From Aquabacterium sp. CECT 9606 (GTDB lineage Bacteria > Pseudomonadota > Gammaproteobacteria > Burkholderiales > Burkholderiaceae_C), in the NCBI RefSeq assembly GCF_918741295.1, contig NZ_CAKKNB010000003.1, forward strand, positions 496,001-560,000: a stretch of 64,000 nt of DNA, given 5' to 3'. The translations under genes and the position numbers were made by a program. A model generated the notes under the pieces. The model had not been told where the DNA came from, did no database searches, and worked only from the letters and a program-made list of their open reading frames with translations. Below are positions 1 to 64,000 of this stretch, piece by piece (the stretch's first letter is position 1; each line of letters begins with the position of its first letter).

Positions 1-10
1 AATTTCTGGG

Positions 11-514
11 TTATTCCAGCGAAATCCCCTGGGAGGCTGCCAATTTGGCCCTTTCAGGGCCTGGCAAGGGTATCGGATCGGTGGATTTGGGTGGTAATTG
101 ACCCAACAACTGGGCCAAGGGTTCTTGCACAAAAGCCCGCTCGGTCATCCTGGGATGGGGCAGGATCAAGGCTGCGGAGTGGCGCATCGCGCCCTCCATC
201 CACAGCAAATCCAGATCCAGGGTGCGGGGTGCGAGCGGTTCGGGGCGCTCCCGTCCCAAGGTCAATTCGATGGCCAGCAAGGCATTCAGCAACTCGTGCG
301 GCGCCAAGGATGTGCTCACGGCGGCCACCGCGTTGAGGTAATCAGGGCCCTCCGTGCCGACCGGCTTCGTCACGTAAAACGAAGACACGCCCTCCAGGCT
401 GGTCCAGGGCAAGGCCTGGAGTTGCACCAACGCCTCTTGCAGATTCTGGCGGGCCGGGCCCAGGTTGGCGCCCAGGCCCACAAAGGCCCGAAAGCGGGGC
501 AGGCCTTCAATCAC
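11..514 (-). CDS. folK: HPPK (2-amino-4-hydroxy-6-hydroxymethyldihydropteridine pyrophosphokinase)
   Basis: Folate-synthesis kinase that transfers pyrophosphate from ATP to 6-hydroxymethyl-7,8-dihydropterin in the cytoplasm. Family marks are the N-terminal FVGLGANLG, then a TKPVG...PDYLNAV segment, the metal-binding DLDLL, and a C-terminal PHPRMTERAFV..PL block. The open frame extends further upstream inside pcnB, but a GTG at 514, one base after the pcnB stop, gives 167 residues, the usual HPPK size, so I chose it. It follows pcnB as in many proteobacteria and is probably translationally coupled to it. Confidence 0.93.
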   Translation of the reverse strand: MIEGLPRFRAFVGLGANLGPARQNLQEALVQLQALPWTSLEGVSSFYVTKPVGTEGPDYLNAVAAVSTSLAPHELLNALLAIELTLGRERPEPLAPRTLDLDLLWMEGAMRHSAALILPHPRMTERAFVQEPLAQLLGQLPPKSTDPIPLPGPERAKLAASQGISLE

Positions 515-515
515 C

Positions 516-2120
516 CTAGCCTCCGTCGTTGGATGGCGCGCTGTCAACCGCACTGCCACCCTCGCCTTCACTGGGCTTGCGACGACGCCGGCGGCGCTTC
601 TTGGCGGCTGGGCCGGGGCCGGCGTCGGACGCGAAGCCTTCGTCGCTGGCCGCCGAACTGGCATGGGCATTGGCGCTTGAACGGTTGCCCGTCCGAGGGC
701 CTTGGGCAGCGCGCTTGGCCGACTCTTGCTGGCGCGCCACGTCCATCAGTTCGCGGCGTTCGTCGTTGTCGGCCAGCGAGAAGTCTTCCCACCAGGTGGC
801 CAGTTCCTGGTCGGCTTCGCCTGATTGGGCGCGCAGACGCAGGAAATCAAAGCCTGCGCGGAAGCGCGGCTGCTCGACCAGGGTGAGCGGCCCGCTGCCC
901 ACGCGCTTGTCAAAGCGCGGTTGCATCGTCCAGATCTCGCGCATGTCGGACGCCAGCTTGCCGCGCCCGGAAATGTCGCCAATGCGGGCGTCGAACACCG
1001 CATCGGTCGCGGCTTGCAGGGCTGGGAAGGCGGGCTCGCCCTTGGCCAGATTGCGTTTCCAGTGGTCCAGCACGTCATGCCACAACAGGCAGGCGAGCAG
1101 GAAGCTGGGCGCCACAGGCTTGCCTTCAGAGACGCGGCGGTCGGTGTCGTTCAAGGCCAGCTTGACGAATTGCTCGCGGCCAGGATGGCGGCGAGCCTCA
1201 TCAAACACGGCGTCCAGGATGGGGAACACACCACGATCCAGTCCCAGCTTGCGCAATTGATCCAGCGACGCCTGGGCGTGCCCTGTCTGCAACAGCTTGA
1301 TCATCTCGTCAAACAGGCGCGATTGCGGCACATTGGCCAGCAGCTCGGACATGGCCAACAAGGGCTCGCGCGTTTTGGCTTCGATCTCGAAGTTCAGCTT
1401 GGCGGCGAAACGCACCACGCGGATGATGCGCACCGGGTCTTCCCGGTAGCGCACATCGGGCACGCCGATCATGCGCAGCACCTTCTTCTTGATGTCCTTG
1501 ATGCCGCCGTGGTAGTCCACCACCACGCCCGTGCTGGGGTCGTAGTACATGGCGTTGACGGTGAAGTCGCGCCGCGCCGAGTCCTGGTCCTGCGGGCCCC
1601 AGACGTTGTCACGCAGCACACGGCCGCTGCCATCGACCACATGGGACTTGCCGGCCAGCTCGGATCGCGAGGTCTTTTCGTTGCCGGCCACCTGTTCGGC
1701 CGCGTCGGCGTCCAGGTAGGCACGGAAGGTGGAAACCTCGATCACCTCGTTGTCGCGGCCGCGGCCAAACACCACGTGGACGATGCGAAAACGGCGCCCG
1801 ATGATGAAAGCGCGCCGGAACAGGCCCTTGACCTGCTCAGGCGTGGCGTTGGTGGCCACATCGAAATCCTTGGGCCGCAGTCCAACCAACAAATCGCGCA
1901 CGGCACCGCCCACGATGTAAGCCTCGAAACCGGCTTCTTGCAAAGTGGTGCAGACCTTGACCGCGCGGTCGTCCACCAGGCTGGGGTCAATGCCATGCTC
2001 GGAGGCCGGCACTTCCACCCGTTTGCCAGTGGGAATGCGAGGCTTGCGCCCGGCTGCCGTCGCCCGAGGTGGTTTGCTGGGGTCTTTGCCCAGGATCTTG
2101 TCTATCAATCTCTTGATCAT
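516..2120 (-). CDS. pcnB: Poly(A) polymerase I
   Basis: Adds 3' poly(A) tails to RNA and so promotes decay. The 534-residue product has the class II nucleotidyltransferase core: YIVGGAVRDLLVG at about residue 68, followed by KDFDVATNATPEQV with the catalytic aspartates, and the RNA-binding head domain with FTVNAMYYDP and EDPVRIIRVVRFAAKL. The C-terminus ends in a very basic KKRRRRRRK stretch, typical of PcnB and separating it from CCA-adding enzymes. Its start overlaps the HAD gene stop by 4 bases (ATGA), and folK follows after one base, so this is a tight operon. Confidence 0.95.
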   Translation of the reverse strand: MIKRLIDKILGKDPSKPPRATAAGRKPRIPTGKRVEVPASEHGIDPSLVDDRAVKVCTTLQEAGFEAYIVGGAVRDLLVGLRPKDFDVATNATPEQVKGLFRRAFIIGRRFRIVHVVFGRGRDNEVIEVSTFRAYLDADAAEQVAGNEKTSRSELAGKSHVVDGSGRVLRDNVWGPQDQDSARRDFTVNAMYYDPSTGVVVDYHGGIKDIKKKVLRMIGVPDVRYREDPVRIIRVVRFAAKLNFEIEAKTREPLLAMSELLANVPQSRLFDEMIKLLQTGHAQASLDQLRKLGLDRGVFPILDAVFDEARRHPGREQFVKLALNDTDRRVSEGKPVAPSFLLACLLWHDVLDHWKRNLAKGEPAFPALQAATDAVFDARIGDISGRGKLASDMREIWTMQPRFDKRVGSGPLTLVEQPRFRAGFDFLRLRAQSGEADQELATWWEDFSLADNDERRELMDVARQQESAKRAAQGPRTGNRSSANAHASSAASDEGFASDAGPGPAAKKRRRRRRKPSEGEGGSAVDSAPSNDGG

Positions 2121-2785
2121 GAAAACAGTCGAAGAATGCGCCAGCCGCGCTCACGGGCCACGGCCTCGAGGGCCGGACTGGGATTGGTGGCAACGGGATC
2201 GCTGGCCAGGTACAGCAAAGGCAGGTCGTTGGGCGAGTCGCTGTAGAAGCTGACCCGCTCGAAATCAGCCAGGGCGTGGCCGCGTTCCGCCAGCCATTGT
2301 TCCACACGTGTGATTTTGCCCTCCCGGAAGGACGGAACGCCGTGGATTTCCCCGGTCACGCGCCCTTGGGAATCGCGTGCCAGGCCCACCGCCAACAGAT
2401 CGGGCACGCCGAACGCATCGGCGATGGGCCGGGTCACGAACTCATTGGTGGCGGTGACGATAGCCAGCAGATCGCCTTGGGCCTCGTGCTCGCGCACCAG
2501 TTGCAAGGCTTGCGGCTGGATGGCTGGCAGCACCACCTCGGCCATGAAGCGTCGCTGCAAATCGGCTTGAGCTTCCAGGCTCAACTCGCGCCACACGCTG
2601 GTGCTGAAGCGTATGTACTCGGGCAACTGCAAAGTGCCTGCCACGTACTGCTGGTAGAAGCCATCGTTGCGGCGCCGGTATTCAAGCGGATCGGCCAGGC
2701 CGATGCGGATGAGAAACTCGCCAAACTCGTGGTCCGAATCGAGCGGCAACAGGGTGTGGTCAAGGTCAAACAGGCACAGGTTCAT
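2117..2785 (-). CDS. HAD-superfamily subfamily IB hydrolase (SerB-like phosphatase)
   Basis: A 222-residue haloacid-dehalogenase-fold phosphatase of subclass IB. Motif I is LFDLDHTLL at residue 5 (nucleophile Asp plus Asp+2), motif II lies in IVTATNEF, and motif III/IV is FYSDSPNDLPLL near residue 180. Members resemble phosphoserine phosphatase and phospholipid phosphatases; the substrate cannot be read from sequence. It overlaps pcnB and hda by 4 bases on either side, so it is translated within the hda-pcnB-folK operon. Confidence 0.88.
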   Translation of the reverse strand: MNLCLFDLDHTLLPLDSDHEFGEFLIRIGLADPLEYRRRNDGFYQQYVAGTLQLPEYIRFSTSVWRELSLEAQADLQRRFMAEVVLPAIQPQALQLVREHEAQGDLLAIVTATNEFVTRPIADAFGVPDLLAVGLARDSQGRVTGEIHGVPSFREGKITRVEQWLAERGHALADFERVSFYSDSPNDLPLLYLASDPVATNPSPALEAVARERGWRILRLFS

Positions 2786-3510
2786 TCGGTCTCCAGGACC
2801 AGCATCCGCTTGAGCAGGGGCACGGTCACGGTTCGGTGTTCGGCCAGGGCGAACCGATCCAGTCGGTCAAGCAGCCCCATCAAAAAGCCCAGATCGCGGC
2901 TGTAGCGCACCAGCAGGTAGGACACGACGCCCTCGTCCAGCTCGATGCCGCGTCGGCTTGCTTCGCCCTGCAGCGCTTGGCGCACGCCAGTTTCGCTCAA
3001 GGGCGACAAAGCGAAGACCAAACCCCAGCCCAGGCGGGTGCGCAGGTCATCACGCACTGGCAGGTCCACGGGCGGAACGCTGCCGGCCGCCATGATTGAC
3101 AAGGGACCAGCCACCTCGGAGGCGCTGGCCGACTCGATGAAGAGGTTGAAGGCCAGGTGTTGGAGGTGGGTGTCCAGCCGCTCACAGTCATCGATCAGGG
3201 CCAAGGTGGGTGCCTCGGGCAACTCGGCGTCCCACATCTGGCAACCCTGGGCGCTGACCCACATCACGTGGTGGCCGTGCGCCAAGGCCACTGGCACCAT
3301 GGCACGCAGCAAGTGCGTCTTGCCACTGCCGGATGGCCCCCAGAAATAGGCCGCAGGCACCTTGGTCTGGTGCCCCGAAGGCCAGGCCTGCAACCAGCGC
3401 AAGGCCTGCAGCGCCCCTTCTTCGGCGATGAAGTCGTCCAGCCCCGGCATGGAAGCCGGTCCCAGGTCGAGCGGAATCTGCCGCATGGGCAGGCCAGACA
3501 GGGTCAACAC
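2782..3510 (-). CDS. hda: DnaA regulatory inactivator Hda
   Basis: Small AAA+ protein that acts with the beta clamp to trigger ATP hydrolysis on DnaA after initiation. It shows a Walker A loop (GPSGSGKTHLL near residue 60), a Walker B LALIDDCE, and the DnaA-like AAA+ lid. Hda normally begins MxQ(L/I)xLDLxxP, which matches an internal ATG at 3489 (MRQIPLDLGP, the clamp-binding motif). The GTG at 3510 has a GGGGTG ribosome site and lies one base after the permease stop. The true start is one of these two. Confidence 0.9.
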   Translation of the reverse strand: MLTLSGLPMRQIPLDLGPASMPGLDDFIAEEGALQALRWLQAWPSGHQTKVPAAYFWGPSGSGKTHLLRAMVPVALAHGHHVMWVSAQGCQMWDAELPEAPTLALIDDCERLDTHLQHLAFNLFIESASASEVAGPLSIMAAGSVPPVDLPVRDDLRTRLGWGLVFALSPLSETGVRQALQGEASRRGIELDEGVVSYLLVRYSRDLGFLMGLLDRLDRFALAEHRTVTVPLLKRMLVLETE

Positions 3511-3511
3511 A

Positions 3512-4609
3512 TCACCCCTGCTCTGGATCGGGCGAGCCCAGGAACACCGGGCTTTGCCGATAGCGGGTCAAGGCACGACGCGCCAGCACCAACAGCAATG
3601 CGCTCACGGGCAAAGCGATCAAGACGCCCACGAAACCCAAGGCCTGACCAAACAACAGCAAGGCAAAGATGACCGCCAAGGGGTGCAAACCAATGCGACC
3701 GCCCACCAGGCGGGGCGTGAGGAAAAAGCTTTCAAGGACTTGCCCACCGCCATACACCACGGCCACCACGATCAACGGGTAGGCCATGCCCGAGGTGGTG
3801 GGGCTGAATTGCAGGACTCCCGACAACAAGGCCAACACCAAGCCCACGCCAAACCCCAGGTAGGGAATGCACATGGCCAGACCGGTGAACACGCCAATGG
3901 GCAAAGCCAGGCGGAAGCCGCCCAGGGCCAGCGCCACGCTGTAGAACACCGCCATGATCAGCATGACCAGCACCTGCCCACGCAAGAACTGCCCCAACAC
4001 TTCGTCACAGTCGGTCAACACGTCCTTGACGGATGGACGCCAGCGCGGTGGCAGCAAACGCCAAGTCCGGTCCGCGATGTCATCCCAATCCATCAGCCAA
4101 TAAAAGGCCAGCATGGGCACCATCAGCAAAAAACCCAGCAGGGTCATCAAGCCGCCGCCGCCAATCAGCACGGAGCTCAGGATGGTCCCGGCCCATTGCG
4201 ATGCGTGGGAGTTGATCCAATCCACCAGCATCGCCTTGCCTTCTTCAAGGCTGGGCAACTCCAGCCCCAACTGCGACAGCCAGGGTTGCATGCTGATCCA
4301 AAGGTTGGAGAACAGATCGGGGACCTGCGTCTTCAGCATGGGCACCACTTGCGACACGATGGGCACCAGCAACACCAGCAAGGTCAGTACCATCAGCACG
4401 GCCAGCAGCACGCACAAGGCCACCGCCAGCGCGCGGGGCGCACCTCGCCTGACCATGCCGTCTACCGCTGGCTTGAGCCCGTAGGCCAGCACCAGGCTGA
4501 GCACGAAAGGCGCCAGCGCGGCGGCAAACTTCCAAACAAACAGCACCAGGACCGCCGTCAGCAGGCCCCAGACCAGTTTGGACTTGTAGGAATCATTCAA
4601 CGATGTCAT
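3512..4609 (-). CDS. AI-2E family transporter (PerM-like permease)
   Basis: A 365-residue integral membrane protein with about eight hydrophobic helices: pairs near residues 10-45, one near 60-90, a long soluble loop at about 95-150, then helices to residue 345. The family (PF01594) includes autoinducer-2 exporter-like and PerM permeases, and the cargo is unknown for most members. In Burkholderiales this gene commonly precedes hda, as here (gap of 1 base to the GTG start of hda). It starts the five-gene minus-strand operon. The 45 bases upstream separate it from the next minus-strand gene. Confidence 0.88.
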   Translation of the reverse strand: MTSLNDSYKSKLVWGLLTAVLVLFVWKFAAALAPFVLSLVLAYGLKPAVDGMVRRGAPRALAVALCVLLAVLMVLTLLVLLVPIVSQVVPMLKTQVPDLFSNLWISMQPWLSQLGLELPSLEEGKAMLVDWINSHASQWAGTILSSVLIGGGGLMTLLGFLLMVPMLAFYWLMDWDDIADRTWRLLPPRWRPSVKDVLTDCDEVLGQFLRGQVLVMLIMAVFYSVALALGGFRLALPIGVFTGLAMCIPYLGFGVGLVLALLSGVLQFSPTTSGMAYPLIVVAVVYGGGQVLESFFLTPRLVGGRIGLHPLAVIFALLLFGQALGFVGVLIALPVSALLLVLARRALTRYRQSPVFLGSPDPEQG

Positions 4610-4654
4610 GTGAGGAGGATTCTATAGACCTCCTCGGCCCCAACCATGGCGCCA

Positions 4655-5404
4655 TCATTGTTTGGCGTTGCCGTAGACAGCGCGCCGCGCTGCCTCCAGA
4701 TCGCGCTCAAGTGCAGCCTGGTCACGCTTGCCTTCGGGCTGGGCCTGCCAGGAAGCGACAATGGCAGACTGGCGCCGCTTGAACTCCGTCAGGCGCTCCG
4801 CCTCGCGGGCAGCCTGCTCCGCATCGGGCTGGGGCGCCAGGCCCTCCAGCCGCGTGCGCATCGCGCCGAGGCGTTGCTCTCGCAGACGCTCATCGGACTC
4901 CAGATCGGTGAGCAAGGCGGTGCTCAGCAGCAAGGCCTCGCCCATGGTGACTTCGCCCTTGGCCAGGCGATCGGGCACCTGGGTCAGGAGGTTTTCGGCC
5001 AATTGATGACGCTGTTTCACGTCGCTGGATTCCGCCAGTGCTTGCCATTGCTCGAAACTGCGCTGAAAACGCAGGTAGGTCACGACGCGCTCCATCTCGG
5101 CTTTGCCATTGGGCTGACTGCTCATGGCGGCCTTCAAGGCGGCCCAATCCTCAGGTGTGAAATCCGAAGGCCGACCGTCGGCCAGCACCGTGGGCACGGA
5201 CGCTGGACCGGTGACCAGCTCGGCAAAGACCGGTCTTTGAGCAGCCGATGCGGGCGAGGACGCCGACGATGAGACCTCGCTGGCATCCATGGCCTCCTGG
5301 TGCGCTTGCCACCACCAGACACCACCGCCCACAGCGAGCCCACCGATCAGCGCGGCGAACCATGATCGCTGCCAGAACTTGGTACTTTCTTGATATGTGA
5401 TCAT
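4655..5404 (-). CDS. Membrane-anchored protein of unknown function, tandem copy 1
   Basis: A 249-residue protein not assigned to a named family. It opens MITYQES, has one membrane segment (about residues 14-32), then an Ala/Ser-rich linker, and an alpha-helical, charged periplasmic domain with FQRSFEQWQALAES and LTQVPDRLAKGEVTMGEALLL. The same blocks recur in the gene just upstream (5423-6142), so the two are tandem paralogues. The helical QWQ/L-rich pattern recalls lipase-chaperone-like repeats, but no lipase gene is nearby and I do not assign that function. Confidence 0.7.
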   Translation of the reverse strand: MITYQESTKFWQRSWFAALIGGLAVGGGVWWWQAHQEAMDASEVSSSASSPASAAQRPVFAELVTGPASVPTVLADGRPSDFTPEDWAALKAAMSSQPNGKAEMERVVTYLRFQRSFEQWQALAESSDVKQRHQLAENLLTQVPDRLAKGEVTMGEALLLSTALLTDLESDERLREQRLGAMRTRLEGLAPQPDAEQAAREAERLTEFKRRQSAIVASWQAQPEGKRDQAALERDLEAARRAVYGNAKQ

Positions 5405-5422
5405 GAGGGCGGATTGTCCGGT

Positions 5423-6142
5423 TCAGCGTGAAATGCGGCTGCGCTCTTCCAGGGCCTGCTGCACCTTGGCCGGATCCGGGTTGGGTCCTTCCGTGAGAAG
5501 CCCGGGCAGGATGCGCATGTCTTCCACCCGCTTTTGCTCTGCCTGGACTTGGGCGTCGTCCGTGGGCTGCGGCGCGGCCAAGGCCATTTTCTTGCCCCAC
5601 TCCTCGACTTGCTGTTCGCGCTTTTTCTCGTCGGGCTCCAGGTCTGACAGCAGCACCGTGGTCATCATCAGCGCCTCGCTCATCGAAAACTCGCCCTTGG
5701 CCAGGCGATCAGGCATCTGGTTCAGCAGGCTTTGCGCCAATTGGTGGCGTTGCTGCGCGTCGCGCGCGTCTTCCAGGGCTTGCCATTGCTCGAAGCTGCG
5801 CTGAAAGCGCATGTAGCTCAGCACTTTGTCGACTTCGGGTTTGAGTTGAGGCTTGGCGGTCATGGCCTTGTCCAGGGCGGCCCAGACGCCAGGCGCGAAA
5901 TCGGAAGGGCGGCCACCGGCCAAGATGGTTGGGTCTGTGGCGCCCGGCAACACCGGGGCCGTCGTCGTGACCGCGCCACTGCTGGCCATCATGGGCTCGG
6001 AGGCCGTTGTGCTGACCGGCGTGGTCGCGTCCGGCCCGGAGTGCCCGGCGAACCACCACACACCAGCGCCAAGCACCGCACTGCCCGCCAGCACGATCAA
6101 CAAAGGACGCTGCCAGGAATTTTTGGATTGATAAGTAATCAT
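5423..6142 (-). CDS. Membrane-anchored protein of unknown function, tandem copy 2
   Basis: Paralogue of the following gene (4655-5404): it shares the start MITYQ, an N-terminal membrane helix, an Ala/Thr/Ser linker, a GGRPSDF block, YMRFQRSFEQWQALE, and LLNQMPDRLAKGEFSMSEALMM. The longer open frame to 6262 is not supported because the shared MITYQ start lies at 6142, giving 239 residues. The pair is separated by 18 bases and is probably co-transcribed. The function is unknown. Similarity is strongest in the helical domain and weak in the linker and C-terminus. Confidence 0.7.
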   Translation of the reverse strand: MITYQSKNSWQRPLLIVLAGSAVLGAGVWWFAGHSGPDATTPVSTTASEPMMASSGAVTTTAPVLPGATDPTILAGGRPSDFAPGVWAALDKAMTAKPQLKPEVDKVLSYMRFQRSFEQWQALEDARDAQQRHQLAQSLLNQMPDRLAKGEFSMSEALMMTTVLLSDLEPDEKKREQQVEEWGKKMALAAPQPTDDAQVQAEQKRVEDMRILPGLLTEGPNPDPAKVQQALEERSRISR

Positions 6143-6277
6143 GATGTCCACAACCGATGTCAGAGAAACGCGCAGATTGTCGCCAATTTGCCCCGTCTTC
6201 AAGCATGGCATAAACCCACAAGCCGTGTAAACGCAACCACTACACTGGCGACCTGTTTTCAATGCCGCACAGAACTC

Positions 6278-6916
6278 ATGGATTCGCTTGTTACCGATCC
6301 CAGGCTGGTCATCACAGTCTCCGTCGTGTTGTCCTACTTGGTGGGCTCCCTCTCATTCGCCGTGATCGTCAGCCGCCTGTTTGGCTTGAATGATCCGCGC
6401 ACTTACGGATCGGGCAATCCCGGTGCCACCAACGTGCTGCGGTCTGGCCACAAAGGCGCCGCCGTGTTGACGCTGTTGTTCGATGCGCTCAAAGGCTATG
6501 TGCCGGTGGCCATTGCCCACCACATGGGCATGGCGCAAACAGCTGTGACCTTGATTGGATTGGCGGCCTTCATCGGGCATTTGTGGCCAATCTTCTTTCG
6601 CTTCGAAGGCGGCAAGGGTGTGGCCACCGCGGCGGGCGTCTTGCTGGCCTTCAATGCAACCCTGGGTGGCCTGGTGCTGGCCCTGTGGTTGGTGATGGCG
6701 GTGGTGTTCCGCTACTCGTCGCTGGCAGCGCTGACCGCGTCCCTGGCCGCGCCGGTCATTCAATGGCAACTCATGGGTGCCGGCCCGATGACCATCGGGG
6801 TGGCCATCATGAGCGCGCTGCTGATCTGGCGGCACGCCGCCAACATCCAGAAATTGCTGGCCGGACAGGAAAGCAAACTGGGGCAGAAGGCCGCCCCCAC
6901 CCCACCGCAGCCATGA
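6278..6916 (+). CDS. plsY: Glycerol-3-phosphate acyltransferase PlsY
   Basis: Inner-membrane enzyme that transfers acyl from acyl-phosphate to glycerol-3-phosphate, the first step of phospholipid synthesis. The 212 residues include the three PlsY signatures: YLVGSLSFAVIVSR with GSGNPGATNVLR, the middle GHLWPIFFRFEGGKGVAT, and a late cytoplasmic loop. Five hydrophobic helices are visible. The ATG at 6278 gives the family's usual N-terminus; the open frame upstream is antisense to the neighbouring gene. It overlaps the next gene by 4 bases. Confidence 0.95.
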   Translation: MDSLVTDPRLVITVSVVLSYLVGSLSFAVIVSRLFGLNDPRTYGSGNPGATNVLRSGHKGAAVLTLLFDALKGYVPVAIAHHMGMAQTAVTLIGLAAFIGHLWPIFFRFEGGKGVATAAGVLLAFNATLGGLVLALWLVMAVVFRYSSLAALTASLAAPVIQWQLMGAGPMTIGVAIMSALLIWRHAANIQKLLAGQESKLGQKAAPTPPQP

Positions 6917-7311
6917 ACGACATGGCCCGCCGACCTCATCAATGGTGGGTGCTGGCCGGCATCATGCTGGTGTTCGTGGGGGGCAGCAAAGGCTGGTCCT
7001 GGTGGGCCCAAGAGCGCGCGGCCTCCACCATCAGGCAGTTCGTTCAACCGGGCGACATCACGATGTATTCCACCGTGAGCTGTATCTATTGCGCCAAGGC
7101 CCGCGACTGGCTGGATAGCCACCAGGTGCCCTGGCAGGAATGCGATGTCGAATTGAACGCCGTCTGCCGCCAGACCTATGAGGCGCATGGGGCGCCAGGC
7201 ACGCCGCTGATGTCCGTCAAAGGCCGATGGCACCTGGGCTTTGACCCGGCCTGGATGAGCGAGGCCATGCGTTTGCCGCCGCTCAACTCAAACCGGCCAG
7301 GCCCAACCTAG
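6913..7311 (+). CDS. Membrane-anchored glutaredoxin-like protein
   Basis: A 132-residue protein with one N-terminal membrane helix (about residues 11-28, followed by a Trp-rich edge) and a glutaredoxin fold facing the periplasm. The fold contains YSTVSCIYCAKARDWL, with the redox CxxC pair, and a cis-Pro region GTPLM. It overlaps plsY by 4 bases (ATGA) and is probably co-transcribed with it. Its 3' end overlaps the convergent yciO-like gene by 29 bases. The thiol substrate is unknown. Confidence 0.8.
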   Translation: MNDMARRPHQWWVLAGIMLVFVGGSKGWSWWAQERAASTIRQFVQPGDITMYSTVSCIYCAKARDWLDSHQVPWQECDVELNAVCRQTYEAHGAPGTPLMSVKGRWHLGFDPAWMSEAMRLPPLNSNRPGPT

Positions 7312-7918
7312 ACAGATCGCCGCCGCCCTGGCGAACCACCACGGCATCGCCCGAACTGAGATCGATCACGGTCGTGGGCTCCAGAGGACAAGCGCCTGCA
7401 TCGATCACGGCCTGAATCTGTTTTTGCAAGCGCTCGCGGATGTCGTTGGCATCGTTGAGCGCCACTTCATCGCCCGGCATGATCAACGTGGTGCCCAGCA
7501 AGGGCTGGCCCAGAATTTCAAGCAGCGCCTGGGCCACGGTGTGATCGGGCACGCGCAGACCCACAGTGCGGCGCGAGGGATGCGAAACACGGCGTGGCAC
7601 TTCCTTGGTTGCCTCAAGGATGTAGGTGTAGGGGCCCGGCGTGCCCATCTTGAGCAGTCGGTATTGGCGGTTGTCCACCCGAGCATAGTTGGCCAACTCG
7701 GACAGGTCGCGGCACAGCAAGGTCAGGTGATGGCGCTCGTCCACGCCCCGGATGCGCCGCAGTGCCGTCACGGCATCCTTGTCGTCAAGGCGGCACACGA
7801 GCGCGTAGCTGGAATCGGTGGGCAAGGCCACCACCCCACCCTTTTGAAGGATGTCGGCGGCTTGCTTCAGCAAACGCGTTTGCGGATGCTGCGGGTGCAC
7901 TTCAAAGTATTGAGCCAT
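7283..7918 (-). CDS. YciO/YrdC/Sua5 family protein (threonylcarbamoyl-AMP synthase-like)
   Basis: A 211-residue protein with the YrdC fold: GGVVALPTDSSYALVCRL near residue 28, KMGTPGPYTYILEAT, and RRTVGLRVPDH. Length and pattern match the YciO branch rather than TsaC/Sua5 proper; that branch is thought to have weak or different threonylcarbamoyl-AMP activity. It lies 9 bases after the PHP phosphatase gene, the classic yciV-yciO arrangement, so the two form an operon. Confidence 0.85.
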   Translation of the reverse strand: MAQYFEVHPQHPQTRLLKQAADILQKGGVVALPTDSSYALVCRLDDKDAVTALRRIRGVDERHHLTLLCRDLSELANYARVDNRQYRLLKMGTPGPYTYILEATKEVPRRVSHPSRRTVGLRVPDHTVAQALLEILGQPLLGTTLIMPGDEVALNDANDIRERLQKQIQAVIDAGACPLEPTTVIDLSSGDAVVVRQGGGDLSRLGLAGLS

Positions 7919-7927
7919 GGAGCCCTT

Positions 7928-8809
7928 TCAGGGCCGAAAGATGCGGTGCTCCAGGGCCTGCCACACAGGCTTCAAACGGCCAGGCAAATCGGGCAAGGTG
8001 CCCAGGTCGGTGTGACTTTCAGCAGGGTCGTGGAAATCGGAACCCCGCGAGGCCAGGAGGTCGAATTCGATCGCCATGTCGGCGTACTTGGCGTATTCGG
8101 GCACGGTGTGGCTGCCAGTGACCACCTCCACGCCACGCCCACCATGTGCCTTGAACTCGGTGAACAGCGCGTACTCTTCGTTGGGGGTGAAGCCATAACG
8201 GCCAGGGTGGGCAATCACGGCCTCGCCACCAGCGGCGGTGATCCAGTGGATGGCGTCAGACAGTTTGGCCCAACGATGCTCCACATAACCGGGCTTGCCC
8301 TCGGTCAGGTAACGCTTGAAGACCTCATGGGATTCGGAACAAATGCCCAGCTCGACCAGGTAGCGGGCAAAGTGGGTGCGCGAGATCAGATCGGGGTTGC
8401 CCACATAGCGCAGCGCGCCTTCGAAGGCGTCAGGGATGCCCACCTTGGCCAGGCCTTCGGCCATGTCGCGGGCACGGCGCTCGCGGCCACCTCGCGTGTC
8501 GACCAGGCCCTGCTGCAAACTGGGGTGGTCAGGGTCAAAGCCCAGACCGACGATGTGCACGGTCTTGCCCGCAAAGGTGACTGAGATTTCGGAGCCGGTC
8601 AGGTAGGCAATGCCTTGCGCATGCGCCGCAGCCCTGGCCCGGTGTTGGCCGCCGACCTCGTCGTGGTCGGTCAGTGCCCACAGTTCCACCCCGTTGCGCT
8701 TGGCCCGTTCGGCCAGGGCTTCCGGGGTCAATGTGCCATCGGATACATTGGAATGACAGTGAAGATCAGCGTTGAGCAGGTGCATGGATGTCCGTCGTGT
8801 GAAAGACAT
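7928..8809 (-). CDS. PHP-domain 3',5'-nucleoside bisphosphate phosphatase (YciV/RnaseAM type)
   Basis: Metal-dependent phosphoesterase of the PHP family. Metal ligands are visible in NADLHCHSNVSDG, ALTDHDEVGG, the GSEIS segment, IAHPGRY, and RGSDFHDP. E. coli YciV/RNase AM removes 3',5'-bisphosphates and trims 5' ends of rRNA; by similarity this protein should act on nucleotide 3',5'-bisphosphates. The frame starts at 8809, but an internal ATG at 8785 (MHLLNADLHCHS) gives the more usual N-terminus. It is coupled to the yciO-like gene downstream. Confidence 0.87.
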   Translation of the reverse strand: MSFTRRTSMHLLNADLHCHSNVSDGTLTPEALAERAKRNGVELWALTDHDEVGGQHRARAAAHAQGIAYLTGSEISVTFAGKTVHIVGLGFDPDHPSLQQGLVDTRGGRERRARDMAEGLAKVGIPDAFEGALRYVGNPDLISRTHFARYLVELGICSESHEVFKRYLTEGKPGYVEHRWAKLSDAIHWITAAGGEAVIAHPGRYGFTPNEEYALFTEFKAHGGRGVEVVTGSHTVPEYAKYADMAIEFDLLASRGSDFHDPAESHTDLGTLPDLPGRLKPVWQALEHRIFRP

Positions 8810-8861
8810 TTTACAAACCCGTCATGGCCAAGGCCATCGGGGATTGCAATAACCACACCAG

Positions 8862-9266
8862 CTAGCGGCCCCAGGCTCGCAAACAGGCTTGGGTCAGCTC
8901 TTTCACGAGTTGACCGTTGACCGGGATGCGGTAGCGCGTCTTGATGTGGCGCATGCCGCGGCCGGCACCTTCAAGCTCGGGAAACTCGCCCATCAACAGC
9001 ACGCCATTGAACACCTGCAAGTGCGCATTGGCCTTGTGCAACACGATGGCCATCACATTGTCACGGTCGTTGACGAAGCACAAATTGCCCCACTTCACTT
9101 CCTGGCGCAGATGGGGCGCGGCATCCAGGATGGCCTGCTGCATGGCTTGCGCGGTGTCCCGCTGCTCAGGACGAAGACTGTCAAAAAATGCGCTGATTAA
9201 CGCGGGAGACTGAAGCGGACGGCGCATGGGGGTGAAGGCCCGAAAAATAGATACAACATGGGGCAT
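8862..9266 (-). CDS. DUF1801 family protein
   Basis: A 134-residue small alpha/beta protein of the DUF1801 (YdhG/iron chaperone-like fold) type. The recognisable run is IRP-like pairing around LRQEVKWGNLCFV, followed by MAIVLHKAN and HLQVFNG, ending with a helical KELTQACLRAWG. The biochemical role is unknown. An internal ATG at 9227 (MRRPLQ) is an alternative start. It stands alone between the PHP operon and dcd. The 185 bases upstream, to dcd, hold no gene. Confidence 0.75.
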   Translation of the reverse strand: MPHVVSIFRAFTPMRRPLQSPALISAFFDSLRPEQRDTAQAMQQAILDAAPHLRQEVKWGNLCFVNDRDNVMAIVLHKANAHLQVFNGVLLMGEFPELEGAGRGMRHIKTRYRIPVNGQLVKELTQACLRAWGR

Positions 9267-9451
9267 TGACGCACATCCACCCCCTCTCGAAAGTCAACAG
9301 TGACTTCGCGTGGATGTAAAGCACGAACACCTCTACCGGTGCTCTGAGGTGCGTGAAGCGCACTCAAAGCCGACTGATCAAATGTAACGGATCGTAATCA
9401 CTCGTTGAATCCTCCAAATGAGGGTCATGAATGAATGTCGGCAATAGTTCT

Positions 9452-10021
9452 TCAAGTTTTAGGAAGGGTTACCCCGGTTTGGCCTTGGTATTTGCCACCC
9501 CGGTCACGGTAACTGGTTTCGCATACTTCATCGCTCTCGAAAAACAGCACTTGTGCACAACCTTCGCCGGCGTAAATCTTGGCGGGCAATGGCGTGGTAT
9601 TGCTGAATTCCAGGGTGACGTAGCCCTCCCATTCAGGCTCGAAGGGCGTGACGTTCACAATGATGCCGCAGCGGGCGTAGGTGCTCTTGCCCAGGCAAAT
9701 GGTCAACACACTGCGTGGAATCCGGAAATATTCAACAGTGCGCGCCAATGCAAAGCTGTTCGGCGGAATGATGCAGTAATCACCTTTGACATCCACAAAA
9801 CTGCGTTCATCGAAATTCTTCGGGTCGACGACCGTGGAATGAATGTTCGTGAAGATTTTGAATTCATTGGCGCAGCGGATGTCGTAGCCATAACTGCTGG
9901 TGCCATAACTGACGATGCGCTGGCCGTCCGCCGATGCCCTGACCTGGTTGGGCTCGAAGGGTTCGATCATGCCGTGCTCTTGGGCCATCTGGCGGATCCA
10001 GCGGTCTGACTTGATGCTCAT
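9452..10021 (-). CDS. dcd: dCTP deaminase
   Basis: Converts dCTP to dUTP plus ammonia in the dTTP pathway; cytosolic trimer. The 189-residue length is typical. Signatures include [13 protein letters not shown], the nucleotide-binding [23 protein letters not shown], catalytic Glu in the same block, and [14 protein letters not shown] at the C-terminus. It is followed upstream by the PP2C-kinase gene on the same strand after 55 bases. Confidence 0.96.
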
Positions 10022-10076
10022 GGGGGTCTTTCTCTCCTACTCGACAGCCGCGATTGTCACTGATTGCGAGGCGGTC

Positions 10077-11813
10077 TCAGGTGCGGGGCAGGAAGGCCAG
10101 CCAGTAAATCAGCAGCAGATTGAACAAGATGGACATGCCCAGGGCGATTTGCCACAGAACCACCGGGTCGCGCGCCATCAAGGGCGTGGCGTGGGGCGCC
10201 AACAAAGGTCGGGAGGCCCCTCGCTCCAGCGCCAGGAGCAACTCCTCGGCCGTTTCGAAGCGCGTTTTCTTGTCGCGTGCCACGGCCTTCAGCACGATGT
10301 GGTCCAGCCAGATGGGCACGTCCGGACGGATGCGCGACGGCGCCACCGGGTCACGCCGATAGCGGCCGGTCTGGTAGGGCTCGATGTCGCCGTAGGGCAA
10401 TCGGTCTGTGAGCCACTGGTAGAGCGTCACCCCAAGCGCGAACAAATCGCTTTGGGCATCGGCCATCGACTCGGTGGGCACCGCGCTCCATTGCTCGGGG
10501 TTCATGTAGCTGGGTGTGCCCGCGTGCAGCTCGCGCAGCGCCTGCGGCTCCTTGCCGGACAGGGCGACGCCCAGGTCGAGCACCCGCCACAGGCCATCGT
10601 TGCCCAACTGGATGTTGTCGGGCTTGATGTCACGGTGGATGACGCCGTGCTGGTGCAAACGCCCCAAGGACCGGGCCACTGTGGTGGCGCCCTCAATGAT
10701 GTCGGGAACGCTGAAACGCTGTTTGTTGGCCAGCATGGCGCCCAAGGTGCGGCCCGCATGCCACTCGAAGAGGGTGTAGAACGCCGTGGGCTGGTAAGGC
10801 TCGAACACCTTGACCCAGCCACGCGCATCGCGCTCGGTGACGCGGGCCCCCAGCCACGCTTCGTGCGCCAGCATGGCGCGCTCTTCGGGATCGTTGGCGC
10901 GCGCTTCGTGCAAAGTCTTCAGGGCCATGACTTGGCCGGTGCGCTCGTCCAGCACGCGGTACAAGCGGTGCACGCCGTTGTTGAACACGTCGGCTTGCAC
11001 GCGCAGGCCATCCAGCACATCGCCTTCCTTCAAGCGCGGCGGCACCGGCAGCAAACGCCCTCGCCTTTCAGCGTCTTCCAGCAAGGAGGCGGCCAGCCCT
11101 TTGATGCGGATGACCAGCGCCGTGGCGTTGTCGCGGCCGCCGCCGTTGACCGCTTTGGACACCAGCGCATCGCTGGCTTCCTGGGCGGTGCCTTGCTCGG
11201 CCAGGGCGCGAAGCTGCTTGGCCTTCAGCACACCATGCACCCCATCCGTGGTCAGCACGAAGGTGTCGCCGATCTGCAGGTCGCCTTCGATGTAATCCAC
11301 GCGCACGCCGTCGTCCAGGCCCACCGCGCGCGTCAATCCATTTTGAAACTCCAGGGGGCCCAGGGCGTGGTCTTGCGTCAGTTGGGTGCACTCGCCGGCC
11401 CGGATCAGGTAGGCGCGGCTGTCACCCACATGGCCCAGGGTGAAGCCATGGCCGCGCAAGACCAAGGCGGTCAAGGTGGTCATGGCAGCCATGCCCCCGC
11501 CCGTTTCAGACTTCAAACCTTGGCGGCGGCGGTTGTGGTCGGCCAGCCAGGCATTTTGGGCGGCGATGACGCGGTCGAGGGCAACTGTGGTGTCCCAGGT
11601 GGCAGGTGTGGCGTAGTAGTCGGACACCAGCCCGAGCACGGAAGTTTGGGCGGCCTCCAGTCCCAGTCCACCGCTGGACACACCATCAGCAATCGCGGCG
11701 ATCACACCCCATGCCTCTTCATGGGGCGCGGGACGGGCAGCGGCCGCGAAATCCTCCAATCCCTCACGCGGCCCACGGTGGCTGGCTTGGCCCACCTCAA
11801 TGTCAAAGCTCAT
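10077..11813 (-). CDS. Bifunctional PP2C phosphatase / Ser-Thr protein kinase
   Basis: A 578-residue fusion. The N-terminal 250 residues are a PP2C phosphatase with IADGVSSGG, GDSRAYLIR, LTTDGVHG and GGRDNATALVIR. Residues of about 270-540 are a Hanks-type kinase with the ATP lysine in MALKTLHE, HRDIKPDNIQLG as catalytic loop, and LDLGVAL where DFG is expected. One C-terminal membrane helix ends the protein (about 552-573). The same fusion sits beside nirB in the Pseudomonas aeruginosa nitrate-assimilation cluster, and it is divergent from nirB here, so a role in nitrate assimilation is likely but unproven. Confidence 0.9.
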   Translation of the reverse strand: MSFDIEVGQASHRGPREGLEDFAAAARPAPHEEAWGVIAAIADGVSSGGLGLEAAQTSVLGLVSDYYATPATWDTTVALDRVIAAQNAWLADHNRRRQGLKSETGGGMAAMTTLTALVLRGHGFTLGHVGDSRAYLIRAGECTQLTQDHALGPLEFQNGLTRAVGLDDGVRVDYIEGDLQIGDTFVLTTDGVHGVLKAKQLRALAEQGTAQEASDALVSKAVNGGGRDNATALVIRIKGLAASLLEDAERRGRLLPVPPRLKEGDVLDGLRVQADVFNNGVHRLYRVLDERTGQVMALKTLHEARANDPEERAMLAHEAWLGARVTERDARGWVKVFEPYQPTAFYTLFEWHAGRTLGAMLANKQRFSVPDIIEGATTVARSLGRLHQHGVIHRDIKPDNIQLGNDGLWRVLDLGVALSGKEPQALRELHAGTPSYMNPEQWSAVPTESMADAQSDLFALGVTLYQWLTDRLPYGDIEPYQTGRYRRDPVAPSRIRPDVPIWLDHIVLKAVARDKKTRFETAEELLLALERGASRPLLAPHATPLMARDPVVLWQIALGMSILFNLLLIYWLAFLPRT

Positions 11814-11947
11814 TTTTGAATCTCTTTTTCACATGACAAGGGCCAGAGCGCACCAACTTGATACATGCCCAGCCATTTTCAAAGCCTGAATGCAAGATTC
11901 TTGCCCACACGCGGTGCGTGATTGGGTTTCTCAAAATCGAACCACAG

Positions 11948-11959
11948 TGGTGCGCACCA
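11948..11959 (+). promoter_or_regulatory. Perfect 12-bp palindrome upstream of nirB (possible NtrC/regulator site)
   Basis: TGGTGCGCACCA is a perfect palindrome 8 bases before the -24 element. A second GGTGC-containing stretch lies at about 11902-11919. NtrC sites contain GCAC/GGTGC arms, so a nitrogen regulator is plausible, but the spacing of the arms here is not canonical. Confidence 0.4.
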
Positions 11960-11967
11960 AAAAGATC

Positions 11968-11982
11968 TGGCCTTGATATTGC
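11968..11982 (+). promoter_or_regulatory. Putative sigma-54 (-24/-12) promoter of the nirB operon
   Basis: TGGCCTTGATATTGC fits the sigma-54 pattern TGGC-(N7)-TTGC with the GG and GC doublets 10 bases apart. It ends 49 bases before the nirB ATG. Nitrate assimilation genes are commonly sigma-54 and NtrC dependent. Confidence 0.6.
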
Positions 11983-12031
11983 TTCCAATCGCGGACAACG
12001 ATCGGGATGTCCTGCTGGGGGTTGGTGAATC

Positions 12032-14464
12032 ATGAAAAAGATGAAGCTGGTGATGGTGGGCAACGGCATGGCCGGTGTCCGCACACTGGAAGAGCTGCTG
12101 AAGGTCGCGCCGGATCTGTACGAGATCACGGTGTTCGGCGCCGAGCCACATCCCAACTACAACCGCATCTTGCTGTCGCCGGTTCTGGCCGGTGAGCAAA
12201 CCGTGGACGAGATCATCCTCAATCCGCTGGCCTGGTATGCCGAGCAGGGCATCACGCTGCACCTGAACAAGAAAGTCACCAGCATCGACCGCAAGAAGCG
12301 CCTGGTGACGGCCGAAGACGGCACCGAAGCAGAATACGACCGCTTGCTGATCGCCACGGGCTCCAATCCCTTCATCCTGCCCGTGCCGGGCAAGGATCTG
12401 AAAGGTGTGATCGCCTACCGCGACATCGCCGACACGAACACGATGATCGAGACGGCCGCCACGCACCAGCACGCCGTGGTGATCGGCGGCGGCCTGCTGG
12501 GCCTGGAAGCGGCCAACGGCCTGATGCTGCGCGGCATGAGCGTGACGGTGGTGCACATCGCGCCTTGGCTGATGGAACGCCAGCTGGACGATGTGGCCGC
12601 CAAGCTGCTGCAGAAATCGCTGGAAGAGCGCGGCTTGAAGTTCATGATTGGCGCGCAGACGCAAGAGCTGGTGGGCAATGCCGACGGGCGCGTGCAATCG
12701 GTCAAGTTCAAGGATGGCACTGAAGTTCCAACCGACCTGGTGGTCATGGCGGCCGGTATCCGCCCCAACACCGAACTGGCCGAGAAGATCGGCCTCCATT
12801 GCAACCGCGGCATCGTCGTCAACGACACCATGCAGACGGTGACCGACCCACGCGTGTACTCCGTGGGCGAGTGCGCAGCACACCGGGGCATCGCTTACGG
12901 CCTGGTCGCCCCTTTGTTTGAACAAGGCAAGGTCTGCGCGAATCACCTGGCCATGTTCGGCATTGGTCGCTACACGGGCTCGCAGGTGTCCACCAAGCTC
13001 AAGGTCACGGGCATTGATCTGTTCTCTGCAGGTGATTTCATGGGCGGAGAAGGGACGGAAGAGGTGGTGCTGTCAGACCCGTTTGGCGGTGTCTATAAAA
13101 AACTGGTGCTGCGTGACAACAAGCTCATCGGCGCCTGCCTGTACGGCGACACGGTGGATGGCAGCTATTACTTCAAGCTGATCCGCGAGGGCCGCAGCAT
13201 CAACGAAGTGCGCGACAAGCTGATGTTTGGCGAGTCCAACATCGGCGACACAGGACACCAGGGCCACAGCAAGGCGGCCGCCATGTTGGACACTGACGAG
13301 GTCTGCGGTTGCAATGGGGTCAACAAAGGTGCGGTGTGCAAGGCCATCAAGGAAAAAGGTCTGTTCACCCTGGACGAGGTTCGCAAGCACACCAAGGCCA
13401 GCGCCTCGTGCGGCTCGTGCACGGGCCTGGTCGAGCAACTGATCATGTTCACGGCCGGAGGCGACTACTCGTCCACGCCCAAGAAAAAAGCCCTGTGCGG
13501 CTGCACCGACCAGAGCCATCAGGATGTGCGCGAAGCCATCGTCGAGCAAAAGCTGCTCAGCATCAACGGCGTGTACAAGGCCTTGGCGTGGCGCACGCCC
13601 AATGGCTGCGCCACGTGCCGCCCTGCCATCAACTACTACCTGCTCAGCAGCTGGCCCAAGCAGGCCCAAGATGATCCGCAAAGCCGTTTCATCAACGAAC
13701 GCAGCCACGCCAACATCCAGAAGGACGGCACCTACTCGGTCATCCCGCGCATGTTCGGTGGCGAGACCACGGCGGCCGACCTGCGCCGCATCGCCGACGT
13801 GGCCGACAAATACCAGGTGCCCACCATCAAGGTCACCGGCGGCCAACGCATCGATTTGCTGGGCGTGAAGAAGGAAGACCTGGTCAATGTGTGGAAGGAC
13901 CTGGACATGCCTTGCGGCCATGCCTACGCCAAGGCGCTGCGCACAGTGAAGACCTGCGTGGGCAGCGAGTGGTGCCGCTTTGGCACACAGAACAGCAGCC
14001 AGTTGGGCATCGACCTTGAGAAGGCACTGTGGAAGATGTACGCACCACACAAGGTCAAGATTGCCGTATCAGGTTGCCCGCGCAATTGTGCCGAGTCGGG
14101 CATCAAGGACGTGGGCATCATCGGGGTCGATTCCGGTTGGGAAATCTATGTGGGCGGCAACGGGGGCATCAAGACCGAGGTGGCGCACTTCTTCACCAAG
14201 CTGAAGACCGCCGAAGAGGTGATGGAGTACAGCGGTGCTTTCCTGCAGCTGTACCGCGAAGAAGGCTGGTACCTGGAGCGCACGGTGCACTGGATCCACC
14301 GCGTGGGCCTGGACCACGTCAAAAAGAAGATCCTGGTAGACCATGAAGGCCGACAGGCGCTGTGGGCCAGGTTGCAGTTCTCGCTGGAAGGCGAACCCGA
14401 TCCTTGGTTTGACTTCAAAGAGGCCAAGGTCGACACCCGCCAGTTCGAGCCCTTGGCCATTTGA
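12032..14464 (+). CDS. nirB: Assimilatory nitrite reductase NAD(P)H large subunit
   Basis: Cytoplasmic flavo-siroheme enzyme reducing nitrite to ammonium. In its 810 residues, in order: an FAD/NAD(P)H pyridine-nucleotide disulfide oxidoreductase half (MVGNGMAGVRTLEEL; VVIGGGLLGLEAANG), two BFD-like [2Fe-2S] segments (CGCNGVNKGAVC...CGSCTG at about 425-470 and CGCTD...CATCRP), a ferredoxin-like half domain, and the siroheme/4Fe-4S centre with TCVGSEWCRFGTQ and CPRNCAESG. It heads the nirB-(P-box protein)-nirD-nasA cluster under a probable sigma-54 promoter. Confidence 0.96.
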   Translation: MKKMKLVMVGNGMAGVRTLEELLKVAPDLYEITVFGAEPHPNYNRILLSPVLAGEQTVDEIILNPLAWYAEQGITLHLNKKVTSIDRKKRLVTAEDGTEAEYDRLLIATGSNPFILPVPGKDLKGVIAYRDIADTNTMIETAATHQHAVVIGGGLLGLEAANGLMLRGMSVTVVHIAPWLMERQLDDVAAKLLQKSLEERGLKFMIGAQTQELVGNADGRVQSVKFKDGTEVPTDLVVMAAGIRPNTELAEKIGLHCNRGIVVNDTMQTVTDPRVYSVGECAAHRGIAYGLVAPLFEQGKVCANHLAMFGIGRYTGSQVSTKLKVTGIDLFSAGDFMGGEGTEEVVLSDPFGGVYKKLVLRDNKLIGACLYGDTVDGSYYFKLIREGRSINEVRDKLMFGESNIGDTGHQGHSKAAAMLDTDEVCGCNGVNKGAVCKAIKEKGLFTLDEVRKHTKASASCGSCTGLVEQLIMFTAGGDYSSTPKKKALCGCTDQSHQDVREAIVEQKLLSINGVYKALAWRTPNGCATCRPAINYYLLSSWPKQAQDDPQSRFINERSHANIQKDGTYSVIPRMFGGETTAADLRRIADVADKYQVPTIKVTGGQRIDLLGVKKEDLVNVWKDLDMPCGHAYAKALRTVKTCVGSEWCRFGTQNSSQLGIDLEKALWKMYAPHKVKIAVSGCPRNCAESGIKDVGIIGVDSGWEIYVGGNGGIKTEVAHFFTKLKTAEEVMEYSGAFLQLYREEGWYLERTVHWIHRVGLDHVKKKILVDHEGRQALWARLQFSLEGEPDPWFDFKEAKVDTRQFEPLAI

Positions 14465-14554
14465 GTTTGGCACCGGTTTTGTTGTCGTTGTTCATGTTGT
14501 TGTCAGGAAGTTCGAAGTATGTTGTGGCAGTCCCCCTTGTGTCGTCGTGCCTGG

Positions 14555-15337
14555 ATGAAAAGCAGTTTGAAAGGCGGCTTGGCCTTGGCCACATTGACGG
14601 CACTGCCCGCCCAGGCCGAGATCAACAGCCTGAATGAAGCCATCAACAAGGCAGGACGGCAGCGCATGTTGTCCCAACGCATGGCCAAGGCCTGGCTGGC
14701 TGTGGGACAGGAGATCGATGCCGAACGTGCAGAGAAAATTCTGCTGGAGTCGATGGCCTTGTTCGACCGGCAGTTTGTGGAACTCAAGGCCTACGCCCCG
14801 TCATCGGAAATACGGCGCACCTACCTTGCCATGGAGCCTTTGTGGAGCGATTACAAAAGTGCCTTGATTGGCAGCACGCCCGAACGCAACTCGGCGCTCA
14901 ACTTGTTGGCGCTGGATGCACAGGTCTTGAAGCTGTCCCACCAAGGTACCGAACAGCTGGAGCAGTACTCAGGCCGCGCCGTGGGAAAATTGGTCAACCT
15001 GGCGGGGCGGCAACGCATGCTGTCCCAACGCACGGCCAAGTTTTACCTGAGCCAGAACTGGGGTGCCCCCGTGCCCAATGCCCTGAAGGAGCTCAACAAG
15101 GCACGCACCGAATTCGTCACCGCCTTGCAAACACTGATGAACGCGCCGCAAGCCACCGAGGCCATCCGGCAGCAGTTGGGCCTGGCCGAGCAGCAATGGG
15201 TGTTTTTCGACCAGGCCTTGTCACGCTTGGGCGAAGGCAGCGGCGGCGTGCGCCGTGCTCGCGATGTGTTTTCGACCAGTGAACAGATTTTGCAGATCAT
15301 GGACAAGGTCACCGGGCTGTACAGCCGCCTGGCCTGA
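14555..15337 (+). CDS. Secreted PilJ/P-box (type IV pili methyl-accepting transducer N-terminal domain) protein
   Basis: A 260-residue protein with a signal peptide (MKSSLKGG...ALPAQA) and no later membrane segment. It carries two copies of the P-box-like helix found in NarX/NarQ nitrate sensors and PilJ: INKAGRQRMLSQRMAK and VNLAGRQRMLSQRTAK. It is wedged between nirB and nirD on the same strand, so a periplasmic nitrate/nitrite-binding role is an attractive inference. There is no kinase or signalling output domain. A start at 14519 in the same frame would add 12 residues before the signal peptide. Confidence 0.8.
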   Translation: MKSSLKGGLALATLTALPAQAEINSLNEAINKAGRQRMLSQRMAKAWLAVGQEIDAERAEKILLESMALFDRQFVELKAYAPSSEIRRTYLAMEPLWSDYKSALIGSTPERNSALNLLALDAQVLKLSHQGTEQLEQYSGRAVGKLVNLAGRQRMLSQRTAKFYLSQNWGAPVPNALKELNKARTEFVTALQTLMNAPQATEAIRQQLGLAEQQWVFFDQALSRLGEGSGGVRRARDVFSTSEQILQIMDKVTGLYSRLA

Positions 15338-15409
15338 TCCGATAAAAAGCGCCGCCCTTGCACGCAAGAGGTGGCCTCCCGCTGAGATATTTTTGAGAGA
15401 TGAACAACC

Positions 15410-15766
15410 ATGAGCCAATGGAAACCCATTTGCAGCGTTGACGACATCCCCGTGCTGGGCGCACGCCGGGTGACGCGCGCCCAAGGCGCCGAAGTCGCCG
15501 TGTTCCGCACCGCGGATGACCAGATCTTTGCTCTGCTGGATCGTTGCCCGCACAAAGGCGGGCCTTTGTCGCAAGGCATCGTCTTTGGCCACAGCGTGGC
15601 TTGCCCCCTTCACAACTGGACCATCGGCCTGGAAGGCGGTTGCGCCCAGGCCCCCGATGAAGGCTGCACGCCCAAGTTCAGCGTCAAGGTCGACTCGGGC
15701 CAGGTCCACCTGGATCTGGACGAACTCAACAGCATCGCGCTGGATGATCCCAAGGCGCTTGCATGA
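15410..15766 (+). CDS. nirD: Nitrite reductase small subunit (Rieske-type)
   Basis: The 118-residue partner of NirB. It has a Rieske-like fold with CPHKGGPLSQG and ACPLHNW, the two Cys-x-His / Cys-x-x-His boxes, so it may retain an [2Fe-2S] cluster as in many bacterial NirD proteins. The stop overlaps the nasA start by 4 bases (ATGA), showing translational coupling of nitrite and nitrate reductases. Confidence 0.93.
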   Translation: MSQWKPICSVDDIPVLGARRVTRAQGAEVAVFRTADDQIFALLDRCPHKGGPLSQGIVFGHSVACPLHNWTIGLEGGCAQAPDEGCTPKFSVKVDSGQVHLDLDELNSIALDDPKALA

Positions 15767-18606
15767 ACGCTTCTTCGAACGGCGCCACCCAGACGCGCGC
15801 CACCTGCCCTTACTGCGGAACGGGCTGTGGCGTCTTGATCGAATCGGTCAAAGGCAAGATCATCAATGTGCAGGGCGACCCCACGCACCCAGCCAACTTC
15901 GGCCGGCTGTGCACCAAGGGCAGCACCCTGCACCTGACCGCCGCCACTTCAGTCCAACAGCAAACTCGTTTGCTGACGCCCATGCGGCGTGCCGCCCGCG
16001 GCACTGCGCCTACCACGGTCGCTTGGGATGATGCGATGAACGACGCCGCCGACCGGTTTGCGGCCATCATCCGCGAGCATGGTCCCGAGGCGGTCGGCTT
16101 TTACGGCTCGGGCCAGTTGCTCACCGAAGACTATTACGTCATGAACAAGCTGGTCAAAGGCTTGATCGGGACCAACAACGTCGACACCAACTCGCGCCTG
16201 TGCATGAGCAGCGCGGTGGCCGGCTACAAGGCCACGCTGGGCTCGGATGCCCCGCCGTCTTGCTACGACGACTTCCAGCACGCGCAGACGATCTTCATCG
16301 TGGGGGCCAACACGGCCTACGCGCACCCCATCCTGTTCCGCCGCATCGAAGACGCCAAGCGCGCCAACCCGGCGATGCGCATAATCGTGGCCGATCCGCG
16401 CAAGACCGAGACGGCCGAAATGGCCGACCTCTTCCTGCCCATCCTGCCCGGCACCGACGTGGCCTTGTTCCACGGCATGCTGCACATCATGCTGAACGAA
16501 GGCCTGGTGGACATGGGCTATGTGGAGCGCCACACCCAGGGCTTTGAAGCCCTGCAGGCCATCGTGGGCGATTTCACGCCCGAGGCCGTGGCCAGCGCCT
16601 GCGGCATCAGCCAGGACGACCTGTTCAAAGCGGCACGCTGGTTTGGCGATTCCACCGCCACCCTGTCGCTGTACTGCCAGGGCCTGAACCAGAGCAGTAG
16701 CGGCACTGACAAGAACGCCGCCCTAATCAATCTGCACCTGGCCACTGGCCAGATCGGCAAAGCCGGCGCAGGACCCTTCTCGCTGACCGGCCAACCCAAC
16801 GCCATGGGCGGCCGCGAAGTGGGCGGCATGGCCAACCTGCTCAGTGCCCACCGCGACCTGGGCAACGCGGATCACCGCGCCGAAGTGGCCCATCTGTGGG
16901 GCGTGCGTGATGTGCCCGCCAAGCCCGGCAAAACCGCGGTCGAGATGTTCGAAGCCGCCGCCAGGGGCGAGATCAAAGCTCTGTGGATTGCCTGCACCAA
17001 CCCTGCCCAATCGCTGCCCGACCAGGCCACGGTGCGCAAAGCCCTGGAGACCGTCGAGTTCGTGGTGGTGCAGGAAGCCTTTGCCACCACCGCCACCTGC
17101 GCTTACGCCGACTTGCTCTTACCTGCCACCACCTGGGGCGAGAAAGATGGCACGGTCACCAACAGCGAACGCCGCATCAGCCGCGTGCGCGCCGCCATCC
17201 CGGCCGCGGGCGAGGCTCGCCACGACTGGGCCATCTTCACCGACTTCGGGCGCCGTCTGGAAGAGCGCCTGCCGGAACGCAGCGGCGCATATCGCCGTGA
17301 CGTGACCACCCTCTTCCCTTACGACAAGCCCGAATCCATCTGGAACGAGCACCGCGAATCAACGCGCGGACGCGACCTGGACATCACGGGCCTGAGCTAC
17401 CAGATCCTGGAGACCAACGGCCCGCAGCAATGGCCCATGCCCGATGGCCAAGCCACCGGCAAGGTGCGCTTGTATGAAGACGGCGTGTACCCCACCGCCA
17501 CCGGGCGCGCCAGCTTCTCGGCCATCCGCTATGAGCCCGTGGCCGAGAGCCGCGATGCGCGCTTCCAGTATTCGCTGAACACGGGCCGCTTGCGCGACCA
17601 ATGGCATGGCATGAGCCGAACCGGCACGCTGGGCCGCTTGTTTGGCCATGTCAGCGAACCGCTCATCGACATGAACCCCCAGGACATGGCCCGCCTGGGC
17701 CTGGCCGATGGCGATCTGGTGCAAGTGACGTCCCGCCGTGGCACCGTCGTCATCCCCGCGCAGGGCAGCGAAGCCATCGCGTCCATGCAATCCTTCATCG
17801 CCATGCATTGGGGCGAGGAATACCTCAGCGGCATTGATGCCGAGGGCAAGCCGATGACGGGCGTCAACGCGCTCACCGTGCCCACGTTTTGCCCCAAGTC
17901 CAAACAACCCGAACTCAAGCACGCGGCGGTCAAGATCAGCAAAGCCCAATACTCCTGGCGCCTGCTGGCCGTGGCCTGGATGCCGCAAGACCAGGCCCTG
18001 ACGGTGCGTGAAGCGCTCAAGCCTTTGATGTCGGCGTTCGCCTTCACCAGTTGCGTGCCCTTTGGCCGCGAAGGGCAATCCGAGGGCGGCCCGGGCAAGG
18101 TTGGCGTGCTGTTCCGCGCCGCCGCACTAGAGCCTGCCAGCGATGCCCTGGTAGAGCGCATCGAACTGCTGCTAGGCATCGGCGGTGGCGATGTGCTGCG
18201 CTACCAAGACCGCAAGCGCGGCCAACGCCGGGCCATGCGCATGTCGCGCACCGACGATGGCCTGAAGCTGCAAGCCTTTGTGCTGGCGGGCGACATCAGC
18301 GCCGAGGCCTGGATCCGGCCCTTGCTGCAAGACGAGCTGGCCGCGGATGCCTACGGCCGGGCCTTGCTGTCGCCGGGCAGCACGCCACCGGTCGCCATCC
18401 AGAGCAAAGGCCGCCAGGTCTGCACCTGCTTCAACGTGACCGAGCCCGCCATCGTGGAAGCCCTGGGCCATTGCCCAGGCAATACCGATGAGCGCCTGGC
18501 CAGCCTGCAAGGGCAGCTCAAATGCGGCACCAATTGCGGTTCATGCATCCCCGAGCTGCGCAAGCTGATCAAGCTGCATCCCATGCCCGTGACCACGCCT
18601 TCCTGA
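15763..18606 (+). CDS. nasA: Assimilatory nitrate reductase catalytic subunit
   Basis: Cytoplasmic Mo-bis-MGD enzyme, 947 residues. The N-terminus has the 4Fe-4S motif CPYCGTGCGV...RLCTKG. The molybdopterin oxidoreductase core contains CMSSAVAGYK around the Mo-ligand Cys, and the dinucleotide-binding domain follows (around 560-690). A C-terminal BFD-like [2Fe-2S] domain has VCTCFNV and KCGTNCGSC, typical of NasA/NarB that take electrons from a flavoprotein or NirB-like donor. No nitrate transporter gene is visible in the window, so uptake must be encoded elsewhere. Confidence 0.94.
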   Translation: MNASSNGATQTRATCPYCGTGCGVLIESVKGKIINVQGDPTHPANFGRLCTKGSTLHLTAATSVQQQTRLLTPMRRAARGTAPTTVAWDDAMNDAADRFAAIIREHGPEAVGFYGSGQLLTEDYYVMNKLVKGLIGTNNVDTNSRLCMSSAVAGYKATLGSDAPPSCYDDFQHAQTIFIVGANTAYAHPILFRRIEDAKRANPAMRIIVADPRKTETAEMADLFLPILPGTDVALFHGMLHIMLNEGLVDMGYVERHTQGFEALQAIVGDFTPEAVASACGISQDDLFKAARWFGDSTATLSLYCQGLNQSSSGTDKNAALINLHLATGQIGKAGAGPFSLTGQPNAMGGREVGGMANLLSAHRDLGNADHRAEVAHLWGVRDVPAKPGKTAVEMFEAAARGEIKALWIACTNPAQSLPDQATVRKALETVEFVVVQEAFATTATCAYADLLLPATTWGEKDGTVTNSERRISRVRAAIPAAGEARHDWAIFTDFGRRLEERLPERSGAYRRDVTTLFPYDKPESIWNEHRESTRGRDLDITGLSYQILETNGPQQWPMPDGQATGKVRLYEDGVYPTATGRASFSAIRYEPVAESRDARFQYSLNTGRLRDQWHGMSRTGTLGRLFGHVSEPLIDMNPQDMARLGLADGDLVQVTSRRGTVVIPAQGSEAIASMQSFIAMHWGEEYLSGIDAEGKPMTGVNALTVPTFCPKSKQPELKHAAVKISKAQYSWRLLAVAWMPQDQALTVREALKPLMSAFAFTSCVPFGREGQSEGGPGKVGVLFRAAALEPASDALVERIELLLGIGGGDVLRYQDRKRGQRRAMRMSRTDDGLKLQAFVLAGDISAEAWIRPLLQDELAADAYGRALLSPGSTPPVAIQSKGRQVCTCFNVTEPAIVEALGHCPGNTDERLASLQGQLKCGTNCGSCIPELRKLIKLHPMPVTTPS

Positions 18607-18654
18607 GCCCACGATAATCAAGGTTTCAAGGAGACGCCGTTCGCGGCCAGCAGC

Positions 18655-19590
18655 ATGAGCATCAGCGCGTACATCAAGGTCATCGGCCGGGGCAAGGACG
18701 GCGCCCGGCCCCTGACGGCCGAGCAGGCGCATGACCTGATGAGCCAGGTGCTGGCCGGTCAGGTGACTGACCTGGAGGTGGGTGCCTTTTGCCTGGCCAT
18801 GCGCATCAAGGGTGAAGAGCTGAACGAGCTGGATGGCTTTGTGCGGGCCACGCTGGCCCATTGCCTGCCGATTCCCTCGGCGCCCTCTGGCGTGGTGCTG
18901 CTGCCCTCATACAACGGGGCGCGCAAATTGCCCAACCTGACCCCCTTGTTGGCCCTGCAACTGGCCAGGCAAGGGGTGGCCGTGCTGGTGCATGGACCAA
19001 GGCACGACCCCACACGCGTGACCACCGCGCAGGTGTTTGACGCGCTGGGCTTGCCCACGGCGGCCAGCACACAAGATGTGCAAGACGCCTGGCAAGCGGG
19101 CCGCCCGGCCTTCATGGACATCGCCACACTGTGCCCGCCATTGGCCAGGCTGCTTGATGTGCGCTGGACCATTGGCCTTCGCAACCCAGGCCACACCGTC
19201 GCCAAGCTGCTCGATCCCATCGTGGCCGAAGCAGGATCACGCACCATGCGCGTGGTCAACCACACCCATCCCGAATACGCCATTTCGCTGAATGCCTACC
19301 TCAAGCATGCCCAGGCCAATGCCCTGTTGATGCGTGGCACCGAAGGCGAACCCGTGGCAGATCCGCGCCGCCAGCCGCGCTTCGATGTGTTCATCAAAGG
19401 CTTGCGTGACGAAGGCCTCTCACGCGCCCCGGTCGACGGTGTGCTGACCGAGTTGCCCGAGCTGCCCAATGGCTTCGCCGCCGACACCACCGCCCGCTAC
19501 ATCCATGAGCTGATGTCGGGCCAGCAGCCACTGCCGTCGGCCATTTCTGCCCAGGTCAACTGCCTGGTGCAGGCCTTGAAGCAAGCCTGA
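18655..19590 (+). CDS. ybiB: DNA-binding protein YbiB (anthranilate phosphoribosyltransferase-like)
   Basis: The 311-residue product has the TrpD-like nucleoside phosphorylase fold: a helical N-domain (LTAEQAHDLMSQVLAGQVTD) and an alpha/beta domain where the PRPP loop is replaced (LLPSYNGARKLPNLTPLLAL). YbiB/TrpD2 proteins bind nucleic acids rather than acting as transferases and are LexA-regulated in E. coli. Here it follows nasA by 48 bases on the same strand, an arrangement common in betaproteobacteria. No LexA box is visible in the short gap. Confidence 0.85.
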   Translation: MSISAYIKVIGRGKDGARPLTAEQAHDLMSQVLAGQVTDLEVGAFCLAMRIKGEELNELDGFVRATLAHCLPIPSAPSGVVLLPSYNGARKLPNLTPLLALQLARQGVAVLVHGPRHDPTRVTTAQVFDALGLPTAASTQDVQDAWQAGRPAFMDIATLCPPLARLLDVRWTIGLRNPGHTVAKLLDPIVAEAGSRTMRVVNHTHPEYAISLNAYLKHAQANALLMRGTEGEPVADPRRQPRFDVFIKGLRDEGLSRAPVDGVLTELPELPNGFAADTTARYIHELMSGQQPLPSAISAQVNCLVQALKQA

Positions 19591-19765
19591 GCGCCGCCCC
19601 CCGAGGCAGGGGCCAAATGCAACCTTATGTATATCGGACAGCCAAAGGGGCTTTGCTGTCATCAATAATGGGGCGCTATTCGCGAGTTTGTTCGGTAAAG
19701 CCCTCATGGGGGCCGTGCGCAGATTCGATTCAATCAGAAGCTTTCCAAGTTGTAATCGCACCCGG

Positions 19766-21796
19766 ATGACGCCCGACGCTCCCAAACCAAGGTATTTGAC
19801 GCTCCTCGTCGCCGCCGCACTCCTCAATGTCTACCCAGCATGGGGCGTGGCTCACGCGCAAGTCAAAAGCGAAGCCGATGCGTTGGCCAACTTGTCGCTG
19901 GAAGAGTTGATGCGGGTTGAAATCGTCTCCGCCAGCCGCCGCACCCAGGCCCTGGCCGATGTGCCCGACGCCGTGCACGTCATCACCCGCGACGACATCC
20001 TGCGCTCAGGTGTGCGCTCCCTGCCCGAAGCCCTGCGCATGGCCCCCGGTGTGGACGTGGCGCAAATGTCGCCCTCCGGGTGGGCCGTGGGCGTGCGCGG
20101 CGAGGCGGGCCGCTTTTCCAACAAGCTGCAAGTGCTCATCGATGGTCGCAGCGTGTTCTCACCCTTGTACAGCGGCGTCCTCTGGGAGGCCGAGCGCGTG
20201 CCGCTGGAGGACATCGAGCGCATCGAGGTCATCCGCGGCCCCGCGGGCGCCATCTGGGGCACCAACGCCGTCAATGGCGTGATCAACATCATCACCCGTG
20301 ATGCCCGGAACACGCAGGGCAGCCTGGCGGTGGCCAGCGTGGGCAGCGACGGATCGGACCGCCTGCTGCTGCGCCATGGCACCGCCCTGGGCCAGGATGG
20401 CTGGCTCCGGTTCTATGGGCAGGCCGATCGCCAAGCCGATTCTGTCGATTCATCGGGCGCGCGTGAAAACAACAGCGCCCATGCCGAGACCGTCGGACTG
20501 CGCTACGACCAGGTCCTGCGCAACGGCTCACGGCTGTCCGTGCAAGGCCAGGCGCTGCGGTCCACCAAGAATGGCGAACTGCCCTTGCCCGATTTCACTG
20601 ATTTGGCGCTGGCACCGACGGTTCAAAGCACCGAGAAAGCCATCATCAGCGCCTCGTTCGACACGCCACTGAGCGCGGCGTCCGAGTTGCATGTCCAAAC
20701 CACCTTGCAGAGCCAGCGCAACGAGCAAAGTGGTTACGCTGTACAGCGTTCTGAATCGGCCGATCTGGACGTTCAACACCGATGGCACCCTGAGGCTTCA
20801 CGCCATGACGTGCTGTGGGGCCTGGGCGTGACCTGGTACCAGGACAGGATCGACAGCGTGCCGCTGTTCACGGTCGACCCTGCAGCGCAGACTTTGGTGC
20901 ATGGGCGGGTGTTTGCGCAAGATGAGTACGCGTTGCTGCCCGATCAACTCCTGTTGACCTACGGTGCGCGCGTCGACCACGATCCCTACTCCGGCGCGCA
21001 GGCCTCTCCCAACGCCCGGTTGCTCTGGAAAATGAGCGAGCGCTCGTCCAGTTGGATCGCGGCATCGCGTGCGGTTCGTGCGCCAGCCCGTGGGGAGGCA
21101 GATGGTGGCATCAACATCGAATTCCAAGGCACCGGTACCCCCCTCACCGCGAGGCTCGGGTTCAATCCGGGCGCCCGCATCGTCGAGAAAGTGACCGCGC
21201 TGGAGGCCGGCTGGCGCAGCCAGTTGCGCCAGAACCTGTCGGTCGACATGGCGGCCTTTGTTCAACGCTACAACCCTTTGCTGGGTGTTTCGCCCGATTT
21301 CATCAACGACTTCGTCATCGTCAGCGACACCACCATCAATGGCCGCCAAGTCGTCACCGCCGCCCTGACCTCTGGCACGCGCGCCACCACACGTGGCATC
21401 GAGCTGGCGGCCGACTGGCGCATCGCCAAATTCTGGCGCCAGCAACTGGCCTACAGCTACATGGAGACCCGTTTCTCCACGCCCGCGCTCATCACCACCC
21501 TGGGCGGCACGCCGCGCTCGCTCGTCTCACTGCGCGAGTCGTTCGATTTGAGCAAGCGCTGGATGCTGGACGTCTGGCTGCGCTACACCTCGTCTCGCAA
21601 AGACCCCTTGGTGCCTTGGCTCGACGTGCCATCCCGCACGGCACTGGACCTGAATTTGCGCTGGATGATGACCCCGGAGGTGACTTTGTCGGTGGGCGGG
21701 CACAACCTGGGCCGCCAGCGCACGCAAGAAATCAACCCGCGCATTTCGTCGCCGGTCGAGCGTGCTGGCTACGCCAAGGTAGAGGCATCGTTCTGA
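19766..21796 (+). CDS. TonB-dependent receptor
   Basis: Outer-membrane receptor, 676 residues. The ATG at 19766 is followed by a signal peptide (LTLLVAAALLNVYPAWGVAHA). The plug domain follows, with LEELMRVEIVSASRR, DVPDAVHVITRDDI and VIRGPAGAIWGTNAVNGVINIITR, then the 22-strand barrel. The sequence lacks an N-terminal signalling extension. It is followed by a YfiR protein after 2 bases and an overlapping hybrid kinase gene, a gene set seen in Burkholderiales. The ligand is unknown. Confidence 0.9.
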   Translation: MTPDAPKPRYLTLLVAAALLNVYPAWGVAHAQVKSEADALANLSLEELMRVEIVSASRRTQALADVPDAVHVITRDDILRSGVRSLPEALRMAPGVDVAQMSPSGWAVGVRGEAGRFSNKLQVLIDGRSVFSPLYSGVLWEAERVPLEDIERIEVIRGPAGAIWGTNAVNGVINIITRDARNTQGSLAVASVGSDGSDRLLLRHGTALGQDGWLRFYGQADRQADSVDSSGARENNSAHAETVGLRYDQVLRNGSRLSVQGQALRSTKNGELPLPDFTDLALAPTVQSTEKAIISASFDTPLSAASELHVQTTLQSQRNEQSGYAVQRSESADLDVQHRWHPEASRHDVLWGLGVTWYQDRIDSVPLFTVDPAAQTLVHGRVFAQDEYALLPDQLLLTYGARVDHDPYSGAQASPNARLLWKMSERSSSWIAASRAVRAPARGEADGGINIEFQGTGTPLTARLGFNPGARIVEKVTALEAGWRSQLRQNLSVDMAAFVQRYNPLLGVSPDFINDFVIVSDTTINGRQVVTAALTSGTRATTRGIELAADWRIAKFWRQQLAYSYMETRFSTPALITTLGGTPRSLVSLRESFDLSKRWMLDVWLRYTSSRKDPLVPWLDVPSRTALDLNLRWMMTPEVTLSVGGHNLGRQRTQEINPRISSPVERAGYAKVEASF

Positions 21797-21798
21797 CC

Positions 21799-22412
21799 AT
21801 GCAGCGCCCAGCCACGACCACCCCGCAAGCCCTGTTGAAGGCAGCGCTTGGCCGTTGGCGTGAATCGCTGCTGGTGCTGGCCTGCCTGGGCACCGCGGCG
21901 TTTCCAGAGGCAAGCCAGGCCGCGGAATCAGAAGCCAGCGAAGCCGCGATCCAGGCGGCTTACCTGTTCAACTTTGCCCGGTTCACCGAGTGGCCCGCCA
22001 GTGCTTTCGTGACCAAGACCGCGCCGCTCAATTCATGCCTGCTGGGCCGCAGAGAGGCTTTGGCCAACGCCATGATCAGCCTCAATGACCGGCCCGTTCA
22101 GGGCCACCCGCTGCGCTTCTTCCAGCCTGAACGGCCCGAGGAACTCAAGTTATGCCACCTGGTTTTCATCGCCGAGACCGACAGCCGGCGGCGCGCCCAA
22201 TATCTGCAGATGCTGGCCACGCAACCCACGCTGACGGTCAGCGACATCGAAGGCTTTGCGCAGGATGGCGGCATGATCCGGATCATGCGGGTGGGCACCC
22301 GCTTGCGCTTCGAGATCAACCGCAACCAGACCCAGAAAAGCGGCTTGAAGCTGGCCGCCGACCTGCTCAACCTGGCCACCAACATCGTGGAACCTGAGAG
22401 CGGGGCCAGCCG

Positions 22413-22416
<4 letters not shown>
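21799..22416 (+). CDS. YfiR family protein (DUF4154)
   Basis: A 205-residue periplasmic protein: an N-terminal signal segment (about 22-42), then the YfiR-type domain with AAYLFNFARFTEWP, CLLGR, RPVQGHPLRFF, CHLVFIAE, and the C-terminal GGMIRIMRVGTRLRFEIN...LKLAADLLNLAT. In Pseudomonas YfiR represses a membrane diguanylate cyclase. Here it is sandwiched between a TonB receptor and a hybrid histidine kinase and probably controls that kinase. It overlaps the kinase start by 4 bases. Confidence 0.87.
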
Positions 22417-24842
<2,426 letters not shown>

Positions 24843-24894
24843 TCGGATCGCGCTACATTGACCAGGTTGCACTGCCTTCCCCAGGAACCTGATC

Positions 24895-25719
24895 ATGGCC
24901 AGCCCCCGCCTTCCCACCTATTTCATTTCGCACGGCGGCGGGCCCTGGCCCTGGATGACGGCGCAAATGAACGGGGCTTATGACCAATTGGAAGCCTCGC
25001 TGAAGGCTGTGCCCGGCCAATTGGGCCAGACGCCCAAAGCGGTGTTGGTCATCTCCGGCCACTGGGAAGAGCCCGAGTTCACGGTGATGGCCGCGCCCCA
25101 GCCCCCCATGATCTACGACTACTCGGGCTTCCCGCAGCACACTTATGCCATCACCTACCCCGCGCCGGGCTCACCGGCATTGGCCGAGCGCGTGCAAACG
25201 CTAATCAAGGCAGCGGGTTTGCCAGCGCGCTTGGACGCGCAGCGAGGCTTTGACCATGGCACGTTCGTGCCGCTGTTCTCCATCTACCCAGAGGCGCAAG
25301 TGCCCGTGCTTCAACTGTCCATGAAAAGCAGCTATGACCCGGCCGAGCACCTGGCCCTGGGCCGAATCCTCGCGCCTTTGCGAGACGAAGGCGTGCTCAT
25401 CATTGGCAGCGGCTTGAGTTACCACAACCTCCGCGCCTTCGGGCCTGGCGGCCAGGCAGCGTCCAAGGCCTTTGACCAATGGCTACAAAGCGCCTTGGTC
25501 GATTCAAGCCCGGCCGAACGGTCCCGGCGCTTGCTCGATTGGGCTTCGGCACCCGCCGCTCGCACGGCGCATCCGCGTGAAGATCACCTTGTGCCGCTGA
25601 TGGTGGCAGTGGGCGCCGCCGAAGGCGAAAGCGCCCAATGCGTTTACCACGAAGACAACCTCTTCGGCGGCATCACGGTGTCCAGCTTCATGTTCGGCGA
25701 AGGTCATGCCCCATCCTGA
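24895..25719 (+). CDS. Class III extradiol ring-cleavage dioxygenase (LigB/DODA family, YgiD-like)
   Basis: A 274-residue non-heme metal enzyme of the 4,5-DOPA dioxygenase family. Conserved blocks are FISHGGGPW, VISGHWEEPEFTV with a metal-binding His, RGFDHGTFVPL, PVLQLSMK, IIGSGLSYHNLR and HPREDHLVPLMVAVGAA. The physiological substrate in bacteria is unclear. The 3' end overlaps the convergent antiporter gene by 32 bases. Confidence 0.88.
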   Translation: MASPRLPTYFISHGGGPWPWMTAQMNGAYDQLEASLKAVPGQLGQTPKAVLVISGHWEEPEFTVMAAPQPPMIYDYSGFPQHTYAITYPAPGSPALAERVQTLIKAAGLPARLDAQRGFDHGTFVPLFSIYPEAQVPVLQLSMKSSYDPAEHLALGRILAPLRDEGVLIIGSGLSYHNLRAFGPGGQAASKAFDQWLQSALVDSSPAERSRRLLDWASAPAARTAHPREDHLVPLMVAVGAAEGESAQCVYHEDNLFGGITVSSFMFGEGHAPS

Positions 25720-27400
25720 ACAGGACGTGGCCCAGCATGGCTTGGGCCAATTCGTGTTCACCGATGAAGATCTTGCCCACTTCGTCTTGCTCCAGCAAAC
25801 GGCCTTCGGCCTCGTTGTGGGTGCGCACCACCACCTCAATGGCGGGGTTCAGGGTGCGGGCGATCTCCACCATCTTGCGCACATTGAACGAGTCGGGCGT
25901 GGCAATGACCAGCATGCCGGCCCGCGCCACGTGGGCCTGGATCAGCACGGACGGGTCAGATGCATTGCCCCAGACGGCCGGGATGTTGTTGGCGCGCAGT
26001 TGCTCCACCACTTCGCGGTTTTCCTCAGCCACCACAAAAGGCAGGTTGCGGTCGATCAGGGCCTGGGCAATGCGGCTGCCCACCCGGCCGTGGCCCACCA
26101 GAACCACCTGCCCCGTGAGCACCGATTGGGGCACGGACATGGGCAACTCGGCAAGAGGGTCGTCGCGCAGTTCCAGGCTGCGCGCCAGCGCCGAGCGGGA
26201 CCTGATCCAGTTCTGCGCCGGCTCAATGGCCGCGAACAGCAATGAATTCAACGCGATGGAAATCAGGGCACCGGCCAGGATGAGGCTGTAGCCTTCGGGC
26301 GTCAGCAATTTGAGTGTCACGCCCAGCCCTGCCAGGATGAACGAGAACTCGCCGATTTGAGCCAGGCTGGCACTGACCGTCAATGCACTGTTGAGCGGAT
26401 AGCGGAAGGCCAGGACCAGCGCCATGGCAGCGAGCGTCTTGCCAACCATGATGATCGCCACCACGACCAGCACCCTGAGTGGCTCTTGCAACAGCACGCT
26501 GGGGTCGAACAACATGCCCACCGACACAAAAAACAGCACCGAGAAGGCATCGCGCAGCGGCAGGGATTCTTCGGCCGCGCGGTGGCTGAACTCCGACTCG
26601 CGCATCATCATGCCGGCGAAGAAAGCGCCCAACGCGAAGGACACGTCAAACAGCTTGGCCGAACCATAGGCCACGCCCACTGCCGTGGCCACGACGCACA
26701 GCGTGAACAACTCGCGGGAACCGGTCTTGGCCACCAGCCACAGCACCTTTGGGAACACACGCCGCCCCACCACCAGCATCAGCGCGATGAAGGTGGCCAC
26801 CTTGCCCAAGGTCAGGCCCAGGGTGAGCCAGAGGCCTTGGCCGGAGGCAGCAGCATGCGGGTCGACCGTGCCGCCCAACATGGGTGCCAGCGCTGGCAGC
26901 AGCACCAGCACCAGCACCATGACCAGGTCTTCCACCACCAGCCAACCCACGGCGATGCGGCCGTTGACCGATTCCAACACGTTGCGCGCCTCCAGCGCCT
27001 TGAGCAGCACCACCGTGCTGGCCACCGACAAGGACAGGCCAAACACCAGCGCGCCACCCAGGCTCCAGCCCCACAACATGGCCGTGCCCATGCCCATGGC
27101 GGTGGCCACCGTGATCTGAAGAATGGCCCCTGGGATGGCAATGCGCTTGACGGCCAGAAGATCGGCCAGCGAGAAATGCAGGCCCACGCCCAACATCAAC
27201 AGCATCACCCCGATTTCGGACAACTGCCCCGCCAAGTCCATGTCTGCAACGAAACCGGGGGTGGCAGGGCCGATCACGATGCCGGCCAGCAGATAGCCCA
27301 CCAAAGGCGGCACTTTCATGCGCGAGGCGATGAAGCCAAAAATGAGGGCAAGCCCAAAGCCTGTGGCAATGGTAGAGATCAAGCTGACGTTATGGGGCAT
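25688..27400 (-). CDS. CPA2-family monovalent cation:proton antiporter with RCK domain (YbaL/KefB-like)
   Basis: A 570-residue inner-membrane protein. Residues 1-385 form about 12 helices of the Na+/H+ exchanger fold, including VGYLLAGIVIGPATPGF and FALGAFFAGMMMRESEFS. The C-terminal RCK/TrkA-N domain begins QVVLVGHGRVGSRIAQAL, a GxGxxG nucleotide-binding motif. The length and the RCK domain fit YbaL (K+ efflux) better than KefB/C, which also need an ancillary flavoprotein that is absent here. Confidence 0.88.
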   Translation of the reverse strand: MPHNVSLISTIATGFGLALIFGFIASRMKVPPLVGYLLAGIVIGPATPGFVADMDLAGQLSEIGVMLLMLGVGLHFSLADLLAVKRIAIPGAILQITVATAMGMGTAMLWGWSLGGALVFGLSLSVASTVVLLKALEARNVLESVNGRIAVGWLVVEDLVMVLVLVLLPALAPMLGGTVDPHAAASGQGLWLTLGLTLGKVATFIALMLVVGRRVFPKVLWLVAKTGSRELFTLCVVATAVGVAYGSAKLFDVSFALGAFFAGMMMRESEFSHRAAEESLPLRDAFSVLFFVSVGMLFDPSVLLQEPLRVLVVVAIIMVGKTLAAMALVLAFRYPLNSALTVSASLAQIGEFSFILAGLGVTLKLLTPEGYSLILAGALISIALNSLLFAAIEPAQNWIRSRSALARSLELRDDPLAELPMSVPQSVLTGQVVLVGHGRVGSRIAQALIDRNLPFVVAEENREVVEQLRANNIPAVWGNASDPSVLIQAHVARAGMLVIATPDSFNVRKMVEIARTLNPAIEVVVRTHNEAEGRLLEQDEVGKIFIGEHELAQAMLGHVLFRMGHDLRRT

Positions 27401-27466
27401 GCAGAAGAAGCTCCTGTGAATGGGTGTTCAAAGGTGCAGTCTATCGGCAGTGCGCCAATGCGGGGC

Positions 27467-28531
27467 TCAGGGTTCGATGCGGGGCTGGCCGTTGAGTTGA
27501 TGGCGCATCTTGGAGATCTCGACGTAGACATCCTTGCGCACACGCGAGATGCCACCCAGTGGGCGGTGTTCGGCAATCGAATGCCAAGGCGTGAAGGAGC
27601 GGATTTCGCAAGCTTCACCCTGCTCAGGCACCTGGGCGCTGATCTGGATCTTGGCCACCGGGATGAAAGGTGAATCTTTTTCTTTCCACTCGATGGTGGG
27701 GTCTTCAATTGGCATGGTGCTGGGCTTGACCCGCGTCTGAACCATGAAATCGAAGCAAGCGCCACCCGTGGCCAGTTGCGAGGTCAAGTTGTCGCCCAGG
27801 CGATCCTTGGTGTCGGACGTGGTGTTGAACGTGCTGCCCGCGCAGGGCTTGGCCGAGAACTTCATCTGCTGGGGGCCCAGCTTGGAGGGCGTGGTGCTCC
27901 AGTATTGCGAGGCCAAGGGGTTGACCACCTTGCGGCCCTGGATGGCCAGCAGGATGGCGGTTTCGTGGAACAGGTGCGTCGCCAGCCAGCCGGCCGCGGT
28001 GAACCCATTAGTGGACATGGCTTTTTGGAACACCACGTAGTCGTCTGCGTCGCGGATGAAGAACACCGGGCTGTTCATCATCAGGAAGTCCTGCGTGCTG
28101 GCCGACTGCTCATCGCTCAGCAATTTCTGGCCGCCCACCCCCATGACCTTGACCGCCATGCCGCGGGCGTCGCCAGTGTGGTCGTCCTGGCTTTGGCCGG
28201 ACCCGTTTGAAAAACGGACCACCGCGTTGTAGGAACGGGGCGTGGCGAACAGGCCCTGCGCCAATGCTGGTGGCAGTTGACCCAGCACGGTGAACGTGGA
28301 TTGCACACAGCCATGCGCCTTGCGATGGGCATCGCGGAAGGCGTGGCCGTTCTCATCAAAGCCCTTTTGAACCATGGCGCGGATGCCCGTGACCATGGCG
28401 GCCGTGGCCTCCGCCTCGCCAGCGGGGATCAGCTCGCCATCGGCTGACGGGGTGGCTGCGGCCCAAACTTGGGGGGCCGTGGCCAGCAAGCAGGCATACA
28501 GCACTGTTGACAGAACGCGGGGGGTGGACAT
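27467..28531 (-). CDS. Secreted catalase-family (SrpA-like) protein
   Basis: A 354-residue protein with a signal peptide ending near VWAA. Catalase-fold signs are the distal-side segment AHGCVQSTFTVL, VVRFSNGSGQSQDDHTGDARGMAVKVMGV (split across the heme cleft), and TQDFLMMNSPVFFIRD. It is shorter than true catalases, as is usual for the catalase-related peroxidase branch. The C-terminal part has WHSIAEHRPLGGISRVRKDVY, a segment conserved in this branch. It probably detoxifies peroxides in the periplasm. Confidence 0.82.
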   Translation of the reverse strand: MSTPRVLSTVLYACLLATAPQVWAAATPSADGELIPAGEAEATAAMVTGIRAMVQKGFDENGHAFRDAHRKAHGCVQSTFTVLGQLPPALAQGLFATPRSYNAVVRFSNGSGQSQDDHTGDARGMAVKVMGVGGQKLLSDEQSASTQDFLMMNSPVFFIRDADDYVVFQKAMSTNGFTAAGWLATHLFHETAILLAIQGRKVVNPLASQYWSTTPSKLGPQQMKFSAKPCAGSTFNTTSDTKDRLGDNLTSQLATGGACFDFMVQTRVKPSTMPIEDPTIEWKEKDSPFIPVAKIQISAQVPEQGEACEIRSFTPWHSIAEHRPLGGISRVRKDVYVEISKMRHQLNGQPRIEP

Positions 28532-28603
28532 GGATGAACCTCCGATTTGTTTTAGATCGTTAAATGAGAAACGATCAGATCTCAGGAGGATAAGCGGTGC
28601 CGC

Positions 28604-29488
28604 TCATTTAACCCATAAGGGAAAGTATCCCAATCCGGCTTGAACCGTGTCGTCATGGGCGGGCACCACCACCAGCGCAGGGTCTTGCTTGAGCAGTTCG
28701 CGCATTTGCTCGATGGTGTGCTGGGTTTGCCCGCGGTCCTTGTCCACGATCAGGCTGGCGGGCCAGAACTTGGGCCTGCCATCCTTCAAGGCGTCGGCCC
28801 GCCAGACCGCATCGCCGCAGAAAAAGAAGCGTTTGCCGGAATCCACGGTGACAAACATGCCAATGGACCCCGGCGTGTGGCCGAACATGGGCACCAACAC
28901 CACCGTGCCATCGGCAAACACATCAATGCTGCGATCAAAGCCTTTGTAGGGCTGCGGCTTGAAGTCGAGCGCCTGCCAGCGGATGGACTTCAAAGACACC
29001 TGCGAAGGCCAACTGCCGCCCAGGCCCGGCGCGGCGTGTTCCACCACGTGCAGCTCCTCAGGCGCGGCCCAGACCACGGCCTCGGGGAAATCACCCAGCC
29101 CGCTGGCATGGTCCCAGTGCGCATGGCTGAGGAAGATGCGCTCGATCGGCGGGATGCCGGCCTGGTCCAGCTGTTGGCGGGCAGGCACCACCGGGTCTTC
29201 GTACTTGAAGAAGGCCCGGGCCCACCAGGGCATGTCTTGCTGATACTGCTGGGCGACTTTGCTGCCCAGGCCCGAATCGAAGAGGAAGTGGGTCTGGCCA
29301 TGCTTGACGAGGATGGCTGAGAAATTGCCGTCGACCTTGGTGGTGAAGCCACCGCCCGACACCATCATGCCTTTGAGCGTGGTGGTCTTGCCGGTTTTGA
29401 CGATGGCAAATTCGACGCCAGCTTTGGCTTGCGCGTGAACCGACCAACTGGCCAAAGCGATGATGAGGGACAACAAGTACTTGAACAT
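28604..29488 (-). CDS. Metallo-beta-lactamase-fold hydrolase (exported)
   Basis: A 294-residue protein with a signal peptide (MFKYLLSLIIALASWSVHA). The zinc motif is LSHAHWDHASGLG (HxHxDH), with later ligands in FGHTPGSIGM and the final PAHDDT. The ATG at 29488 overlaps the stop of the TetR gene (TGATG), so it is translated after the repressor in one operon; a longer frame to 29848 is an artefact inside tetR. The substrate is unknown; quorum-quenching lactonases share this fold but nothing here proves that activity. Confidence 0.85.
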   Translation of the reverse strand: MFKYLLSLIIALASWSVHAQAKAGVEFAIVKTGKTTTLKGMMVSGGGFTTKVDGNFSAILVKHGQTHFLFDSGLGSKVAQQYQQDMPWWARAFFKYEDPVVPARQQLDQAGIPPIERIFLSHAHWDHASGLGDFPEAVVWAAPEELHVVEHAAPGLGGSWPSQVSLKSIRWQALDFKPQPYKGFDRSIDVFADGTVVLVPMFGHTPGSIGMFVTVDSGKRFFFCGDAVWRADALKDGRPKFWPASLIVDKDRGQTQHTIEQMRELLKQDPALVVVPAHDDTVQAGLGYFPLWVK

Positions 29489-30054
29489 CAGGATGCTCCC
29501 TTGGCGGAATGGATGAGGATGGGCAGGTGGGTTTTGAGGCGGCGCAAAGGGTCGCAGTTGTGCTGGGCGCGGGCGAGCAGCAGGGCGCCTTCGATCAGCA
29601 TCAACAGGTTCTCGGCCAGGAAGGACGCCTGGGCGATGCCATGCCCGCTGAAGTAGGCCTGCAGGCCGTCCTGCCATAGGCGATAGGCGCGCGCACAGGC
29701 CTCGCGGATTTCGGGCGTGAGAGAAGCCTGCTCCAGCGTGGTGGTGGCCACGGGGCAGCCTTTGGTGAAGTTGGAGGATTCCAACTCCGCGATGAAGAAG
29801 TCGATGACCGCCACCATGGCCGACTCCGGATGGGCGTGTGGCAAACACAGCGCCGTCAAGGCTTGGGCCAGCTGACTGGCCGACTGGTCCAGCGCGGCCA
29901 CGGCCAGTGCCACCTTGCCCCCCGGGAAGTAGTGGTACAGCGAACCCTTGGGCGCGCCACTTTCGGCCACGATCTGGTTCAAGCCAGTGTTGTGGTATCC
30001 GGCGGTTTGCAGCAGACGCGCGGTGGTGTCGATCAAACGTTGTCGGGCATTCAT
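29488..30054 (-). CDS. TetR/AcrR family transcriptional repressor
   Basis: A 188-residue protein. N-terminal helix-turn-helix: RLIDTTARLLQTAGYHNTGLNQIV and GAPKGSLYHYFPGGKVAL, the YxYF motif of the family. The C-terminal ligand domain of the LmrA/YxaF type contains CPVATTTLEQA. It is divergent from an aldo/keto reductase gene, and a palindrome lies over its own -10. It likely represses itself, the following hydrolase and perhaps the divergent reductase. Confidence 0.9.
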   Translation of the reverse strand: MNARQRLIDTTARLLQTAGYHNTGLNQIVAESGAPKGSLYHYFPGGKVALAVAALDQSASQLAQALTALCLPHAHPESAMVAVIDFFIAELESSNFTKGCPVATTTLEQASLTPEIREACARAYRLWQDGLQAYFSGHGIAQASFLAENLLMLIEGALLLARAQHNCDPLRRLKTHLPILIHSAKGAS

Positions 30055-30062
30055 GGCGTAAT

Positions 30063-30080
30063 TATAACGACTGGTCTATA
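30063..30080. promoter_or_regulatory. Putative TetR operator overlapping the tetR -10 element
   Basis: TATAACGACTGGTCTATA is an imperfect palindrome (TATA..GAC..GTC..TATA) just upstream of tetR, whose -10 (TATAAT on the minus strand, 30061-30066) overlaps it. The position suits autorepression. Confidence 0.5.
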
Positions 30081-30165
30081 TACAAAGCAAGGCCGCGCGG
30101 CTGCAAGGTTGATGGCGGCATGACACCATGCCCCTCACGAAGATTTGCGCAGGTCTGGAGAACTC

Positions 30166-31215
30166 ATGAAATACCGCGAACTGGGCCGCACTGGCTTGAA
30201 AGTCAGCCTGATCGCTTTGGGCACGATGACCTGGGGCGAGCAGAACACCGAGGCCGAGGCCCACGAGCAGTTGGATGTGGCGCTGGATTCGGGCATCAAC
30301 CTGATCGACACCGCCGAGATGTACCCCGTGCCGCCCAAGCCCCAGACCCAGGGCTTGACCGAGCAATACATCGGCACCTGGCTGAAAAAGACTGGCCGCC
30401 GCAACGACATCGTGCTGGCCACCAAGGCCGCCGGCCCCTCGCACCAGGCCGCGCGCCCCTCGCACATCCGCGGCGGGCGCCTGAATTTCAACCGTCAAAA
30501 CCTGTTCGAAGCGGTGAATGACAGCCTGAAGCGCCTGCAGACCGAGCACATCGACCTGTACCAATTGCACTGGCCCGACCGCCCCACCAACATCTTTGGC
30601 CAGCGCAATTACGAACACATCAAAGATGTGGTGACCGTGCCGATCCTGGAGACGCTGGAGGCGCTGCAAGACCTGGTCAAGGCCGGCAAGATCCGCCACT
30701 TCGGCGTGTCCAATGAATCGCCCTGGGGGCTGGGCAAGTTCGTTCACCACGCCGAGACCCGCGATCTGCCGCGCGTGGCCAGCATCCAGAACGCCTACAG
30801 CCTGGTCAACCGCAGTTTCGAGACCGGCCTGTCGGAGATGTCATTGCGTGAAGACGTGGGCCTGCTGGCTTACTCGCCGCTGGCCTTTGGCGTGCTCAGC
30901 GGCAAGTACCTCAATGGCCAGCGCCCAGCCGGCGCCCGGTTGACTTTGTTCGACCGCTTCACGCGATACCACGGCGAGAACACCGGGCTGGCCACGCAGG
31001 CTTATGTGGATCTGTTCAGGCAGCACGGCATCGACCCCGCGCAAGGCGCCCTCGCCTTCGTGAACAGCCGCGACTTCGTCGCCAGCAACATCATTGGCGC
31101 GACCACCTTGGTGCAATTGCGCAGCAATATTGCCAGCGTGGATGTGACTTTGCCGCAGGCGGTGCTGGACGGCATCAACGCCATCCACGACCGCTACCCG
31201 AACCCGGCGCCTTGA
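30166..31215 (+). CDS. Aldo/keto reductase (Tas-like)
   Basis: A 349-residue NADP(H)-dependent oxidoreductase with a TIM barrel. Catalytic tetrad residues lie in DTAEMYPVP (Asp, Tyr), LATKAAGPS (Lys) and YQLHWPDRP (His). The insert YPVPPKPQTQGLTEQYIG is characteristic of the Tas/YajO-like group. It starts at MKYRELGRTGLKVS, the classical N-terminus; the seven extra upstream residues in frame are not needed. It is divergent from the TetR operon and may share its control. Confidence 0.92.
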   Translation: MKYRELGRTGLKVSLIALGTMTWGEQNTEAEAHEQLDVALDSGINLIDTAEMYPVPPKPQTQGLTEQYIGTWLKKTGRRNDIVLATKAAGPSHQAARPSHIRGGRLNFNRQNLFEAVNDSLKRLQTEHIDLYQLHWPDRPTNIFGQRNYEHIKDVVTVPILETLEALQDLVKAGKIRHFGVSNESPWGLGKFVHHAETRDLPRVASIQNAYSLVNRSFETGLSEMSLREDVGLLAYSPLAFGVLSGKYLNGQRPAGARLTLFDRFTRYHGENTGLATQAYVDLFRQHGIDPAQGALAFVNSRDFVASNIIGATTLVQLRSNIASVDVTLPQAVLDGINAIHDRYPNPAP

Positions 31216-31227
31216 ACAATCAATCAA

Positions 31228-31788
31228 TCAGGCTTGCGTGGGCCGATAGCTCCAGCGCGGGATCAACAGCAAAGCCGCGAACGAGGCCACCGCAATCACG
31301 ATGGTGATCCACACCATCACGGGGTTGTTGGCCATGCGTTCGGGGTAGATGCGAAGCATGGCACCAATGCCGATGGCATTGCCACTGGCCACCAGCACCG
31401 CCGCAGCGTAGTCGTGAAAGCGCCGTGCTCGGTTGGCGCCATGGGCCCACTTGGGGTCGGTGTTGTAGCTGGGCAGTTCACTGCCTTCATTGCCCAGGCG
31501 CTCCAGCGTGGACATGAAATGGCGCAGATTGGTGATGGCCCGCTCGGCCTTGTAGTTCAGAAAAGCCAGGCAGGTGGAGGCCACTGGAAAGCCCAGCACC
31601 AGCCATTCGATGGGCAACTCGTGCGAGCCCGCCCCCGGTTTGAGCGCCACCAGCGCCGCCAGCAGTCCAACCACCAGCGACACGTACAGCGACAAGGATT
31701 GCTGCCGCTGGCTGATGCGCGCATTGACCTCTTGCGAGGCTGCGATGAAGCGGTAGTTGGCGTCGACCAGGTGCTGTTTTTGGCTCAT
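31228..31788 (-). CDS. Four-helix inner-membrane protein of unknown function
   Basis: A 186-residue protein I do not recognise. After a 25-residue polar start there are two hydrophobic helices (LYVSLVVGLLAALVAL and LVLGFPVASTCLAFLNY), a charged cytoplasmic loop containing LRHFMSTLERLG and DPKWAHGANRARRFHDY, then two more helices (about 125-175). The start chosen is MSQKQHLV at 31788, since upstream codons lack coding character. It is convergent with the aldo/keto reductase. Confidence 0.65.
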   Translation of the reverse strand: MSQKQHLVDANYRFIAASQEVNARISQRQQSLSLYVSLVVGLLAALVALKPGAGSHELPIEWLVLGFPVASTCLAFLNYKAERAITNLRHFMSTLERLGNEGSELPSYNTDPKWAHGANRARRFHDYAAAVLVASGNAIGIGAMLRIYPERMANNPVMVWITIVIAVASFAALLLIPRWSYRPTQA

Positions 31789-32110
31789 TGCGCTGGATCT
31801 TAAGGCTTGATTGCCTCGGCCAGGCGTTCGGCGGCCCAGGGCGCGGATCAGCCGCATCCCGTCCTCGTGCCTGATGTCGTCGTGTTGCCGGGGCCAAGTC
31901 GGGCTTGGTCCACACAAAGCCTTGCTGAAACTGCAGCAAGCGCACTGCCTTTAAATGCTGGCTTTGCGGCATCGGCGACACGCAAATCACCAGCATTGAT
32001 CGATGTTTGCACGCAAGAGACGCCCTCTTCATCAGATATACGTGGAAATGAGCTAGAGCTTTGGCACAATCACGCTGCCCGCTTTCGGGTGCAACGGATA
32101 AAAGCGTCAC

Positions 32111-32488
32111 ATGAACAAAACCGAACTGATCCAGCATTTGGCCACCAAGCATGACCTGACCAAGGCCGATGCTGGTCGCGTCCTGGAAACCTTGCTGGAC
32201 GTGATTGTCTCCACCGTCAAGAAAGGCGACTCCTTGACGATCCCTGGATTCGGCTCCTTCAAGCAACACGCCCGCGCTGCCCGCAGCGGCGTCAACCCCA
32301 GCACTGGCGCCAAGATCAAGATCGCCGCCGCCAAGCTGCCCAAGTTCACGCCTGGCGCCACCTTCAAGGCCGCCGTCGACCCGAAGGCCGCCGCCCGCAA
32401 GGCTGCCAAGGCACCTGCCCCCAAGGCTGCTGCTAAAAAGGCCCCTGCCAAGAAGGCCGCTGCCGCCAAGAAAGCCAAGAAGGCTTGA
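32111..32488 (+). CDS. HU-family DNA-binding protein with Lys/Ala-rich tail
   Basis: A 125-residue nucleoid protein. Residues 1-90 are an HU/IHF fold (MNKTELIQHLATKH, GDSLTIPGFGSFKQHARAARSGVNP), with the DNA-intercalating arm before KLPKFTPGATFK. The last 35 residues are Ala/Lys/Pro repeats (PKAAAKKAPAKKAAAAKK), a histone H1-like extension found in many betaproteobacterial HU proteins. A GGCACAAT -10-like element lies about 40 bases upstream. The roughly 320 bases upstream of this gene hold no convincing coding frame. Confidence 0.9.
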   Translation: MNKTELIQHLATKHDLTKADAGRVLETLLDVIVSTVKKGDSLTIPGFGSFKQHARAARSGVNPSTGAKIKIAAAKLPKFTPGATFKAAVDPKAAARKAAKAPAPKAAAKKAPAKKAAAAKKAKKA

Positions 32489-32628
32489 TTGACCTGAGGT
32501 GCGGGGCTCAACGCGGGCCCTGCACTCTTGCACGCTTCCCAAGCATGCATATGCCAATCGCTTCGTTGTGAACACCTGGCCTGGGTGGATACCCTCAGTC
32601 CATCACACAGCAACAACGAAGCCGCCCC

Positions 32629-32847
32629 ATGACCATTTCCGCCATCAATGTCCGCAATCAGTTTCGCGGCAAAGTGCGAGCCATCATCGAAGGTCCAGTG
32701 GTTTCAGAAATCGAGGTCGAAACCCCTTCCGGCCTGATCGTCTCGTCAGTCATCACCACCCGGTCTGTCAGGCAACTCGGCCTGGTCGAAGGCTCCGATG
32801 TGATCGCCCTCGTCAAATCAACCGAGGTGTCGATCGCCACCCTGTGA
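32629..32847 (+). CDS. Small TOBE-domain (molybdate-binding, Mop-like) protein
   Basis: A 72-residue molbindin-like protein: one TOBE domain with ISAINVRNQFRGKVRAIIEG, PVVSEIEVETPSG, TTRSVRQLGLVEGSDVIALVKSTEV. Such mononuclear or oligomeric domains store or buffer molybdate. This fits an organism using a Mo-dependent nitrate reductase. The 3' end overlaps the convergent cysteine-rich gene by 30 bases. Confidence 0.88.
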   Translation: MTISAINVRNQFRGKVRAIIEGPVVSEIEVETPSGLIVSSVITTRSVRQLGLVEGSDVIALVKSTEVSIATL

Positions 32848-33042
32848 TGCAAGGCGCTCTGCCAATGCGGCACACCGCGCGCATATGCAGACCTGGCCAC
32901 GCTGATCCTCGGGCACCCGCGCCAACAGCGCCGCACTGAACGTGGCCTGGTGGCACCAGCACGAGCCCGCATCTGCTCCCGCCGCCACCGCGCAAGCGTT
33001 GGGGCCGCCGCAAAGGGGGCAATCGGTTTGGAGCAAAGTCAT
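32818..33042 (-). CDS. Cysteine-rich CWC family protein
   Basis: A 74-residue protein with four pairs of Cys in the order CPLCG, C, CWCH, CICARC, matching the cysteine-rich CWC family. The Cys pattern suggests a small zinc-binding module of unknown function. It is convergent with the TOBE gene. Confidence 0.72.
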   Translation of the reverse strand: MTLLQTDCPLCGGPNACAVAAGADAGSCWCHQATFSAALLARVPEDQRGQVCICARCAALAERLASQGGDRHLG

Positions 33043-33202
33043 GCATGCACTTTATCTGATGCCGGTCGCCGCGTATCTTTAAGCAACAGGTGTGTGAGAG
33101 TCGCGCGCTGCCGAGGGCCGCAGCGCCCACTTCGATGCATCAACTTACAGATCAAGCTGGGTCGACGTTATGGTCGCCACCTTGCTTTAATGGAGGTTGG
33201 AC

Positions 33203-33460
33203 ATGGAACAAATGATGCAAGCTTATGCAGGGCGCGATGCGGTGATCGTGCGCGTGCCAGTGGGCGGTCGTGGCGTGCGCGTGCTGGTGTCCAGAGAAGC
33301 CCTGGAAGAACGGTTCGCCGCAGGCCCCGCGCCACAAGACTGGGTGTATGCCTACCAGTCACACGCCGAAGTGATCGATGCAGTGGTGCGTGCCAAAGTG
33401 GCCAAGGCCAGCCCCGAACCGGTGGTCATCTCCAAGCATGATTTTCCGCTGGTGCAGTGA
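33203..33460 (+). CDS. Small protein of unknown function (85 aa)
   Basis: A clear Shine-Dalgarno GGAGG at 33192-33196 places the start at the ATG of 33203, giving MEQMMQAYAGRDAVIVRVPVG and 85 residues. It is mixed alpha/beta with no signal peptide, ending ISKHDFPLVQ. The family is not recognised with certainty; such proteins are DUF1488-like in size. It is convergent with a tiny membrane protein gene, separated by 3 bases. Confidence 0.65.
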   Translation: MEQMMQAYAGRDAVIVRVPVGGRGVRVLVSREALEERFAAGPAPQDWVYAYQSHAEVIDAVVRAKVAKASPEPVVISKHDFPLVQ

Positions 33461-33463
33461 GCG

Positions 33464-33577
33464 TCATTTCAAGTTCGTGATCGCCAACATGATGATCACG
33501 AACAAGGCGACACCCGCATCCACCCACCAATCGCCAAGCAGGCGATCCAGGACGGATTTCTCTGATTTGCGTCTCAT
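33464..33577 (-). CDS. Tiny one-helix membrane protein (RLLGDWWVD motif)
   Basis: A 37-residue peptide, MRRKSEKSVLDRLLGDWWVD followed by a hydrophobic helix (AGVALFVIIMLAIT). A second gene at 39271-39384 encodes a similar peptide with the same KS...RLLGDW core, which supports both being real although each is very short. The function is unknown. Confidence 0.6.
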   Translation of the reverse strand: MRRKSEKSVLDRLLGDWWVDAGVALFVIIMLAITNLK

Positions 33578-33712
33578 GGTGTGAACCCCTTTCACTCGCA
33601 TGGCATGACTCAGAATTGATGCATCAGCGCCATGGTGCTGGTGCTTCGCGGAAAGCGATTGTTCATCCGAACTGGGCCACTTGCAAACCACTTTCGACGC
33701 GAGAAGGGCCTT

Positions 33713-34978
33713 TCAAAAACCCATGCAATTGGCGTAGTAAGTGACCGTGCCAGGCCAGTCGGAAAACACCCCCTCGACACCCACTTTGCGGGCCAGTACA
33801 TCCAGTGCCTTGAGCATGTCGCTGTCCTTCTTGATGGCTTTGCCTTCGGGGTCGAACTGGTAGTAACTGCCCTGCCCAGCCGCACCTTTGGTCAGGTTCA
33901 CGCGCTCGAACGACCAGGTGATGATCCGGAAGCCCGCGGCCTTGATGTCAATCGCATAGCTTGAGGGCACGACCTCGTTGGCATCGTTCACGGCCAGCAG
34001 GGCCCACATGGGTGGCGCGATGATCTGGACGCCCGCTTTTTTCAGCTCGCGCAAACGTTCCTTGCTCATGCGCTCGATCTTGAGCGAAGGCTCGATCGGG
34101 TCCAGGTAAACCGCTTGCTTGCCAAACGCCGGCTCCTGCTTGATCCAGTACAGCACGTCGTTGATGTTGAAGGACTGCGCGTACACCTTGCGAGGATCAA
34201 CACCCGCGTCCTTGTAGGTGTCGATCAGTTTTTGAGCGTACTGTGCCTGGCCGCCAAAGATCGACTGGATGCGAGCAGCATCGCCGTCCTTCAACTCAGG
34301 CGTTTGTGACACGCCCCATTGCTTGACCAAGGCGATGTGCTCTTTCAAAGTCACGACATTGCCAGCTGGGCGGCCGGTGTACAGATCAGTGCGCCAATTG
34401 GCCGTGCCCCCCAGGTAGCCAGCAGCCGTGGTGGCGGCCGGATTGCTGGCGTCCATCTTGGCCCTCAAGGATCTGAACTCGCTCAAACTGATGTCGCTGG
34501 TGCAACACTTGGGGGCCGGGCCACCGGGTGTCCAAGGCACCGTGCACGAGGCATTCAAGGGGGTGTTCACGATGTTGGTGGTGGTGTGCAGATCGCACTC
34601 CGAATGGCGGCACACCAGTTCGCCATCCTTGGTGAAGCTCACATCGCATTCGATGATGCCCGCGCCCATCCGGTTCGCGGCCTCGTAAGACTCGCGCGAG
34701 TGCTCAGGAAACTCCAGCGGGGCACCACGGTGGCTGATCGAGAACTGGCTGCGGTAGAACGGCCCGGTCTCGCATTGCTGCAATCGGCTTTTGAGCTTGC
34801 CATCGTCCAGACCATCCACCAGGTAGAAGGGGCGCACGCCCACCTGCACGTTGGTTTTCTCGCCATGGCGATGAGGCCTGTCATCGTCAGGCCGGTCGCC
34901 GGCCCAGGCCGCGCCGCTGGCCCATGCCGACGCTGCCAGGATCGTTGCGCAGATCAAACGTTGGAGCTTGGCGTTCAT
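33713..34978 (-). CDS. Secreted glycerophosphodiester phosphodiesterase family protein
   Basis: A 421-residue protein with a signal peptide (ICATILAASAWASGAAWA) and a TIM-barrel GDPD domain: SISHRGAPLEFPEHS, IIECDVSFTKDGELVCRHSECDL (metal-binding Glu, Asp and catalytic His), YAQSFNINDVLYW, and GVEGVFSDWPGTV near the end. An extra Cys-containing insert (ASCTVPWT, KCCTS) is typical of the larger secreted members. It probably cleaves glycerophosphodiesters for phosphate or glycerol. The start chosen is MNAKLQRL because it precedes the signal peptide. Confidence 0.87.
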   Translation of the reverse strand: MNAKLQRLICATILAASAWASGAAWAGDRPDDDRPHRHGEKTNVQVGVRPFYLVDGLDDGKLKSRLQQCETGPFYRSQFSISHRGAPLEFPEHSRESYEAANRMGAGIIECDVSFTKDGELVCRHSECDLHTTTNIVNTPLNASCTVPWTPGGPAPKCCTSDISLSEFRSLRAKMDASNPAATTAAGYLGGTANWRTDLYTGRPAGNVVTLKEHIALVKQWGVSQTPELKDGDAARIQSIFGGQAQYAQKLIDTYKDAGVDPRKVYAQSFNINDVLYWIKQEPAFGKQAVYLDPIEPSLKIERMSKERLRELKKAGVQIIAPPMWALLAVNDANEVVPSSYAIDIKAAGFRIITWSFERVNLTKGAAGQGSYYQFDPEGKAIKKDSDMLKALDVLARKVGVEGVFSDWPGTVTYYANCMGF

Positions 34979-35082
34979 GGTGGCTTGTCCTGATTTGATG
35001 GTTGGTGATGCCAGCGAATTCTTGACGCGGCTGCCCGACAACCATGTGACAGGGCCTGATCATTTCGGCGCCAAATTCACGG

Positions 35083-35110
35083 TTGACACAGCCCTGATTT
35101 ATTGTATAAA
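35083..35110 (+). promoter_or_regulatory. Strong sigma-70 promoter of the histone-like gene
   Basis: TTGACA at 35083-35088 and TATAAA at 35105-35110 are separated by 16 bases. The ATG of the following gene is 30 bases downstream. This is one of the closest matches to consensus in the window. Confidence 0.75.
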
Positions 35111-35140
35111 TCGTTTATATCAATTCATCAAACTGTCATC

Positions 35141-35581
35141 ATGAGCAATACCGATACCGAGAACGTCAAAACCAAGCCTGAAGCCAAGGCAGCCAAGCCT
35201 GCCGCAGCACCCGCCAAAAAAGTGGCTACCAAGAAGCCCCCGAAGGCGAAGGCTGCTGCCCCGGCCCCTGCTGCCAAGAAAGCCGCACCGCGCGCCGCTA
35301 CCGCCAAGCCCACCGTGGTGGCCACCACACCCGTCAAGATCAACAGCCCGGCCAAGGTCAAGCAAAAGCTGGTGCGCGACAGCTTCACCATGCCCCGTGC
35401 CGACTTCAGCCTGATCAACTCGCTCAAGGAGCGTGCCCTGACCTTTCGCCGCCCCACCAAGAAAAGCGAGTTGTTGCGCGCCGGGCTTCACGCCTTGTCA
35501 TCACTGCCTGACGCCAAACTGAAGCTGGTGCTGGAAGGCCTGGTTCCGCTGAAAACCGGCCGACCCAAGAAGGGCGAATGA
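35141..35581 (+). CDS. Ala/Lys/Pro-rich DNA-binding-like protein with conserved C-terminal domain
   Basis: A 146-residue protein. The first 70 residues are an H1-like low-complexity tail (KPEAKAAKPAAAPAKKVATKK...). The last 75 are ordered: VKQKLVRDSFTMPRADFSLINSLKERALTF, KKSELLRAGLHALSSL, GRPKKGE. The C-terminal part resembles a ribbon-helix-helix-like DNA-binding unit. The strong promoter upstream suggests abundant expression, in keeping with a nucleoid-associated protein. The family is known in betaproteobacteria as hypothetical. Confidence 0.75.
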   Translation: MSNTDTENVKTKPEAKAAKPAAAPAKKVATKKPPKAKAAAPAPAAKKAAPRAATAKPTVVATTPVKINSPAKVKQKLVRDSFTMPRADFSLINSLKERALTFRRPTKKSELLRAGLHALSSLPDAKLKLVLEGLVPLKTGRPKKGE

Positions 35582-35616
35582 GCCATTCGGCTCATGCCTG
35601 AACCTGCGCCAACACC

Positions 35617-36702
35617 ATGGCCAAGCTCTTTCGCCTCGACAAACGCAGCTTTGTTCCGTCTCAAACGCCCCAGCGTTTGACGGGCCATGACGCGCCCGAG
35701 GCCCTGATCGAGCTGAGCGATCTTCAGCGCATCCTCGACGAAGCCGGCTCACAGGTCGAGGTCACACAGTTGTGCGAGGTGCAAGCCGGCCCCCACCGTT
35801 TTCCGGTGCAGGCCATCGCTTTGGGCAACCCCAGCAAGCAAGTTCCTGCGGTGGGCTTCTTCGGTGGGGTGCATGGCCTGGAGCGCATTGGTTCGCGCGT
35901 GGTCATGGCTTACCTGCGCAGCCTGGTCATGCGCTTGAAATGGGACCACCAACTGCACCGCCAGCTGGAATCCATCCGCCTGGTGTTCATGCCCATCGTC
36001 AACCCGGGCGGCTTGTGGGCCGGCACGCGCGCCAACCCCCATGGCGTCGACCTCATGCGCAACGCGCCCGTGAACGCCAGCGAGGCCGTGCCCTTCATGC
36101 TCGGTGGGCAGCGGCTCAGCCCCGCCCTGCCCTGGTACCGAGGGCCCGCTGGCAAACCCATGGAGCTGGAAAGCGAAGCACTCTGCCGGGTCGTCGAGCA
36201 AGAGCTGCTCAGCCGCCGATTCAGCATGTCCATCGATTGCCATTCCGGCTTTGGCATGGCTGACCGCATCTGGTTTCCACATGCCCACACCACCCGGCCC
36301 ATCAGGCACCTTCCGGAGATGCTGGCACTCAGCCAGATCTTCGACCAGGCCTACCCTCATCACCGCTACGTGTTCGAGCCGCAAAGCCGGCAGTACCTCA
36401 CCCACGGTGATCTCTGGGACCATCTGTACCTGCGAGCTTGCGCCCAAGAAGATAGAACCCTATTGCCTCTGACCTTGGAGATGGGCTCCTGGCTCTGGAT
36501 CAAGAAAAATCCACGGCAGATCTTTTCCAAACAAGGCATCTTCAACCCCATGGCCGAGCACCGGCAGCAGCGCGTGTTGCGCCGCCACATGGCCTGGCTG
36601 GACTTCATCACCCACGCTGCGGCCAGCCACGCCAGCTGGGTGCCCGAAGGCCCAGCCCGGCACGCCCACCGTCAAGCCGCCCACGAACGCTGGTACGGAT
36701 GA
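35617..36702 (+). CDS. M14-family zinc carboxypeptidase-like / succinylglutamate desuccinylase-like enzyme
   Basis: A 361-residue protein with the zinc-binding HGLE (HxxE) in GGVHGLERIGSRV, a second ligand in SIDCHSGFGMADRIWFPHA, and VNPGGLWAGTRANPHGVDLMRN. It is most like uncharacterised M14 peptidases acting on small substrates. It overlaps the following alpha/beta hydrolase gene by 4 bases, so both are translated together. Confidence 0.82.
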   Translation: MAKLFRLDKRSFVPSQTPQRLTGHDAPEALIELSDLQRILDEAGSQVEVTQLCEVQAGPHRFPVQAIALGNPSKQVPAVGFFGGVHGLERIGSRVVMAYLRSLVMRLKWDHQLHRQLESIRLVFMPIVNPGGLWAGTRANPHGVDLMRNAPVNASEAVPFMLGGQRLSPALPWYRGPAGKPMELESEALCRVVEQELLSRRFSMSIDCHSGFGMADRIWFPHAHTTRPIRHLPEMLALSQIFDQAYPHHRYVFEPQSRQYLTHGDLWDHLYLRACAQEDRTLLPLTLEMGSWLWIKKNPRQIFSKQGIFNPMAEHRQQRVLRRHMAWLDFITHAAASHASWVPEGPARHAHRQAAHERWYG

Positions 36703-37481
36703 CTGGCCCAACCCACGTGCCCGAAACCTGGATCTTGCTGCGCGGACTGACCCGCGAACAAAGGCACTGGGGTGACTTTCCTGGTTTACTGGCCGCCGAG
36801 CTGCCAGGCGCCCGCATCGTGCCGCTGGACTTGGCGGGTAACGGCCGCTTGTGCGCGCTGCCCAGCCCAGCCACCGTGCCCGACATGGCTGAGCAATGTC
36901 GAGCCGAACTTGCTCGCCAAGGCATTGCGCCGCCATACCACGTGCTGGCCATGTCGCTGGGCGCCATGGTGACCACAGCCTGGGCGCTGGCCCATCCGCA
37001 CGAAATACAAGGCTGCGTGCTCATCAACACCAGCATGCGCCCTTTCAGCCCGTTCTACCGGCGCCTGCGGCCTCGCAATTACCCATTGATGCTCAAGCTG
37101 GCTTTGCTCGGCGGCATGGCCAGGCAATGGGAAGAAGCCATCATGGCCATCACCACGCACCACCCACCCCAGCGCGAGCAACGTTTGCGGGACTGGATCG
37201 CCTACCGCGACGAGTGCCCCGTCTCGCGCGCCAATGCACTGCGCCAGCTGTGGGCTGCCGCACGCTACACCGCGCCCATGGAAGGGCCCTCAGTCCGCAC
37301 CTTGATCTTGAGCAGTACGCAGGATGGCCTGGTCGCGCCCCAATGCTCACGGCAACTGGCCGCCTGCTGGAACACCGACTTCGCCGATCACCCCAGCGCG
37401 GGCCACGACCTGCCGCTGGACGATGGCCTCTGGGTGGCCTCGCAGGTCAAGAAATGGCACGACGCCGGGTCAAGTCACTGA
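36699..37481 (+). CDS. Alpha/beta-fold hydrolase
   Basis: A 260-residue cytosolic hydrolase. The nucleophile elbow is LAMSLGAMVTTAWA (SxG, with Ser near 86), and the catalytic Asp lies in STQDGLVAP and His in SAGHDLPLDDG. The substrate is unknown. It is coupled to the M14 peptidase upstream, and its 3' end overlaps the convergent ferredoxin gene by 12 bases. Confidence 0.83.
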   Translation: MTGPTHVPETWILLRGLTREQRHWGDFPGLLAAELPGARIVPLDLAGNGRLCALPSPATVPDMAEQCRAELARQGIAPPYHVLAMSLGAMVTTAWALAHPHEIQGCVLINTSMRPFSPFYRRLRPRNYPLMLKLALLGGMARQWEEAIMAITTHHPPQREQRLRDWIAYRDECPVSRANALRQLWAAARYTAPMEGPSVRTLILSSTQDGLVAPQCSRQLAACWNTDFADHPSAGHDLPLDDGLWVASQVKKWHDAGSSH

Positions 37482-37793
37482 AGAAACGTCCAGGCGTTTG
37501 GCGCCAGGCACCTCGATCACCACATCAGACAAGGGATAGGCCACGCATGGCAGGATGTAGCCGTCGCGCTTTTCTTCCTCGCTCAAGCCGGGCCACTCGA
37601 TGCGGTACGCCACTTGGCCGTTGACCAAGCGGCAAAGGCAAGTCCGGCAGGTACCGTTGCGACAGGAGCGCGGCAACTCAATGCTGGCGGCCAACGCGCT
37701 CGCCAGCAAAGTTTGGTCGGCCGACACCGGCAGGTGCATGCCCATGGGCTCAATGATCAACTCATGCAGGCCTGCACCACTGACTTCGCTCAT
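37470..37793 (-). CDS. [2Fe-2S] plant-type ferredoxin
   Basis: A 107-residue electron carrier. The cluster loop is CRNGTCRTC with the fourth Cys in LPCVAYP, the plant-type C-x4-C-x2-C...C arrangement. The start MSEVSGAG at 37793 removes an upstream stretch without coding character. It is probably a free-standing electron donor to an oxygenase or reductase; no partner is adjacent. Confidence 0.87.
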   Translation of the reverse strand: MSEVSGAGLHELIIEPMGMHLPVSADQTLLASALAASIELPRSCRNGTCRTCLCRLVNGQVAYRIEWPGLSEEEKRDGYILPCVAYPLSDVVIEVPGAKRLDVSSVT

Positions 37794-37856
37794 CCATCGC
37801 TCCAAACACGGGCACGCCGTTTGCCAGCCGAAGCAGGTAATGCCCTGGAAACCAAC

Positions 37857-39032
37857 GTGAACGATACCCTGCAATCCACCTCTTCCCCAAGCACCACGGC
37901 GTATGAACCCGTGTCTTCCCGGGCCTACCGTTGTCGCTGTGGGCGTCCCGTGTTCTTTCGCAACTCCGTGTGCCTGGCCTGCAAAACACCCTTGGGCTAC
38001 GAGCCCACCCAGGCGCGCGTCATCCCCCTGGACCCTGCCGAGGAAGCCAACGTCTTCGTGCGAGCAAGCCCGCTCCAAGGCCAAGATCAGGATCTGGACC
38101 AGAACCAAGGCGAAAAATACGTCCGCTGCGCCAACTTCGCCAGCGCGGCCGAGTGCAACTGGCTGCTCCCCCAGTCACAGGCCGCCCAGGGCGTCACCCT
38201 GTGCCAGGCCTGCCGCCTGAACCGCACCATTCCCGACTTGTCCGACCCTGAGAACCAGGAGCTGTGGCGCCGTACCGAGACGGCCAAAAGGCGGCTGGTG
38301 TCTCAACTGATCGCCTTGAAGCTGCCCGTGGCCTCCAAGGTTGGAGAGGATCCTGAACGCGGTCTGGCCTACGACTTCCTGCGCTCACAGCCCACCGAAC
38401 CCAGGGTGATGACTGGCCACGACAGCGGACTGATCACCATCAACCTGGAAGAAGCCGACGATCCCACGCGCGAGCGAACACGAAAAAGCATGGGCGAACC
38501 CTACCGAACGCTGCTCGGTCACTTCCGCCATGAGGTCGGTCACTATTACTGGGATCGCCTGGTGGACCACACTGATTGGCTCGAACCCTACCGAGCCCTC
38601 TTTGGCGATGAACGCCAGGACTACGACGAAGCCGTCAAAGTTCATTATCAAACAGGCGCCCCGCTGGACTGGGGCGTGCATTTCGTCAGCGCCTACGCCT
38701 CTGCCCACCCTTGGGAAGATTGGGCCGAAACCTGGGCCCATTACCTGCACATGGTGGACACCGCCGACACCGCCGCCAGCTTTGGCATTGACCTCACGCG
38801 AATCGGCCTGGAAACCGAACCCTTTGACACCGAAGTGCTTTGGAACAAGGACACAGGTGCTGAAGGAGACGCTTTCCTGGCCCTGGTGAACGATTGGGTG
38901 GGCCTAACGGCCGTGATGAACGAGATGTCGCGCAGCATGGGGCAGCCCGACTTCTACCCCTTCGTACTGTCGCGTGAGGTGGTCACCAAGCTGCACTTCA
39001 TCCACTGCGTGATTCACGCTGGCTGGCAGTAG
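37857..39032 (+). CDS. Putative zinc-binding metallopeptidase
   Basis: A 391-residue protein with an N-terminal zinc ribbon (YRCRCGRPVFFRNSVCLAC) and a second Cys group (RCANFASAAECNWL...CQACRLN). The metallopeptidase motif is LLGHFRHEVGHYYWDRL (HExxH-type variant RHEVGH), with a downstream Glu/Asp in FGDERQDYDEAV and WEDWAETWAHYLHM. It begins at a GTG (37857). The family is widespread in proteobacteria and its substrate is unknown. Confidence 0.83.
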   Translation: MNDTLQSTSSPSTTAYEPVSSRAYRCRCGRPVFFRNSVCLACKTPLGYEPTQARVIPLDPAEEANVFVRASPLQGQDQDLDQNQGEKYVRCANFASAAECNWLLPQSQAAQGVTLCQACRLNRTIPDLSDPENQELWRRTETAKRRLVSQLIALKLPVASKVGEDPERGLAYDFLRSQPTEPRVMTGHDSGLITINLEEADDPTRERTRKSMGEPYRTLLGHFRHEVGHYYWDRLVDHTDWLEPYRALFGDERQDYDEAVKVHYQTGAPLDWGVHFVSAYASAHPWEDWAETWAHYLHMVDTADTAASFGIDLTRIGLETEPFDTEVLWNKDTGAEGDAFLALVNDWVGLTAVMNEMSRSMGQPDFYPFVLSREVVTKLHFIHCVIHAGWQ

Positions 39033-39039
39033 GCTGCGT

Positions 39040-39240
39040 CTACCCGTTGGGTGCGCCTTGCTGCTCGCCCCATGTGCCCACCTCAATCTCAGCCCACTCT
39101 TCGGGTGGGACATGGCCGCGCACGTCTTGCCACAACTCCACCGCCACCAAGGTGGCCAAGCTGGGGCGCAACTGGGGGCGCAGCTCAGCAATGCGCTGCG
39201 CGCAACGCTGGATCCAGGTGGTTTTGGGATGCGCATTCAT
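39040..39240 (-). CDS. Small protein under a LexA box, copy 1 (66 aa)
   Basis: MNAHPKTTWIQRCAQRIAEL, then LRPSLATLVAVELWQDV and PPEEWAEIEV. It is paralogous to residues 1-60 of the gene at 39912-40235 (WIEQCAKRLMELQPVLRP). It is probably helical and cytosolic. The start codon abuts a perfect LexA operator, and the -10 TATAAA lies 8 bases from the ATG, implying a leaderless SOS-induced mRNA. The function is unknown. Confidence 0.7.
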   Translation of the reverse strand: MNAHPKTTWIQRCAQRIAELRPQLRPSLATLVAVELWQDVRGHVPPEEWAEIEVGTWGEQQGAPNG

Positions 39241-39259
39241 ACTGTTATTTTATACAGTA
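39240..39259. promoter_or_regulatory. LexA (SOS) box, copy 1
   Basis: TACTGTTATTTTATACAGTA: a full match to the TACTG-N10-CAGTA LexA consensus. It overlaps the start codon base of the small gene on the minus strand and covers its -10 region. Confidence 0.8.
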
Positions 39260-39270
39260 TTTCATCCAAA

Positions 39271-39384
39271 CTACCCTACCCACATCACGATCAAGGTTCC
39301 TGCCAAGGCCAATGCCGCGCTGATGTCGACCACCCAATCGCCCAGCAGACGTGAGAACAAGGACTTGGATGAGGTGGGCTTCAT
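39271..39384 (-). CDS. Tiny one-helix membrane protein, paralogue of 33464-33577
   Basis: A 37-residue peptide: MKPTSSKSLFSRLLGDWVVD plus a hydrophobic helix (ISAALALAGTLIVMWVG). It shares the KS..S..RLLGDW(V/W)VD core with the gene at 33464-33577. It ends 11 bases before the LexA box of the next minus-strand gene, so the two lie in tandem. Confidence 0.6.
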   Translation of the reverse strand: MKPTSSKSLFSRLLGDWVVDISAALALAGTLIVMWVG

Positions 39385-39555
39385 GCTGGGCTCCATATCT
39401 GGTGGTTGGTCAACACAAGGGATCTCCAGATTGGCTTGCTCGTGTGACACGGGGAAGACAGACCATGCTCACCATGGCCTAACCGGGGCACACCCTGTCT
39501 GGTTTGGGCGCTGGTTGCCACTACCATGGCCTCACCATCTTCCCGGAACAGAGCC

Positions 39556-39882
39556 ATGACCATTGAAGAACGCATCGACAAGCTGGAAGAGGACATCGCG
39601 CAGCTCACCGTGCAGAACAGCGAGCTCGTTGCACTGCTGCAAAATTTGGGAGGCCACCAGCGGATGTACCACGCGGCCATCGAATCGATCATCATTTCCC
39701 ATCCTTATCCCCAAGCGCTGCGGCCCGTGCTTGAAACGCTGCTGGCGGCGGTCGATGCGGCCATCGTGGCCCGCGCCGAGTCCGACGACCACCTGGAAGG
39801 CGCGCAAGCCAGCCAGGAATGCTTGATGGCCGCCCTGGAGGAAGCCGAGCGCTTGAGTGAGCTTGAAGACGGTGAAGCCTGA
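39556..39882 (+). CDS. Coiled-coil protein of unknown function (108 aa)
   Basis: Starts MTIEERIDKLEEDIAQLTVQ, a heptad-patterned helix (about residues 3-35), followed by a second helical region ending in an acidic tail (LSELEDGEA). There is no signal peptide or Cys pattern. It sits between the two LexA-box genes on the opposite strand. It is not recognised; SlyX-like or phasin-like short coiled coils are formal alternatives. Confidence 0.6.
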   Translation: MTIEERIDKLEEDIAQLTVQNSELVALLQNLGGHQRMYHAAIESIIISHPYPQALRPVLETLLAAVDAAIVARAESDDHLEGAQASQECLMAALEEAERLSELEDGEA

Positions 39883-39911
39883 CACGGCTTGCCCACATTG
39901 CTGCGTGCTGA

Positions 39912-40235
39912 CTACCAGGGCCACGTCAAAATTCCCACCACGGTGCACAGCATCAAGCCGAAGTCCAGGCACCAATCCAAATCAATGCGCCCTGCCTGGG
40001 CCCTTCTGGCGCCCCCGCTCCGCTCCTGTGGAGCCCGCAGAACCTCGGCTCTCGGGCGGTATCCCCAGGACACCACCTCGAGGTAGGCGCGACGCTCAGC
40101 GGGAATGATTCCTTGCTCGTCCTCCCAGAGGTCTTTGGCCGCCAGGGCGGCAACGCGAGGGCGCAACACGGGCTGAAGCTCCATCAGGCGCTTAGCGCAT
40201 TGCTCAATCCATTGGTCTTTAAGTGACGCTTTCAT
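39912..40235 (-). CDS. LexA-box protein, copy 2, with C-terminal membrane helix (107 aa)
   Basis: Residues 1-55 match the 66-residue protein at 39040-39240 (WIEQCAKRLMELQPVLRPRV, LWEDEQGIIPAERRAYLEV). After a basic linker it gains a C-terminal helix, DLDWCLDFGLMLCTVVGILTW, that resembles the tiny DW-x-x-D membrane peptides of this region. The start codon abuts a perfect LexA box. On this strand TTCACA-N17-TACAAA forms a promoter ending 8 bases before the ATG, so a leaderless SOS transcript is likely. Confidence 0.7.
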   Translation of the reverse strand: MKASLKDQWIEQCAKRLMELQPVLRPRVAALAAKDLWEDEQGIIPAERRAYLEVVSWGYRPRAEVLRAPQERSGGARRAQAGRIDLDWCLDFGLMLCTVVGILTWPW

Positions 40236-40254
40236 ACTGTATATTTGTACAGTA
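40235..40254. promoter_or_regulatory. LexA (SOS) box, copy 2
   Basis: TACTGTATATTTGTACAGTA: a full TACTG-N10-CAGTA match that overlaps the minus-strand start codon and the -10 TACAAA. The -35 TTCACA lies 17 bases upstream of the -10 on the minus strand. Confidence 0.85.
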
Positions 40255-40304
40255 TTTTGGCTTGCTTGTGAAGCGCTTATGGAGTTTCCACAATGCTGCC
40301 CGAA

Positions 40305-40406
40305 CTACTTGACTTCAGCTTTCCAGGCACACCCAAACAAAGGAGCCAGCCCCATCAGGGCAAAGGTTCCAGGTTCAGGCACCGCCGGAACTCGATAGCC
40401 CACCCC
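40305..40406 (-). pseudogene. C-terminal fragment of a PEP-CTERM sorted protein
   Basis: The minus-strand frame after a TAA reads GVGYRVPAVPEPGTFALMGL, continuing with a hydrophobic stretch, CAWK, and a stop. This is the VPEP motif, helix and basic end of an exosortase substrate, with no gene body attached. It is a degraded remnant. Confidence 0.55.
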
Positions 40407-40499
40407 TTACGGACGTCCAGAGTGTTCTAGGTGTTGCCAGGACTGAAGCCACGCTTGACACTCATCGCATCTTCAAACCTAGCCCACCCAGAGGTCCTT

Positions 40500-40958
40500 A
40501 TGCTGCGATGTCTGCTTCTATTCGTTGCCTTCATCGGCCTGTCCCCTGTGGCGTTCGCACAGGTCTGCTGTCCTGGCGGGTGCGTTCAAGATGGGGCCCG
40601 TTGTATTCGGACAGGTCCGACTCCTTCGACTTGCCCAGTTCAGGCATGCCCACAGTCAAGGCAATCCACGAGAACTCCGGCCATTACCGGTAGCGGTGGA
40701 AGCGTTCGGTTTCCGACCAGAGAAGGCCAGCATCTGTGCTGTGACCCGACACGCGCCCCAGGTGGGAGCTATACCAAGACTTGCCGCGACTTGGAGATGC
40801 GATGCGTGAATGCCAATGAACTCCTGGCGACATGCGGAAGCGGCCACGGATGGGTCAGGAGCACGTTGCCCAATGTCAACTCCTGCCTAAAAATCGAGAA
40901 CATCAACGGAGAGTTGAAGTGCAAGAAGCGCACGAAGAGGCCTCGCACGGAATGCTAG
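40500..40958 (+). CDS. Secreted cysteine-rich protein (152 aa)
   Basis: The signal peptide MLRCLLLFVAFIGLSPVAFA is followed by a short repeated Cys motif: VCCPGGCVQDGARC, then CPVQACPQ, LCCDPT, KTCRDLEMRC and LATCGSG, with about 12 Cys in total. It probably forms disulfides in the periplasm or outside the cell. No family is recognised. It has its own terminator 40 bases downstream and lies just before the accessory region. Confidence 0.65.
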   Translation: MLRCLLLFVAFIGLSPVAFAQVCCPGGCVQDGARCIRTGPTPSTCPVQACPQSRQSTRTPAITGSGGSVRFPTREGQHLCCDPTRAPGGSYTKTCRDLEMRCVNANELLATCGSGHGWVRSTLPNVNSCLKIENINGELKCKKRTKRPRTEC

Positions 40959-40997
40959 TTTGCATGTAGAGGGGCCTGCAATCCAGCGCTCAAAACA

Positions 40998-41035
40998 AAA
41001 TCCCCCTAGGAGAACTATGCCTCATAGGGGGATTT
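40998..41035. terminator. Bidirectional intrinsic terminator
   Basis: AAATCCCCCTAgGAG and CTCaTAGGGGGATTT form a stem of about 14 pairs with one mismatch around an 8-base loop, flanked by A- and T-rich tracts. It closes the Cys-rich gene. Confidence 0.7.
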
Positions 41036-41042
41036 GAATTTG

Positions 41043-41066
41043 TGGGGTGGCTGATGGGAATTGAAC
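41043..41066 (-). other. tRNA 3'-end-like fragment (probable att scar)
   Basis: On the minus strand the bases read GTTCAATTCCCATCAGCC followed by ACCCCA: a T-loop, T-stem 3' half, acceptor 3' strand and CCA. No matching acceptor 5' strand or anticodon arm exists within 100 bases, so it is not a full tRNA. Such fragments are attachment-site copies left by integrating elements. It coincides with the change from core to accessory DNA. Confidence 0.5.
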
Positions 41067-41231
41067 AATTCAATGAAGACCTGATGCAGCCTGGGTTTTC
41101 AAAGTCAAAACCACCGCTGTTCCCCTACCTGTTCCCCTACAGCGCAGGCCCTCTTGCGAGACTCTGACAGTGGGCCCAACATGTTGCACGCGCAATCCGC
41201 CAAGAAAACGAACCGTGCTTTCGAAGTCGCG

Positions 41232-41456
41232 CTAACGCACGATATCTTCCAACGAGAGCAACTCAGCATTACTACTTTTTACGCCGACGAGAACTTCCTC
41301 ATCGCGATCAATATGCCGCCTGCGGGCGAGTCGTCTGGCAACGCCGCCCCTCAATGAATCAAAGTCTCCAAGGCTCACCCTTTGGCCGGACACTGTCACG
41401 GTAAACGTCAGCTGTGTCAGCCGCTCAACTTCGGCGATCGACACCTGGAACGTCAT
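41232..41456 (-). pseudogene. C-terminal remnant resembling a DNA/RNA non-specific endonuclease
   Basis: The 74-residue frame starts TFQVSIAEVERLTQLTF and ends LLSLEDIVR, the pattern at the C-terminus of NUC1-type endonucleases. The catalytic His-Cys box part is missing because a stop lies just upstream. I read it as a degraded end fragment. The frame on the opposite strand is a shadow. Confidence 0.4.
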
Positions 41457-41475
41457 GTATGGTGATGACAGCTGA

Positions 41476-41616
41476 TCAACGGTGCCTTAGCGCGAGAGAC
41501 ATCTGCGCGCAGCCGGACCGCCTCCAACTGAGCGAGCAGGGTCTGCGTGGCCACAGTCCAATCAAAGCGACCACCAGGGCGCCCAGAGCGAACGCCGACC
41601 AGAAGATCGCTGTCAT
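41476..41616 (-). CDS. Possible small membrane peptide after the nitroreductase gene
   Basis: A 46-codon frame beginning MTAIFWSAFALGALVVALIG, followed by Arg-rich sequence of low coding quality. It starts 31 bases after the nitroreductase stop on the same strand. It may be the broken start of a larger membrane protein. Confidence 0.3.
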   Translation of the reverse strand: MTAIFWSAFALGALVVALIGLWPRRPCSLSWRRSGCAQMSLALRHR

Positions 41617-41647
41617 GACAATGACTCGCTCATGGGCGGCCGCGGGT

Positions 41648-42745
41648 TCAAACAAGGACGGCCACGACAGGCCGACGCATGGACAGTGGCATCGCCGGCC
41701 CGCGGCCGAAGCGCACCACCAGATCCGGCCGTTGGCTGCCCAGGCCGAGCGCCCGTGCGAACTGAGGCCGGATCGACCCGACCTCGACGGGCTGATTCAG
41801 GAAGGCGTTGCGCAGGCCCAGGGCGCTGGCCTGCAAGGCAAAGCGCTCGTAGCAGCGGCCCGCTTCGATCCAGTGCGCTTTGTCGCTGGCGTCGGAGGCA
41901 AACACGGCGATACCAGCCGAGTTGCGGATCTGCCGCGCGTAACGATCATTCTCGGACTTCGGCGTGTAGAACAGGCCCATGGCGCGGCTAGCCAGCCAGC
42001 GCGGCATGGTCGGATTGCCGGTCGTGGCCGCAAACAGGCCGTCACCTGTGCTTTCAGCCTCGCCAGCGCTGAACCGGATCCATTCCTTCAATTCGGCAAC
42101 GAATGCGGGATTGTCCATCTGTGCGGTATTGCCCGCGACCACGTACGCCAGCACCTTTTCCATGGCTGCGCGTCCGGTCAATAGCATCACGCGCACACCG
42201 TTGCCAGTACCTGCCCGCTCCAGAAGCCGAAGCTCGTCGTTTGAAATGGGCTTGCCGTCGTAGTCCCCACGGGTGCATTGACGCTTGGGGATGACCTGGA
42301 ACAAGGGCGTGACCGAGGCCCGAGTGGCTTCCAAGTGCACGGTGATGGCGCCCTGACCCCCAGGATCAAAGCGGGCGTTGGCCTGCATGCCAGCGGCCAG
42401 CGCCGCGTGCGCCAGGTTCTCTGTGGCGCAGCCCAATGAAACGTAGAGGTGGTGGTCGTCGGGATCGACAGCAGGGCAACGCCGAGACAGGTCGGGGGCG
42501 ATCACAATGGCCTGGTCCTGCAGGTGAAAGGTCCAGCATTGGGTGTTGTGGCTTGATGGCGCCAGCGTCGCGAACCTCACCAGTTCACGCATCAGAAACG
42601 CGCGGTCGCCGTCGGCGCCTGCAAGCGGGCGGCGCAGTGCGCGAGCCGCGTCTTGCTCGTTCGAACTTGATGAACACGCCACCAGCGCTGGCGAAAGTAC
42701 GCCGCAGGCAGCGGCACCGAGGACGACTTGTCTGCGCATCAACAT
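41648..42745 (-). CDS. Acg-family FMN-binding nitroreductase-like protein
   Basis: A 365-residue protein with an N-terminal signal region (MLMRRQVVLGAAACGVLSPALVACSSSS: Tat-like RR and a lipobox Cys). It then has the nitroreductase fold of the Acg/Rv3131 family: LAPSSHNTQCWTFHL, CATENLAHAALAAG, WIRFSAGEAESTGDGL, and a C-terminal RPDLVVRFGRG. Acg proteins bind FMN and often lack classical nitroreductase activity. The start at 42745 is preferred to 42799 because it immediately precedes the signal. Confidence 0.82.
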   Translation of the reverse strand: MLMRRQVVLGAAACGVLSPALVACSSSSNEQDAARALRRPLAGADGDRAFLMRELVRFATLAPSSHNTQCWTFHLQDQAIVIAPDLSRRCPAVDPDDHHLYVSLGCATENLAHAALAAGMQANARFDPGGQGAITVHLEATRASVTPLFQVIPKRQCTRGDYDGKPISNDELRLLERAGTGNGVRVMLLTGRAAMEKVLAYVVAGNTAQMDNPAFVAELKEWIRFSAGEAESTGDGLFAATTGNPTMPRWLASRAMGLFYTPKSENDRYARQIRNSAGIAVFASDASDKAHWIEAGRCYERFALQASALGLRNAFLNQPVEVGSIRPQFARALGLGSQRPDLVVRFGRGPAMPLSMRRPVVAVLV

Positions 42746-42799
42746 TGTGACTTTCGTTGGTGGTTCAATGGGGGGTGCATCAACCTGCCTCAGGAGCAA

Positions 42800-43464
42800 G
42801 CAAATCTGGCCCTAGTGCCTGCCATGCCTGCTCTCTAAGATCTGCAGGAACTTGGTGTCATGCGCACCTCACCCAAGCACCACCCGCTCGTGCCCGTGCA
42901 CAAGCGCTGTGTCGGACCGGCAAATGGCGCTGTGCAATGAGTAAGGCATGGATCTGTTTCTGGCTGGGCTGCTTTTCAGCTTGGGCGAGCACGGTGGATT
43001 TCTCACATGGCCTTTGACTCGGACACCGTAGCACGCGAGGGCCTCAATCAGCGTGCGCTAGGGCGCATAGGGGCTGAAGGGCGAGGTTCGAAGGCCATTC
43101 GCCCCCGAGACGAGGCTGCGCGGCCGGGGAAGGCACTGACCTTGCGCCCTCTGGTGGCGTGTCTGGCTGCGTCATGGACGGGCTCATCGGTGGCAGCAGT
43201 CGCGTTAGACCGGTCATGGCCGGGTCTCAAAAAATTGCGAGCTTGACGGACTGTCCAATGGGCCAGTAACCTCACCACAGAAAACTGCATGCCCAATTTG
43301 GGATATACATGCCATCAAGCCCCACTTACTGCTTGCACCGCAAACACTTGGTGAGTGGGCCGCATCCAGGTGATGCGTCATCCTTGACGCATATCCGTTC
43401 ACGGCATCACCTTCGGTGAGGCCTAAATTGAAGTGGGCCTTGCCCCCTCAGCTGTCCCTCTACT
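42800..43464. other. No supported gene; probable degraded sequence
   Basis: Only short frames of poor coding quality exist on both strands. No IS ends, attC or RNA gene was recognised. The last 120 bases are less GC-rich and may contain the promoter of the VOC gene. Confidence 0.5.
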
Positions 43465-43477
43465 AAGGAGTAGTTCC

Positions 43478-43846
43478 ATGTTCGATCACATTGGCTTTGG
43501 CGTTACCGACTATGCGGCGAGCAAAGAATTTTTTCTCAAGGCGCTCCAGCCACTGGGAATCAGCATCGTCATGGAAGGAGAACATGGTATTGGCATGGGG
43601 TCGAACGGGAAGCCCTCCCTGTGGCTGTACCAAACCTCCGAGAAACCAGCGCCAATGCATCTGGCGTTCACAGCCGAGAATCGCAAGCAAGTCCAAGACT
43701 TCCATCGCGCCGCCCTTGAAGCTGGCGGCCAAGAAAACGGGGGCCCTGGCCTGCGTCCGCACTATCACCCAAACTACTATGGTGCGTTCGTCATTGGGCC
43801 CGATGGTCACAACGTTGAGGCAGTCTGCCATCGCCCCGAGGCCTAG
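43478..43846 (+). CDS. VOC-family (glyoxalase/bleomycin-resistance fold) protein
   Basis: A 122-residue protein starting MFDHIGFGVTDYAASKEFF after a Shine-Dalgarno AAGGAG at 43465-43470. Metal-ligand positions are the first-strand His, HLAFTAENR, and a C-terminal Glu in DGHNVEAVCH. One beta-alpha-beta-beta-beta pair is present. The substrate is unknown; the family includes lactoylglutathione lyase-like and antibiotic-resistance proteins. It stands among mobile remnants and could have been acquired. Confidence 0.85.
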   Translation: MFDHIGFGVTDYAASKEFFLKALQPLGISIVMEGEHGIGMGSNGKPSLWLYQTSEKPAPMHLAFTAENRKQVQDFHRAALEAGGQENGGPGLRPHYHPNYYGAFVIGPDGHNVEAVCHRPEA

Positions 43847-43890
43847 CTCGCTGCCGAAATGCCAGTCGATTCAATCCAAGCCGATGTGGC

Positions 43891-44202
43891 GTGGCGCAGC
43901 GCAACCAGGTGGCAAACGGCGACGCCACGGCTAAGGCACTGGACTACAGCCTCAAACGCTGGGAGGCGCTCATGCGCTACATCGACGATGGCAGGCTACC
44001 CATCGACAACAACTGGATCGAGAACCAACTGATGCGGCCTATATCAGTCGGGCGCAAAAATGGGCGTTTTGCAGGATCACATTCTGGCAAGCCAGCGCGC
44101 CGCTGCGTTCATGAGTCTGGTTCAGTCGGCCAAGCTCAATGGAGTGGATCCGCACGCCTACCTGCGCGGTGTGCTGCCAGGAGCGCCAAATACCTCGCAT
44201 AA
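43891..44202 (+). pseudogene. IS66-family transposase C-terminal remnant
   Basis: GDATAKALDYSLKRWEALMR and LPIDNNWIENQLMRP are the end of a DDE_Tnp_IS66 transposase. A frameshift near 44070 moves the rest (RAAAFMSLVQSAKLNGVDPH, YLRGVLPG) to another frame. It differs from the intact IS66 element further right, so it is a separate, older insertion. Confidence 0.75.
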
Positions 44203-44226
44203 AACTCAAGGCGTATCTACTATCTA

Positions 44227-44634
44227 CTATCTAGTTGAAGTTTCTTGAGAGTGCAATGTATCGAGTGGGCTCAGCACCCCTGCCCCAACCAAGATCACGT
44301 GCCGTGTAGATCATGGTGGTGCTGACATCACTGTGCCCCAGCAGTTCTTGCACGGTACGGATGTCGTACCGTGCTTGCAAGAGGTGCGTGGCGAAGGAAT
44401 GGCGCAGTGTGTGGGGCGTGGCCAGCTAGACCAACTTGACCGCCACCACGGCTTTCTTGAACGCCCGTTGAAAGGCCTGATCCTGAACATGATGCCGCCG
44501 CATGAGGCCGGTCTGGGGATCTAGCGCAAGGTCGGACATCGGAAAGACCCACTGCCACGCCCATGTCTTGCCCGCATCCCTGAATTTATGATCCAGCGCA
44601 TGGGGAAGCCACACGCCCTGGACACCACTGGCCC
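44227..44634 (-). pseudogene. intI: Integron integrase, 3' part (inactivated)
   Basis: Reads RASGVQGVWLPHALD, FRDAGKTWAWQWVFP (the IntI-specific extra domain), then AFKKAVVAVKLV, a TAG at 44428-44426, and in the same frame [20 protein letters not shown] and [18 protein letters not shown] one-base insertion near 44302 shifts the last residues ([14 protein letters not shown]). The box II HxLRH and the catalytic Tyr therefore lie beyond a stop. Its 5' part resumes at 47721 on the other side of an IS66 element. Confidence 0.88.
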
Positions 44635-44713
44635 GTGAGCGTCTGGCCGTCCCATCTTGCACTCGGCGGATGACGTACTGACCATGGTGTCCACCTATTT
44701 TTGGTGGACACCT

Positions 44714-45118
44714 ATGAATCCCAATCGCTCTAGTTGCTCCAATCGCCGCACCCACAGTGCCGAGTTCAAGGCCCAGGTTCTTAGCGAATGCCAGAAGCCA
44801 GGTGCGTCCGTGGCGGCCGTCGCCGTGGCCCACGGCCTGAACCCCAACGTCGTTCGCAAGTGGCTCGCTGGGCAGAACCTCAAGCGCATGGGTGCGTCGA
44901 TGCCTGCGACTGCGCCGCGCGTGCCGCCCTTGCAGTTCGTGGCGGTCGAGTTGGCCAAGCCCGAACACCATCTGGCCAACCTGCCTGCCTCGCAGCCCGA
45001 CATCCGCATCGAGCTCGAACGCGGCGGCTTGCAGCTGAAGTTGCAATGTTCCGCCAGTGCGGGGCCAGCGTATGCGGCCCTGCTGCGTGCGCTGGCAGAC
45101 ACGATGGCTGTTGCCTGA
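44714..45118 (+). CDS. tnpA: IS66-family accessory protein TnpA
   Basis: A 134-residue protein with an N-terminal helix-turn-helix (RTHSAEFKAQVLSECQKPG, VAVAHGLNPNVVRKWL), as in IS3/IS66 OrfA proteins. It probably binds the IS ends. The start chosen is MNPNRSS at 44714. It is followed by tnpB after two bases. Confidence 0.85.
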   Translation: MNPNRSSCSNRRTHSAEFKAQVLSECQKPGASVAAVAVAHGLNPNVVRKWLAGQNLKRMGASMPATAPRVPPLQFVAVELAKPEHHLANLPASQPDIRIELERGGLQLKLQCSASAGPAYAALLRALADTMAVA

Positions 45119-45120
45119 GG

Positions 45121-45480
45121 ATGGCCGCCATGATCCGCATCGACACGCTATGGCTGTGTACCCAGCCGCAGGACATGCGCGCCGGAGCCGAGCGGTTGCT
45201 CAACGTCGTTGTCAACACGGTCGGCCAGGCCCGAGCCCACCACGGCTACCTCTTTGCCAATGCGCGAGCCACGCGCATCAAGCTGCTGGTGCACGACGGC
45301 TTCGGGGTGTGGTGCGCCACCCGCCGGCTGCACGCCGGTCGCTTCGTCTGGCTTGAGCGCGACTCGGCTGTCGGTTGCGCAGTGCCAGCACTGCAACTGA
45401 CCGCGCAGCAATTCGACGCCCTGGCACTCGGACTGCCCTGGCAGCGCTTGGGTGAGTTCAACGTCATCAGCCGCTCCTGA
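45121..45480 (+). CDS. tnpB: IS66-family accessory protein TnpB (IS66 Orf2)
   Basis: A 119-residue protein of the IS66 Orf2 family: DTLWLCTQPQDMRAGAERL, ATRIKLLVHDGFGVWCATRRL and GRFVWL. The family is needed for transposition, but its biochemical role is unclear. It starts two bases after tnpA ends. Confidence 0.88.
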   Translation: MAAMIRIDTLWLCTQPQDMRAGAERLLNVVVNTVGQARAHHGYLFANARATRIKLLVHDGFGVWCATRRLHAGRFVWLERDSAVGCAVPALQLTAQQFDALALGLPWQRLGEFNVISRS

Positions 45481-45549
45481 GTGCGGCGGCCCACCGCAAT
45501 CGGTTGACATCGCATCTGCTGATGTGCAGCCGGCCTTGGCTGGTGCAAC

Positions 45550-47166
45550 ATGCCGACCATGCTCGGCGAAGTCGCTACCCCCCGCATCGACATCACGCAA
45601 CTGCCTCCTGAGGCAGCTGCGCTGATCGCACGCCTGCAGCAGCAGATTCAGGCCCAAGCCCGAGAGATCGCCTGGCGTGATGCCAAGCTGGAGAAGGTCA
45701 ACTTCGAGCTCGCACGCCTCAAGCGCTGGAAGTTCGGCGCCAAGACCGAGGCCATGACGGCCCAGCAACGCGCCCTGTTCCAAGACACGATGGCCGAGGA
45801 CGAGGCCAGCCTGCGCGCACGCCTTGCCGCGCTGCAAGCCGACCTGCCACAAGCACCCAAGACGCCCAAGGCAGCGCCGCGCAAGCCACGCCGTCAGAAG
45901 CTGCCCGAGCACCTGGAGCGCGTCGAGCACCGCCACGAGCCCGAGGACACCAACTGCCCGAACGCCGAATGCGGCCGGCCCATGAAGCGCATCGGCGAGG
46001 ACGTCAGCGAGAAGCTGGACATCATCCCGGCCAAGTTCTTCGTGCACCGGCACATCTACGGCAAGTGGGTCTGCAAATGCTGCCAACTCATGCGCCAGGA
46101 GCCGGCCGAGCCGGACGTGGTCGATGGCGGCATCCCGGCCAGCGGCCTGGTGGCGCACACGATGATCAGCCGCTTCGTGGACCACCTGCCGTATTACCGG
46201 CAAGAGCCCATCAACGCCCGCTCGGGCGTGCACACCCCGCGCTCGACGCTGGCCACCTGGGGTGGCGCCGGAGGCGCCAAGCTCGAGCCTTTGTTCGAAC
46301 TGCAACGCCGCTTCGTCCTGAGCTGCCGGGTGCTGCATGCTGATGAGACACCGGTGCCGCTACTGGAGCCAGGCGCGGGCAAGACCAGGAAGGCCTATGT
46401 CTGGGCCTGGGCACGCAGCCATCACGACCCGCATCCGGGCGTCATTTACGAGTTCTGCCTGGGCCGAGGCGCCCAGTACCCGCTGGCCTTCCTCGGCGGC
46501 AATGGGCCGCCATGCCCTGAGCCGGGGTGGAGTGGCACCCTGATCACGGACCAGTACGCTGGCTACAACGCCGTGCTGGACGCCAAGGTCTACCCGCAGC
46601 GCCGCTCAGCGCTGTGCGCCGCGCATGCTAGGCGGTACTTCGAGGAACTCAGCCGCGGAGGCAGCAGCGCCAGTGCAGTGGCCAGCGAGGCCATGCACCG
46701 CTGGGCGAGGATCTACCATGCTGAAGGCGCCTTCGCCGAGATGGACCACGACGACCGCCGACGGGCCAGGCAGCAGCTGAGCAAGCCACTGTGGGACGAG
46801 TTCGAGGTGTGGCTCAAGCTGCAGCGAGCGCAGGTCCTCGATGGCAGCAAGATCGCCCAGGCGATCGACTACAGCCTGGGCGCCTGGAAGGCACTGACAC
46901 TGCACCTGGATGACGGCGCGGTGGCCATCGACAACAACCACATCGAGCGGCAGATCAAGCCGTGGAAGCTGGGCGCCAAGAACTGGCTGTTCGTGGGCAG
47001 CGAGTTGGCTGGTCGGCGCGCGGCGGTGGTGATGAGCCTGGTGCAATCGGCCAAGCTCAACGGGCTGGACCCGTGGGCCTATTTGCGCGACGTGCTGGCA
47101 CGCATCCACTCGCATCCCAGCCACCGGCTCGGTGAACTGCTGCCGCACCGCTGGCGGCCGGAGTAA
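45550..47166 (+). CDS. tnpC: IS66-family transposase TnpC
   Basis: A 538-residue DDE transposase. It has an N-terminal coiled coil (RLQQQIQAQAREIAWRDAKL), a zinc finger (CPNAECGRPMKRIGEDV, WVCKCC), the DDE domain with LHADETPVPLL, TDQYAGYNAVL and NNHIERQIKPWKLG, and a C-terminal VMSLVQSAKLNG segment. It looks intact. The 69-base gap from tnpB is usual for the family. Confidence 0.93.
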   Translation: MPTMLGEVATPRIDITQLPPEAAALIARLQQQIQAQAREIAWRDAKLEKVNFELARLKRWKFGAKTEAMTAQQRALFQDTMAEDEASLRARLAALQADLPQAPKTPKAAPRKPRRQKLPEHLERVEHRHEPEDTNCPNAECGRPMKRIGEDVSEKLDIIPAKFFVHRHIYGKWVCKCCQLMRQEPAEPDVVDGGIPASGLVAHTMISRFVDHLPYYRQEPINARSGVHTPRSTLATWGGAGGAKLEPLFELQRRFVLSCRVLHADETPVPLLEPGAGKTRKAYVWAWARSHHDPHPGVIYEFCLGRGAQYPLAFLGGNGPPCPEPGWSGTLITDQYAGYNAVLDAKVYPQRRSALCAAHARRYFEELSRGGSSASAVASEAMHRWARIYHAEGAFAEMDHDDRRRARQQLSKPLWDEFEVWLKLQRAQVLDGSKIAQAIDYSLGAWKALTLHLDDGAVAIDNNHIERQIKPWKLGAKNWLFVGSELAGRRAAVVMSLVQSAKLNGLDPWAYLRDVLARIHSHPSHRLGELLPHRWRPE

Positions 47167-47168
47167 CG

Positions 47169-47672
47169 ATGATGGGCGTGATCACGCAGGCTGTGATGGT
47201 TCAGGCGGACATCGACGTCAGGGGCATGGGCCCTGCACAGAAGGTTCACCTGGCCGACGAAATCTTCGCGCAGCAGCCCAACTTGCTGGCCTCGATCCTG
47301 GTGCTGCCCAACATGGGCGTAGACATGCTGACGCTGGAGGTGCCGCTGCACATCCTGTTGGTGGCATTCAAGGCGATGAAGCTCAGCGGCCATACATGGC
47401 CGCTCATCTCGGAGGACGTGCAGGAAAGGTGCCTGCAGCGCTTGACGGCCCGCGTACGCTTCAACGAAGGATTGCCCGAGCATCTGGCCGACCAGATGGT
47501 CCAGCAGTTCTGCGACGAGCATCGCGAGCGCTACCTGCTCGCGTTCGTCTACGGATACCTCGGCGACCACGATCTGATGCAGGTGCGCACCGATGCCGAG
47601 AAGTACCTGATGCTGGCCGCCCTCAACCTCGTGGAGTGCCTCGCCGACGTGGGGGCCACGACTTCGTCGTGA
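47169..47672 (+). CDS. Fourth ORF of the IS66 element, unknown function
   Basis: A 167-residue frame directly after tnpC (gap of 2 bases), within the IS boundaries. It starts MMGVITQAVMVQADIDVRGM and contains helical segments such as QKVHLADEIFAQQPNLLAS. No family is recognised. Some IS66 members carry passenger frames in this place. It is probably translated with tnpC. Confidence 0.6.
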   Translation: MMGVITQAVMVQADIDVRGMGPAQKVHLADEIFAQQPNLLASILVLPNMGVDMLTLEVPLHILLVAFKAMKLSGHTWPLISEDVQERCLQRLTARVRFNEGLPEHLADQMVQQFCDEHRERYLLAFVYGYLGDHDLMQVRTDAEKYLMLAALNLVECLADVGATTSS

Positions 47673-47720
47673 CGATCACGGGCTCGCGCTCGGGTCAAGG
47701 TGGGATGGCTGGACGCTCAC

Positions 47721-48329
47721 ACTGGCCCGATCGGCCTCCCACATGGCGCGTGATGCTCTCAACTGAATTCGCAGTGGGTCGGCCAACTTGGCTGGCAGCA
47801 TCACCACCCGGTCCTTTGCGCCCTTGCCTTCTCGAACAACGATGGTCTGGTGTGCGAAATCAACGTCCTTGACCCGAAGCCGCAGACCTTCCATCAAGCG
47901 CAGTCCGGTCCCGTACAGAGTTTGGCCGATCAGCCGATGGCTGGGATCGATAGCCTGCAGAACCGCGGCCACCTCTTCGGGGCTGAGCACCACGGGCAGG
48001 CGTCTGGTGGCCTTGGGGCGCCCTATTTCCGCCAGCCAAGGAAAATCCATGCGCAACACTTGCCGGTACAGGAATAACAAGGCCGACAGCGCCTGCTTGT
48101 GGGTGGAGGCCGAAACCTGGCGTTCATTCGCCAACCAGGCGAGGTAGGCCTCCAGCTCAGCTTGCCCCATGTCCTTGGGGTGCCGAAGCGCGTGAAACCT
48201 GATGTACCCCTTGATCCAGTAGAGGTAGGCTTCTTCCGTGCGTATGCTGTAATGCATTGAACGAATGCGGTCGCGAACATCGTCCAGCAGTCGCGGCGCC
48301 TTGGCTGTTGTTGATTGCGGTTCGAGCAT
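47721..48329 (-). pseudogene. intI: Integron integrase, 5' part (split by IS66)
   Basis: An IntI-type tyrosine recombinase N-terminus: [20 protein letters not shown], the core-binding domain ([20 protein letters not shown]), [20 protein letters not shown], and the first catalytic Arg in [15 protein letters not shown]. It ends at MWEADRAS where the IS66 element starts. Removal of the IS would restore the frame into the 3' part at 44634, which itself has a TAG and a frameshift. Confidence 0.92.
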
Positions 48330-48510
48330 TGAGGCCTAACTTTGAGAATAACCTGGGAGGGCAACTGTATGGATATACAGATCATTGGCGAAAGGTGCTG
48401 TCACCACAAGCCCTCTGGAGGCGGTGATGCGACGCATAACCTGCCAGGTTATTCATCAATGCCAAGGCCTAACTTGCCAGGTTATGTGGCGTGTTGAGTC
48501 ATACATTGCG
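48330..48510. other. intI leader and attI-like region
   Basis: Between intI and cassette 1. It contains the LexA box and several short direct and inverted copies of AACCTG/CAGGTTAT and GCCTAACTTTG/GCCTAACTTGCC. It ends at GTTAGGC (48510-48516), where the first cassette joins. This is where attI and the cassette promoter Pc should lie, but the exact attI borders cannot be set. Confidence 0.6.
48365..48380. promoter_or_regulatory. LexA box upstream of intI
   Basis: CTG-TATGGATATA-CAG (N10) matches the LexA core. It lies 36 bases before the intI start on the opposite strand. SOS control of integron integrases by LexA at this place is well known. Confidence 0.78.
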
Positions 48511-48520
48511 TTAGGCTTTT

Positions 48521-48856
48521 ATGCGTAATTTCGAGACTGACAATCCATCGCTCTTCGAACGCTGCTTTGCAGCCGCTTTCTCTGGCCTGGCAGCGGGAGC
48601 GACGTATGCAACCTGGCTGTTCTTTCACACTGGCACATGGGGCCCCGAGCAAGTAGAAGCATTCAAAGACATCGGGAAGTGGGTTGTCCTTGCTGGAGCC
48701 GTCGTCGGTTTTCTGGGCGGAATCTCTTTAGTCGCGTGGCTTTGGGGCGAAATCTGGGATACATCAAGCCAGCCGCTCTTCTCACTTCGTACTGCGGTTG
48801 TTCTGCTGGTATTGGCCGCAATAGCTTATGGCATCTTCAAGCATATCCCCCAATGA
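48521..48856 (+). CDS. Cassette 1: membrane protein of unknown function
   Basis: A 111-residue protein, MRNFETDNPSLFERCFAAAF. Three hydrophobic helices lie at about 16-34, 50-72 and 88-106. The ATG is 10 bases after the cassette boundary. Its stop overlaps an ATG (ATGA at 48853) that opens a short frame reading right through attC1. The function is unknown. Confidence 0.65.
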   Translation: MRNFETDNPSLFERCFAAAFSGLAAGATYATWLFFHTGTWGPEQVEAFKDIGKWVVLAGAVVGFLGGISLVAWLWGEIWDTSSQPLFSLRTAVVLLVLAAIAYGIFKHIPQ

Positions 48857-48892
48857 ATCCCCATAACAAAGCCACCCTGCCTACGCGCACCA

Positions 48893-48986
48893 GCCTAACT
48901 TTTTGGTCAAGCCGACACCCACAAGCTCCGCTTGTGGGTACCCTCCGCACTTCGTGCTCCGGTGCGGCTTACCGCGGGCGTTAGGC
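48893..48986 (+). repeat. attC1 (94 bp)
   Basis: Begins GCCTAAC and ends GTTAGGC, with inner arms GGTCAAGCCGAC and GTGCGGCTTACC and the hairpin ACCCACAAGC/GCTTGTGGGT. This is the commonest attC type in the array. Confidence 0.93.
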
Positions 48987-49000
48987 CTCTCAGTCTGACC

Positions 49001-49474
49001 ATGCGCAAAGTCTTTTATATAGTGCTGGTGAACCTCCTAGCGGCCCTGGCGTTCTGGGTCCCTGAAGGCAATTGGGTTGCATCTACCTATTCATCTCAGG
49101 TCATTGGTAGACCGCACGTGAAATCATCACGCGGCAGCTACTACTTAATGATCGGAAAAAATGTAATGGCATGTCGCGAAGGAGCCATTGGGATCACTCC
49201 AGAGTGCCCGTCACTACCTCAGCTTCTAAAGCAATCTTCTGCATCTTGCATCGCAAGCCTTGCCACCATCCGCACAAAGTTTGGCCTCAATCGCGAGGTC
49301 CTGGTTGCGCTCGAGTGTGGCGGCCACTATGTCTATGGTTTCTCCGCTGAGTCGCTTCAAGCCTTCCGCGTGCGTACTCGCGATTTCGATCTTCGCTACT
49401 TTTTCTGGCCGGCTCAAACGCTCTTGTTGGCGTACTCGCTAACAAAGTTATATCCTGCGAGTCATCGGCCATGA
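49001..49474 (+). CDS. Cassette 2: membrane-associated protein of unknown function
   Basis: A 157-residue protein. N-terminal helix (MRKVFYIVLVNLLAALAFW), a central extracytoplasmic domain with two Cys (VMACREG, PECPSL) and a C-terminal helix near FWPAQTLLLAYSLTKL. The ATG at 49001, 20 bases after the cassette boundary, is the first start outside attC1; the longer frame begins inside the attC. No family is recognised. Confidence 0.6.
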   Translation: MRKVFYIVLVNLLAALAFWVPEGNWVASTYSSQVIGRPHVKSSRGSYYLMIGKNVMACREGAIGITPECPSLPQLLKQSSASCIASLATIRTKFGLNREVLVALECGGHYVYGFSAESLQAFRVRTRDFDLRYFFWPAQTLLLAYSLTKLYPASHRP

Positions 49475-49512
49475 GTTCACAGAAAGATTCAACAACGTGC
49501 CTACGCGCAGCG

Positions 49513-49606
49513 GCCTAACTTTTCGGTCAAGCCGACACCTACAAGCTTCGCTTGTAGGTTCCCTGCGTGCTGCGCACTCCGGTGCGGCTTACCTGTAGCG
49601 TTAGGC
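49513..49606 (+). repeat. attC2 (94 bp)
   Basis: GCCTAAC...GTTAGGC of the common type; inner hairpin CCTACAAGC/GCTTGTAGG. Confidence 0.93.
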
Positions 49607-50164
49607 TTTTGGTTGCCTTCAATCAGCAAAGTGGCAGAAGCCTCTGGCCATTGATGCTTCCACCGTTTGATCGTTTCTCGGCGTTGCTTTCTTTGGCACT
49701 CATGCACTGCGCATTCTGGCCAGGTCCGGCGCCCAGAAGCACCGGGGTTCGCAACGCGGTGGCGCAGCAGGTCTCCATCTGGCTGTCTGCCCTTTGGCAG
49801 CCTGCTCACCGCAATGCGGCACCAAAGTGCCACATGCCGCCGCTTGCTGGCTTCCTGTCCTTCGGCAGTCAGCACAAGGTCATCAGTTGGCCAAGGCTGC
49901 CCAGGCCATCACCAAGTCGCAGTCAGGCACTTGCGGTGGTTCACGGCTTGGCGTTTTCCAAAGCTGGGAGCGAACTTGGGGCGCGGCAGGAATCAAGTGT
50001 CAAACGAAGCAGGCTGATCGCCTGCTGTTTGCGTTCTGGCCAGGCGCAAGCGCATAAGGCAAAATCTCTGCACGCACACAAAGGGAGTCCGGGCATGCCA
50101 CCGTCAAGCATCCAGCAGCAAAGCAAAGCTTGCGTGCGCTCATCGGCTGTTCCTTCTCGCCCCA
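49607..50164 (+). other. Cassette 3: repeat-family cassette without conserved long ORF
   Basis: First of six related cassettes (3, 5, 10, 11, 14, 15). Shared features are CTGGCCATTGATGCTTC near the 5' end, TGGCTGTCTGCCCT...GGCAGCCTGCT in the middle, and at the 3' end AAGGGAG (50081-50087) with an ATG at 50095. That ATG opens a 53-codon frame (MPPSSIQQQSK...) into attC3, ending at the TAG in its core (50256). Longer frames change between family members, so the body is probably non-coding. Confidence 0.6.
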
Positions 50165-50258
50165 GCCTAACGTGTCGGTCAAGCCGACACCTACAAGCTC
50201 CGCTTGTAGGTTCCCTGCGCGCTTCGCGCTCCGGTGCGGCTTACCTGTGGCGTTAGGC
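50165..50258 (+). repeat. attC3 (94 bp)
   Basis: GCCTAAC...GTTAGGC, common type. Confidence 0.93.
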
Positions 50259-50282
50259 TCTTTGCGCAGTAGGAAACGACGG

Positions 50283-51353
50283 ATGCCAACTTGCCGTATT
50301 TGCCAGCACGCCTTCAATTCTCTGAAATTCCAGACTGAGAACATCAGTATCTGCACACGTTGCGTCAACACTCTCAACGAATCCCCAGAGCCCGCACGGA
50401 GTTCAGAGGCGCGCTTATCCGAAAAGCTGGCTCGCGGTATGCAACGGAATGCCGAAGGTGACTTGCATGCCGATGAAGAATGGAAGCGGCAAAAAGCCAA
50501 GAGAACCTTGGCGGACATAGATGCCGCTGTAGCAGCAGGCCTACACAACTGGATCACAAGACTGCTGGCGAAGCCAGAAAACAATACGCGAGACTTCAAG
50601 CTCATGCGAGCCCATCGACGGGGGCTACTACGCGCAGAGGGATTCGCCGATTACCCCAAAGAATGGGCGGATGTCGCCCATCGAATTCGACGCCGGGATG
50701 GCTACAAATGCACATCCTGCGATGCCACCGACACCACGCTGGACGTGCATCACATCATCTATTTGTCTAACCATGGCACTAATCAGCAAAGCAACTTAAT
50801 CACGTTGTGCAGGAAGTGTCACGAAGCCGAGCACAAGCGGATATTCGATTGGCCAGAAGCGAAAGACCCAGAATCACCAAACCCAATTCGACCATCCCCA
50901 GAGGTCCAAACATCTACACCACTTACCACACCGCAAGAACAGCCTTCAGTCATGCCAACAACTGGACCGGCACTAACCATGTTGGCCGATATAGTTGCGC
51001 CGCCATCACCTAGAACTGAACTGTGCTGCCCAAACTGCCTCACGGAGCTGACCATCCCATCGAATTTGGCGTTACCTGGAAAGATAGTTCGCTGCCCCAA
51101 ATGCATCGTCACATTCGATTTCGAAATGTCAAGGTCCAGGGCAGCACCGGCACAAGTAGTACGGACATCCAACCAGTCTGTAGTTCAATCCCCATCCCGG
51201 CCTACTGACTTTTCGCGTGATACCACCCGAAGCCCAGATGTGATCCTTACATCAAAGTCGCGTAAGCCAGTCAGTATGGGTACGATTGACCTGCTGGTCG
51301 TCTTGGCCGCAGCATTAGCATTTATTTTCCTCATTTCCTCTTCATCTTTTTGA
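50283..51353 (+). CDS. Cassette 4: HNH nuclease with zinc ribbons and C-terminal membrane anchor
   Basis: A 356-residue protein. An N-terminal zinc knuckle (C4, C7, C24, C27), a helical linker, then an HNH domain at about 138-184 with CTSCDATDTTLDVHHIIYL and LITLCRKCHEAEH (Cys pairs, catalytic His, Asn171). A Pro/Thr/Ser-rich linker follows, then a second zinc ribbon (CCPNCLTEL, VRCPKC) at about 250-275. A final hydrophobic helix (LLVVLAAALAFIFLI) ends the protein. A DNA-cutting enzyme tethered to the membrane would suit defence against incoming DNA, but that is inference. Confidence 0.8.
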   Translation: MPTCRICQHAFNSLKFQTENISICTRCVNTLNESPEPARSSEARLSEKLARGMQRNAEGDLHADEEWKRQKAKRTLADIDAAVAAGLHNWITRLLAKPENNTRDFKLMRAHRRGLLRAEGFADYPKEWADVAHRIRRRDGYKCTSCDATDTTLDVHHIIYLSNHGTNQQSNLITLCRKCHEAEHKRIFDWPEAKDPESPNPIRPSPEVQTSTPLTTPQEQPSVMPTTGPALTMLADIVAPPSPRTELCCPNCLTELTIPSNLALPGKIVRCPKCIVTFDFEMSRSRAAPAQVVRTSNQSVVQSPSRPTDFSRDTTRSPDVILTSKSRKPVSMGTIDLLVVLAAALAFIFLISSSSF

Positions 51354-51412
51354 GCAGAAAATCCATCCCGTGATTTCACATGTCAAATGCAACACCGTGC
51401 CTTCGTCCACCG

Positions 51413-51482
51413 GCCTAACTAGTTGTTCAACAGGACGTCTACCAGCTCCGCTGGCAACCGCCTGTTAACGCGGGCGTTAGGC
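51413..51482 (+). repeat. attC4 (70 bp, second type)
   Basis: GCCTAAC...GTTAGGC with inner arms GTTCAACAGG/CCTGTTAAC and a short CCAGC/GCTGG hairpin. Same type as attC11. Confidence 0.92.
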
Positions 51483-52012
51483 TTTCAGCTTCCTTCAATC
51501 AGCAATTCGGCATGGCCCTGGCCCTGGCCATTGATTCTTCTGCCGTTTTATCGTTTCACGGCGTTGCATTCTTTGGCACTCATGCACTGTGCATTCTGGC
51601 CAGGTCCAGCACTAACAAGCGCAGCAGTTCGCAACCGGGTGGCGCAGCAAGTCTCAACCTTGCTGTCTGCCCTTCGGCAGCCTGCTTGCCACCGTGCAGC
51701 GCCAAAGTGCCACACGCTATCGCCGCTTGGCTTCCTGTCCTTCGGCAGTCAGCACAACTCCCATCAGTTCACCAAGGCTGCTCATGCCATCGCCAATTGG
51801 CCTGCATCCACATGCGGTGGTTCACAGTTCGTATTCAAATATCAAGGTCGGTGGCATTTCCACGGCTCACACTCCACCGGCGTATTCCCAGCTTGCGGCG
51901 CGTCAGGCACAATTCCATCTAGTCACACAAGGGAGTTTTGGCGTGCAAAGGTCAAATGCTAGTCAGCAAAACACGGCGCGTTTTGGCTCATCCGCCGTTC
52001 CTTCTCGCCCCA
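51483..52012 (+). other. Cassette 5: repeat-family cassette without conserved long ORF
   Basis: A member of the cassette 3 family (shared TCATGCACTG.GCATTCTGGCC and GCAGCCTGCT blocks). The 3' module is GGCACAAT, AAGGGAG (51929-51935) and a GTG at 51943 opening 53 codons through attC5 to TAG at 52104. Cassette 6's gene starts 18 bases later. Confidence 0.6.
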
Positions 52013-52106
52013 GCCTAACGTGTCGGTCAAGCCGACACCCACAAGTTTCACTTGTGGGTTCCCTGCGCGCTTCGCGCTCCGGTGCTGCTTACCTGTGGCG
52101 TTAGGC
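52013..52106 (+). repeat. attC5 (94 bp)
   Basis: GCCTAAC...GTTAGGC, common type, with AAGTTTCACTT as hairpin tip. Confidence 0.93.
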
Positions 52107-52122
52107 TTTGAGAATCGCACGT

Positions 52123-52494
52123 ATGAAGGCAGCAACTTTAATCGTAGCTTTGGTTGCTGCTCTAGCAGTTCCGACACTCCTATTTATCGGGAATGTTGGT
52201 GCCAGCAAGGTCCAATCAGAGTTGTCTGTGGTGTCGGGGGAGTTGAAATTCAATGCGGGCAAGAGAGGAGACTCTCCCAGCATCGAAGTCAGCACCTCGA
52301 CAAGGAAGCTGAAGTTTGTATGCCCAAGAAGTGTGCGAACATTCCCTTGCAATGAACCACAGGAAGCGTTTCGTCTTGTTGCTGGTGGTGCAGGAACAAT
52401 CCGTTACTACAAGTACGAAGTTGCACCTGCCGATGCTGGGCAGGGCATCATCCAATCAGTACAGTTGGGCAATCGCTTGTATTCATTCCAATAG
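52123..52494 (+). CDS. Cassette 6: exported protein of unknown function
   Basis: A 123-residue protein with an N-terminal signal/anchor (MKAATLIVALVAALAVPTLL), followed by a beta-rich domain with two Cys (KFVCPRSVRTFPC). The ATG at 52123 is better than the TTG at 52108 because it directly precedes the hydrophobic segment. The family is unknown. Confidence 0.6.
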   Translation: MKAATLIVALVAALAVPTLLFIGNVGASKVQSELSVVSGELKFNAGKRGDSPSIEVSTSTRKLKFVCPRSVRTFPCNEPQEAFRLVAGGAGTIRYYKYEVAPADAGQGIIQSVQLGNRLYSFQ

Positions 52495-52538
52495 TCGGAA
52501 GTCCTGCATGTACTCAACGCCCTCTCCTACGCGCACCA

Positions 52539-52604
52539 GCCTAACATATTGGTCAAGGGGACAATTATGCTTCGCATAATCGCCCCTTACCGCGGGCGTT
52601 AGGC
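52539..52604 (+). repeat. attC6 (66 bp)
   Basis: GCCTAAC...GTTAGGC with inner arms GGTCAAGGGG/CGCCCCTTACC and hairpin ATTATGC/GCATAAT. A type seen once. Confidence 0.9.
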
Positions 52605-52612
52605 CTCTCGAC

Positions 52613-52912
52613 ATGGGAAAGAAATTGAGTCCGCAAGAGCTTGCTATTTATCGTGCAGTCGATGAAGTGCTGCACTACGTCTGGGACCCGATTGGCGTTT
52701 CCACCGTGCCGTACGCCCGCGACGAATACCATGGATATCTGCCAAAGGTTTTTGATCTTCTTATTGCAGGCAGCGCCGCCGAAGCAATCGCGGCACATCT
52801 ATCGCAAATAGTCACAGAACGGATGGGGCTATCCGAAAATCTCGGCCACGACCTAGCGATTGCCAAAATCCTTTTGGAGTGGAAGGAAGTCATTGGTGAA
52901 AAGCATAAATAG
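52613..52912 (+). CDS. Cassette 7: small cytosolic protein of a recurrent unknown family
   Basis: A 99-residue protein: LSPQELAIYRAVDEVLHYVWDPIGVS, then YARDEYHGYLPKVFDLL and a helical C-terminus ending LLEWKEVIGEKHK. I recognise the DPIGVS..ARDEY..YL pattern from many bacterial hypothetical proteins, often in mobile DNA, with no known activity. Confidence 0.75.
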   Translation: MGKKLSPQELAIYRAVDEVLHYVWDPIGVSTVPYARDEYHGYLPKVFDLLIAGSAAEAIAAHLSQIVTERMGLSENLGHDLAIAKILLEWKEVIGEKHK

Positions 52913-52971
52913 AAGCAATTCGCAAAATCAGCCCTTCGGCATTTCCATGCAAACCGTGCCTTCGCGCAGCG

Positions 52972-53065
52972 GCCTAACTGGTTGGTCAAGCCGACACCAA
53001 CAAGCTTCGCTTGTTGGTTCCCTCCGTGCTACGCACTCCGGTGCGGCTTACCGCGGGCGTTAGGC
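52972..53065 (+). repeat. attC7 (94 bp)
   Basis: GCCTAAC...GTTAGGC, common type; hairpin CCAACAAGC/GCTTGTTGG. Confidence 0.93.
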
Positions 53066-53075
53066 TTTTAGTTAC

Positions 53076-53753
53076 ATGGGTCTCGTTATCCTTCCTATCG
53101 CTTTCGCCATTGGGCTTACTTGGCTTGCAGGCACATTTTTTCTTGCATACAGCGTGTGGCTGCTTCTAAAAAAATTTCCTTCTGGTCGCACATTGGGCAT
53201 ATTCTCCGCTTGCATTATCTGCTCGCTTAGCTGGTACTTTCCTAACAGAGAAAGCATTGCAAAGCGCCAGGAATTTAACCGCCTTACCACCGATTGTGGC
53301 TGGACAGTAATTCACACAACTCAAGAAGTAGATGGCATATACCTTGAATCCAAAGATGCCTCGACAAACGTGGAACAATTCAGCTCTTTGCTTAAAAATT
53401 ACAAAATAATAGAGTATGCCGAAGAAGGAGGGAGAGTCGCGCAACAAACCCAGTCATCAACGGGCCCTTCTGTAATAAAATTTAACAGTTCGCGTACACA
53501 GCGGTACGGCCTCAGCTTCCAAAGCTCAAAATTCAAATATTTTCGCCGCGATGAAGCAGTGATTTTTGATTATCAAACAGGGCAGAAGCTTGCCGTAGAT
53601 ATCCAGTATTGGCCTAACGAAACGCCAGATACTTGGGCCGACTATGCTTTACGCTTACTCTTAGCCGGCCCAAAACCTGACTATTGCCAATCGACTCCGG
53701 TTGCCCTCAACGAAAGGGTCAGCAGCGTATTAGTTCCATTGGGCATGAAATGA
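53076..53753 (+). CDS. Cassette 8: membrane protein of unknown function
   Basis: A 225-residue protein. Two N-terminal helices (about 4-32 and 40-56) precede a 165-residue extracytoplasmic domain containing TTDCGWTVIHTTQEVDGIYL and FDYQTGQKLAVDIQYWP. It is visibly more AT-rich than the chromosome. Not recognised. Confidence 0.65.
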   Translation: MGLVILPIAFAIGLTWLAGTFFLAYSVWLLLKKFPSGRTLGIFSACIICSLSWYFPNRESIAKRQEFNRLTTDCGWTVIHTTQEVDGIYLESKDASTNVEQFSSLLKNYKIIEYAEEGGRVAQQTQSSTGPSVIKFNSSRTQRYGLSFQSSKFKYFRRDEAVIFDYQTGQKLAVDIQYWPNETPDTWADYALRLLLAGPKPDYCQSTPVALNERVSSVLVPLGMK

Positions 53754-53795
53754 GGCCTGCATATAACAAATGCAACGCCATGCCTTCGCTCACCA

Positions 53796-53889
53796 GCCTA
53801 ACTTTTCGGTCAAGCCGACACCAACAAGCTCCGCTTGTTGGTTCCCTCCGTGCTGCGCACTCCGGTGCGGCTTACCTCGGGCGTTAGGC
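53796..53889 (+). repeat. attC8 (94 bp)
   Basis: GCCTAAC...GTTAGGC, common type; hairpin CCAACAAGC/GCTTGTTGG. Confidence 0.93.
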
Positions 53890-53924
53890 CTTTTTGAGGT
53901 GCACAGCAAACATGGAGCCCAAAG

Positions 53925-54191
53925 ATGGCCAAAAATGATGAAACTTATCGCGTTGTTGTCGTCGAGAGTTTTGCCCCTAAATCCACATCGGGGTTACATG
54001 GCGAGGTTCATGTCCGACCTATCGATGGTCAGGGTCTCCCCACGACATTGCACGTAGAGTGCTCGAAGAAGCTATGCAGAGACTATCCAGTGGGCACGCG
54101 ATTTCGCATTCGAGCAAAGCTCACAGATCGCGAAGGCAGTGGAGACTTCCTCTACAGCTACCACGCATGGCCAGTAGAAGTTCTGACCTAG
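53925..54191 (+). CDS. Cassette 9: small beta-rich protein of unknown function
   Basis: An 88-residue protein: YRVVVVESFAPKSTSGLHGE, VHVRPIDGQGLPTTLHVECSKKL, TRFRIRAKLTDREGSGDFLYSY. The all-beta pattern is seen in many hypothetical proteins of cassette arrays. No function is known. Confidence 0.7.
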   Translation: MAKNDETYRVVVVESFAPKSTSGLHGEVHVRPIDGQGLPTTLHVECSKKLCRDYPVGTRFRIRAKLTDREGSGDFLYSYHAWPVEVLT

Positions 54192-54269
54192 GGGCGCTTG
54201 CATGACTTTTGTGAGCACTCGAACCCAACGCAGCTGAGCGAACATGCCGAATTCTGGCTTCGCGCCCCA

Positions 54270-54356
54270 GCCTAACATTGCGTTGCAGCTGACGCCAACA
54301 GCTTCGCTGTTGGTACCCTTCGCTGCGCTCCGGCGCCGCTGAACTTGGCGTTAGGC
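54270..54356 (+). repeat. attC9 (87 bp)
   Basis: GCCTAAC...GTTAGGC with GTTGCAGCTGACGCC arms and the CCAACAGC/GCTGTTGG hairpin. A distinct type. Confidence 0.92.
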
Positions 54357-54833
54357 TTTTGGTTGCATGAAGTCATGCAATGTGGCGAAGTCTGGCCATT
54401 GATGCTTCAACCGGCTTCGCGTATGTCGGCGCCGCTTCCTTTGTTGGCCAGGCATTCCGCGTTTTGCAAAGCACAGATTTAACAGGCTTCGCGGGTCACA
54501 ACTTGGCGGCCAGGCCAAGTCTCAATCTGGCTGTCTGCCCTGCGGCAGCCTGCTCACCACCGCTGTTCGCCAATGCGCCTCACGCCATCGCCTCATCGCG
54601 GGCCGTCCTACGGCGGCCCAGGTTCACCACTCGCTCACTGCAAGCCAACGCACAAACCATCACGGCATATTGCTTGGCCAAAGTCACGTTGAACATTCAA
54701 GCCACTGCAGGCCATTGCCTGCAGCAAAGTGGCGGCACAATGGCCAAGCAACTCCAGGGGGCAGCTATGCGGTTCGCAATCAAATTCACGGCACGGGTAA
54801 GCGGGCTCAACCCCTCTTCCACTTCGCGCCCCA
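54357..54833 (+). other. Cassette 10: repeat-family cassette without conserved long ORF
   Basis: Closely related to cassettes 11 and 14 (GGCTTCGCGGGTCACAACTTGG, TCGCGGGCCGTCC.ACGGCGGCCC, and a CTGCAGGCCATTGCCTGCAG hairpin). The 3' module is CACAAT (54736-54741), AGGGGG and an ATG at 54767 opening 52 codons (MRFAIKFTARV...) through attC10 to TAG at 54925. Confidence 0.6.
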
Positions 54834-54927
54834 GCCTAACTGTTCGGTCAATCCGACACCCACAAGCTCCGCTTGTGGGTACCCTCCGTGCTTCGCACTC
54901 CGGTGCGGCTTACCTCGGGCGTTAGGC
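54834..54927 (+). repeat. attC10 (94 bp)
   Basis: GCCTAAC...GTTAGGC, common type. Confidence 0.93.
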
Positions 54928-55410
54928 TTTTGGCTGCCTTGAACGTCAGCTATATGTGGCATCTCTGGCCATTGATGATTCCACGGCTTGTTCGTTTTGT
55001 CGGCACTGCATCCTTTGGAACTCGCGCGCTGCTCGTTTCTCAAGGCACAGATTTGTCAGGCTTCGCGGGTCACAACTTGGTGGCAAGGCGAAGTCTCAAT
55101 CTGGCTGTCTGCCCTGCGGCAGCCTGCTCACCAACGCTGTTCGCCAACATGCAGCACGCCATCGCCTCATCGCGGGCCGTCCTTCGGCGGCCCAGGTTCA
55201 CCGTCGTCTCTTGGCAAGCCACCGCCCAAACCATCACGGCATATTGCTTGGCCAAAGTCACGTTGAACATTCACGCCTCCGCAGGCTCTTGCATGGCCGC
55301 AAAGTCGCGGCACAATGTTCAGCAGCAAATCCAAGGGGCGGCTATGCGGTTCGCAATCAAATTCACGGCACGGGCAAGCGGGCTCAAACCCTCTTCCACT
55401 TCGCGTGCCA
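54928..55410 (+). other. Cassette 11: repeat-family cassette without conserved long ORF
   Basis: Near relative of cassettes 10 and 14. CACAAT, AAGGGG and an ATG at 55344 open a 40-codon frame (MRFAIKFTARASGL...) that stops at TAA 55466 inside attC11. Confidence 0.6.
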
Positions 55411-55480
55411 GCCTAACTGGTCGTTCAACAGGACGTCTACCAGCTTCGCTGGTAGCCGCCTGTTAACTCGGGCGTTAGGC
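55411..55480 (+). repeat. attC11 (70 bp, second type)
   Basis: GCCTAAC...GTTAGGC, same type as attC4. Confidence 0.92.
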
Positions 55481-55498
55481 CTTCACTAGCGACAGAAC

Positions 55499-55882
55499 AT
55501 GCAGCTCATCAAACAAAGCGAAATACAGGTGTTGCGCAACTCCGGAGTGGAATCGGAGCAGTTAGTTTTTCCAGAATCATCACCGGATGCAAAAGCAACC
55601 GTCACCCGCGTCACAGTGCCGTCAGGCACAACCAACCAACGCCACGTGCACGAAACGTCTGAACAAATCTGGGTGGTGCTTTCTGGAGGTGGCACGCTTC
55701 TACTCGAAGGCACGTCTGAAGTACAAATCCAAGAGGGTGACGTAGTACGCTTCGCCCCAGGCGACGTTCATGGCTTCTTCAACAGCAGCAGCAGCCCGTT
55801 TGTTTACTTATCCGTGACAACACCACCCCTGAACTTTAGAAGCGCATACGCTAAAGGCTGGGGCGAGAATTTGAAGCTGTAG
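55499..55882 (+). CDS. Cassette 12: cupin-domain protein
   Basis: A 127-residue single cupin. Motif 1 is RHVHETSEQIWVVLSGGG, motif 2 FAPGDVHGFFNSSSSPF. Metal ligands His, His, Glu and His are present. It is probably an enzyme or sensor of small molecules; no substrate can be inferred. The ATG is 24 bases after the cassette boundary. Confidence 0.85.
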   Translation: MQLIKQSEIQVLRNSGVESEQLVFPESSPDAKATVTRVTVPSGTTNQRHVHETSEQIWVVLSGGGTLLLEGTSEVQIQEGDVVRFAPGDVHGFFNSSSSPFVYLSVTTPPLNFRSAYAKGWGENLKL

Positions 55883-55970
55883 CTACTTATGGCCATCGCC
55901 ATGCAAGGCCGCATCATCATTATCCATAGGCAGTTCAGCGTGGTCTCATCTGTCTTTGCATCTGTCACCC

Positions 55971-56040
55971 GCCTAACTCGGCGTTCAACTGGACATCAAC
56001 GTGCTGCGCACGTTGCTGCCAGTTAACTGGGGCGTTAGGC
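55971..56040 (+). repeat. attC12 (70 bp, third type)
   Basis: GCCTAAC...GTTAGGC with arms GTTCAACTGG/CCAGTTAAC and hairpin CAACGTGC/GCACGTTG. Same type as attC13. Confidence 0.92.
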
Positions 56041-56057
56041 CTCCAGAAGCACCATCT

Positions 56058-56465
56058 ATGACGATCAAGCAAAAGCCACCAAAGGGCGACAATCGCTACC
56101 GGGTACATCGCTCTGTCAAGCTTTACGTAGCGAAGCTTGAATGCGGCACCGTCAGTTGCACTTGGTATATCAATGAGTCCATCGAGCGCGTCGTATATGT
56201 CGGATTGAACGGAACTGAGAAGGTGCTCTACAAAACGGACTTCTATGAGCTTCAGTCACCAGAACGGCTAAAGAGCTTGGTGAAGAGCCAACTAAAAAGT
56301 GGCGGCGGCCTTCATATTGGCGGCAAGTCGGTCAGTGCTGTTGATGGAGAAAGAACCTATCAAGCGTATCCTTTCATCGACATCTCAAACCAAGCGGACA
56401 GAAAGCAGCATGACATATACCGTAGGGTTCAAGGGCAGCAGAGAAGCGAGCAAAAATCAAAGTAG
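56058..56465 (+). CDS. Cassette 13: small protein of unknown function
   Basis: A 135-residue basic protein: MTIKQKPPKGDNRYRVHRS, KLYVAKLECGTVSCTWYINE and a Lys/Arg/Gln-rich end. The true start is the ATG at 56058; the frame before it lies in attC12. A second short frame with AGGGGA and a GTG at 56476 (VKFTTKSTAKPS) runs into attC13 to a TAA at 56598 and resembles the 3' frame of cassettes 10, 11 and 14. Confidence 0.6.
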   Translation: MTIKQKPPKGDNRYRVHRSVKLYVAKLECGTVSCTWYINESIERVVYVGLNGTEKVLYKTDFYELQSPERLKSLVKSQLKSGGGLHIGGKSVSAVDGERTYQAYPFIDISNQADRKQHDIYRRVQGQQRSEQKSK

Positions 56466-56542
56466 GGGAATCGCAGTGAAATTTACAACCAAATCCACGG
56501 CCAAGCCAAGTCAGCCTCACCCAACTTCCTCTTCGCGCCCCA

Positions 56543-56605
56543 GTCTAACTCGGCGTTCAACTGGACATCAACGTGCTGCGCACGTTGCTGCCAGTTAACT
56601 GGGGC
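56543..56605 (+). repeat. attC13, left part, interrupted by IS1111 copy 1
   Basis: Begins GTCTAAC (a variant core), is of the attC12 type, and breaks at 56605 just before the GTTAGGC, which now lies at 58066-58072 beyond the IS. Confidence 0.88.
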
Positions 56606-58065
56606 TACAAGGGCTTCCCCATCTGTCAAGCAAAACGAATCCCTGACCAATCGCGCAAGCGATTGATCTGACGAATACAAACCACCAATCTTCAGGGAGA
56701 ACAAGCGGGGACATCGAGCAGGGATAAGGACGGCGACACTACAAACGGCCTTTGTTGCAGCTCATCGCTGCGGGCCCTGATGAAAGACGCGCGCGGGGGC
56801 TCCATTCGTTAGCCAAGGTCGCCAGATGGCACCTTCCAAAGTTAACCGAGCATTCCCCGCGCAGGTCCAACCTGGCTCATCAACGCTTTCGTCACACCAT
56901 GAAGATTCGGTTCATCAATCGTGCCGCTTCATCAAGCCAAGGGCTTGAACGCTTCGCCTTTGCTGAGCATCGCCCAGGCCATGCGCGCATTCTTGGCCGC
57001 AATGGCCACCACCGCTTTCCAGTAGCCTCGCCGCTCGGCCACGCTTTGCGCCCAGCGACTCAATCTGTCCGTCTTGTTCTTACTGCTGACCAGCACCGCT
57101 CGGGCGCCCAGGATGAACAAGCATCTCAAGTACGAGTCGCCCGTTTTGGTGATGCGCCCCAGCCGCTGCTTGCCACCCGAGCTGTACTGCCCGGGCACCA
57201 GACCCAGCCAGGCCGACACCTGCCGACCGCACTTGAAGTCGTGCCCATTGCCGATGCTGGCCAGCAAGGCGCTGGCCGTGGTTGGGCCAATGCCGGGCAT
57301 GGCCATCAACTGGCGGCCTCGCTCGTCCGATTGCGCCATCACTTTGATGTGCTGGTCGTACTCGGCGATGCGCCCGTCCAGGTGGTGCAATTCGCTCAGG
57401 CTGTCACCGATGGCCGTATTGGCCCAACCGGGCAAATCTTCCAGGTGCAGGCCCGCTTCGCGGCGCACCACTTCGGCCTTGAGCGGCAGCACGATGCCAA
57501 ACTCCGACAGCAGGCCTCGGATGCGGTTGATCGTGGCCGTGCGTTGCTCAACGAACCCTTGCCGCACTCGGTGGATGCTCAACCGCCCTTGGGCGTCTTC
57601 GCTCTTGATCGGCACGAAGCGCATGTGCGGGCGCTGCACGGCTTCGCAGATGGCCTGCGCGTCGGCCGCGTCGTTCTTGCCTTTGCGCCCCGACAGCCGA
57701 TACGGCGCCACGAACTTGGGCGCCATCAAGCGCACCGTGTGGCCAAAGGCCTGGAACTGGCGCGCCCAGTGGTGCGCACCGGAGCACGCTTCCATGCCGA
57801 TCAGGCACGGCGGCAACTTGGCGATCATCGGCAGCAGCGCGTCTCGCTTGACTGCCGGCTTGATCAACACCGCTTTGCCCGCTTCGTCGATGCCGTGAAC
57901 TGCAAAAACGTTCTTGGCCAAATCAAGGCCGATTGCAATAATGCTCATGACTTCCCCTTCCGAATGAACCGTTGATGGAGACTTCGCACTTCCCATCTTG
58001 GTCCTTCAAGACCATTGCCGCCAATATCCGGCGGATAGTTCGGGACGGGGAAGTCCCTTTCATTC
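56606..58065 (-). mobile_element. IS1111-group (IS110 family) element, copy 1, in attC13
   Basis: A 1460-base element with subterminal inverted repeats (AAGGGCTTCCCC near the left end, GGGGAAGTCCCTT near the right). There is no target duplication. It is inserted in the attC exactly between GC and GTTAGGC. The 325 bases after the transposase stop (56606-56931) are non-coding and in this group are expected to hold the bridge RNA. Identical to the copy at 59277-60736. Confidence 0.92.
56932..57948 (-). CDS. IS110-family transposase (IS1111 group), copy 1
   Basis: A 338-residue DEDD transposase: IGLDLAKNVFAVHGID (first Asp), IGMEACSGAHHWARQF, GKNDAADAQAICEAV, then the transposase-20 domain with MAMPGIGPTTASALLASIG, ISAWLG-like VSAWLGLVPGQYSSGG and the Ser-active region GKQRLGRITKTGDSYLR. 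The ATG at 57948 has GGGGAA as ribosome site; 16 extra upstream residues to 57996 are not needed. Confidence 0.93.
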   Translation of the reverse strand: MSIIAIGLDLAKNVFAVHGIDEAGKAVLIKPAVKRDALLPMIAKLPPCLIGMEACSGAHHWARQFQAFGHTVRLMAPKFVAPYRLSGRKGKNDAADAQAICEAVQRPHMRFVPIKSEDAQGRLSIHRVRQGFVEQRTATINRIRGLLSEFGIVLPLKAEVVRREAGLHLEDLPGWANTAIGDSLSELHHLDGRIAEYDQHIKVMAQSDERGRQLMAMPGIGPTTASALLASIGNGHDFKCGRQVSAWLGLVPGQYSSGGKQRLGRITKTGDSYLRCLFILGARAVLVSSKNKTDRLSRWAQSVAERRGYWKAVVAIAAKNARMAWAMLSKGEAFKPLA

Positions 58066-58547
58066 GTTAGGCTTTTGGTTGCATGAAGTCAGCAATGTGG
58101 CGAGGTCTGGCCATTGATGCTTCAGCCGTTTGCACGTATGTCGGCGCCGCTTCCTTGGTTGGCCGGGCATTGCGCGTTTTGCAAGGCACAGATTTAACAG
58201 GCTTCGCGGGCCACAACTTGGTGGCATGGCCAAGTCCAATCTGGCTGTCTGCCCTTCGGCAGCCTGCTCACCACCGCTGTTGGCCAACGTGCCGCACGCC
58301 ATCGCCTCATCGCGGCCCGTCCTGCGGCGGCCCAGGTTCACCAGGGTCTCACGGCAAGCCACCGCACAAACCATCGGCATATTGCTTGTGCAAAGTCACG
58401 TTGAACATTCAAGCCACTGCAGGCCAATGCCTGCAGCAAAGTCGCGGCACAATGGTCAGCAGCAAATCCAGGGGGCGGCTATGCGGTTCGCAATCAAATT
58501 CACGGCACGGGCAAGCGGTCTCAAACCCTCTTCCACTTCGCGCCACA
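58066..58547 (+). other. Cassette 14: repeat-family cassette without conserved long ORF
   Basis: Starts with the GTTAGGC end of interrupted attC13. Closely related to cassettes 10 and 11. CACAAT, AGGGGG and an ATG at 58481 open 52 codons (MRFAIKFTARASGL) through attC14 to TAG at 58639. Confidence 0.6.
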
Positions 58548-58641
58548 GCCTAACTGTTCGGTCAATCCGACACCCACAAGCTCCGCTTGTGGGTACCCTG
58601 CGCGCTTCGCGCTCCGGTGCGGCTTACCTCGGGCGTTAGGC
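58548..58641 (+). repeat. attC14 (94 bp)
   Basis: GCCTAAC...GTTAGGC, common type. Confidence 0.93.
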
Positions 58642-59189
58642 TTTTGGGTGCCTTCAATCAGCAATGCGGCAGAAGCCATTGGCCATTGATGCTTCCACCG
58701 TTTGATCGCTTCTCGGCGCTGCTTCCTTTGGCACTCACGCGCTGGTCATCTTTCCAGGCACAGCGCTAATGGTCATCGCGCTTTGCCGCGTGGCGGCCCG
58801 GCAAAACTCAAGCTGGCTGTCTGCCCTTCGGCAGCCTGCTGACCGCAATGCAGCGCCAAAGTGCCACGCGCAGTCGTCTGCTGGCTTCCTGTCCTTCGGC
58901 AGTCAGCGCAAGGTGATCAGTTGGTCAAGGCTGCCCAGGCCATCGCCAAGTCGCAGTCAGGCACTTGCGGTGGTTCACGGCTTGACGTTTTCCAACGGGT
59001 GGCGGCGAACTGGGACCTCTGCAAAAATCAAGTGTCACACGGGCAGTCCGCCTGTCGTCGGCCTGCAGGCACATGTGCATCAGGCAGAATATCGGCACAT
59101 CACGCAAAGGGAGTTCAGCATGCCAAGGTCAAGCATCCAGCAGCCAAGCAAGGCTTGCTTTTGCTCATCGGCTGTTTCTTCTCTCACCA
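58642..59189 (+). other. Cassette 15: repeat-family cassette without conserved long ORF
   Basis: Close to cassettes 3 and 5. AAGGGAG (59107-59113) and an ATG at 59120 open 51 codons (MPRSSIQQPSK) into attC15, ending at TAG 59275, two bases before the IS1111 junction. Confidence 0.6.
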
Positions 59190-59276
59190 GCCTAACTTTG
59201 CGGTCAAGCCGACACCTACAAGCTCCGCTTGTAGGTTCCCTGCGCGCTTCGCGCTCCGGTGCGGCTTACCTGTAGC
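59190..59276 (+). repeat. attC15, left part, interrupted by IS1111 copy 2
   Basis: GCCTAAC and the common-type arms up to CTGTAGC. The closing GTTAGGC is now at 60737-60743. Confidence 0.9.
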
Positions 59277-60736
59277 TACAAGGGCTTCCCCATCTGTCAA
59301 GCAAAACGAATCCCTGACCAATCGCGCAAGCGATTGATCTGACGAATACAAACCACCAATCTTCAGGGAGAACAAGCGGGGACATCGAGCAGGGATAAGG
59401 ACGGCGACACTACAAACGGCCTTTGTTGCAGCTCATCGCTGCGGGCCCTGATGAAAGACGCGCGCGGGGGCTCCATTCGTTAGCCAAGGTCGCCAGATGG
59501 CACCTTCCAAAGTTAACCGAGCATTCCCCGCGCAGGTCCAACCTGGCTCATCAACGCTTTCGTCACACCATGAAGATTCGGTTCATCAATCGTGCCGCTT
59601 CATCAAGCCAAGGGCTTGAACGCTTCGCCTTTGCTGAGCATCGCCCAGGCCATGCGCGCATTCTTGGCCGCAATGGCCACCACCGCTTTCCAGTAGCCTC
59701 GCCGCTCGGCCACGCTTTGCGCCCAGCGACTCAATCTGTCCGTCTTGTTCTTACTGCTGACCAGCACCGCTCGGGCGCCCAGGATGAACAAGCATCTCAA
59801 GTACGAGTCGCCCGTTTTGGTGATGCGCCCCAGCCGCTGCTTGCCACCCGAGCTGTACTGCCCGGGCACCAGACCCAGCCAGGCCGACACCTGCCGACCG
59901 CACTTGAAGTCGTGCCCATTGCCGATGCTGGCCAGCAAGGCGCTGGCCGTGGTTGGGCCAATGCCGGGCATGGCCATCAACTGGCGGCCTCGCTCGTCCG
60001 ATTGCGCCATCACTTTGATGTGCTGGTCGTACTCGGCGATGCGCCCGTCCAGGTGGTGCAATTCGCTCAGGCTGTCACCGATGGCCGTATTGGCCCAACC
60101 GGGCAAATCTTCCAGGTGCAGGCCCGCTTCGCGGCGCACCACTTCGGCCTTGAGCGGCAGCACGATGCCAAACTCCGACAGCAGGCCTCGGATGCGGTTG
60201 ATCGTGGCCGTGCGTTGCTCAACGAACCCTTGCCGCACTCGGTGGATGCTCAACCGCCCTTGGGCGTCTTCGCTCTTGATCGGCACGAAGCGCATGTGCG
60301 GGCGCTGCACGGCTTCGCAGATGGCCTGCGCGTCGGCCGCGTCGTTCTTGCCTTTGCGCCCCGACAGCCGATACGGCGCCACGAACTTGGGCGCCATCAA
60401 GCGCACCGTGTGGCCAAAGGCCTGGAACTGGCGCGCCCAGTGGTGCGCACCGGAGCACGCTTCCATGCCGATCAGGCACGGCGGCAACTTGGCGATCATC
60501 GGCAGCAGCGCGTCTCGCTTGACTGCCGGCTTGATCAACACCGCTTTGCCCGCTTCGTCGATGCCGTGAACTGCAAAAACGTTCTTGGCCAAATCAAGGC
60601 CGATTGCAATAATGCTCATGACTTCCCCTTCCGAATGAACCGTTGATGGAGACTTCGCACTTCCCATCTTGGTCCTTCAAGACCATTGCCGCCAATATCC
60701 GGCGGATAGTTCGGGACGGGGAAGTCCCTTTCATTC
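59277..60736 (-). mobile_element. IS1111-group (IS110 family) element, copy 2, in attC15
   Basis: Same length and content as copy 1, shifted by 2671 bases, with the same orientation and the same attC position (between GC and GTTAGGC). The attC around it is a different type from that around copy 1, showing target choice by the short core. Confidence 0.92.
59603..60619 (-). CDS. IS110-family transposase (IS1111 group), copy 2
   Basis: Identical in translation to the 338-residue transposase of copy 1, with the DEDD motifs DLAKN, EACSG and NDAADA and the C-terminal MPGIGPTTA region. Apparently intact, so either copy could supply activity. The 325 bases 3' of the stop repeat the putative bridge-RNA region. 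Confidence 0.93.
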   Translation of the reverse strand: MSIIAIGLDLAKNVFAVHGIDEAGKAVLIKPAVKRDALLPMIAKLPPCLIGMEACSGAHHWARQFQAFGHTVRLMAPKFVAPYRLSGRKGKNDAADAQAICEAVQRPHMRFVPIKSEDAQGRLSIHRVRQGFVEQRTATINRIRGLLSEFGIVLPLKAEVVRREAGLHLEDLPGWANTAIGDSLSELHHLDGRIAEYDQHIKVMAQSDERGRQLMAMPGIGPTTASALLASIGNGHDFKCGRQVSAWLGLVPGQYSSGGKQRLGRITKTGDSYLRCLFILGARAVLVSSKNKTDRLSRWAQSVAERRGYWKAVVAIAAKNARMAWAMLSKGEAFKPLA

Positions 60737-60757
60737 GTTAGGCCACTCGAACCCGCC

Positions 60758-61186
60758 ATGCCCACATCTTCGCCACCAGAGTACCGCGACAAGTTTGTAG
60801 CCTTCATTGACGTACTTGGCTTCAAGCAGATGGTGGAGCAGTCGACTCGTGGCGACGGCGAGACTCTCTCTGAAGTCTTAGCTATGCTAGAAGCGTTCGG
60901 TACGCAAAACGAGCGTTCGCTGTTCCAGCAGTATGGCCCCATGGTATGTCCTTGCTCTCGGGTAATTGAACGAAGCATCCTGCCAGAGTGCGTCATCCGA
61001 AGGCGTCTCACTGACGCGCCCTCTCCAAATCGCTCCGACTTAATCGCTCAGCAGAGGCGTTTGGCGGTGATTCGACTGGATGAAGAAGCGCCCACACAGA
61101 GGGTCAAGCCCATCAATTTCTCGAGCAGTCTGCAAATCTCGCGCCATACATGTGATGCCGAATTTTATCTGCCGCCCCCCCCCTAA
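60758..61186 (+). pseudogene. Cassette 16: truncated gene of the FVAFIDVLGFK family
   Basis: Starts PPEYRDKFVAFIDVLGFKQM and follows its family to YGPMVCPCSRVIER (about residue 73). After about position 60975 the sequence no longer matches, and the remaining 70 residues look random. Members are normally over 200 residues. No attC follows, so the right end of the array has been cut off by a rearrangement here. Confidence 0.65.
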
Positions 61187-61427
61187 GTGAGGGGTGAAGG
61201 GCGGGTGATTTCCATGGTAATTTTATAAAACATGAATTGAGTCGGATTTCGCCTCAATTCAAATCTGAAAAAACAGGGGTGGGAATGATCATCAAGTCAG
61301 TTATTGATGGAATGTCATGGCGACGTGATCGTCGCCAAGTCAACTGCGTTGACCCAACCCCTTCATTTAATTTAGTGCCCTGCAATTAGGCCGCACTTGG
61401 GTTCGGCTACCCTTTTCACATGCAATC
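61187..61427. other. AT-rich intergenic segment at the array end
   Basis: Starts with a run of nine C residues. No attC, IS end or gene is seen. It marks the change to low-GC DNA and probably holds the promoter of the next gene. Confidence 0.5.
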
Positions 61428-62537
61428 ATGTTAAGAAGAAATTTTCTACAAAAATTGTGTACCGGAATTGCAGGGTGTACACCTGCATTCCACGTTATCG
61501 CATCAAATGCTGTCGGATCTGAAAATCCAAATTGGCCATATATTGTTGGTTCTTGGCAAATTAAAAATAAAAAATTTATCGGCGCTTGGTCTGGAACGCT
61601 ATTAAAGCAAATTGAAATACCCTTTCGCCCACATGAATTACTGTTTGATCCAAGTGACCAAACAAAGGTAATTGCAATTGGGCGAAGACCAGGTCGCTTC
61701 ATTGCCAAAATTGACCTTAAGAATGATTGCGTTCTTTTTAAAAAACACATTGAATCCGCCCGTCGATTTAACGGGCATGCAGCTTTTTCAAATGATGGAC
61801 AATTTTTATATACAAGCGAAAATGGGGAAGGCTCAGGGCCAGGCTTTATTGTCACACGAAGAGCTGACACGTTAGAGAAAGTTAGGGAGTATTCATCCTA
61901 TGGCGTCGGACCACATAGCATCATTTTAGACGACGCCACCCCTAACACAATTATTGTGGCTAATGGAGGCCTTTTAGCCATTCCTGACACATACGATTTT
62001 CGAGAGCCAATCGACTTTGATTCATCGCTTGTTCGAATTAATTTAATTGATGGGTCGTTGATTGGCCAATGGCGACTAGAGGATCAAGATCTAAGTATTC
62101 GACATTTAAATCGCTCTCGCAAAGGAGTATTGGGGGTAGCCTTGCAAGCGGCGCATTCCGATATTTCAAAGCGACTTCGCGCCCCCGTACTTGCAATTTT
62201 TAACGGCGAAGATCTTCAAATTGCAGAGTCGAGTAATGATATACCTCTAAACGGCTATGGTGGAGACATAACCTCTAGCAGCATTGCTGGCCAGGAGTAT
62301 TTTCATGTTGGTTGCATGCACGCAAATTTGCTCGCATGCTGGGACTCAAGTGGAAAATGGAATGGAGCTTTGCCCCTTAATACAGCGTGTGCGGTCAAAT
62401 CAGTTGGCGGGGTGATTTACTCGCCAACGGAAGGTGGGACGATTACCTCGACTGTCCTGAACAAGAAAATAAAAGACATTGAATCGGGACTGTCTTGGGA
62501 TAATCATATAACCATACCAAGCCATCCGCCAATATGA
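61428..62537 (+). CDS. DUF1513-like exported protein (low-GC)
   Basis: A 369-residue protein with a Tat-like start (MLRRNFLQKLC) and a seven-bladed-propeller pattern. DUF1513 blocks are IAIGRRPGRFIAKIDL, NGHAAFSNDGQFLYTSENGEG, YGVGPHSIILDD, VANGGLLAIPDT and DLSIRHLNRSRKGVLGVALQ. Relatives lie in iron-uptake (Efe-like) clusters; here there is no such neighbour and an RHS-type gene follows after 28 bases. Codon use is AT-rich, unlike the chromosome. Confidence 0.78.
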   Translation: MLRRNFLQKLCTGIAGCTPAFHVIASNAVGSENPNWPYIVGSWQIKNKKFIGAWSGTLLKQIEIPFRPHELLFDPSDQTKVIAIGRRPGRFIAKIDLKNDCVLFKKHIESARRFNGHAAFSNDGQFLYTSENGEGSGPGFIVTRRADTLEKVREYSSYGVGPHSIILDDATPNTIIVANGGLLAIPDTYDFREPIDFDSSLVRINLIDGSLIGQWRLEDQDLSIRHLNRSRKGVLGVALQAAHSDISKRLRAPVLAIFNGEDLQIAESSNDIPLNGYGGDITSSSIAGQEYFHVGCMHANLLACWDSSGKWNGALPLNTACAVKSVGGVIYSPTEGGTITSTVLNKKIKDIESGLSWDNHITIPSHPPI

Positions 62538-62565
62538 AAAAACATCAATTTTAATTTAAAATGGC

Positions 62566-64000
62566 ATGAATAGAAATTTAATCTTTAAAGTACTTGTTTG
62601 CTCTTTTATCTTGACAGCAAACAATGCCGAGGCAGGTGACGGATGCGGCAATGTTGATGGGTGCGATTATGATGTGCCTATTGATTTTGATTACATTGAA
62701 GCGCAGATGGCAATGCTGCCTGATACAATAATTTCAAATTCATTTTCGAATGAGAATTCGGCATTCTCGTTTTCAATCTACTCCACTTCATATAATACCG
62801 GCCCAAACATCCAGGGGGCATTGCCGACAACAACGGTAAGCGGGTCGGCTAGTAATTTTAATTTTTCACTTCCAATGCCCACATTATTTCCAAATGCGAA
62901 TATTGGCACGCCGGGTGGAGGAGGTGGCGGGGGTGAACCAGGAGTTGAGGTTTCAAGTGCTCCGGTGAATGACGAGTGTAAAACAGCTCGTCCCGTAGTA
63001 ATTAGAACGGGAACTAAGATTCGTACTGATGTTGATTTCAAAGGCTCGCATAGCTCTGCTTTATACCTAAAGCGAACTTATGGCTCAAAGATTGCGCCCA
63101 TCTCTATTTCTCGCCCGGGTGTATTTGGACTCGGTTGGGTGTCAAATCTGGATTTGCGGCTACTACTTTTATTTCGTGATGGAAACGTGTGCAACACCCC
63201 ACAACTCCCGTATTGCGACTTTGAAAATCCTGAGGACGTGTATGCATTAATGCGAGTAACTCCAAATGGGACCTATGCCTACACAAGAGATGGGACAGGC
63301 ACCATGAGAAGAGTAGATTCCATATATGCCTATGAAACCATTAATTACGACACTGTGAATTTTCTATGGAGCATAGAATACAAAGATGGGACCATCGAAA
63401 AATATGCGCGAGAAGGGCACCTTGTTAGCATAACAGACAGGCATGGGAATGTAATAAACTACGATTATGTATATGGCACTCCAGCGCGGATAACATCCGT
63501 GACACACTCGAACGGATCCAAGATTAGTCTCGGCTGGACAGGAGATAGAGTGACGTCGGCGACGGACATGAATGGGAATGTGGTGAACTATGGGTATACC
63601 AACGGTATATTGACGACTGTAACCTATCCAGGTCCCACTCCCACAGCTTCCGCCTACACGTATCACTACGATACGACGGTCGATAAGTTTGTAGGTGTGT
63701 CTATTGGTGGAGCCCGCTATACGATCAATGACTATTATCCGGATGGCAAGGCCTATCACAGTGGCCTGGTCGGAGGTTTAGAGAAGGATACTTTCTCGTA
63801 CGGCACTAATACGGATGGCAGCTATTTTACGCAGGTCACGGATGTGAACAACCTAACGGCAAAATATACCTTTAAAAATATCGGAGGTGCTGAACGTTTG
63901 ATCAAGGTGGACAGGGGCGCTGGTGTCGGATGTAGCGCGGCGGGCAGCAGTCAAGCTTATGACCCATCCGGCTTGTTGGTCAGTCGAGATGATTTTAATA
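62566..64000 (+). CDS. RHS/YD-repeat protein, N-terminal part (runs off the window)
   Basis: The first 478 codons have no stop. A signal peptide (LIFKVLVCSFILTANNAEA) is followed by a low-complexity region with a GTPGGGGGGGEPG linker. The RHS core opening follows (RTGTKIRTDVDFKGSHSS, LYLKRTYGSK, GVFGLGWVSNLD), then the first YD repeats (ITDRHGNVINYDY, ATDMNGNVVNYGYTNG). Such proteins form a shell around a C-terminal toxin, which would lie beyond the window. AT-rich and probably transferred. Confidence 0.85.
   Translation, partial: MNRNLIFKVLVCSFILTANNAEAGDGCGNVDGCDYDVPIDFDYIEAQMAMLPDTIISNSFSNENSAFSFSIYSTSYNTGPNIQGALPTTTVSGSASNFNFSLPMPTLFPNANIGTPGGGGGGGEPGVEVSSAPVNDECKTARPVVIRTGTKIRTDVDFKGSHSSALYLKRTYGSKIAPISISRPGVFGLGWVSNLDLRLLLLFRDGNVCNTPQLPYCDFENPEDVYALMRVTPNGTYAYTRDGTGTMRRVDSIYAYETINYDTVNFLWSIEYKDGTIEKYAREGHLVSITDRHGNVINYDYVYGTPARITSVTHSNGSKISLGWTGDRVTSATDMNGNVVNYGYTNGILTTVTYPGPTPTASAYTYHYDTTVDKFVGVSIGGARYTINDYYPDGKAYHSGLVGGLEKDTFSYGTNTDGSYFTQVTDVNNLTAKYTFKNIGGAERLIKVDRGAGVGCSAAGSSQAYDPSGLLVSRDDFN

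Follow-up and report, generated by a model that had tools for sequence, protein, structure and literature searches.

A non-coding integron cassette family in Aquabacterium with a structured RNA and a putative portable translation starter

Results

Six integron cassettes of Aquabacterium sp. CECT 9606, in a window of 64,000 nucleotides (the whole stretch of DNA analyzed; Table 1), belong to a non-coding, modular, multi-copy family. The best explanation, to which we give a probability of about 0.55, is that they act in cis as portable expression starters. Their conserved 3' module is best read, on a modest balance of probability and by analogy with a known integron leader, as a portable translation starter, whose short frame would be translated and coupled to the gene behind it.

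Table 1. Features of the six cassettes and their neighbors (window positions). c, cassette; SD, Shine-Dalgarno sequence; CM R1, RNA-core model
Feature	Position	Strand	Details
Truncated integron integrase	47676..48329	-	217 aa; catalytic-domain coverage stops at profile position 92 of 172
c3, ORF-less, X type	49601..50252	+	cut at G^TTAGGC
c3 RNA core	49770..49880	+	CM R1 114.2 bits; sequence in model
c3 -10-like CAAAAT, candidate	50060..50065	+	from sequence; conserved block
c3 SD-led short frame	50095..50256	+	53 codons, via attC to TAG of GTTAGGC
c4 HNH-domain gene	50283..51353	+	start 26 nt past c3 short-frame stop; weak SD (-4.2 kcal/mol)
c5, ORF-less, X type	51477..52100	+	cut at G^TTAGGC
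c5 RNA core	51650..51760	+	CM R1 114.5 bits; sequence in model
c5 -10-like CACAAT, candidate	51908..51913	+	from sequence; conserved block
c5 SD-led short frame	51943..52104	+	53 codons, via attC to TAG of GTTAGGC
c6 gene	52123..52494	+	start 18 nt past c5 short-frame stop; weak SD (-2.7)
c10, ORF-less, Y type	54351..54921	+	cut at G^TTAGGC
c10 RNA core	54518..54628	+	CM R1 102.8 bits; sequence in model
c10 -10-like CACAAT, candidate	54736..54741	+	from sequence; conserved block
c10 SD-led short frame	54767..54925	+	52 codons, via attC to TAG of GTTAGGC
c11, ORF-less, Y type	54922..55474	+	cut at G^TTAGGC
c11 RNA core	55092..55202	+	CM R1 101.6 bits; sequence in model
c11 -10-like CACAAT, candidate	55311..55316	+	from sequence; conserved block
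c11 SD-led short frame	55344..55466	+	40 codons, stops within attC
c12 cupin gene	55499..55882	+	start 32 nt past c11 short-frame stop; no SD (-0.1)
c14, ORF-less, Y type	58067..58635	+	cut at G^TTAGGC
c14 RNA core	58232..58342	+	CM R1 91.7 bits; sequence in model
c14 -10-like CACAAT, candidate	58448..58453	+	from sequence; conserved block
c14 SD-led short frame	58481..58639	+	52 codons, via attC to TAG of GTTAGGC
c15, ORF-less, X type	58636..59275	+	attC interrupted by IS at ~59276
c15 RNA core	58804..58914	+	CM R1 109.6 bits; sequence in model
c15 -10-like CAGAAT, candidate	59085..59090	+	from sequence; outside 59-module set (no attC partner after IS)
c15 SD-led short frame	59120..59275	+	51 codons, TAG within attC at IS start

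The cassette family

All six are integron cassettes, bounded by attC sites with a G^TTAGGC crossover and a paired R' box; IS insertions in attC border c14 on its left side and c15 on its right. Two subfamilies are apparent, the X type (c3, c5 and c15, with c3/c15 83% identical over 650 nt and c3/c5 74% over 663 nt) and the Y type (c10, c11 and c14, with c10/c14 92% identical over 573 nt and c10/c11 84% over 535 nt). A sequence-only reading of the window had described the six as related throughout, which is only partly right: blastn alignments that join an X-type to a Y-type cassette are largely confined to the initial 210–280 nt, the 3' end and attC. The family proved larger than noted there, with 18 cassettes across both integron arrays of this genome and strong RNA-core matches in 12 of 41 other genomes of the genus. 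Counting its own, the core is present in 13 of the 42 genomes, with at most 28 reported matches in a single one.

The RNA-core model gave 111 matches, of which 87 were used after removal of seven second copies of a locus already included and 17 scoring below 44 bits; weak matches of ~18–28 bits in other genomes were not taken as members. An attC lies within 800 nt downstream of 78 of the 87, the nine without this partner including c15 of the window because of the IS, and removal of seven duplicate 3' ends left 71 unique ones. Cutting of the second array into cassettes passed over one R''-like site, whose box was poor. In a plasmid search with c15, the 20 records listed of 48 match only its attC-bearing end (positions 548–635); a single exact pattern gave no match in viral contigs, and a spaced attC pattern, which was ill-chosen, gave none in the organism's own genome.

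The integrase had been called dead, which fits the fragment beside the window's array. For the genome as a whole the term needs caution: a full-length frame of 330 aa adjoins the second array, so that mobility in trans is possible.

The cassette bodies show no protein-coding frame. In 37 close pairs of bodies, taken from the genome's own arrays and from other genomes, the length of 160 of 174 indels is not divisible by three (the pairs share some indels and are not independent), and no frame of low dN/dS was found on either strand (range 0.63–1.26). Together these results rule out a long conserved protein on either strand and bear out the earlier remark that the long frames do not match between members. 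A protein frame conserved across members exists only as the very short one described next, whose peptide lacks clear constraint.

The 3' module

Near the 3' end, the family carries an SD followed by ATG or GTG at -67, -70 or -73 from attC, opening a frame that runs across attC and meets the TAG within the next GTTAGGC. By one criterion applied to both arrays (a strong-SD ATG or GTG 55–85 nt before attC, open, and in the frame meeting the TAG), the module occurs in 16 of 18 family cassettes against 5 of 35 others (p=1.6e-7, an optimistic value because family members are related), and three of the five non-family positives (c13, B_06 and B_09) bear this same module. When the first SD-led ATG or GTG was taken in any frame, it lay in the TAG-meeting frame in 37 of 40 modules, a set in which four modules come from gene cassettes of this genome's arrays and from which B_14 is left out, across attC lengths from 61 to 112 nt. 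In the wider set, in which only the TAG frame was considered, an SD-led frame is found in 59 of the 71 unique 3' ends, starting at -70 (45), -73 (8) or -67 (6), and ends at the TAG in 48; these 59 were picked by the SD rule in one frame, so their SD strength and frame are partly circular, and the any-frame count and the own-array comparison are the fairer tests. ATG and GTG interchange as the start. Among the 12 3' ends without a short frame, eight are cassettes of one genome (G402) that have the core and no start, and one-base shifts occur in B_03 and L097. Within the window the short frames end as the sequence-only reading had stated, those of c3, c5, c10 and c14 at the TAG of GTTAGGC and those of c11 and c15 earlier, within attC.

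The 27 X-type frames hold no stop in 600 codons, as against 4 and 8 in 573 in the other two frames. Only 0.95% of column shuffles of the equal-length X-type frames are stop-free, compared with 20% for the Y type, and both shuffles and Fisher tests overstate significance because the family sequences are related. Many of these attC sites leave the frame across them open regardless of cassette, and about one third of frames would reach the TAG by chance. The specific feature is the SD and start in the TAG frame, rather than the openness of attC.

The next gene starts within 40 nt of the short-frame stop in 33 of 41 cases (median 27 nt), and an SD of -6 kcal/mol or stronger precedes only 4 of these 41 genes. 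Among gene cassettes of the own arrays, none of 35 has an SD by first ATG, against 6 of 26 long chromosomal ORFs (p=0.004), and one of 35 has an SD by best start, against 7 of 26 (p=0.008); the control is small and its starts predicted, and SD energies overall do not differ between the two sets (p=0.23). Gene cassettes are SD-less wherever they are placed, so the starter cannot be every gene's requirement. The protein test behind the HNH, cupin and integrase calls of Table 1 took nine proteins, leaving out the c2 gene.

A three-hairpin RNA core

The best-conserved part of the family is a ~100-nt RNA core on the sense strand, with three hairpins and compensatory changes beyond shuffle controls. 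Ten-base means of conservation reach 1.97 bits, against 1.07 overall. Two hairpins are twins of the form CUGYCCUNCGGCAG, and the third lies in the middle. The sequence-only reading does not describe this core.

The alifold energy of the core lies below all 100 column shuffles (z -4.5), and its covariation score (0.122 vs 0.068 +/- 0.006) is reached by none of 500 shuffles, which ignore the relatedness of the sequences. Two of five measures are weak, pairs changed on both sides being reached in 15 of 500 shuffles and further pair types in 277 of 500. The whole-core structure pairs at 88%, compared with 23–48% for slid structures. Cells changed on both sides, counted in 83 sequences, number 64 in hairpin 2 (shuffled maximum 35), 12 in the CUG/CAG form of hairpin 1 (4) and 23 in the middle hairpin (20); three middle-hairpin pairs form in only 41–48 of the 83 sequences, and hairpin 2 has an inner pair that forms in 21 of 79. 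For hairpin 1, the CUG/CAG fold (18-31, 19-30, 20-29) is preferred because it covaries (19/30 is UA in 70, AU in 11 and CG in 1) and because pair 15/30 of a first fold of 7 bp (GGCUGUC/GGCAGCC), now rejected, is unpaired in 29 of 83; slid by -3, hairpin 1 still pairs at 95%. CM R1 was built on the first fold and not on CUG/CAG.

Rfam, whose models include sRNA-Xcc1, gave no match to any cassette up to E=5 in positions 47500-61000 of the window; its only two matches there are to mir-662, at 21.9 against a gathering score of 88, both in IS copies. Pairing of the CCCUNC loop of hairpin 1 with the SD, judged by eye on alignments, was also rejected: the variable N does not track the SD, c10 fitting and c11 and c14 not. 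No functional link connects the core with the 3' module.

The RNA could itself be the product, either as a trans-acting sRNA or in a cis capacity, for instance as a processive antiterminator or as a platform that binds proteins on the array mRNA, with the 3' module secondary. We hold this to be possible, with the odds somewhat against it, and it is compatible with the best explanation. It would account for the core being the most conserved stretch of the family with compensatory changes, and for the eight G402 cassettes, divergent members that retain the core without the short frame. Pairing is also better in sense than in antisense (87% vs 77% in hairpin 2, 78% vs 72% in the middle hairpin), and wobble variants are of the sense type (one middle pair is GU in 69, AU in 8 and GC in 3). 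Against it, terminator-like sites are inconsistent, in that their positions differ among c3, c5 and c15 while c10, c11 and c14 lack them, and no promoter-like site was found upstream of an RNA core. Intrinsic terminators number 8, fewer than the 12.5 of shuffles. No target or partner is known, and the antiterminator is an analogy only. Under the best explanation, we infer a cis role for the core on the array transcript.

A candidate promoter

The conserved -10-like block noted by the sequence-only reading is present in all six cassettes, 31–35 nt ahead of the SD-led ATG or GTG. The block, GGCANA[A/C]T (also written GGCANAAT), was anchored in 58 of 59 short-frame modules at 31–39 nt to the start, by a pattern that itself imposes some of the bases; the 59th (L030) has CACAAT outside the anchor rule. 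The modules contain no strongly conserved -35. A stringent sigma-70 consensus scan found no site in the 3' modules, and its two overlapping sites in the region (57914-57942) lie inside an IS and are fewer than the shuffle mean of 3.8. A promoter in the 3' module is a plausible candidate on this sequence evidence.

Were these promoter cassettes, a promoter at the 3' end would transcribe the next cassettes and the short frame would be incidental, an account that is compatible with the best explanation and that we consider rather unlikely. The near-universal block speaks for it, as does the promoter activity that has been measured in Vibrio and Treponema for cassettes lacking an ORF (PMC11014356, PMC6557892); in-silico promoter prediction is said in the Vibrio account not to work (PMC11014356). 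The weak -35, the outcome of the sigma-70 scan and the bases demanded by the anchor pattern tell against it. It also leaves unexplained why the start codon shares the frame of the TAG, why in-frame stops are lacking and why there is an RNA core. The earlier proposal that the cassettes express whatever follows them survives in its outline, a non-coding, modular, multi-copy body with a 3' end arranged toward the next cassette, while the strongest evidence has turned out to be translational and not transcriptional.

Micropeptide and decay

A functional micropeptide encoded by the short frame is highly improbable. The conserved frame, the ATG/GTG alternation at its start and a Y-type dN/dS of 0.69 (nine sequences only) would fit one, but purifying selection on the peptide was not detected in the X type, where dN/dS is 0.97 (22 sequences), no lower than in the other two frames (0.86 and 0.99), and the second half of the peptide is set by attC and varies between attC types. 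Decayed gene cassettes retained through drift are the least credible source of the family, for although degenerate gene-less cassettes are reported in Vibrio (PMC11014356), the bodies hold no trace of a frame, and the covarying RNA, the conserved SD and start, and the presence in 13 of 42 genomes, one of them with as many as 28 reported matches, all count against decay.

Discussion

If the cassettes are portable expression starters, the strong SD and start codon 67–73 nt before attC would load ribosomes, which would translate the short frame across an attC that otherwise folds in the mRNA. Translation would mostly stop at the TAG given by the GTTAGGC core site, some tens of bases short of the next gene, and that gene, mostly SD-less, would start through re-initiation or coupling, as ORF-11 in attI1 does for class 1 integrons. 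The -10-like block 31–39 nt ahead of the start codon may add a promoter role. The RNA core would be transcribed when polymerase arrives from upstream and would act in cis on the array transcript.

More broadly, and more tentatively, the chromosomal integrons of the genus may keep a dedicated regulatory cassette family that combines a new class of sense-strand structured RNA with a portable ribosome-loading leader crossing attC to the TAG of whichever cassette sits behind it. The integrase would then rearrange cis-acting modules among genes that lack an SD, and the role of the RNA would be to prevent polymerase or ribosomes from leaving an array transcript that is long and rich in hairpins; we place this wider proposal a little short of even odds.

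How cassettes far from Pc are expressed in big arrays is a long-standing problem. For gene-less cassettes, the answer found in the literature consulted is promoters; the present family suggests a second, translational one, which is directly testable because the gene cassettes of the own arrays are SD-poor (0/35 by first ATG) and the short frame ends near gene starts. The family also adds a structured RNA without an Rfam match. If either part is true, cassette order would matter via mobile cis-regulatory cassettes, beyond the distance to Pc.

ORF-less cassettes acting as promoters are already published from Treponema and Vibrio (PMC6557892, PMC11014356). In the portions of these accounts considered here, those cassettes, like the present ones, have no long ORF, are repeated in chromosomal arrays and are expected to affect downstream cassettes, and the Vibrio ORF-less cassettes measure 491–666 bp (PMC11014356) compared with 553–652 for our six. 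The same portions mention neither a shared sequence family nor an RNA structure, nor a short frame that crosses attC, whereas the cassettes reported here form one sequence family with a covarying RNA and a translation-type module. A cassette bearing a non-coding RNA has a precedent in the sRNA-Xcc1 cassette of Xanthomonas, in which, according to part of its description, the RNA and symE are both oriented against the array (PMC12444791); the RNA of the present family, in contrast, lies in sense, is multi-copy and has no Rfam match.

Two precedents concern translation. For short ORFs within attC, Jacquier et al. and others have proposed that translation opens the mRNA stem-loop and permits re-initiation at the following gene (cited in PMC8876359); the present frame differs from those in beginning upstream of attC, with its own strong SD, on a dedicated non-coding cassette. 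The closer parallel is ORF-11 of attI1, an SD-led short non-functional frame described in the same source as raising translation of cassettes without their own start region (PMC8876359). Like ORF-11, the module has a canonical SD and start upstream of a recombination site, and it takes its stop codon from the core site of the next cassette in 48 of 71 unique 3' ends and four of six in the window. ORF-11, as described there, has a fixed place in attI and acts for the first cassette, whereas the present device rides on cassettes, crosses attC and can occupy any array position. Lying on cassettes before attC and not in attI, the module is not an ORF-11, but it may work like one.

A non-coding cassette family with a shared 3' module

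A profile of the bodies of six window cassettes (c3, c5 and c15, the X type; c10, c11 and c14, the Y type) finds 12 further members among the 38 cassettes, as cut in this analysis, of a second array, for a total of 18 in this 5.1-Mb genome. The sequence-only reading held that the long frames do not match between members and that all share a 3' module, with a ribosome site and a short frame into attC, and both claims are borne out. Of 174 indels among 37 close pairs of family bodies, 160 have lengths not divisible by three, and no constrained reading frame was detected; the body is non-coding. Judged by one rule, 16 of 18 family cassettes in the two arrays have the short frame, vs 5 of 35 others.

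The module consists of a Shine-Dalgarno (SD) sequence, an ATG or GTG start at 67, 70 or 73 nt before attC, and a short frame crossing attC. When the first SD-led start is accepted whatever its frame, 37 of 40 modules are in phase with the TAG of GTTAGGC; a search limited to this phase is positive at 59 of 71 unique 3' ends, 48 of them with a frame ending at this TAG. The peptide appears to vary freely, with a dN/dS of 0.97 in 22 X-type and 0.69 in nine Y-type frames, but the X-type frame stays open, with 0 stops in 600 codons. The module also occurs without the family body in second-array cassettes B_06, B_09 and, weakly, B_26, and window cassette c13 carries it as well.

Several related arrangements were observed. 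Many gene cassettes of the window and of three loci elsewhere (L026, L027, L028) have a common box like ACCGTGCCTTCGCGCAGCGGCCTAAC immediately 5' of attC, whose GTG/ATG is in phase with the short frames, with no obvious SD. Both attI leaders of this genome and one place in another (G411) have GGGAGG followed by a start codon, which lies within what we take to be a LexA-like palindrome, CTGTATGRAYATACAG, and opens a short frame (M[N/D]IQIIGE...); in both own arrays this frame stops short of the core site. The exact leader pattern occurs in this genome and one other among the 42 of the genus. Second-array cassette B_08 is a composite of a partial family member and then a full one, and B_14 joins a family body to other sequence, without the module. 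In one further genome (G402, loci L099-L101), cassettes retain the family core with the 3' part exchanged; three of them have AAACGGGAGG and a TTG, the frame of which apparently continues through attC into the next cassette.

The integron array in the window, of at least 15 cassettes, has a shortened integrase gene: it encodes 217 aa, in which the catalytic domain extends only to profile position 92 of 172. An IS66 transposase gene lies close to where this gene is broken off. An integrase frame of full length (330 aa) adjoins the second array. Two copies of an IS110/IS1111-type element, presumably of the attC-targeting group, each encode a 354-aa transposase with identical Pfam scores.

Locations of features (window, 496001-560000 of contig 3; second array, locus L033 on contig 4)
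Feature	Location	Strand or direction	Remark
attI leader, window	48330-48513		
Window array	from about 48511	rightwards	
IS110/IS1111-type copies	about 56610-58066; 59276-60737		inside attC of c13 and of c15
Long frame	62575-64000		begins right of array; YD-repeat-like by eye
Second array	contig 4, about 531-562 kb	minus	
attI leader, second array	L033 about 12445-12474		

A structured RNA core

Conservation in the family is highest near positions 177-265 of c15 rather than at the 3' end, and the body holds a core of about 100 nt that folds into three hairpins. Its alifold energy is -60.8 vs -41.7 ± 4.2 in column shuffles, none of the 100 reaching so low a value. The covariation score of 33 sequences is 0.122 vs 0.068 ± 0.006 shuffled (0/500), with 15/500 and 277/500 shuffles for two weaker covariation measures, and 88% of pairing cells are paired, with 23-48% in slid controls. 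In an alignment of 83 sequences made without use of structure, hairpin 2 pairs are exchanged (CG 64/UA 12/GC 1; UA 43/CG 31; CG 66/UA 8; UA 60/GC 4/AU 1; some cells unpaired in each), one inner pair being formed in only 21 of 79, and a hairpin 1 pair flips from UA (70) to AU (11); three pairs of the middle hairpin are formed in 41-48 of 83. Hairpins 1 and 2 have CUGYCCUNCGGCAG in common, its N free as in a UNCG-type loop. Wobble pairs are of the sense-strand kind, and the cassettes have no Rfam match.

Beyond this genome, an exact pattern matches seven contigs. In the genus, a covariance model of the core picks out 26 of 42 genomes at E<=0.01, a number that falls to 13, with this genome among them, at E<1e-10; it also picks out 44 of 399 in the family sample at E<=0.01, only four strongly (own, two of the genus, one of another genus at 8e-11); 2 of 399 in the order sample at 1e-6 (own, and a match of 34.6 bits); and 1 of 369, our own, in the class sample, these searches having had stricter filters that miss weak matches. 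Four genomes have 18, 28, 16 and 21 reported matches, some weak or overlapping. The family is therefore lineage-restricted, and multi-copy where present. It also occurs in MAG contigs labelled Brevundimonas (L027) and Moraxellaceae (L030), through either misbinning or transfer. Three named records, two with the label Aquabacterium and one Leptothrix, equal genomes placed in the window's genus in both score and match length, so the host probably belongs to that group, within the Burkholderiales.

Possible roles of the cassettes

Directly downstream of the 59 members with the frame lie a gene (41), another member (13), no clear ORF (2) or a stretch too short to tell (3). The gene starts a median of 27 nt past the short-frame stop, within 40 nt in 33 of 41. 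Among these genes, 4 of 41 have an SD at least as strong as -6 kcal/mol, and random stretches reach this in 4.5%. Of the 35 gene cassettes in this genome's two arrays, none has an SD when the first ATG is taken and one when the best start is taken, vs 6 and 7 of 26 long chromosomal ORFs, some possibly spurious (p=0.004 and 0.008); SD energies overall do not differ (p=0.23).

The earlier proposal that the cassettes may be portable promoters stands in part. A -10-like block, GGCANA[A/C]T, is conserved some 20 nt upstream of the SD: all 56 unique anchored sequences have A as base 2 of the hexamer, as the anchor rule forces, and 55 have T as base 6, where the rule allows T or C. However, the -35 is weak and a consensus scan found no promoter in the modules. 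The case for a promoter role is made by this block together with the promoter cassettes described in PMC11014356 and PMC6557892. The former sets a 210-bp limit for calling a cassette gene-less and states that its data do not prove the absence of smaller ORFs or small RNAs, which are what the present family adds.

From its place and copy number, we would guess that the RNA core acts in cis on the transcript of the array, where it might counter termination or the decay of RNA that is not being translated. The explanations, whether by translation, promoter or RNA, are not mutually exclusive, so confidences in them do not sum to one.

Among the papers listed on ORF-less promoter cassettes, small, structured or non-coding RNAs of integrons and their cassettes, Aquabacterium integrons, attC short ORFs and SD/coupling, with subscription journals mostly outside, titles and abstract openings revealed no comparable family, which is weak evidence of absence. 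Similar devices are described in the review PMC8876359, in which ORF-11 of attI1 is an SD-led short frame bringing ribosomes to cassettes that lack their own start region, and short ORFs remove the attC hairpin barrier. The 3' module has the anatomy of these devices, but in portable form.
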